Source: a virus. Taken from it: a stretch of 24,699 nt of DNA. How positions within the stretch are numbered: the first letter of the stretch is position 1; each line of letters begins with the position of its first letter. Below the pieces are notes generated by a model. It searched no databases, was not told the DNA's origin, and saw only the letters and a list, made by a program, of their open reading frames with translations. The stretch is taken from positions 1-24,699 of IMG/VR virus record IMGVR_UViG_3300017952_002888; one strand, written 5' to 3'. Position numbers and translations under genes: made by a program. Shown in pieces: positions 1-24,699 of this stretch.

Positions 1-186
1 GAACAAAACATCTCCTTCATACATCTTTGTTTCCTTATTGTATTTGGAGCCAGATAAATTTACCTGATATGGCTTATTCGTCTTAAATGGATACCTGAGT
101 ACTTTCGAAAGATCACAGATAGTGTTACCTCTGTATTCGACAGCTCCACCAAACATTACAATTCCCTTTATATTCTCAAACTTCAT
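1..186 (-). CDS. Hypothetical protein, 3' part cut by window edge
   Basis: An open frame starts at an ATG (base 186) and runs off the left edge, giving the first 62 residues. It begins MKFENIKGIVMFGGAV and has hydrophilic, beta-rich content. The start overlaps the 3' end of the polymerase gene by 11 bases, as is usual in this tightly packed strand, and a weak GTGG-type ribosome binding site lies just upstream. I do not recognise the family, and its C-terminal part is not visible. Its position last in the replication run suggests co-transcription with the polymerase, nothing more. Confidence 0.6.
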   Translation of the reverse strand, partial: MKFENIKGIVMFGGAVEYRGNTICDLSKVLRYPFKTNKPYQVNLSGSKYNKETKMYEGDVLF

Positions 187-2740
187 AATTATCCACCATC
201 CAGACTACCTCATTTTTGTTTAGGCTTTTCAAAGTTTCATATTCATAGAGCATTCTATTTCTGCTCACATTACTATTTTTCCCTAATAGCGATCCTGTGC
301 ATATCAAAGGAACACTAGCTCTCTTGTTGAGGCCAGAAAGAATCAACATGAGAATTTCGATCCAAGTAAAATCCTCTACCTTCTTACCTAATTTTAGCTC
401 GGCTTCATCGATTTTTCGAAAAAAATCATCACAATCTTTATCTCCGACGCTTTTTATTCTAGAAAGACCGTAGAAAATAGAGTTCTTTTCTTCATCATAA
501 TGAAAATCACGGTAGAGATTAGAAAGATTTGGGGGACTAACATCAATTGAGAATGTTCTACAATCCATAACAAGATCGCGAACCTCATCTTTCCACATTG
601 GTTTTTTGTGTGCATGGTTCAGATATTTCTCAAAAAATATAGGAGTATCGTGAACCTTACAATAGGCCGACCAATAAGCATTTACAGCATAAACCACACT
701 ATGGCTAGCATTGAACGAATATCTGTTCGCCTTTTCGATATTATCAAAAATATCCATAGCAATTTTAGCGTCTACAAGTCCAACCTCTTCACAACCATCA
801 ATGAATTTTTGCTTTAGCTCTTTCATAAGCTTTGCATTTTTCTTACCAATAGCTTTTCTCAAGTCATCAGAAAGTTCTTCGGAAAATCCCGCAAGCTTAG
901 TTGCGATTTTCATCGCCTGTTCTTGATATACAATAATCCCATAAGTATCTTTTAGGATAGGTTCAAGAGAAGGGTGAAGATAATCAAAACTAGCACCAAA
1001 TTTACGATCAACGTAGTGCTGTGTCATACTCTTACCTTCGAGAGAAGCACCTAACGCCCCCGGTCTTAATAAAGCAGAGAGGTCTGACAATTCCTTGATA
1101 CTTCTAGGTTTAACTTTTGCTGACCAAGTTTGACCAGTATCTGAGTCTAATTGAAATACTCCCTTAGTTCTTCCTTCACACATCAGATCCCAAACCTCTT
1201 CATCATCAAAATTATTCAACTCAGAAAGTGTTTTAATCTTTTTGCTCTTGTTTACGATCCCCAAGATTTTACTGAGAATATCTACCCCAAGAATATCGAG
1301 TTTAAGTCCACCCATATACTCGACTTCTTTCATAGTGATCGTACTTACAATATCGCCGTCATCATCAATACGAACTGGCATAAAGTTCTTAATTGGATCT
1401 GGAGAAATAACAACAGCAGCAGCATGTTTTCCGTGCTGTCTATAGATTCCTTCAATTTCTACAGCAAGCTTGAATACTTCCGCATAATCACCAACATAAT
1501 GAAATTCACCGTCATCATTAGATACTACTCGACAATATTTGTCCATTATTTTTGGACGATGTTTTAGAGTCCATAGTAGCAGAGAAGTCTCTTCTACATC
1601 TTCCATCTGGTCTTCGACCTTTGCCTTTTCTGGCATCATCTTAGTGATTTCCTTAATCTCACCAAATGGAAGATCGGTTTTTTGCTTGAACGCAATCTCT
1701 AGAGCAGAACGAGCCTGAAATGTACCAAACGTTCCAATATGACACACATTCTCATTACCATACCTCTGTTTAATATATTCTAGAACATCTGCTCTGTTTT
1801 CAGACGGAATATCCACATCAATATCTGGAAGCTCAACTCTCGTAGCGGTGTTTCTTGATTTATTATAGAAACGACCGAACAGAAGGTTGTATTCGATAGG
1901 ATCTGTTTGAGTGACCCCAATTAGATACGAGACAAGGCAACCGGCAGCACTCCCTCTCCCCGGTCCCGGCAACCACCCTTGATCGCGAACGTAATTCACA
2001 ATGTCCCACACGATCAGAAAATATGAAGAAAGTCCAGCACCTTGCAGTACCTCAAGTTCATATTTTACTCTATCGGCGTACTCCTTTTCTTTTTCAGGGG
2101 TGTCTATTTTGTCTGTACCCTTTAGCTTTTCACGCCAACCGTCTCTACAAAGCTGTCTTAGAAACTCGTCTGGGGAAAGATTGTTTGGGCAAGAAAAAGA
2201 GGGGAGGATAGGTCTAGACGCCAATCCATAATCCTCAACGCTATCTGCAAGTTCTTTTGCTCTTAGGTACTCTTCATTAGTTTCATATTCGGAAACAAAA
2301 TCAGATTCACTAAGAACTTTCCTTTTCTCTTCAGGGGTTGTTTCTTTATTAGAGTTTACAAGTAGCTCTAGTTCCGCATAGTCTCCATCAAAGTAGTTTG
2401 CGGTTTTATCAGAAAAAAGACGAATGTTTTTATTGAGTTGAAGATCAGCAATCTCTGACTCAGAGACGGTTTCTCCAAGTCCCATCTTGGAACAGACAGA
2501 GATGAGAGTATTCAGTCCATCTCTATTAAGAGCATAAAATGGAAGTCCGTCGAGTTCCACTCCAATTACCGGCTTGACTTCTTCATCCTTACACGCCTTG
2601 TAGAAGTCTACCATCCCCGATATCGTATTTTTATCGCAGATCCCAACAAACTTCCACTCTTTTTCTTTTGCTAATTTTGCAAGCTGTTTAGGCTTAATAA
2701 AAGAAGAGTGTAACGAATTGTGAGTGTAGTTTCTTAGCAT
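176..2740 (-). CDS. dnaE: DNA polymerase III alpha subunit (C-family, DnaE-like), compact
   Basis: This is a replicative DNA polymerase of the bacterial C family. The catalytic core is intact: GPGRGSAAG at 259-267, the PDIDVD aspartate motif at 305-310 (D306/D308 match E. coli D401/D403), KLDILG at 480-485 with the third aspartate D482, and the conserved FNASHSVVYA near 676. A degenerate helix-hairpin-helix (GLSRIKSVGD) lies near 758. At 854 residues it is much shorter than E. coli DnaE (about 1160). The N-terminal PHP domain is cut to about 130 residues and has lost ligands (YTHNS for HxH, CDKN for TDHG), and the usual C-terminal OB-fold and tau-binding regions appear absent. No proofreading exonuclease domain is visible. 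The ATG at 2740 follows GGGGAG at 9 bases spacing. The nuclease gene lies 5 bases upstream. Confidence 0.95.
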   Translation of the reverse strand: MLRNYTHNSLHSSFIKPKQLAKLAKEKEWKFVGICDKNTISGMVDFYKACKDEEVKPVIGVELDGLPFYALNRDGLNTLISVCSKMGLGETVSESEIADLQLNKNIRLFSDKTANYFDGDYAELELLVNSNKETTPEEKRKVLSESDFVSEYETNEEYLRAKELADSVEDYGLASRPILPSFSCPNNLSPDEFLRQLCRDGWREKLKGTDKIDTPEKEKEYADRVKYELEVLQGAGLSSYFLIVWDIVNYVRDQGWLPGPGRGSAAGCLVSYLIGVTQTDPIEYNLLFGRFYNKSRNTATRVELPDIDVDIPSENRADVLEYIKQRYGNENVCHIGTFGTFQARSALEIAFKQKTDLPFGEIKEITKMMPEKAKVEDQMEDVEETSLLLWTLKHRPKIMDKYCRVVSNDDGEFHYVGDYAEVFKLAVEIEGIYRQHGKHAAAVVISPDPIKNFMPVRIDDDGDIVSTITMKEVEYMGGLKLDILGVDILSKILGIVNKSKKIKTLSELNNFDDEEVWDLMCEGRTKGVFQLDSDTGQTWSAKVKPRSIKELSDLSALLRPGALGASLEGKSMTQHYVDRKFGASFDYLHPSLEPILKDTYGIIVYQEQAMKIATKLAGFSEELSDDLRKAIGKKNAKLMKELKQKFIDGCEEVGLVDAKIAMDIFDNIEKANRYSFNASHSVVYAVNAYWSAYCKVHDTPIFFEKYLNHAHKKPMWKDEVRDLVMDCRTFSIDVSPPNLSNLYRDFHYDEEKNSIFYGLSRIKSVGDKDCDDFFRKIDEAELKLGKKVEDFTWIEILMLILSGLNKRASVPLICTGSLLGKNSNVSRNRMLYEYETLKSLNKNEVVWMVDNYEV

Positions 2741-2745
2741 TATCT

Positions 2746-3789
2746 TTAACTCCCCGGTGCATGATAGTAAGAGATATCGAAGTCATCTCTTTTAAGACTC
2801 TTCATTGTTTCATCAAGTCCCACATATTTAACACTTGCCTCAACAAAATCACAGATTCTAGTGTTTGTTCCGGGCCAATTTTCCTTACCGTACCTACACA
2901 TAAAACACTTATTTTTCTCGGGTTTCCCGTCTGCCATTATCTTGTTTGAATACTTCACGCAACTTGGAAGATCATTCTCCAAAACCTGAGTATACTTCTT
3001 TTTCAGTTTTTCCATGAAAATTTCTTCATGTTCGTCATCAAAGCAGAAACTAAAAGCACCACCATCCCGAATAAAATATATCGTCATGATAATGTTATAT
3101 TCAGGATACATTTTTCTAAGAGCATAATAATAAAGAAGTAGTTGAGGATCTTGATCGAGATATTCGTAATCTTTCTCCTCTCCAGTCGCCCAATTCTTTC
3201 TAGCTCCAGTTTTGTAATCTATCACTTGTAAAGTGTTCTCGTCTTCTTTAACAACTAGATCGATTGTACCTTTTAGACTCAGATATCCAGTCATCTTAGT
3301 TCCGTCTGGTAAGACCTGATCTAATTTTGCCCAATCCTCTTTAATTTCAATATCAAAGTGTTGTTCTGGCTTGAAAATTTCTTGATTACGAGGATCATAG
3401 CGACCATCTTTAAACGTTAAAGCTTCATTAAGCCACTCTACACAAAATTTCCAGTCTGCATTTGTATAATCTTTCTCACATTTAGAAGTGTAGTATTCGT
3501 AACACTCTTCCAACATTCTATCTACAAATTCTTGAGTTCTTAATTCTGACTTGTTGATTTTGATTTCACCAACAGCATCATCATCTAAGATCAATTTTCT
3601 CTTTTTTGGATTTTCCTGCTCGTAGAGTTTGAGTCCCGCCAAAATTTCCATAACCTTATGAATTACGGTTCCTTTGTTTGCGGCTTTCCCAGATCCTCCA
3701 TGAATCCCAAGATTGTAAGATATGAAATATTGCATTTCGCACATATCATATCCGTTCATGCTCGAACTTCTAAAGTAATTAGCATACAT
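2746..3789 (-). CDS. PD-(D/E)XK nuclease, RecB/Cas4-like with probable Fe-S cluster
   Basis: A RecB/Cas4-type exonuclease domain protein. GTIDLV (D177) and VIDYKTG (D191, K193) form the PD-(D/E)XK core, followed by QLLLYYYAL (Q216, Y220) as motif QxxxY. H44 in TVIHKVME fits the upstream conserved histidine. One N-terminal cysteine (C17, in DMCEMQYF) and three C-terminal ones (C295, C298, C313) have the layout that binds a 4Fe-4S cluster in Cas4 and AddB. The ATG overlaps the stop of the dNMP kinase gene (TAATG). Between kinase and polymerase, a role in end processing or recombination during replication is a fair inference. Nothing points to CRISPR adaptation. Confidence 0.88.
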   Translation of the reverse strand: MYANYFRSSSMNGYDMCEMQYFISYNLGIHGGSGKAANKGTVIHKVMEILAGLKLYEQENPKKRKLILDDDAVGEIKINKSELRTQEFVDRMLEECYEYYTSKCEKDYTNADWKFCVEWLNEALTFKDGRYDPRNQEIFKPEQHFDIEIKEDWAKLDQVLPDGTKMTGYLSLKGTIDLVVKEDENTLQVIDYKTGARKNWATGEEKDYEYLDQDPQLLLYYYALRKMYPEYNIIMTIYFIRDGGAFSFCFDDEHEEIFMEKLKKKYTQVLENDLPSCVKYSNKIMADGKPEKNKCFMCRYGKENWPGTNTRICDFVEASVKYVGLDETMKSLKRDDFDISYYHAPGS

Positions 3790-4721
3790 TAAATATTTTT
3801 TCCCTCTTTAGCTGGATTGATTTTCATTGTGGCAGAACTTCTTTTCTGTACCAAGTCTTTTATAGCTATAAAAAAATCCCCTTTTGGGACAAAGGTCTGA
3901 ATCCATCCCCAATCCTTGAGGATTTTAACAGCTTCATCGCACATCTCTCTAATGTTCATATCCTGATTATCAATCACAGCATCGCATTTTTCAAGATCGA
4001 ATGAATTTTCGGACTTGTGTTTATCGTCAAATGGATTTCTAGTTAGACCAATTATTTTGCCATTATTTTCTTGTACGGCATCTATTTCATTATTGAAACG
4101 ACAGTCAGAAATAACAGCAACTCCAGAATTCTCTGTAAGGATATCCTTCATGCAACGATTGACCCATATCGACTCATACATTTTCCTCATAATATCGCTA
4201 CCGAAGAATTGTAGAAATTCGCGAATGGTCATTGGTCCGGGTTCGTGATACGACAAACACTCATCTAAAAGCATACCGCTCGTTTCCTGTACAGCACGAT
4301 CATTGTAGACATTATCAGTACATACTCCCGGCATGTTTTCCCAACGAAGATGCTCCATTACTGTTTTTTTGTCTTTATCAGTACCATATACAAGATTGCG
4401 AGGACACTCAAATAAATCGATAGCGATTTCTTTTAGTGACTCAGCAAAGCTATAATTCTTAATAAAAGGCCACATTGAATCAGCAGCCCATCTTGCAAAA
4501 CGGAAATCATTAGTTTGATCAACCGTTAACTTTACTGTTGCAAGCTGTTCCTTACCATCAATTATAGTTGGTAGACCTTCTACAATCAACTCCCCCTCTT
4601 CGTCAATTGCGAAGTTTGTAATAATACCATTCCACTGTAATTGTAAACCATGCAGAAAATTAGAGAGGGTATTTTTACCCGCTTGTTTTTTTCCTGCAAT
4701 ACCTAAAATTTTCTGTTCCAT
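3789..4721 (-). CDS. Deoxynucleoside monophosphate kinase
   Basis: This is a phage-type dNMP kinase (T4 gp1-like), which phosphorylates dNMPs to dNDPs for phage DNA synthesis in the cytoplasm. The N-terminal P-loop is GKKQAGKNT at 10-18. The family signature TIREFLQFFGSD...IWVNR, with a following VISDCRFNNE strand, occurs in the second half. At 310 residues it is longer than T4 gp1 (241). The extra length lies between the P-loop helix and the SFAESLKE motif, in a beta-rich insert at about residues 30-75, plus a C-terminal tail. It shares one base with the primase stop and one with the nuclease start (TAATG). With NrdJ in the same window it supplies dNTP precursors. Confidence 0.88.
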   Translation of the reverse strand: MEQKILGIAGKKQAGKNTLSNFLHGLQLQWNGIITNFAIDEEGELIVEGLPTIIDGKEQLATVKLTVDQTNDFRFARWAADSMWPFIKNYSFAESLKEIAIDLFECPRNLVYGTDKDKKTVMEHLRWENMPGVCTDNVYNDRAVQETSGMLLDECLSYHEPGPMTIREFLQFFGSDIMRKMYESIWVNRCMKDILTENSGVAVISDCRFNNEIDAVQENNGKIIGLTRNPFDDKHKSENSFDLEKCDAVIDNQDMNIREMCDEAVKILKDWGWIQTFVPKGDFFIAIKDLVQKRSSATMKINPAKEGKNI

Positions 4722-5872
4722 TATTTTTCCTCTTTTAATAACATTGCTTCTTTGAACGTCTTGGGGAGTTTATCTAATATATGCTCCTGAAACTCCTCTT
4801 TTGTTAGATCGGCTACATCTGCCTTCTCTTCTTGTGTTTTATAAAATCTCTGAATGTCTCTCATCAGTGACTTCGGAATAACTGGTCGATGGATATTGTA
4901 TCTCCTGCCACATTTCTTGGCGATTTTTTCTGCTGCCTTTTCTCCAGCATCATCAAAATCTGTGAGTATGACCATATTTTGAATCATGGTTTTCTCCAAG
5001 ACCAATAGTTGACTTTCAGAGAGGTCACACCCCATCAGCCCAATGCAATTTTCAGCACCGGATTCGTAACAACGCCAAACATCGCCTTGTCCTTCAACTA
5101 CGAACACAGTCATTATAGTCTCAATTAGCGACTTTGATTGATTAAATCCATAAAAAAGTGAAGAAAAGACACCTTTTGAGGTAGAATTCTTCCATTTCGG
5201 GTATTCATTATTCTCATAAATCTTTCTTCCAGTGCAGCCAGCATATCTTCCGTCTTCGGTGTAAACTGGAACCACTGCCCTAAAAGCCATTGGCTTATCC
5301 TTGTCCATACAGTCGCCAACATCAAATTTATATAGAGTTTCAGGTTCATAGTATGTCCGTCTCTTTAATATATTTGGATTGGTGAGTTTTCCAGTGTAAT
5401 ACTGAGATGGAATATCCAGCTTATTGATAATCGTTTCTCTTGAAATATTTGGTAATTCCAGTTCCTTATTTTTCTTTTCAAAAACATCAAAAAGGTTAGA
5501 TTTGTTATTATTGTACTTTTTCGAAGACACGGAAAAATCTATATCTCCAACCAAACTTTTTGCACAGTTGATCACCTGTGGAAAAGCGATTTCTTCATCA
5601 TTCAGGCAACTTAATATCCCTTGAATAAATCCGAAAATATTATTGCCGTAGTCGTCATGACATCCACGAGTCCAACATACCCAATTCCCCTTAGCGGAAT
5701 CTCCATCGGTAAAAATACACGCTCCAGTTGGATTATCTCCATTATGGACCGGACAGGGAAACACTAGTCTGTTGTGTTCCTCAGTGTATTCTATATGGAA
5801 TTTATCTAGAATCTTCTTAGGATCTTCATTAAGAGATTCAGCTATCTTGAATATCTGTTCCTGAGCTATCAT
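4721..5872 (-). CDS. dnaG: DNA primase (DnaG-type)
   Basis: Synthesises RNA primers for lagging-strand replication. The N-terminal CHC2 zinc finger has C40, H43, C66 and C71. The RNA polymerase core strand VPVYTEDGRYAG is near 201-212. A TOPRIM domain follows, with VVEGQGD (E260) and LTDFDDAG (D305, D307). At 383 residues it stops soon after TOPRIM, so the C-terminal helicase-binding domain of bacterial DnaG is missing or very short. A TTG six bases upstream could extend the frame, but GAGGG lies 8 bases before the ATG at 5872 and only 2 before that TTG, so I use the ATG. It overlaps the helicase gene by 35 bases. Confidence 0.92.
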   Translation of the reverse strand: MIAQEQIFKIAESLNEDPKKILDKFHIEYTEEHNRLVFPCPVHNGDNPTGACIFTDGDSAKGNWVCWTRGCHDDYGNNIFGFIQGILSCLNDEEIAFPQVINCAKSLVGDIDFSVSSKKYNNNKSNLFDVFEKKNKELELPNISRETIINKLDIPSQYYTGKLTNPNILKRRTYYEPETLYKFDVGDCMDKDKPMAFRAVVPVYTEDGRYAGCTGRKIYENNEYPKWKNSTSKGVFSSLFYGFNQSKSLIETIMTVFVVEGQGDVWRCYESGAENCIGLMGCDLSESQLLVLEKTMIQNMVILTDFDDAGEKAAEKIAKKCGRRYNIHRPVIPKSLMRDIQRFYKTQEEKADVADLTKEEFQEHILDKLPKTFKEAMLLKEEK

Positions 5873-7274
5873 TCTCAAATCCCTCGGAGTTCTTTAAGTA
5901 AAAATCTCTTGTTTCCAACTCTTTTACAGTAGCAATATTAAACTTGTAATTGAAGTTTATGTAATCGCTTCCTTCTAGTCCAGCACCGTGTCTAGCGACA
6001 ATGGGAACCAATTTCCTATTTCCTCTATCGGGACCATCATTCGCTACTTCTTCCTCACTCTTTTCCTTTAATATACTGAAACTGGTACAAGTTTTGAGAA
6101 TACCATCGCTTCCAGCAACAACATCTGTAGATTCTCTTGTAATACCATCTCTATTCAATTGAATAAAAGATACGATTGGAACATCATATTTAACAGCAAA
6201 GTTGTGAAGGTCCATCATACTAAAGGCTAGTAACTGGTATTCCTTCATGCTATCATTGATTTCGCCATGATCGGTTACTTTGAAATAGTCATATATGATT
6301 ACACAATCATTAACTCGACCTGTTTCATCGAATCCAACATCACGATAAATAAAGTTTCTAATGATACCTAGAATTGTGGCAAACTTTGTTCCAGAAACGT
6401 TAACGTATTTGTAGTTCATTTCTTTGAATTTTTTAGCTGCCTCTCTGACTCTTCTTGTTTCTTCTGGGTCTTTAATATACTTTCCGGTTGATATCTTCTC
6501 AATATCTACACCGCTAAGACAAGAAATCATTCTGTCATTATGATCATCTTTCCCCATCTCAGTATCGACGATAAGAGTAGGAATGTCGCGAGAAGCTATA
6601 TTCATGCATAGAGCATCAGCAGTAAAACTTTTACCGACCTTCATTCTCGCTCCGATAAGATCAACACATTTCCTTCTGAGTCCACCACCAATTGCCTTAT
6701 CAAACCACTTCCATCCGGTGGAGATACCAATCATATCTACCGGATTAGCTTCTTTTTCGGCAAGGTATTCATCGATACTATCTGCGGGACGGATAGCCTT
6801 ATTATCAGATTCTTTATATATTTGCGAAGTAAAATCAAGAACTGGAGTCTCAATCAAATTAATGATATCGAGAATTGGCTCGCTACCGCTAACGTCAGAT
6901 AAAGCCTGCTTAATTCTATCTGCTAAAACAGCACCCTTATTCGCAAAGAGTAGCTTTGTTAGTTTAGATGCTTGAACTTCTGCATTTGCACGAGTGATTG
7001 GCATAGAAAAAAGAGATCGGATAAAACCAATCTCTTCATCATTTGCAATCTCTTCATAAAAGCCAAGTTCTGTTGCAGTAGATAATATAGACGTTAAATC
7101 AATCTCTTCTGAATTTTGAAAAATCTTATCAAAACATTTGAATAGCCTTTGGTTATTAACGTCATAAAAGGCTTGTGGTTCTATATAATCTATCTCATAG
7201 AAGAAATCTACCCCGTACTGGCATAGTCCAGCCAATACTGCATTTTCTGCTGCTGTGTTTTTCAACTCTGTCAT
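5838..7274 (-). CDS. dnaB: Replicative DNA helicase (DnaB-type)
   Basis: Hexameric helicase that unwinds the fork and recruits primase. Residues 1-110 are the DnaB N-terminal helical domain (ENAVLAGL, VNNQRLF). STGWKWFDKAIGGGL starts the RecA-fold motor near 185. Walker A is GARMKVGKS (208-216), with a Glu in VDTEMGKDD near 239 and a Walker B-like strand VIIYDYFKV. QLNRDG fits the region that contacts DNA. A TTG 15 bases upstream would also open the frame, but the ATG at 7274 sits 3 bases from the upstream stop and follows GGGGTG. That choice gives 478 residues, close to bacterial DnaB. The primase gene overlaps its 3' end. Confidence 0.92.
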   Translation of the reverse strand: MTELKNTAAENAVLAGLCQYGVDFFYEIDYIEPQAFYDVNNQRLFKCFDKIFQNSEEIDLTSILSTATELGFYEEIANDEEIGFIRSLFSMPITRANAEVQASKLTKLLFANKGAVLADRIKQALSDVSGSEPILDIINLIETPVLDFTSQIYKESDNKAIRPADSIDEYLAEKEANPVDMIGISTGWKWFDKAIGGGLRRKCVDLIGARMKVGKSFTADALCMNIASRDIPTLIVDTEMGKDDHNDRMISCLSGVDIEKISTGKYIKDPEETRRVREAAKKFKEMNYKYVNVSGTKFATILGIIRNFIYRDVGFDETGRVNDCVIIYDYFKVTDHGEINDSMKEYQLLAFSMMDLHNFAVKYDVPIVSFIQLNRDGITRESTDVVAGSDGILKTCTSFSILKEKSEEEVANDGPDRGNRKLVPIVARHGAGLEGSDYINFNYKFNIATVKELETRDFYLKNSEGFENDSSGTDIQDS

Positions 7275-7276
7275 TT

Positions 7277-7807
7277 TCACCCCAAACAATCATTACACTT
7301 CGTTCCGTAATCTTCACCAATATAAAGTTCCTGAGGAATCTCAAAAGGACTTCCACAATCGGTACATTTTACTCTAATATTTTTTGCCTTCGGTTTTTTA
7401 ATCGGCTTGCTTTCAGCTTTATGCTTTTGATGATCCTCGTCCCTTCCTATAGAATTATAGTCTTTAGGATTGAACATATTTGGTCTATTTTCAGAAATTA
7501 CCGATCTTGATTCCCTTGTTCTGATGGGGTCGTTGAAATCATTTGCGTAATAATCGGTATCGACTTCATCAGTTTCGACTCTCATTTCATGATAGACTTT
7601 TTTATCAACAAGAAGATCTTCCAGAATTGATAATAGGTCATCATCCGGTTCTCCACCATCTTCAGGAATTAGCTTAAAAATCTTATTGCAGATTTTGCTA
7701 GCCTGTTCTCTTGACTCTTCCGGCACTAGCGAGATTCCGATATCAATGAATTCATTATCGCCTAGTTTACACCCTTTTTTTATCAAATTAAGTATCTTCT
7801 CTTTCAT
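7277..7807 (-). CDS. Hypothetical protein with C-terminal zinc ribbon
   Basis: 176 residues, family not recognised. The N-terminal half (1-75) is predicted helical and acidic. The middle (75-145) is polar and probably disordered, with a KPIKKPKAKN basic stretch. The end carries CTDCGSPFEIP and KCNDCLG, a CxxC...CxxC zinc ribbon. It is coupled to the helicase gene (gap of 2 bases) and overlaps the upstream gene by ATGA. By position it could be a replication accessory or helicase-loading factor, but nothing in its sequence shows this. Confidence 0.75.
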   Translation of the reverse strand: MKEKILNLIKKGCKLGDNEFIDIGISLVPEESREQASKICNKIFKLIPEDGGEPDDDLLSILEDLLVDKKVYHEMRVETDEVDTDYYANDFNDPIRTRESRSVISENRPNMFNPKDYNSIGRDEDHQKHKAESKPIKKPKAKNIRVKCTDCGSPFEIPQELYIGEDYGTKCNDCLG

Positions 7808-8313
7808 GATTTATTTCTTCCTATTTGTTCTAATGTATTTGCCATTTTCTCTATCGGATAAATTGTTTTCTCAATACTTTTTACCCTACTCAAAGAATTT
7901 GTCTTGAGCTTGAAAATTTCCTTAGCAAGTGGATTTTCTTTAACCGCAGAATAAAACTTCTGCTCCCATTTAGTATATCCATCGCCATAGTCATTAATTT
8001 TATCACTAACTATGTAGTAGATGCTCTCGTTTGCCCAATCCAAAATAGACTGCTCTTTCCCTAGTATACCATAGAGATATTGAACGTACCTATGGAGAAA
8101 ATATGCGGCATAATTAACTTCGTTAGAGTTCATGCTACGAATTTTATCGTAAGGCATATTCATGTATCTCTTAACTTCGTCTTTATTTTTATCGTTGAAG
8201 TCACAGTTGTATACATTGTTTAGGTCTTTCCACTCTTGTATCTTTAAGAGGAATTCCTTGACCGTTTCGTTGTCAGTATAGTCTTCATATTTAATGTTCG
8301 GATCTATTATCAA
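7804..8313 (-). CDS. Hypothetical helical protein, probable TTG start
   Basis: About 170 residues, mostly helical and charged, with no motif that I recognise. No ATG occurs in the first 50 codons. TTG codons at 8328 and 8313 can both open the frame. The one at 8313 is preferred because GGAGAGG lies about 6 bases upstream and because it overlaps the upstream TGA as TTTTGA, mimicking the ATGA couplings of its neighbours. It sits between the Vsr-like nuclease and the zinc-ribbon protein, inside the recombination/replication run, so a DNA-metabolism role is plausible but unproven. Confidence 0.7.
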   Translation of the reverse strand: MIIDPNIKYEDYTDNETVKEFLLKIQEWKDLNNVYNCDFNDKNKDEVKRYMNMPYDKIRSMNSNEVNYAAYFLHRYVQYLYGILGKEQSILDWANESIYYIVSDKINDYGDGYTKWEQKFYSAVKENPLAKEIFKLKTNSLSRVKSIEKTIYPIEKMANTLEQIGRNKS

Positions 8314-8711
8314 AATTTTCCTCTCCAATCTTCCTCATCTTCATTGTAGGCAAACTCAATAAAGGTTATTCCATTATTTTCGCACCATTCCTTTTTTTTC
8401 TTATCTCTAGCCTGTGCTAAAAGAAAATCCTTTTTGGAATCGAAGAAATGAGAATTAAATTTGAAATGTTGTTCCCCATGTGCTTCTACTACAATTCTCT
8501 CTACCGGCAAAAAGAAGTCTGCCGTTAAGCATTTTATTCTACCAGTTTTTGATCCGGGTAAAGTAACCTCTTGGAGAATATTTGAGTATGGAAAAATTTC
8601 CCTTAAAAAGTCGTAAGCTTTTTCATGTAACTTGGACCTCTTTGAAACTGAGGATTGCTTGCTTGATGGAGTAAAAGAATATTCACGACCGTCAAATCCT
8701 ACAACCTTCAT
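8310..8711 (-). CDS. Vsr/DUF559-like PD-(D/E)XK endonuclease
   Basis: A small (133-residue) protein with the restriction-endonuclease-like fold as found in Vsr and DUF559 proteins. It has SKLHEKAYDFL with E30, TADFFLP with D65, VVEAHGEQHF with E76, H78, Q81 and H82, then a basic helix (ARDKKKKEW) and a final strand GITFIEF. The D...ExH arrangement suggests a metal-dependent nuclease in which H78 replaces the usual lysine. The ATG overlaps the stop of the RecA-like gene (ATGA), so the two are probably translated together. I infer a recombination or repair nuclease working with that recombinase; a homing-type nuclease is less likely given the strict coupling. Confidence 0.7.
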   Translation of the reverse strand: MKVVGFDGREYSFTPSSKQSSVSKRSKLHEKAYDFLREIFPYSNILQEVTLPGSKTGRIKCLTADFFLPVERIVVEAHGEQHFKFNSHFFDSKKDFLLAQARDKKKKEWCENNGITFIEFAYNEDEEDWRGKF

Positions 8712-9772
8712 ACTAATTCCTTAATTTGAGATTTTATGTTCTCTATGTAGTCTGGGTTTTCATCAATCCAGTCGAGAAAATTGGAGAGACCTTGAATCTT
8801 CTCCCCTTCTTCGCCAAATGGTTTGTACCAACTCCCAGAAATATCTATTATACCAAAATCTGCGGCAATGTCAATAGCTTCTTTGGTTTCATCCATTCCA
8901 ATTCCATATCTCAGCCAATTATCGGTCTTTTTAATGGTAGATGCCATCGATGACTTATCTATTGACCAGTGAATTTGTTGTCCGATATGGTCTGGATCTG
9001 AATCGCTCTTTTTCCATCTGGTAATATAATCTGCCTTGAGAATAGTATCGGCAGCGTACCTGATCTTTTTACCGCAATCTGGTATCTTCCTACCTCTACC
9101 ATTTGGACTGGTATCGGTAATCAAGTGGGTAATAATAATCAATGTGATATTGTTATCTGGAATTATTTGACAAAACTTCTTGCACCATAAAGCCAGTAAT
9201 CGCGGAAGAGAATTTCGAGTTGCCTTAATATCCTCATCCAACTCCCCTTGAGGAATAAGCGTTGAACTGGAATCCAAGATTACCATAGCCCCCTTATTGG
9301 CAGGATCACCCATAATTGATATACTGGAATCCAAAAAAACTTCTGCTGGAATAATTTTGCCTTCAGGATCTTTTTGAATAACCTTTAGCTTGTCTGGGAT
9401 AAGACCCTTGATTCCCGAAAAATGCTTCTCATCAAGTCTAGCTTCCGAATTAAAGTAAAATACTGGTCTACCAGTAGTTCCATCGGACTGAATAAAAGTT
9501 TCATCATTCTGATGCTTCGCTGCCATGTGTAAAGCGAGGGTCGTCTTTCCGCATCCCTCATCTCCACTAATAATAGTAACGGTTCCTTCTTTTATTCCAC
9601 CTCCAAGTGCCATATCTAACGATGGAGTGATACTAAGTAACTTATGATTTCTTCTCGTCTCTAATACGTCTAGTCCAGAATAAATTATCTTACCATATTC
9701 CTTTTTATACTTATCATCCAACACCTTCAAGTAAGCAGGTAGTGGTATACTCTTTGACTTCTTTTTCGCCAT
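8708..9772 (-). CDS. RecA/UvsX-like recombinase
   Basis: ATP-dependent strand-exchange protein for recombination-dependent replication and repair. Walker A is GDEGCGKT (70-77), the catalytic glutamate is E110 in FNSEARLD, and Walker B is AMVILDSSS with D167. The segment ITHLITDTSPNGRGRKIPDCGKKIRYAADT matches the DNA-binding L2 region and the helix after it. At 354 residues it is close to bacterial RecA length, but the sequence around SGDEGCGK and NSEAR is phage-like. The start ATG directly abuts the upstream stop. It is followed by the Vsr-like nuclease through an ATGA overlap. Confidence 0.9.
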   Translation of the reverse strand: MAKKKSKSIPLPAYLKVLDDKYKKEYGKIIYSGLDVLETRRNHKLLSITPSLDMALGGGIKEGTVTIISGDEGCGKTTLALHMAAKHQNDETFIQSDGTTGRPVFYFNSEARLDEKHFSGIKGLIPDKLKVIQKDPEGKIIPAEVFLDSSISIMGDPANKGAMVILDSSSTLIPQGELDEDIKATRNSLPRLLALWCKKFCQIIPDNNITLIIITHLITDTSPNGRGRKIPDCGKKIRYAADTILKADYITRWKKSDSDPDHIGQQIHWSIDKSSMASTIKKTDNWLRYGIGMDETKEAIDIAADFGIIDISGSWYKPFGEEGEKIQGLSNFLDWIDENPDYIENIKSQIKELV

Positions 9773-10207
9773 TTATTTTAGCCTCGAAAAAACTGATTTA
9801 TTTTTCCTCTTTACGTTGCTAGCGTCTGTCTCTGCCTCTTTTGGTTTTTCAACCTTTTCTAAACTCTTTTTTTCTTGCTCAATCTCTTTATCGACAAACC
9901 ACTTATGCTTTTTCAATTTATCAGGAAGAGTCTTAATCCCTAAAGACGGAATCCATTTGTTCTTCTTAATATAGGATATTACAGTTCTCTCGCCAAACTT
10001 TTTTATTAAACGATTAGCACAAACGACTTGCCAACTATAGGTTTTTTTCCACTTTTTTGTGTTCCAAAACTTATGAGCAAGTGACCCCTCGTTATTCTTT
10101 TCTGCCATCCTAAAGCACATAGTTTCAGCCAGCCATTGTGCTGCGGTACAGTATTCTCCAGACGAGGGGGATTTATATTTAGATTTTTCAGATCGCTCTT
10201 TAGCCAT
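9773..10207 (-). CDS. Conserved-looking basic hypothetical protein
   Basis: 144 residues, strongly basic, with a lysine/glutamate-rich tail. The middle (about 18-75) has an aromatic helical pattern: YCTAAQWLAETMC, AHKFWN and WKKTYSWQVVCANRLIKKFG. I recall similar patterns in phage hypothetical proteins near recombination genes but cannot give a function. It ends one base before the RecA-like start and overlaps the upstream gene by 8 bases. DNA binding is a guess from charge and position. Confidence 0.75.
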   Translation of the reverse strand: MAKERSEKSKYKSPSSGEYCTAAQWLAETMCFRMAEKNNEGSLAHKFWNTKKWKKTYSWQVVCANRLIKKFGERTVISYIKKNKWIPSLGIKTLPDKLKKHKWFVDKEIEQEKKSLEKVEKPKEAETDASNVKRKNKSVFSRLK

Positions 10208-10721
10208 TAAGGAGTTCTTTCACTTTCTCTTTCTTTTTGCTTCCAACTTTGAAAAGCATTTCACTAACGTTTTCCTCAGTAGGAATCCTTTTCTGCTCGA
10301 AATCTTCAAATTGATTATGGGGCCAAGAATATTTGACAACATCTATCTCATTTCCTTCTTCGTTCAAAACCCCTACTAATAGGTTTTGGAAAGCTTGAGA
10401 ATGTCCAGTTTCCATATCTTGACTTCTTGAAAATCCTCTCTTTACAAATATTCCGTCTGCCCCATCTGGATCTTCAAATAAAACATCCTCAGGAGCACCC
10501 ATGCAAATCACTTGAACCTTTGTAACTGATAGATTTTTTTCGTTACAATATTCTCTCAAGCGATTCCAAGGCTTTTTATCCTCAGGTTCTTCTCCATTGA
10601 CACTATACCTATCAGGATCTCCCCAAACAATTGTTCCATCAGTAAGAGTTATCTTCCAAGTCATCTTTGTGCTTCTGATTAACTCTCTGATATACTCGTC
10701 CTTTTCGACACATACGTTCAT
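10200..10721 (-). CDS. Hypothetical protein
   Basis: 173 residues. The N-terminal part is beta-rich (WKITLTDGTIVWGDPDR), followed by PWNRLREYCNEKNLSVTKVQVICMGAP and then a segment rich in D, E and F. No catalytic motif, zinc site or membrane segment is visible. The pattern looks like a conserved phage protein of unknown role. The ATG at 10721 overlaps the upstream TGA (ATGA), with AAGGA upstream. It belongs to the run leading into the recombinase. Confidence 0.75.
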   Translation of the reverse strand: MNVCVEKDEYIRELIRSTKMTWKITLTDGTIVWGDPDRYSVNGEEPEDKKPWNRLREYCNEKNLSVTKVQVICMGAPEDVLFEDPDGADGIFVKRGFSRSQDMETGHSQAFQNLLVGVLNEEGNEIDVVKYSWPHNQFEDFEQKRIPTEENVSEMLFKVGSKKKEKVKELLNG

Positions 10722-11107
10722 TGATCTTTCCTTATTTTTTGTACGTTAGCAGCATATTTTCCCATTTTAGGTTTAGAAGATCTTTTCTTATTAATCTCAT
10801 CGGTGTACTGCGATGCCATAGGAGTTCCAACAATCGCTCCCTTCTGAGAAGGATAAATCTGTTGCATATGATCTCTTTTGATCTTTTCCATTTCTTGATT
10901 TACCTGCGAAACTTCTTCAACTTCATCCTCAGAAGAAACTACAAGTCCAAGATCTTTGAGTTCTTGATAATACTTAAGTAGGATATCTTCTGTACGATCC
11001 ATATCCTCTGCCAACGCTGAAGCCTGATCTTCGAAATCTTCGGAAGATTTAACAGTGTCTAATACCTGCTGTTTCTCTTCAATTGATAATGCACCTCTTT
11101 TAGCCAT
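10718..11107 (-). CDS. Small HTH-like hypothetical protein
   Basis: 129 residues. The N-terminus MAKRGALSIEEKQQVL, followed by two helices (DQASALAEDMDRTEDILLKYY), resembles a helix-turn-helix of the kind that recognises a repeated unit or DNA. The rest is polar and basic at the end (INKKRSSKPKMGKYAANVQK). An ATG two codons upstream exists, but AGAGGAG abuts it directly and is 6 bases from the ATG at 11107, so the shorter form is preferred. A role as transcription cofactor is possible but only inferred from the HTH-like start. Confidence 0.7.
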   Translation of the reverse strand: MAKRGALSIEEKQQVLDTVKSSEDFEDQASALAEDMDRTEDILLKYYQELKDLGLVVSSEDEVEEVSQVNQEMEKIKRDHMQQIYPSQKGAIVGTPMASQYTDEINKKRSSKPKMGKYAANVQKIRKDQ

Positions 11108-11109
11108 AT

Positions 11110-11460
11110 TCATCTCCTCTGGTTAATATCTTCTCTTTTTGCTTTAATTAAATAGATATCTTTTCTTGTTTTAAGATATTCAAAATACAAATCAAACACT
11201 TCCTTATCTACCTTTTTGTAAGGATATAGTTGAATTGTTGACTTGGTAATTTGTCTGACCCCGTAGGGATCATAGATATCTCCTTCACTTTTTCTCAAAT
11301 AAAATGTATACTTTTCTTCTCCATCCTTTTTAACTGCTGACAATTTAGCTACAGCAGTAAAATCGTCATCAACGATCTCTCTGTTTTTATTATAGTAAAA
11401 AACGGCAGACTCTTCATCAGGACGGAAAGATTTTGCCTTTTCTGACACAGATTCACTCAT
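11110..11460 (-). CDS. Hypothetical protein
   Basis: 116 residues. A beta-rich centre (KYTFYLRKSEGDIYDPYG) is followed by a charged helix (VDKEVFDLYFEYLKTRKDIYLIKAKRED). No known motif is seen. The start overlaps the upstream gene by 8 bases and the end lies 2 bases before the next start, so it is translated as part of the run. Function unknown. Confidence 0.75.
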   Translation of the reverse strand: MSESVSEKAKSFRPDEESAVFYYNKNREIVDDDFTAVAKLSAVKKDGEEKYTFYLRKSEGDIYDPYGVRQITKSTIQLYPYKKVDKEVFDLYFEYLKTRKDIYLIKAKREDINQRR

Positions 11461-11668
11461 TTAGTTTCTCCAATTTTTCTTTTAGATTCTCAATACACTT
11501 TTTCTGGTTGAATCCCTCAACTTTCATGGAAGCTTTTGTTGTGATTCCATGTTCCCTCATCTCGTCCATTGTCATTATAGTAGGATGAAGAGATCCATCA
11601 GAAAGTTTTTGGTGTATTTTGATGTCAAACGTAATAATTGCACAATGCGGTGCGGTTGTATCTGTCAT
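11453..11668 (-). CDS. Small hypothetical protein
   Basis: 71 residues: an N-terminal beta segment (HCAIITFDIKIHQ) and a C-terminal amphipathic helix (CIENLKEKLEKLNE). AAGGAG lies 7 bases before the ATG, a good ribosome binding site. A 57-base gap separates it from the zinc-ribbon gene upstream, so it opens a new tight block that runs through to the polymerase. No function recognised. Confidence 0.7.
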   Translation of the reverse strand: MTDTTAPHCAIITFDIKIHQKLSDGSLHPTIMTMDEMREHGITTKASMKVEGFNQKKCIENLKEKLEKLNE

Positions 11669-11725
11669 TTTCGTACTCCTTAGTACACATTTAAAATAGG
11701 TTTAGCAAGTAAAAAAGGGGGAATT

Positions 11726-11920
11726 TTAGAAATCACCCATAAAATCGTACCTCATATCCCAAGAAACGCAACATTTTGTGCATGTAAGTACTTGATAGGG
11801 TGTTCCTCCTAATTTTATTCCTTTATCTGCTGTAATATGCTTTGTATCGTTACAATGGGGGCAAATAGGTAGTTGAGTAGATAAACAACTAGGAGGGAGA
11901 TTAAGGTAATTTTCCTTCAT
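11726..11920 (-). CDS. Small zinc-ribbon protein
   Basis: 64 residues with ICPHC and TCTKCC about 25 residues apart, a CxxC...CxxC zinc ribbon making up most of the protein. The start lies inside the 3' end of the FmdB-type gene (20-base overlap). Such miniature ribbons often bind nucleic acid or partner proteins; no specific role can be read here. Confidence 0.7.
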   Translation of the reverse strand: MKENYLNLPPSCLSTQLPICPHCNDTKHITADKGIKLGGTPYQVLTCTKCCVSWDMRYDFMGDF

Positions 11921-12233
11921 GGATATACGTTTCCTTCTGTTTTGGGGTAAGGCTTGCTAATTTATATTGATGCCTCATTTCCTCTCTCGCTTGATTCTTA
12001 GCGGCACTTCCATCAGCAATCATTCTATCTTCTTTTTCATATCTACCCATTTTTTTCGTATTAGCGTCTGCAAGAGCACCGATAGTCGATGGATCTCCCT
12101 TTACTGAATTAGCGGATAAAAGCAACGTCGCTTTTTTGTTACATTCAGGACACTTGACTTTATTTCTCTCATTTATTTTGGCGAGTTCTTCAAAGTCTCC
12201 ACAATTCTCGCATCTGTAATCATAAAAAGGCAT
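11901..12233 (-). CDS. FmdB-type zinc-ribbon protein
   Basis: 110 residues starting MPFYDYRCENCGDFEEL, the classic opening of the FmdB/CxxC_CxxC_SSSS regulatory-protein family. The ribbon uses C8, C11, C28 and C31. A serine-containing strand and a charged, probably helical tail follow. FmdB-like proteins are common in phages and are suggested to be regulatory, but their targets are mostly unknown. The family-typical N-terminus fixes the start. GGAG is 10 bases upstream, and a 17-codon reading frame (12273-12220) overlaps the start, which could couple or control its translation. Confidence 0.85.
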   Translation of the reverse strand: MPFYDYRCENCGDFEELAKINERNKVKCPECNKKATLLLSANSVKGDPSTIGALADANTKKMGRYEKEDRMIADGSAAKNQAREEMRHQYKLASLTPKQKETYIHEGKLP

Positions 12234-12273
12234 CAGGATATTTCTCCATTACAACTTTATCTTCAATATTCAT
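12220..12273 (-). CDS. Possible 17-codon leader peptide overlapping the FmdB start
   Basis: The frame ATG(12273) to TGA(12220) encodes MNIEDKVVMEKYPDAFL. GTGGAG lies 6 bases before its ATG, a better-spaced ribosome site than that of the FmdB gene. It begins 13 bases after the T-tract of the terminator hairpin and stops 13 bases past the FmdB start codon, so ribosomes finishing it would sit on that start. It could be a leader or coupling peptide, a remnant of a lost gene, or chance. Confidence 0.3.
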   Translation of the reverse strand: MNIEDKVVMEKYPDAFL

Positions 12274-12282
12274 TACAATCTC

Positions 12283-12310
12283 CACAAAAAAAACCCGCCC
12301 TTAGAAAGAA
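12283..12310. repeat. Imperfect repeat copy A (terminator arm and A8 block)
   Basis: On the plus strand CAC-A8-C-CCGCCCTT-AGAAAGAA. It resembles 16374-16400 (CAC-A8-C-TCGTTTC-AGAAAGAA), with identical ends and a differing centre. Here the block is part of a complete hairpin. The two copies lie in different intergenic regions. Confidence 0.5.
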
Positions 12311-12316
12311 CGGGTT
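12286..12316 (-). terminator. Rho-independent terminator after phoH
   Basis: Read on the minus strand, AACCCG and CGGGTT form a 6-bp stem around a 13-base loop, followed directly by T8. It lies 33 bases after the phoH stop, ends the nrdJ-tail-phoH unit, and precedes the FmdB gene. The loop is longer than ideal, so read-through is possible. Confidence 0.7.
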
Positions 12317-12323
12317 CGTATAC

Positions 12324-12352
12324 ATTATAGTCGGCTCGTAAACCTTTTTCAA
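12324..12352 (-). promoter_or_regulatory. Sigma-70-type promoter overlapping the phoH stop
   Basis: TTGAAA (12352-12347), a 17-base spacer and TATAAT (12329-12324): five of six and six of six consensus bases with ideal spacing. The -35 box contains the phoH TGA. The predicted start near 12317 falls at the first base of the downstream hairpin. It could supply the FmdB-to-polymerase block if the hairpin is read through. Confidence 0.5.
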
Positions 12353-13023
12353 AGAAAATCGATAATTTTCCCCACAATACCGCTTCTCACGATATCTTCC
12401 CTTGTTAATTCAACGTGAGAGACGCCCTCTACGTGATTTATTCTACCGATAGCCTTCTCAAGACCACTGTCTTCTTTTATTAAATCGACTTGGGTAGTGT
12501 CGCCACTCAAAACAGCAACTGAGTTCATCCCGATCCTAGTCAAGAAGTTTTTGATCTGACCATATTCTGCATTTTGTGCTTCATCTAGAATCATGAAAGT
12601 ATTATGATAGTTTCGGCCTCTCATTGTTTCAAGTGGACATATCTTAATAATTCCTCGATCTTGAAAATCCCTTAATTGATTAAACGTTAGATACAATCCA
12701 AGTTCTTCTAAAATAGGTTCAAGATAAGGGTGAATTTTTTGCTTTTCGTCTCCGGGTAAAAAACCAAGTTTTCTACCACACTCCACAATCGGTCTCGTGA
12801 TAAGTATCCTTGATATATTTATTTCAGGATCTAAAAGATATTCACATGCGGTTCCTGCGGATATCGTTGTCTTTCCGGTTCCTGCTGGTCCAGTACAAAA
12901 CACAATTTCTGAACTATCGATAGCATCTATAAAATCTTCCTGCCCTTTTGTTTTTGCTGTTACTTTTCCTCTACTTGGTTTTTCGTCTGACTTTCTATAC
13001 TTCTTATTTTTACGATTTGTCAT
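12349..13023 (-). CDS. phoH: PhoH-like ATPase
   Basis: A P-loop NTPase of the PhoH family, common in aquatic phages. Walker A is GPAGTGKT (45-52), and the ITRP and GFLPGD motifs follow at 75-92. Walker B is ILDEAQN (145-151), and sensor SGDTTQVD lies near 173-180. At 224 residues it is the short phage form made of the ATPase core only, preceded by a basic tail (1-26). The cellular role is uncertain: RNA-related ATPase activity is reported for family members, and a link to phosphate stress is historical. The ATG overlaps the upstream stop (TAATG). Confidence 0.92.
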   Translation of the reverse strand: MTNRKNKKYRKSDEKPSRGKVTAKTKGQEDFIDAIDSSEIVFCTGPAGTGKTTISAGTACEYLLDPEINISRILITRPIVECGRKLGFLPGDEKQKIHPYLEPILEELGLYLTFNQLRDFQDRGIIKICPLETMRGRNYHNTFMILDEAQNAEYGQIKNFLTRIGMNSVAVLSGDTTQVDLIKEDSGLEKAIGRINHVEGVSHVELTREDIVRSGIVGKIIDFL

Positions 13024-14099
13024 TAATATGTACCACTTTGGATTAAATTGAGAACTGAAGAATTTACATAAGGAACAAAATCATGTCTCCTATTTGAGAA
13101 CGTCATTGAAAACTCCGATCTTCCATCAGGAGCAGTAGCTAGTGGTGTTGTGTAAGATGATATAAAATTCTTACTCCCAAAATCCCAGACATAATAATCG
13201 GTTCCTAATAATCCAACGATTTTAAGTTGATAATCAGGAGAGGGGTAAGTTGAGAAGTTTTCATCAGAAACAGCCTTGGTAAAATCTGATTGTCTAGCTA
13301 TTCCGGTAATAGCACATTCCACTGTAGTATTAGAAACAAAACGCCACTTGTTCTGTTCAGAAGCGGTAACAGATCCTCTAGGTCTCCCTTGATCGCTTAG
13401 TTCTCCATAATCAATTGATAAAGCCATTTCAATAGAAGTTAAGGCGTACTTTCCATGCTCGCTATCCCTTCCGTTAGTATCGTTCCAGCTATTGTCGAAA
13501 ATAGAGGTAAGAATAGTTGGAAAAACACAGGAACCAATCTCAATGTTGTGTGACCTAAGTGGGTTTAAGGTCTCTGGAAAACTAGGGAGAGATAACGCCC
13601 CTAAAGAACTATCACTCGTTACGGTTTGATTTCTGGTCGTAAGGTTGACAGTCTCGTTTATTATTCCTCTATCGCTAATTGAATAAGAAATTCCAGTCAA
13701 TAGACAGTACTCAAAAGTATCGAGTGAAACGTAATTCGAAGCGTTTGCTCCCAAGTACGCATCATCATCACTCCCCCATATGACCTGAACTTTGTATTCT
13801 TTGAGAGAATCCCAACCACTCATCCCAATATTTGAATTAGCAAGTAAAAAAGTAGAGGCATAATTTGTTAGGCTTGCTGGCTGATAGAAAAATTGAGCGA
13901 TATCACCAATAACTCTTGTGATTGTAATATCTATATTATTATTGGGAGATATAAATACATTACTGGATTGAATTCTCCCTGTATCATTCGGTGAAGAATT
14001 CTCAATTGATGTTGGCCTTTCTACGCTCTGTACGCCAGATAGCCAAGTATCATCTATTAAAACACCTAAAGCGTTATATCTTTGTATTGTATTTACCAT
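13023..14099 (-). CDS. Putative virion structural protein, tail-tube-like
   Basis: 358 residues, rich in S, N, T and beta strands, without catalytic motifs. It has alternating strand patterns such as FEYCLLTGISYSISDRGIIN followed by ETVNLTTRNQTV, and later TSIEMALSIDYGEL and TTVECAITGIARQSDF. These resemble the repeated beta-sandwich motifs of phage tail tube proteins, but I infer this from pattern, not a clear signature. A baseplate or neck protein is an alternative. A TTG 21 bases upstream could start it (GGTGG nearby); the ATG at 14099 overlaps the nrdJ TAA (TAATG), as elsewhere in the window, so it is preferred, although GAGG is 13 bases away. Confidence 0.65.
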   Translation of the reverse strand: MVNTIQRYNALGVLIDDTWLSGVQSVERPTSIENSSPNDTGRIQSSNVFISPNNNIDITITRVIGDIAQFFYQPASLTNYASTFLLANSNIGMSGWDSLKEYKVQVIWGSDDDAYLGANASNYVSLDTFEYCLLTGISYSISDRGIINETVNLTTRNQTVTSDSSLGALSLPSFPETLNPLRSHNIEIGSCVFPTILTSIFDNSWNDTNGRDSEHGKYALTSIEMALSIDYGELSDQGRPRGSVTASEQNKWRFVSNTTVECAITGIARQSDFTKAVSDENFSTYPSPDYQLKIVGLLGTDYYVWDFGSKNFISSYTTPLATAPDGRSEFSMTFSNRRHDFVPYVNSSVLNLIQSGTY

Positions 14100-16312
14100 T
14101 ATGTATATATAACCTCGCAACTACCACCTGCACAGGCACTCTCACCTTTGTAGTTGGTAGAATCTTCTTCTTCAATAACCTCTGTATAGTCAACGCTTTT
14201 ATATTCACGTTTCAACTCTGTCCACATTTTATAGTTGTAAACATCTTTCATCGCATAGGTCAATTTCTTAACATCATCGTCAAAATAGTTTCTAGCATAT
14301 CTTTCACAACGCTCTTTCCATTCTCTTTTTGCTTCTCCCCTAATTTGCTTTCCTATGCCTAGCAAGTCGTCACACGCTTGCCATAGGTTATCTTCCCACA
14401 ACTCTAAAGCTTTATCAATTAATCCGCTCACAAACATGATTCCATCCCCGTAATAAGCCACCTGTTCTGAGGGGAGATAGATTGTAGTAAATGGAGCTTG
14501 TGGATAATCCTTATCTCCAGTTGAGGCTAGGAGACTGATACCACAAAAGTAATCTCTGTTTTTATAAATGAAATCGGAAACCTCATCCCACTCTTCAGGT
14601 TTAACGTTGATAGTATTAGAAACATTATGTCTGAGATATGGCTTTACGCAAAGGTCTTCATTCGTTCCAGCAATCACCCAATTCTTTTGAGTTGATTTTA
14701 CTATATTAAGTAGGTCGATAGCACTGATTTGGTTCTTCGTCTTGGAACCATCTGGCACTTCTACACAGAAATTAATCTGATCTGATCGACCATTTCCCCA
14801 AACACTTTCTTCACAGGCAATAGGGTTTTTACTTTTAAAGTGCTGGTAAATAGGTTCGTTTTTGTTGGCTTGAATCCTACGGATATACCTCTTCGCATGA
14901 TGAGGATGGATACCAGAAGATGTTCCAAGCATACAACTTGTTGACCCCTCTGGTTTAATACAGGTCAGTCTTGCTGCTCTATTAACACCAATCAGTTCTG
15001 CAACCTCTGCATTAACATCTTTAGCATACTTAGCTAGCTTTCGTTGAACCTTTTCATCTAAACATATCTCCGACTTCTCCATTATTCCTGTCATAGATAA
15101 GCCAAGCAGTGCTTCACGCCTAAAAATTCTTTCACTTGCTTCGGTGAAATACGAGAAATCTGTAAAGCCAGCCTGAAGAGTTCCTATAATAGTAACAGCT
15201 TTTATAGCTTGTTTTAAATCTTCTTCATCTTTGATTTTTGATGTGTTTACTGTGGATAGGTTACATCCTTGCCAGCCAGATTGTCCAGTCTCCTCATCAA
15301 CTGGATACATCCCAATTTCCACACAAGGGTTAAATCCAATTTCTGTAGAATCTGCCCACACAAATCCCGGCTCTCCGTATTGTTTAACTGATTCGATAAA
15401 TTTCAGGAACTCTTCTTTAGAGGTTTCGCCTCTTAGTAACAACGCTGAGTTGTTCGATCTTCCTCTTTGTGGATTTTCAGCCAACCAGTTACCAGTTTTT
15501 GCATTCATCATCTCTTCATCATCTTTAGAGAAGATAGCAATAGTTGCCGATCTTCTAACTCCACCAGCAAGAACAGCGTCTGCTGAATGCATTACGATAT
15601 CGTAAACTTCTATAGGCTTAAGTTTTTTAAGTTTCTTCGAAGCGAACTGAGATTCTTCAAGTGCCTTATCCAAAATAGCTCGAATTTTTCGATGAGCTTC
15701 TTTTAATGGGTCTGGTCCCGGTGCTTTTCCTCCACTGGATATTGGACTATTTTCTGGTCGAATATTGGTATAATCAAAGGATACGTTTTTGCCACAATAT
15801 TCTTTCCAAAGTTCAGAGTCACGAAAGTAGCTACATACCAATACGCCAATTGAATCGGCCCATCCTTCAATGGAGTCTTCGATAACAAAGGTTTTCTTAC
15901 CAGATTTTGATGAGATAAGTGTAGGTAATTTTTCTACGTGATGTTTCTGAACAGAAAACCCTACGCCACATCCACACAATAAAGCATACATGCATTCTTG
16001 AAAAAATCTAGGGCGATCAACAAATGAGGTTAGGCAATTGTATATTCTAAGGTTTTTCTTGAGAGTTGGCTCACCACCGAATTGCAAGGCTCTCTGTGAT
16101 CCTAGAACCTTCTTTTTACGCATCATATCGTAAGCAAAATCAATATATTCTAAAAGAAGAGGGTTTGACTCGATATCTTCTTTATATTTCTCAAGCATCA
16201 TTCCCTTGACTCTATCAACACTTTCGCCCCAAACTTCTCTTCTCTTCTTTTCGGGAATCCATTTCGCGTACTTTGCAGAATATGTATAATCCCTCATCGC
16301 TTTTAATGACAT
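14099..16312 (-). CDS. nrdJ: Class II (B12-dependent) ribonucleotide reductase
   Basis: Reduces ribonucleotides to deoxyribonucleotides using adenosylcobalamin. 737 residues, matching the monomeric Lactobacillus leichmannii RTPR type (739). NPCVEI places the thiyl-radical cysteine at C330 with N328 and E332. The redox pair is C93 (YNCLTS) with C350 (QGCNLSTVN), and the C-terminal reducing pair is C727/C732 (CAGGSC). GGVRRSATI (250-258) is a further conserved segment. The spacing C330-C350 is longer than in L. leichmannii (11), implying a loop insertion. GAGG precedes the ATG by 7 bases, and a TATAAT promoter lies about 50 bases upstream. It needs host cobalamin and works with or without oxygen. 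Confidence 0.95.
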   Translation of the reverse strand: MSLKAMRDYTYSAKYAKWIPEKKRREVWGESVDRVKGMMLEKYKEDIESNPLLLEYIDFAYDMMRKKKVLGSQRALQFGGEPTLKKNLRIYNCLTSFVDRPRFFQECMYALLCGCGVGFSVQKHHVEKLPTLISSKSGKKTFVIEDSIEGWADSIGVLVCSYFRDSELWKEYCGKNVSFDYTNIRPENSPISSGGKAPGPDPLKEAHRKIRAILDKALEESQFASKKLKKLKPIEVYDIVMHSADAVLAGGVRRSATIAIFSKDDEEMMNAKTGNWLAENPQRGRSNNSALLLRGETSKEEFLKFIESVKQYGEPGFVWADSTEIGFNPCVEIGMYPVDEETGQSGWQGCNLSTVNTSKIKDEEDLKQAIKAVTIIGTLQAGFTDFSYFTEASERIFRREALLGLSMTGIMEKSEICLDEKVQRKLAKYAKDVNAEVAELIGVNRAARLTCIKPEGSTSCMLGTSSGIHPHHAKRYIRRIQANKNEPIYQHFKSKNPIACEESVWGNGRSDQINFCVEVPDGSKTKNQISAIDLLNIVKSTQKNWVIAGTNEDLCVKPYLRHNVSNTINVKPEEWDEVSDFIYKNRDYFCGISLLASTGDKDYPQAPFTTIYLPSEQVAYYGDGIMFVSGLIDKALELWEDNLWQACDDLLGIGKQIRGEAKREWKERCERYARNYFDDDVKKLTYAMKDVYNYKMWTELKREYKSVDYTEVIEEEDSTNYKGESACAGGSCEVIYT

Positions 16313-16367
16313 TGTTTACCTCGTTGTTATTATCTTCGTCTGTACATACATTTTAGTAAAGTAGGTA

Positions 16368-16396
16368 ATTATACACAAAAAAAACTCGTTTCAGAA
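16368..16396 (-). promoter_or_regulatory. Promoter of the nrdJ-tail-phoH unit
   Basis: Perfect TATAAT (16373-16368) preceded by TGTG. The -35 candidate TTCTGA lies 17 bases upstream but is weak. The predicted start near 16361 gives a leader of about 49 bases with GAGG before the nrdJ ATG. It follows a strong terminator, which makes an independent promoter necessary here. Confidence 0.6.
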
Positions 16397-16400
16397 AGAA
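16374..16400. repeat. Imperfect repeat copy B, terminator remnant
   Basis: Counterpart of 12283-12310. On the minus strand it keeps the 3' stem arm and T8 (CGAGTTTTTTTT) and the TTCTTTCT loop, but the matching 5' arm (AACTCG) is missing. It cannot fold as a terminator and now forms the spacer and -35 region of the nrdJ promoter. Confidence 0.45.
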
Positions 16401-16410
16401 AAAAGCAAAT

Positions 16411-16439
16411 AAAAAAGGCCGCTCACGGTGAGCGACCTT
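16411..16439 (-). terminator. Strong Rho-independent terminator
   Basis: On the minus strand AAGGTCGCTCA and TGAGCGGCCTT form an 11-bp stem (one T-G pair) with a CCG loop, followed by T6. A small GCGT-GTAA-ACGC hairpin with a GNRA-type loop lies just before it. It closes the 18105-16458 unit. Confidence 0.9.
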
Positions 16440-16457
16440 CGTATGCGTTTACACGCT

Positions 16458-16625
16458 TTATTTATCTATAGTTATCTTGAATCCTTTTTTACAGGAAACG
16501 GTAATCTGTTTATCGTTTTCAACAAAATCAAATTGATCTATTATGCTTTTGATAATTTCCGCTTCCTTTTCATCAACTCCAAAATAACTAAGAACCGTCT
16601 TAATTATCGAGTTTGTTATACCCAT
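16458..16625 (-). CDS. Small hypothetical protein
   Basis: 55 residues beginning MGITNSIIKTVLSYFGVDEK. An N-terminal amphipathic helix is followed by a charged helix and a final beta hairpin (KQITVSCKKGFKITID). The frame is open 90 bases further upstream, but that extension overlaps the neighbour's whole middle, while GGAG is 8 bases before the ATG at 16625. It overlaps the preceding gene by 26 bases and is the last gene before the terminator. Function unknown. Confidence 0.65.
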   Translation of the reverse strand: MGITNSIIKTVLSYFGVDEKEAEIIKSIIDQFDFVENDKQITVSCKKGFKITIDK

Positions 16626-16800
16626 CTTTAGGCTCCGTGACTTTAGGTTTAGCTTCAGCACGAGATACAGGAGCGTCCACTTTAGCCATTTCGCAAACTT
16701 TAACAATATCTTCATAGGTCACATTAGAGTCACTAGAGATGTAACGTGCTCCTCCTCTTTTGCTATCGGCCCACGCTTTAACTTTGTCAACAACGTTCAT
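16600..16800 (-). CDS. Small hypothetical protein
   Basis: 66 residues beginning MNVVDKVKAWADSKRGGARY. The N-terminal part is helical and basic, and a helix YEDIVKVCEMAKV follows. The tail is proline-, lysine- and alanine-rich (AEAKPKVTEPKDG) and probably flexible. No membrane segment or motif is found. It starts 2 bases after the stop of the holin-like gene. Unknown; it could be a small virion or lysis-linked protein by position only. Confidence 0.65.
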   Translation of the reverse strand: MNVVDKVKAWADSKRGGARYISSDSNVTYEDIVKVCEMAKVDAPVSRAEAKPKVTEPKDGYNKLDN

Positions 16801-16802
16801 TA

Positions 16803-17048
16803 TTATTCACCCTCGCTATTATCTTTTAACCATCTTTGAACAGCTTCAAGAAAGGCGATTGCTAGTGGTCCGACAACTCCCCAGCTAACGTCCTGTAACA
16901 TTCCAGTCGCTACAGCAACAGCGGAAACGATACCGGCAATTGCGGCAGTTCTCAAAACCTTTAGTACGTCTTTTTTATTGATAGTCCCGAAAGGCGAATC
17001 TGATGCACCAAAACTACCAACCAAGATTTTCCAAATATTATTTATCAT
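16803..17048 (-). CDS. Holin-like small membrane protein
   Basis: 81 residues with two likely transmembrane helices: 31-51 (VLRTAAIAGIVSAVAVATGML) minus its ends, and 54-73 (VSWGVVGPLAIAFLEAVQRW), joined by a tight turn. A polar N-terminus and a short charged tail (RWLKDNSEGE) flank them. Size and layout match class II-type holins, which form pores in the inner membrane at lysis. No endolysin is seen next to it, so the holin call rests on topology alone. It overlaps the TM/coiled-coil gene by 11 bases. Confidence 0.6.
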   Translation of the reverse strand: MINNIWKILVGSFGASDSPFGTINKKDVLKVLRTAAIAGIVSAVAVATGMLQDVSWGVVGPLAIAFLEAVQRWLKDNSEGE

Positions 17049-17400
17049 TATTTGCCTCTTCTTTTAGTTTGTTTATATCTCTCTCAAGAGTATAGAGTCT
17101 CTTTTCCGTTTCTAGCTTCCAAGTCTCCCAATCTTTAGACGCAAAGTTCCAAGGGGAATTTTCTATAATGATACTCTTAATATCCTCTTTCCCCAACACT
17201 TTTCTGTCCAAAGCATTGACAGCGGCTAAAACTTCTGAGGGTTTAGTAATTTCAAGTTCTTTTCTAACTTCTGCCATTTGTACTTGAGTATTTTGCAGTG
17301 TTGATGCTACCCAAACTAAAACGGCAGTTACTATACCCATTAAGCCTCTACCAAACCAAAGTTCAACCTTAGAGACTTGGACGATTTGTTGATCAATCAT
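17038..17400 (-). CDS. Membrane-anchored coiled-coil protein
   Basis: 120 residues. One hydrophobic helix lies at about 17-36 (GRGLMGIVTAVLVWVASTLQ). It is followed by a polar linker and a C-terminal coiled coil at about 86-116 (WKLETEKRLYTLERDINKLK). One TM segment plus coiled coil next to a holin-like gene suits a spanin-like or holin-partner role, though spanins usually carry the coiled coil in the periplasm and come as pairs. A strong site, GGAGG, precedes the ATG by 5 bases. Confidence 0.65.
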   Translation of the reverse strand: MIDQQIVQVSKVELWFGRGLMGIVTAVLVWVASTLQNTQVQMAEVRKELEITKPSEVLAAVNALDRKVLGKEDIKSIIIENSPWNFASKDWETWKLETEKRLYTLERDINKLKEEANNDK

Positions 17401-17418
17401 CTTTACCTCCGGTTATTA

Positions 17419-18105
17419 TTATATTCCAGTAATTTCAGCGTAGTCGTAGTTGTTACCAGAAGTAGCAACAGCGTAGTCTACGAAGTCTACCAAGAATACA
17501 AGTTCACCCGGAATTGCTCTAGTTGGAATAGCTCCATCTGCTGGCTTATCAGTCGCATTACCATCGACAAGATCCCACATAAATGTAGTACTTAGTGTAG
17601 ATGGAGTTCCTGCTGCTGTAAGAGCAGCATTTAGCCAGTTACTACGTGAAGCAATAACAGCACCGTTCTTGTCACGACCAGTATAGCTAAATCTATGTGC
17701 TCTCCAAGCGGTTAGCAACTTAGCTCCAAAGTCGTGCTGAAACTCGTTAATAGAACGCACGTGATTATCTGCACCCATGAACAACAGAGTATTGTCAGAT
17801 ACTCCAGAAATTGATGTGCTACCACGTGAGAATAGATATGTCTCTGATCCTAGAGTAGACGCATTATAAGCAAACGTACCAGCCGTAAGAGGCTTGTGAG
17901 TCTTATAAATGTGTGTGCCAGAATCGAACTCTTGTGGAAGAGTTTTAATGTCTTTATCGTCTGCAAGTGCATCGATAATCAAAAAACTTTTTGTCAAACT
18001 TCCAGCACCTGCTGGAGAGTTCATAATAGTACCACCGTAAGTTTGCTTAGTAAAACTTCCACCTGAAGTGTTGTTTACGTGACTATTATTTGATGGTGTA
18101 GTCAT
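17419..18105 (-). CDS. Putative virion structural protein
   Basis: 228 residues, rich in S, T, G, A and N, with no catalytic motif, signal peptide or membrane helix. The N-terminal 35 residues look disordered. Beta-rich blocks follow (GTHIYKTHKPLTAGTFAYN, SETYLFSRGSTSISGV). I infer a virion protein (decoration, tail or fibre) from composition and from its own promoter plus GGAGG 8 bases before the ATG, which suggest high expression. A TTG five codons upstream is excluded because the GGAGG abuts it. The mRNA leader can form a 9-bp stem across the start. Confidence 0.65.
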   Translation of the reverse strand: MTTPSNNSHVNNTSGGSFTKQTYGGTIMNSPAGAGSLTKSFLIIDALADDKDIKTLPQEFDSGTHIYKTHKPLTAGTFAYNASTLGSETYLFSRGSTSISGVSDNTLLFMGADNHVRSINEFQHDFGAKLLTAWRAHRFSYTGRDKNGAVIASRSNWLNAALTAAGTPSTLSTTFMWDLVDGNATDKPADGAIPTRAIPGELVFLVDFVDYAVATSGNNYDYAEITGI

Positions 18106-18166
18106 AGGACTTTCCTCCAATAAATAATTTCTATTTTTTCCGTTGTTTCCTAATAAAAAAGTCCTA
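18105..18166 (-). promoter_or_regulatory. Inverted repeat able to mask the start codon
   Basis: TAGGACTTT (18166-18158) and AAAGTCCTA (18113-18105), read in the mRNA direction, are perfect 9-base complements 44 bases apart. The second arm fills the gap between GGAGG (18118-18114) and the ATG and includes the A of the ATG. Two G-U pairs and one A-U can extend the stem into the GGAGG. It could control translation or stabilise the 5' end. Confidence 0.5.
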
Positions 18167-18178
18167 CTTTCCTACTCT

Positions 18179-18208
18179 ATTATACACATTTAGCATTAAA
18201 AACACTAA
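18179..18208 (-). promoter_or_regulatory. Promoter of the structural/lysis-like unit
   Basis: Perfect TATAAT (18184-18179) preceded by AAATGTG. The -35 side is only TTAGTG or TAGTGT (17-18 base spacing), far from TTGACA. The start near 18172 gives a leader of about 67 bases. The -35 region overlaps the end of the sigma-like gene. Confidence 0.55.
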
Positions 18209-18221
18209 TTTTTTAGTTTTT
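18198..18221 (-). terminator. Weak AT-rich terminator at the end of the sigma-like gene
   Basis: Minus-strand ACTAA and TTAGT with an AAAA loop, extended across one mismatch by A/T pairs, are followed by T5. The stem overlaps the stop codon. Low stability makes it doubtful. Confidence 0.3.
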
Positions 18222-18690
18222 CTATGCAATTATCGTACTTTTTCATAATTTTATAGAGTGTCGTATTGTGTTTCTTGGAAAGTTCCGTAAAGGTTTTTCC
18301 ATTGACGACACGATCAAAAACAAGCTCTTTCTCGCTACTTTTTAGTCCGTCAAGAATCTCGTTAATGCTTGGATTATTAGATCTATAATCCATAAAAACA
18401 TCATCGTTTACGCTTCTTTTTTTGCCCTCACTTTTTGTTTTCTCGCATAGCTTTCTAAGGTTATTGTTGAGAGAGTTATACAGATAGGTACTGACTTTAC
18501 CTCTTTTCCCATTGTGTAATCTCCAAACTCTAAATAGAGTATATCCGATCTCAGATTCAAGATCCTGAGGATCTAGGTATCTGCTATATTTTTCGCTAGC
18601 TCTATAAACCATAGCTTTTATTTGTTCGTCATTACGCATTTCCTCAAAACTAGAAAAATTCTCAAGATTCGACATACTTTGTAACCTCAT
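18205..18690 (-). CDS. Sigma-70-family factor, small (ECF/gp55-like)
   Basis: 161 residues with the two core sigma regions. Region 2 lies at about 22-86, with DPQDLESEIGYTLFRVW followed by a GKVSTYLYNSLNNNLRKL helix (compare DLVQE...FRAWLYRIARN in ECF sigmas). Region 4 lies at 112-160, with SSEKELVFDRVVNGKTFTEL and a final helix that fits the -35-reading HTH. It would direct host RNA polymerase to phage promoters, as T4 gp55 does for late genes. An ATG at 18675 (GAGG at 9 bases) is an alternative start giving 156 residues. It overlaps the upstream gene. A terminase small subunit or other HTH protein is less likely. Confidence 0.72.
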   Translation of the reverse strand: MRLQSMSNLENFSSFEEMRNDEQIKAMVYRASEKYSRYLDPQDLESEIGYTLFRVWRLHNGKRGKVSTYLYNSLNNNLRKLCEKTKSEGKKRSVNDDVFMDYRSNNPSINEILDGLKSSEKELVFDRVVNGKTFTELSKKHNTTLYKIMKKYDNCIEKLKN

Positions 18691-19033
18691 CTATTACCCT
18701 TTCTTTAACTTTTTTAGTATCAAACAGTTTACCAAAACCAATGAAAAAGGAGTAGTTACCTAAAATATCTAACCCCTCTACCCCCTCTATATTACTTACG
18801 ATATCCAAAAACTCTCCGGTTCCTATATCAAAATCAGTATAGCAAACAAAACAATCCCAACGTTTCGAAGGTCTCATCGGGTCGTCTTTATGATATGGGC
18901 CAACTGGAGTAAAAACAACACTCTTTGCGTCTAAGTCTATTATTTTATCAAACGAGATTTCATTATCGTTTTCTATTTCGCTCAATGCCTGATGTTCAAG
19001 TTCGGCATTCCAGCTTTTCCAAACTAATTTCAT
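18662..19033 (-). CDS. Hypothetical protein
   Basis: 123 residues, soluble, alternating strands and helices. It contains SVVFTPVGPYHKDDPMRPSKRWDCFVCYTDF in its centre, with residues H, D, C and C that might bind metal, and a helical C-terminus (KKVKERVIDEVTKYVES). No known motif was recognised. It is coupled to the upstream gene by ATGA and overlaps the sigma-like gene. Confidence 0.7.
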   Translation of the reverse strand: MKLVWKSWNAELEHQALSEIENDNEISFDKIIDLDAKSVVFTPVGPYHKDDPMRPSKRWDCFVCYTDFDIGTGEFLDIVSNIEGVEGLDILGNYSFFIGFGKLFDTKKVKERVIDEVTKYVES

Positions 19034-19326
19034 TGAAGATATTCTCCTCTCCTTACGGCATCAATCGGAGTAATGATTCTCTTCCTTTTATTGTAGGCTT
19101 CCGTAACTAGGCTTTTTATTAGCGTCTCTGCTCCACTAATATTATTACTATCATAATAACTGCTCGACTCTTCAATTAAAGTATCCACAGTCTTTTCGTC
19201 ATATATGCCAATTATCAATGAGGCGGCGTCTAAAGGATCTCTCGTGTTTTTTATTTCACAAGAAATGGTTCCACATTCATGCAGCCTAAAACTTAATGTA
19301 GGTAGGTTTTCTATTGCTTCATCCAT
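19030..19326 (-). CDS. Hypothetical protein
   Basis: 98 residues: N-terminal strands (LSFRLHECGTISCEIKN) and helical remainder ending in a basic stretch (YNKRKRIITPIDAVRRGEY). Two cysteines are close together (C18, C23). No membrane segment. It overlaps both neighbours by 4 to 8 bases, so it is part of the same translation-coupled run. Function unknown. Confidence 0.7.
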   Translation of the reverse strand: MDEAIENLPTLSFRLHECGTISCEIKNTRDPLDAASLIIGIYDEKTVDTLIEESSSYYDSNNISGAETLIKSLVTEAYNKRKRIITPIDAVRRGEYLQ

Positions 19327-19804
19327 TACTGATCACCCAAGCTACAGCTTTAGAGATTTCACTCAATTCGTCTATCTCTTCCTTTTTTAAGATTTTGTAG
19401 TTACCGTCAGGAGAAATGGCAATTTTGAAGAGGTTTTTTATTGACTCAGTAAACCCTTCATACCTTTTCTCAAAAGAAACTAAACTTCCATATTCGTTGA
19501 AAGAATCAACTAAGTGTTCGAAAACCTCTTGATTAGCTGCCCCCTCTTGAATCTTTTTGACGTTCTGAGAAAACTCATTAAAGAATATAGCAAGCTTAAC
19601 TCTATCGAAATCCGAATAGTTAAAATCGTCAATCTTACTTTCTTTCACTATCTCAAGAGTTTCTTCGTCAGGAGTTGGAATATTGACAACCGCAGAGACT
19701 TTAGTCAAATTATCAACTAAGACTGTACCATAGTCAACTATCGGTCCTCTATAATAAAATAGAATCAGGAGTATTCCTAAAAATCCTCTAAACTTACTAT
19801 TCAT
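19319..19804 (-). CDS. Membrane-anchored hypothetical protein
   Basis: 161 residues. A short hydrophobic segment near the N-terminus (FLGILLILFYY, about 8-18) after a basic start (NSKFR) suggests a membrane anchor or uncleaved signal. The remainder is acidic and helical, most simply on the outer face of the inner membrane. No enzymatic motif is seen. It shares one base with the upstream stop (TAATG) and is the second of three adjacent membrane-anchored small proteins downstream of the peptidase. Confidence 0.7.
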   Translation of the reverse strand: MNSKFRGFLGILLILFYYRGPIVDYGTVLVDNLTKVSAVVNIPTPDEETLEIVKESKIDDFNYSDFDRVKLAIFFNEFSQNVKKIQEGAANQEVFEHLVDSFNEYGSLVSFEKRYEGFTESIKNLFKIAISPDGNYKILKKEEIDELSEISKAVAWVISNG

Positions 19805-20079
19805 TATTCCTCCTCATTTAACAATGGAAAAACCTTATCAAGAGCAGCAAGTGCCTTCGTCTTTTCTCCTCTTTCAAGGCATGAGTGTAGGGCAGTAAAC
19901 TTACTAACTGCATCTACAAGATTATAATGACTAGCTTCTGGATCAACCATCACTTCGTCATCAGTGCTTTTTATTTTGCTAATCTTATCCTTCATAAAAC
20001 TAAAGATTTTACCAAAAGGCACAAAACTAGAAAGAATTAACAATCCACCACCAACTAAAACAATAACATCAAGGTTCAT
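19804..20079 (-). CDS. Single-pass membrane hypothetical protein
   Basis: 91 residues from the ATG at 20079, preceded by AGGAG at 7 bases. A longer frame opens 42 bases upstream without a good ribosome site. A transmembrane helix lies at 4-22 (DVIVLVGGGLLILSSFVPF). A basic juxtamembrane stretch (KDKISKIK) follows, which by the positive-inside rule places the helical C-terminal part in the cytoplasm. That part ends in ALAALDKVFPLLNEEE, possibly an assembly helix. It overlaps the Cys-cluster gene by 11 bases. Confidence 0.7.
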   Translation of the reverse strand: MNLDVIVLVGGGLLILSSFVPFGKIFSFMKDKISKIKSTDDEVMVDPEASHYNLVDAVSKFTALHSCLERGEKTKALAALDKVFPLLNEEE

Positions 20080-20362
20080 ATCTCGCTCCTGTATTTTCTG
20101 ATTTGCATTTACATTCTCCACTGGCTAAACACAGGCAAGGAGTTTTATGTCCGTCTCCATGAGTTATAACACCACTGCCGTCACAAGGGCAATCTTCAAT
20201 ATCTAATTCAGCAAACTTTTCAGTAAAAGAATCCGCTATTACCATAACAGCATCTTTCTGATACATATCAATTTGCTCTTGGGTAATTCCCGGTTGCTTC
20301 ACTAAAAAACCGAAAACAAATAGTAGAATTATACCAGCACTTATAAAAATATCTTTTTTCAT
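20069..20362 (-). CDS. Membrane-anchored protein with DnaJ-like Cys cluster
   Basis: 97 residues. A basic start and hydrophobic helix at 6-21 (FISAGIILLFVFGFLV) form a signal anchor. Residues 25-55 are helical. Then CPCDGSGVITHGDGHKTPC, CLC and ECKCK bring six cysteines (C58, C60, C76, C78, C84, C86) with histidines, reminiscent of the CxxCxGxG zinc module of DnaJ. Metal or redox binding in the periplasm is likely if the anchor is N-in. The ATG overlaps the TGA of the peptidase gene (ATGA), so it is translated with it. Confidence 0.75.
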   Translation of the reverse strand: MKKDIFISAGIILLFVFGFLVKQPGITQEQIDMYQKDAVMVIADSFTEKFAELDIEDCPCDGSGVITHGDGHKTPCLCLASGECKCKSENTGARYEP

Positions 20363-21303
20363 CCTATCATATCCTCCATAGAATCAAACATATCGAAGTC
20401 TACTTTTTGAGGTGGGAATCCGTCAAAACTAGATAATGCGTAAGCTTGTCTTTGACGCAACATTCCTGCGGCATCTGACTCGCGAATCCAGAATGATCCT
20501 TCAGGCTGGTCTAATACTTTAGGTCCACTATTCCATCTCCCCCAACTGTTAATGATTAAAAATAGGGTTTCATTAAGCCTTTGTCTTGTATCGTCAACAG
20601 CGGCCCAACACATACAGTGATTCCAGCTTGTAGTTCTTCTAGCGATTCCATGCTTATCTCTTCTAGAGGAGAATCCATAGTTACTCCCTACTGTCAGAGC
20701 GTATCCATTCGCAATAGCATCACGTGCTTCTTCTACGGTAGTAACAAGTGAGGCTGTTTGGAAAGAGTGTTCTTTTGCCTTTTGAACAACCTTATCAGGA
20801 ACTCCACGAGATCCCCAACCCATACCAATTCGAGCATTATATTCTGAAAGATCAAGATCAATGTCTTCATAATTTTTTCTGAGTAAAAGTCCAGCGTCAC
20901 CCGTAACAAATCTTGCTGCACGTACAACAGACATTCCCTGTCCAGAATGCCCACGAGCACCATAAATGGGTTCTGTAGCTGATCTAACCAAAAACGACTC
21001 TGCTTCTCCACTTACAATTTCTGCTGCTCTGGTAAGGTCTGCCGCATTTCTAGTCCCGTGACTTGTGCAATCACCAGTGTCTTGTTTTTCTGTCTCTCCA
21101 AATTTAGGATCATATTGCTTAATCAATTTATGAAGCAAAACAAGCTTACCTTTACCTGAATCTTCAAGATTATACGCTGCCGCACCAAATAAAGGATGCT
21201 TCGCTTCTCCTAAAAACTCATCTAATTCTTTTGCACCAAAGGGAGTACCCGGAAGTCCGTTTTCGTATGCTCTACGAATATCTAAAGGTGTATCAAATGG
21301 CAT
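20359..21303 (-). CDS. Papain-fold (C1A-like) cysteine peptidase
   Basis: 314 residues carrying the papain catalytic set in order. Q74 and C79 are in QDTGDCTSHGT, H229 in WNHCMCW, and N252 with W254 in LIINSWGRWNSG (compare papain NSWG). Q and C are separated by four residues rather than five. No signal peptide or membrane helix is seen, so the protein starts out cytoplasmic. An N-terminal stretch of about 70 residues may act as a propeptide. Possible roles are virion maturation, virion-borne entry protein, or attack on host proteins; the sequence does not decide. GGAG lies about 8 bases before the ATG. It overlaps the glycosyltransferase gene by 11 bases. Confidence 0.82.
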   Translation of the reverse strand: MPFDTPLDIRRAYENGLPGTPFGAKELDEFLGEAKHPLFGAAAYNLEDSGKGKLVLLHKLIKQYDPKFGETEKQDTGDCTSHGTRNAADLTRAAEIVSGEAESFLVRSATEPIYGARGHSGQGMSVVRAARFVTGDAGLLLRKNYEDIDLDLSEYNARIGMGWGSRGVPDKVVQKAKEHSFQTASLVTTVEEARDAIANGYALTVGSNYGFSSRRDKHGIARRTTSWNHCMCWAAVDDTRQRLNETLFLIINSWGRWNSGPKVLDQPEGSFWIRESDAAGMLRQRQAYALSSFDGFPPQKVDFDMFDSMEDMIG

Positions 21304-22366
21304 TAATTATCTCCTGTGATGTATTTTTCCATGAATACTTATTAGCGGTAAAGACACCACCAACATTAGGAGATAATGTACCATCCTGCTTTGTAACATG
21401 GATTGTTCTCAAATATTGTATTAATTGATCCATAGAATCTTCATTAAAATCAGCCCATCCCCCTTGACCCTTGAACCAAATATTGTCTACGGCTGGAACA
21501 TTTTCTGAACCACAATCAATCAAAAGCGAATTATCGTGATTGCAAAATTCTGTATGAGCGGAGTAGTTAGTCGCAATAACGTGTTTTCCACACGCCATCA
21601 TTTCCAAAAGTTCAAGATTCCAACCTTCTGCTCGGGCTGGAAACACACCACAATCGGCCTGTCTCATTATATTATACACATCCTCATGTGATCTTTGCCT
21701 TGGTATTATATTTATTTTACGGCCTAATTTGGATGTTTTGTAGGCGTTTTGCCACGACTCATTAGTGTAAGGCATTCCCGGCTGTAGAAAAGGATTATAT
21801 GAGAGCATCCAAAGTTCGACATTATCATCATCGTTAAATGCTTTATTGAAAGCTTCTAATAGGATATCATGCCCCTTACGGATTTCCCACTTTCCACAAT
21901 TTATAAATACTGTGGAATCTCTTGAGATAGGATTAGCAGAAGAAAAAAGGGAGGAGTCAACACCGAGAGGAATCACGTGAATTTTTGACGAATCAAAATC
22001 TGGTAGGTTTTTCTCAACTACCTCTTTTGCCCATTTTGAACACACGAATAATCTATCACAATGTCTCAGGCTAGATTTCTCTAGAGGACTGAAAGTATCT
22101 AGTTCAAAAATAGGGAATCCGATATTCTCACCATGACCAACGTGAGTTTGTAGGGAATCCTGATGCCACAAGCTTATGCAGGGGGCTTCCAAATTTGGTT
22201 TCTGTTGACGTTCAATTGCTTCTACAATAAAATCGTCTTGAAACTCAACTTCGCTAGAAACAGGATATAGAGTTATATCATGTTCTTTTGAGAGTTCTTT
22301 AATTATATTGTATGCCGCAATGCCATATCCAGTCGAACAGATCGGGGCTATAATATTAATCTCCAT
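21293..22366 (-). CDS. Glycosyltransferase, GT4-like (GT-B fold)
   Basis: 357 residues with two Rossmann-like halves. The N-terminal nucleotide-fold start is IIAPICSTGYGIAAYN (5-20). The donor-binding half begins at INCGKWEIRKGHDILLEAF (155-173). It contains GVFPARAEGWNLELLEMMACG (240-260), including the E-x7-E pair E247/E255 typical of GT4. It transfers a sugar from an activated donor to an unknown acceptor, perhaps phage DNA, a virion protein or a host surface glycan. It overlaps both neighbours by 11 bases. Confidence 0.88.
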   Translation of the reverse strand: MEINIIAPICSTGYGIAAYNIIKELSKEHDITLYPVSSEVEFQDDFIVEAIERQQKPNLEAPCISLWHQDSLQTHVGHGENIGFPIFELDTFSPLEKSSLRHCDRLFVCSKWAKEVVEKNLPDFDSSKIHVIPLGVDSSLFSSANPISRDSTVFINCGKWEIRKGHDILLEAFNKAFNDDDNVELWMLSYNPFLQPGMPYTNESWQNAYKTSKLGRKINIIPRQRSHEDVYNIMRQADCGVFPARAEGWNLELLEMMACGKHVIATNYSAHTEFCNHDNSLLIDCGSENVPAVDNIWFKGQGGWADFNEDSMDQLIQYLRTIHVTKQDGTLSPNVGGVFTANKYSWKNTSQEIINAI

Positions 22367-22532
22367 CTACATACTTTCCTTCGATTACATAGTAATCAGC
22401 TTCGTCGTATCCAGACACAAAACATCCAGACACGAAACCATCACCATAAGCCCTTGCTTCTTCTGGAGTGTCAAACTCCTGAGGGTCTTCAACTAAACCG
22501 TCTGGACACTCAATAATGCAAGTATAAATCAT
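22356..22532 (-). CDS. Small acidic hypothetical protein
   Basis: 58 residues from the ATG at 22532, strongly acidic. The frame can also open at a GTG 12 bases upstream, but AGGTGGG sits 7 bases before the ATG. The sequence (FDTPEEARAYGDGFVSG, DEADYYVIEGKYVD) suggests one alpha/beta unit. Acidic miniproteins in phages often act as inhibitors or DNA mimics, but nothing here proves that. Confidence 0.6.
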   Translation of the reverse strand: MIYTCIIECPDGLVEDPQEFDTPEEARAYGDGFVSGCFVSGYDEADYYVIEGKYVDGD

Positions 22533-22717
22533 GTTAATTCCCACCTTTCATCCTCATCAACTATATCATCTACGACACAAATAGCTATAGTGTCGTAGAG
22601 ACTGACCTTGTGAGAATATTCATCGACTATATCGTGAATATCTTCCCAATCATCACATTCCACGTAATCAATTACGTCACCATCCTCAGACCACCATTCT
22701 ACTGACCAACTTATCAT
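22529..22717 (-). CDS. Small acidic hypothetical protein
   Basis: 62 residues with very high D/E content and several aromatic residues (SWSVEWWSEDGDVIDYV, DDWEDIHDIVDEY). It starts after GATGAGG and overlaps the next gene by ATGA. With its neighbour it forms a pair of similar size and charge. The charge pattern could mimic DNA or dock a basic partner; this is inference. No family recognised. Confidence 0.6.
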   Translation of the reverse strand: MISWSVEWWSEDGDVIDYVECDDWEDIHDIVDEYSHKVSLYDTIAICVVDDIVDEDERWELT

Positions 22718-22733
22718 TCAGCCTCATCCTCTC

Positions 22734-23216
22734 TTATAGTTCAAAAACCTTTACATTAATATCCTTGTCCACCCAACATTCTATAATCATACGCTCAATC
22801 GCACACCAATTACCACCGGCAAGACCTGATCCAAATTTTGGGCAATAAATCTCGTCGGGAGAATGCTTTCCGTTCATGTTTGCACGCACCTTCCGCATAC
22901 ACTCCATTAAGGCAAAATATCTTAACGGATGCTTGCCATCAACTCCTCTCTGTGCAATCATATTTGATACAATATTACCGTCTTCTATCCATGAGTTATT
23001 GATAGACCCCAGAGGATCAGCATTCCCACACTTTTTCATACTGGCGAGAAAATTATGGTAATCCTGTTTTGGCTTTTCTGAGTATGTATCTATAGCTAGA
23101 ACAAATCCAGCACCCCACGCTCCAATATCATTACAGACATGTGGTATCATTACTTTTCTATCTTTGGGGAGATTCTGAAATAGGTCTCCTTTGATATACT
23201 TTAATTCTGCTGCCAT
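22734..23216 (-). CDS. Macrodomain protein (TARG1/Poa1-like)
   Basis: 160 residues, a single macrodomain that binds ADP-ribose or related nucleotides. KGDLFQNL (9-16) opens the fold and NDIGAWGAGF (29-38) forms the first ligand loop. CPKFGSGLAGGNWCAIE (125-141) is the second ligand loop. The end, DINVKVFEL, is the last strand. It resembles the TARG1/Poa1 group rather than MacroD. The aspartate that TARG1 has in GCGLDR is alanine here (GSGLAGG). Possible roles are removal of ADP-ribose from proteins or DNA (host DarT-type defence), or salvage of ADP-ribose phosphates. It overlaps the glycosyltransferase gene by 16 bases. Confidence 0.85.
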   Translation of the reverse strand: MAAELKYIKGDLFQNLPKDRKVMIPHVCNDIGAWGAGFVLAIDTYSEKPKQDYHNFLASMKKCGNADPLGSINNSWIEDGNIVSNMIAQRGVDGKHPLRYFALMECMRKVRANMNGKHSPDEIYCPKFGSGLAGGNWCAIERMIIECWVDKDINVKVFEL

Positions 23217-24160
23217 TTCTCGACTCTTTCTTTTATTTGATCTCTAAAAACCCTTGGATACAAGAATGATTTATCAAGATCCTTCATATATCTATGAGTT
23301 TTGATTATGTTTTCGGTCGTGATCATCTTTGAGGCTTCATCAAGAGTATCATAGAAGAAAGGATAATCCTTACCAAGATACTCTTCAAATGCCTCGTGCC
23401 TATTCAAAAGCAGTGGTGTATTTCTTGCCAAACACTCGACCACTCCAGTAGATGCTGCCGCATCATAAACTTTCATGAATCCTATGTTCTCGGATAAAAA
23501 TTCGTCAAAAACTTCATTATTGAGATAATCTACAGGTGTCCACACTTGAGCATCAAGCTTTTTATCGATATACCCCCAATCTGGAGACATCTCTTCTATT
23601 TTTTTTCTATAGTAGTACGAATACTGAAAATTCCCCGGAAACCATGCTTTGAAAAACTCCGTGTCTACATCTATTATAGCATAGTAGTCCCTCAAAAACG
23701 AGCCTAATTGTATAATTCTTTTCCTATTATTTGAAAAAAATCTCTGTTCGTTCCATTTGAGTAGGGGAAATTCTGTGGGGTAAAAAACCTTAGCTACCGG
23801 AACATCAACCTGACTCTCGATAAATCTCTTTAAGTAGTCGGTCATTACAAATAAACCGAGACAATGCTTTAAGGATTCCTGAAATGCGGGCCTCGCTAAA
23901 ATTGACTGAGGAGTATGACAGTTATCCCACCACGTAGGACAGTTTGGAGGAATGTGAAAAAATCCAACCCAAGGTTCTTTATACGGAATTTTTCTAAATC
24001 CACCCGAATAATAGTTGTGAAAATCCCAAGAATGCGTTCTTTCAATAAAGTCATCAAACAGAATTCCATTCTTACTATGAAGCGGTCTGAGAGCATTTAT
24101 CGCAACTTTCCAGCCCGATCTGTGACTATCAAAACCCTTGCAGTTAGATAGATTAAGCAC
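23201..24160 (-). CDS. Glycosyltransferase, GT-B-like
   Basis: 319 residues. The C-terminal half has VYDAAASTGVVECLARNTPLL (231-251), a donor-binding motif of GT-B enzymes with E242, followed by NRHEAFEEYLG. The N-terminal half (GFFHIPPNCPTWW, LFVMTDYLKRF) is the acceptor side. The start is GTG at 24160, overlapping the upstream TAG (TAGTG), with GGGAGGAG about 10 bases before. It probably acts with the second glycosyltransferase at 21293-22366 on the same acceptor; donor and acceptor are unknown. Confidence 0.75.
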   Translation of the reverse strand: MLNLSNCKGFDSHRSGWKVAINALRPLHSKNGILFDDFIERTHSWDFHNYYSGGFRKIPYKEPWVGFFHIPPNCPTWWDNCHTPQSILARPAFQESLKHCLGLFVMTDYLKRFIESQVDVPVAKVFYPTEFPLLKWNEQRFFSNNRKRIIQLGSFLRDYYAIIDVDTEFFKAWFPGNFQYSYYYRKKIEEMSPDWGYIDKKLDAQVWTPVDYLNNEVFDEFLSENIGFMKVYDAAASTGVVECLARNTPLLLNRHEAFEEYLGKDYPFFYDTLDEASKMITTENIIKTHRYMKDLDKSFLYPRVFRDQIKERVEKWQQN

Positions 24161-24699
24161 TATATAATCGCTCCTCCCTCAATAGCTTCACAAAACCCTA
24201 AATTGTACAATGTCTTAAACACAACCAATTTCTTCGCGTATTCTTTTTTCTTTTGCTCATCCTTAATATTCTCATTCATAGCAACCCATACCGGCATCGA
24301 ATAATCAAACCTCTCAGAGTTGTTTACATACTTCTCCCAGACTATCCTCTCAGTATCATCATGGATTATTGCGTCGAGATACCCTGCCTCATAGAAATAT
24401 AAACACATAGCGTTATGAGTAAACTCTTCGTCATTGAAAACGTATTTTGCTCTGATAGCGTCTGAATAAACAATATCTCCAACCTTTGATAAACTGTTCA
24501 CAAGCTTTCCGTTCTTGTAGACTTTACCGAGCTTAGGATTATTTATCGACTGATAACCACCAGCATCATTAAAGTTTTTCTGAGGAATTATCAAATTATT
24601 GAGTCTAGGCCAATAGTTTTCATCGTTCGTAATATTGAGCACTGAACAATTATACATATCTATTGAGTAGGATTTGTAGATTTTAAGAATATCCTCAAC
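24160..24699 (-). CDS. Hypothetical protein, 5' part beyond window edge
   Basis: The frame is open from the TAG at 24160 to the right edge of the window. An ATG lies at 24657, but there is no ribosome binding site before it and 14 further codons (VEDILKIYKSYSID) stay open up to the edge. The true start is therefore probably outside. The visible 179 residues contain many N, D, Y and W residues and no known motif. Its position beside two glycosyltransferases suggests a related modification function, but that is inference. Confidence 0.6.
   Translation of the reverse strand, partial: VEDILKIYKSYSIDMYNCSVLNITNDENYWPRLNNLIIPQKNFNDAGGYQSINNPKLGKVYKNGKLVNSLSKVGDIVYSDAIRAKYVFNDEEFTHNAMCLYFYEAGYLDAIIHDDTERIVWEKYVNNSERFDYSMPVWVAMNENIKDEQKKKEYAKKLVVFKTLYNLGFCEAIEGGAII

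Follow-up and report, generated by a model that had tools for sequence, protein, structure and literature searches.

Does the run of seven closely spaced genes in this viral DNA (the window, 24,699 nt in all) form a single phage module, as originally predicted, and what would such a module do? All seven open reading frames are present on the minus strand. They are listed here with the other genes that bear on the question and the basis of each description.

20359..21303, minus strand: PEP, predicted C1A papain-like cysteine peptidase, 314 aa, leaderless (sequence, AF2, Foldseek)
20069..20362, minus strand: CYS, signal-anchored six-cysteine protein (CYS profile match directly after PEP)
19804..20079, minus strand: MEMA, protein with an N-terminal TM segment (MEMA profile, direct phmmer matches)
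19319..19804, minus strand: MEMB, signal-anchored helical-bundle protein (profile of downstream-type MEMB)
19030..19326, minus strand: 98-aa soluble protein (relatives in near-identical contigs only)
18662..19033, minus strand: s18662, 123-aa protein of a separate conserved block (occurrence across loci)
18205..18690, minus strand: sigma-like factor, separate block (PHROG 351)
17419..18105, minus strand: p17419, conserved protein after the sigma-like gene (conservation among loci)
16803..17048, minus strand: HOL, 81-aa holin-like TM protein (profile, phmmer)
16458..16625, minus strand: m16458, small soluble protein, likely ATG at 16625 (phmmer)

A conserved unit of four genes

Two junctions are 4-nt ATGA overlaps (PEP/CYS at 20359-20362, and another at 19030-19033); the remaining ones are a TAATG at 19804 and overlaps of 8-29 nt. 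Tight gene overlaps are commonplace in phages, so the overlaps alone prove no module, and the strong evidence is conserved co-occurrence. All 53 CYS loci and all 52 MEMB loci in IMG/VR have PEP within 4 kb, indicating that peptidase and envelope-anchored proteins form a set, as predicted; no separation of the membrane genes from the peptidase was found in these relatives. Conversely, MEMB is present at 82% of PEP loci, CYS at 80%, MEMA at 87%, and HOL at 64%. PEP, CYS, MEMA, and MEMB are thus an almost obligate unit, usually with HOL. The proposed seven-gene module is therefore real as a set of reading frames and overlaps, but what is conserved as a unit is PEP-CYS-MEMA-MEMB; the genes for the sigma-like factor and the 123-aa protein fall in another conserved block. 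The 98-aa protein has no relative beyond near-identical contigs, and its membership in the module is not shown. The gap between PEP and CYS varies among loci, with a median of 156 nt, which leaves unsupported the fixed stoichiometry that had been read from their overlap in the window.

Fold and family of PEP

The catalytic residues of PEP are Q74, C79, H229, and N252 (in NSWG). All four are invariant across 15 divergent relatives, and the motifs Q..G[DST]C, W.H, and [NQ]SWG are kept in 228 of the ~244 relatives longer than 250 aa. The AF2 model (pLDDT 82.8, pTM 0.88) has a papain fold. At E<=1e-3, a Foldseek search with this model finds 140 matches in the PDB; xylellain (E 2.3e-9) and papain/cathepsin-type enzymes are the best among those listed. 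On fold and residues, in agreement with the papain-type peptidase originally predicted, PEP is filed as a divergent branch of the C1A papain-like peptidases with predicted activity. It has the fold and the Q/C/H/N site in common with xylellain, cathepsins B/S/K, and the C. difficile cell-surface protease Cwp84, to which the PEP profile shows similarity (E 0.0016). It differs from them in its ~15% pairwise identity, its own N-terminal DSGKGK motif, and its phage operon context. A phmmer search of PEP against the PDB returns noise only, and profile and fold are needed to place the protein. The Pfam Peptidase_C1 model does not match the window PEP, and matches four of the 15 relatives below threshold (best E 0.012).

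PEP has no match in Pfam, PHROGs, or 50,697 deposited phage records, and a tblastn search against annotated phages finds nothing, consistent with an undescribed phage module. Single-protein Pfam and PHROG scans of the window name just the sigma-like factor and a glycosyltransferase; weak matches of CYS to an XkdF protease and of MEMB to DUF1896 fall below the cut-off and were dropped. The PEP family nevertheless occupies at least 580 loci in IMG/VR. Since neither PEP nor its partners have a matching Pfam or PHROG model and PEP has no match in the deposited records, the module apparently represents a so far unannotated function that is core to an abundant group of phages. It could serve as a marker for recognising such phages.

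PEP occurs in two forms, leaderless (most members) and signal-anchored, a split that parallels that between canonical and SAR endolysins. Among its structural neighbours in BFVD are phage proteins annotated as N-acetylmuramidase and as peptidoglycan-binding. The CHAP and NlpC/P60 phage lysins and the C1-like BFVD proteins from uncultured phages belong, like PEP, to the papain superfamily. CHAP and NlpC/P60 are clades other than that of PEP, and we know of no MEMB or CYS partners described for them.

Exported partners, genomic settings, and function

An N-terminal hydrophobic segment is present in 145 of 145 MEMB, 149 of 150 MEMA, and 143 of 148 CYS proteins, as anticipated for one signal-anchored six-cysteine protein and two further membrane proteins. 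CYS carries, besides its six cysteines, the half-DnaJ-type motif C.C.G.G..HGDG....C.C, and the CYS profile finds the window protein and its relatives directly after PEP. The MEMA reading frame is open to GTG 20121, ATG 20079 being the likelier start; the MEMA profile matched the window protein at E 2.2e-6 before its inclusion, and phmmer gives direct matches in 14 loci. The window MEMB is matched by the downstream-type MEMB profile at E 1.2e-20, and some relatives carry a lipobox. An AF2 model of the MEMB family is a helical bundle with no PDB match; a known cysteine-protease inhibitor was ruled out for lack of a fold match. Because of a natural MEMB-CYS fusion (L035/L036), an early iterative MEMB profile took in CYS sequences, and it was rebuilt to exclude most of them.

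A secreted thioredoxin often takes the place of CYS or is joined to it in one protein. The thioredoxin domain is fused to CYS in L023, L028, L034, and L046, a separate exported thioredoxin is encoded in L030, L044, L045, L073, and L075, and the L011 and L014 records encode an exported thioredoxin at a different site. The pairing of a catalytic-cysteine enzyme with exported thioredoxins suggests action in an oxidising compartment.

HOL is matched by its family profile at E 4.3e-25, the window protein itself being part of that profile, and by direct phmmer matches in 11 loci. In the closest relatives HOL is directly upstream of PEP, and in L252 it is 3 nt from PEP; in the window it is displaced. 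The HOL family has no Pfam or PHROG holin match and is holin-like by size and TM pattern. A PHROG holin match (E 1e-4) is found within the L035 module.

PEP relatives are present in 13 of 391 Planctomycetota genomes versus 0 of 394 Bacteroidota genomes (Fisher P 1e-4). Four prophages (L044, L072, L073, and L075), with Blastopirellula marina among the carriers, have the order MEMB-PEP-secreted thioredoxin-TerL on one strand, and the portal gene is next after TerL in L044, L072, and L073. This position before TerL is the lysis position of lambda. In large phages, the module is near RNR and PhoH and does not adjoin the terminase; in the window, it is upstream of RNR, with no adjacency to packaging genes. 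At least two modules (L046/L085 and L077) stand alone among host genes. The link to Planctomycetota comes from this census and from the prophages of PEP relatives, from which a host is inferred for the phage in the window. The nearest metagenome-assembled matches of the window clade are binned as SAR202, Lokiarchaeota, and Flavobacteriales; we set these labels aside as hosts, since phage contigs are easily mis-binned.

The original prediction listed entry, superinfection exclusion, lysis, and stress signalling as possible roles. Of these we favour lysis. The papain fold and residues, the co-occurrence, the hydrophobic segments, the terminase-adjacent prophage position, and the planctomycete link together give an about even chance that PEP, CYS, MEMA, and MEMB, joined in most cases by a holin-like protein and often by a secreted thioredoxin, make up a late envelope-opening module, most likely for host lysis, in which a papain peptidase of predicted activity and a thiol partner would act on a disulfide-rich protein envelope. 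The module resembles lambda S-R-Rz and SAR cassettes in having a small holin-like TM gene beside a soluble or signal-anchored hydrolase and, in prophages, in its place just upstream of the terminase. It differs in its hydrolase: PEP belongs with the C1A protein peptidases rather than with known peptidoglycan hydrolases, and its role in lysis is a prediction. To our knowledge, CYS/thioredoxin and MEMA/MEMB have no counterpart in phage lysis cassettes.

A more specific mechanism, lysis by combined reduction and proteolysis of a disulfide-linked, cysteine-rich planctomycete wall, is put forward tentatively. Late in infection, small holin-like or TM proteins would permeabilise the inner membrane. 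Leaderless PEP could then gain the periplasm, and the signal-anchored PEP of prophages would arrive by the Sec route. The membrane-anchored MEMB and MEMA, a lipoprotein/TM pair, may position or restrain PEP. The exported CxxC (zinc-finger) or thioredoxin partner would keep the active-site cysteine of PEP reduced, open disulfides of the wall proteins, or both, and PEP would then cut the protein layer. The putative disulfide targets are cysteine-rich proteins specific to Planctomycetales; cysteine-rich YTV wall proteins are unique to this order (PMC8567305). However, planctomycetes also possess lysozyme-sensitive peptidoglycan (PMC4432640), and therefore a protease alone should not suffice for lysis. 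On the side of lysis by PEP, seven families of peptidoglycan hydrolases (Amidase_2, phage lysozyme, SLT, NlpC/P60, M23, M15_4, and CHAP) give no above-cut-off match in ten related records, which are possibly fragments; M23 gives one sub-threshold match.

Several observations count against lysis: the module lies beside RNR/PhoH in large phages, stand-alone copies exist, PEP is mostly without a signal, HOL is holin-like only, and a 54-kb record that is near-identical to the window yields no thioredoxin.

The literature searched gave no planctomycete-phage lysis system and no papain endolysin of the PEP kind. If true, lysis by reduction and proteolysis would be a mechanism distinct from all peptidoglycan-based endolysins. 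The combination of papain enzyme, exported thioredoxin, and anchored partners gives a concrete prediction of how phages breach the planctomycete envelope, is relevant to the long-standing dispute about protein and peptidoglycan in the planctomycete wall, and may offer a lysis-enzyme tool for a phylum in which cell lysis and genetics are difficult.

We consider it unlikely, if credible, that the module serves superinfection exclusion or envelope remodelling, cleaving or masking receptors during infection or lysogeny and so barring other phages. Small membrane-anchored, lipobox-bearing proteins are typical of exclusion systems, and the module occurs in prophages and, standing alone, on host chromosomes (L046/L085, L077); its near-universal presence across very different phages, however, makes a core late role likelier than an accessory one, as does its same-strand position just before the terminase genes in prophages. 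It is rather improbable that PEP travels inside the virion or on its tail and digests a protein layer when the genome is delivered, the membrane proteins acting as its partners or inhibitors. Such a role would suit a PEP that in most phages has no signal peptide, is just upstream of tail-tube-like genes in L081 and L082 (by our reading), and is followed by tail-fibre-like genes in L014, but the partners, unlike virion proteins, bear export or anchor signals, and the signal-anchored PEPs fit packaging poorly. Lower still we place a cytosolic phage or host-takeover protease that degrades host proteins or matures phage proteins: leaderless PEPs beside RNR and PhoH would fit it, but the membrane-protein linkage would then be incidental, whereas it is near-obligate across many loci and involves three families that are exported or anchored, and both the signal-anchored PEPs and the pairing with exported thioredoxins point out of the cytosol. 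An ordinary prohead protease is ruled out by the neighbours, as PEP is not between portal and capsid genes, has anchored partners in most loci, and precedes TerL in prophages.

The sigma-like gene and other neighbours

The sigma-like factor matches a PHROG 351 sigma factor (E 1.5e-7). Of 46 loci, 10 have its gene in the vicinity of PEP, on either side at distances of 0.7 to 5.4 kb (-5.4 kb to +1.7 kb), and so do 36 of another 78 loci. Among the closest relatives the gene is upstream of PEP, with other genes and HOL between; it was not found near PEP in prophages, stand-alone modules, or most of the 46 loci. The 123-aa gene s18662 is present in 12 of the 46 and 63 of the 78 loci, at varying positions relative to PEP. 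The sigma-like and 123-aa genes are a separate, shuffled conserved block, and a tie to PEP is not shown. The suggested relay, in which PEP would cleave a membrane anchor and free the sigma-like factor, could draw on this proximity but is unsupported and very improbable, because the linkage is that of a shuffled block, variable in distance and side, PEP has a soluble papain fold, and the Pfam and PHROG scans recognise no anti-sigma factor.

The small protein m16458 has phmmer matches in seven loci near MEMA/MEMB, for example after MEMB in L273, and resembles 9158-9370 of L036.

The peptidase module in the window and its relatives

The 24,699-nt IMG/VR window carries DNA polymerase, primase, helicase, RNR and PhoH genes, and all genes listed for it lie on the minus strand. 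IMGVR_UViG_3300017949_002507 and IMGVR_UViG_3300023172_000037 are ~99.95% identical to it (12.3 kb compared). The seven mutually overlapping ORFs of the original prediction are confirmed; they and their neighbors include:

20359–21303, minus strand: PEP, papain-like (C1A) cysteine peptidase
20069–20362, minus strand: CYS, six-cysteine signal-anchored protein
19804–20079, minus strand: MEMA, N-terminal TM protein
19319–19804, minus strand: MEMB, signal-anchored helical protein
18662–19033, minus strand: 123-aa protein
18205–18690, minus strand: sigma-like factor
17419–18105, minus strand: p17419
16803–17048, minus strand: HOL, 81-aa holin-like TM protein

Three families travel with PEP: signal-bearing CYS (C-x-C/CxxC-G-x-G...GDG...C-x-C), MEMA with its N-terminal TM, and helical, signal-anchored MEMB, several members of which have a lipobox. 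The window proteins are matched at E 1.2e-5 (CYS, profile built without it), 2.2e-6 (MEMA, profile prior to its inclusion) and 1.2e-20 (MEMB, profile made from relatives only). An N-terminal hydrophobic segment is present in 145/145 MEMB, 149/150 MEMA and 143/148 CYS proteins. MEMB and CYS are fused into a single protein in L035 and L036.

The peptidase and membrane genes occur together, as proposed: in a reverse test on distinct, well-flanked IMG/VR loci, PEP is present in 53/53 CYS loci and 52/52 MEMB loci, these scans reaching mainly closer relatives of one clade. In the scan started from PEP, loci contain MEMB (82%), CYS (80%), MEMA (87%) and HOL (64%). The order is PEP-CYS-MEMA-MEMB in the window, L034 and L252, and MEMA-MEMB-PEP-CYS in L010–L017 and L037. 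This phage module is real and widespread but undescribed, and the linkage of its genes is near-obligate.

The closest relatives have the order GT1 (glycosyltransferase-like), 123-aa protein, sigma-like (where detected), ..., HOL, PEP, CYS, MEMA, MEMB, RNR. Because the PEP-CYS-MEMA-MEMB and sigma...HOL blocks are swapped in the window, their contiguity there is best read as a rearrangement, leaving the suggested direct proteolysis-to-sigma relay unsupported.

Two glycosyltransferase-like genes lie beside the module (21293–22366 and 23201–24160), and GT1 is kept in 65/78 related loci. The sigma-like gene and p17419 are separated by 99 nt (18106–18204). This gap, the sole sizeable one in the region besides that preceding RNR, has a TATAAT-like element on the minus strand and is a possible promoter.

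Active site and hosts of PEP

Single-sequence searches with PEP gave no identification; a degenerate DNA pattern encoding QDxGDCxSHG picked up distant relatives, and scanning with an alignment yielded 27 loci (35–100% identity). In a 15-member alignment, Q74, C79, H229 and N252 are invariant, and the N-terminal DSGKGK motif mostly so. The AlphaFold2 model (pLDDT 82.8, pTM 0.88) matches xylellain (E 2e-9) and numerous cathepsins in Foldseek, and a profile search matches Cwp84 (E 0.0016). Inteins favor conserved active sites of important proteins. On our reading, an intein-like insertion splits the active site of L031 PEP (4518–5915) exactly ahead of the catalytic Cys (GD|C), and another lies inside the NSWG...NSGG motif of L017 PEP (1930–3873).

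Across 84,980 species scanned, PEP turned up at 18 loci; most of these belong to Planctomycetota, the isolate Blastopirellula marina DSM 3645 among them. In census, PEP is present in 14/392 Planctomycetota genomes (at E values of roughly 1e-11 or lower) and 1/395 Bacteroidota genomes, a MAG picked as centre; three other matches were weak (E 3e-4 to 8e-4). With centres excluded, the counts are 13/391 versus 0/394 (Fisher P 1e-4). For the window's own clade, we infer the host from relatives.

B. marina and three other planctomycete genomes have the order MEMB-PEP-thioredoxin-TerL, with portal next in three; on our reading, tail-tube-like genes come after PEP in L081 and L082. In L046/L085 and L077 the module sits between host genes. 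These full HOL-MEMB-PEP-thioredoxin modules, alone in planctomycete chromosomes (L046 6632–9912, also L085; L077 7871–11060, reoriented), are candidates for a remnant prophage, domesticated system or satellite. In L040, a second protease, subtilisin-like S8 (6451–7404; Pfam E 4e-48), lies directly upstream of MEMB-PEP.

A possible role in lysis

The module is likely to act on the envelope. Host lysis is the best single reading, with an even chance of being correct. In prophages the module occupies the position of the lambda lysis genes, HOL directly precedes PEP in near relatives, and the L035 module contains a PHROG holin, all of which argue for lysis. So do the leaderless and signal-anchored forms of PEP, which resemble canonical and SAR endolysins, and its BFVD neighbors, which include phage proteins labelled muramidase or peptidoglycan-binding. 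In addition, a search with positive controls for Amidase_2, phage lysozyme, SLT, NlpC/P60, M23, M15_4 and CHAP gave zero above-cut-off matches in ten related records, consistent with PEP serving lysis. The reading is weakened because these records could be partial, HOL belongs to no named family, and planctomycetes possess lysozyme-sensitive peptidoglycan (PMC4432640).

The substrate of PEP might be the cysteine-rich YTV wall proteins found only in Planctomycetales (PMC8567305), which would explain both a protease and a thiol partner. A thioredoxin domain is fused to CYS in L023, L028, L034 and L046, and prophages and L030 encode an exported thioredoxin close by as a protein of its own (WCPYC, CSPC and similar). 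In the large phages L011 and L014, where CYS has no such domain, an exported thioredoxin is encoded elsewhere in the record; the 54-kb twin of the window yielded no thioredoxin. A reduce-and-digest mechanism is plausible, though less likely than not.

HOL was not detected in the clade L010–L017, which has a small multi-TM protein near PEP (L010 9776–10024 and similar genes in L011–L017). The L010 protein matches Transgly_assoc (GlsB/YeaQ family; E 1.5e-8), and this type is a candidate holin substitute. In L034, a TM protein with a PAS-like domain (7200–7775) is encoded immediately ahead of the holin-like gene, in the place that 17038–17400 takes in the window.
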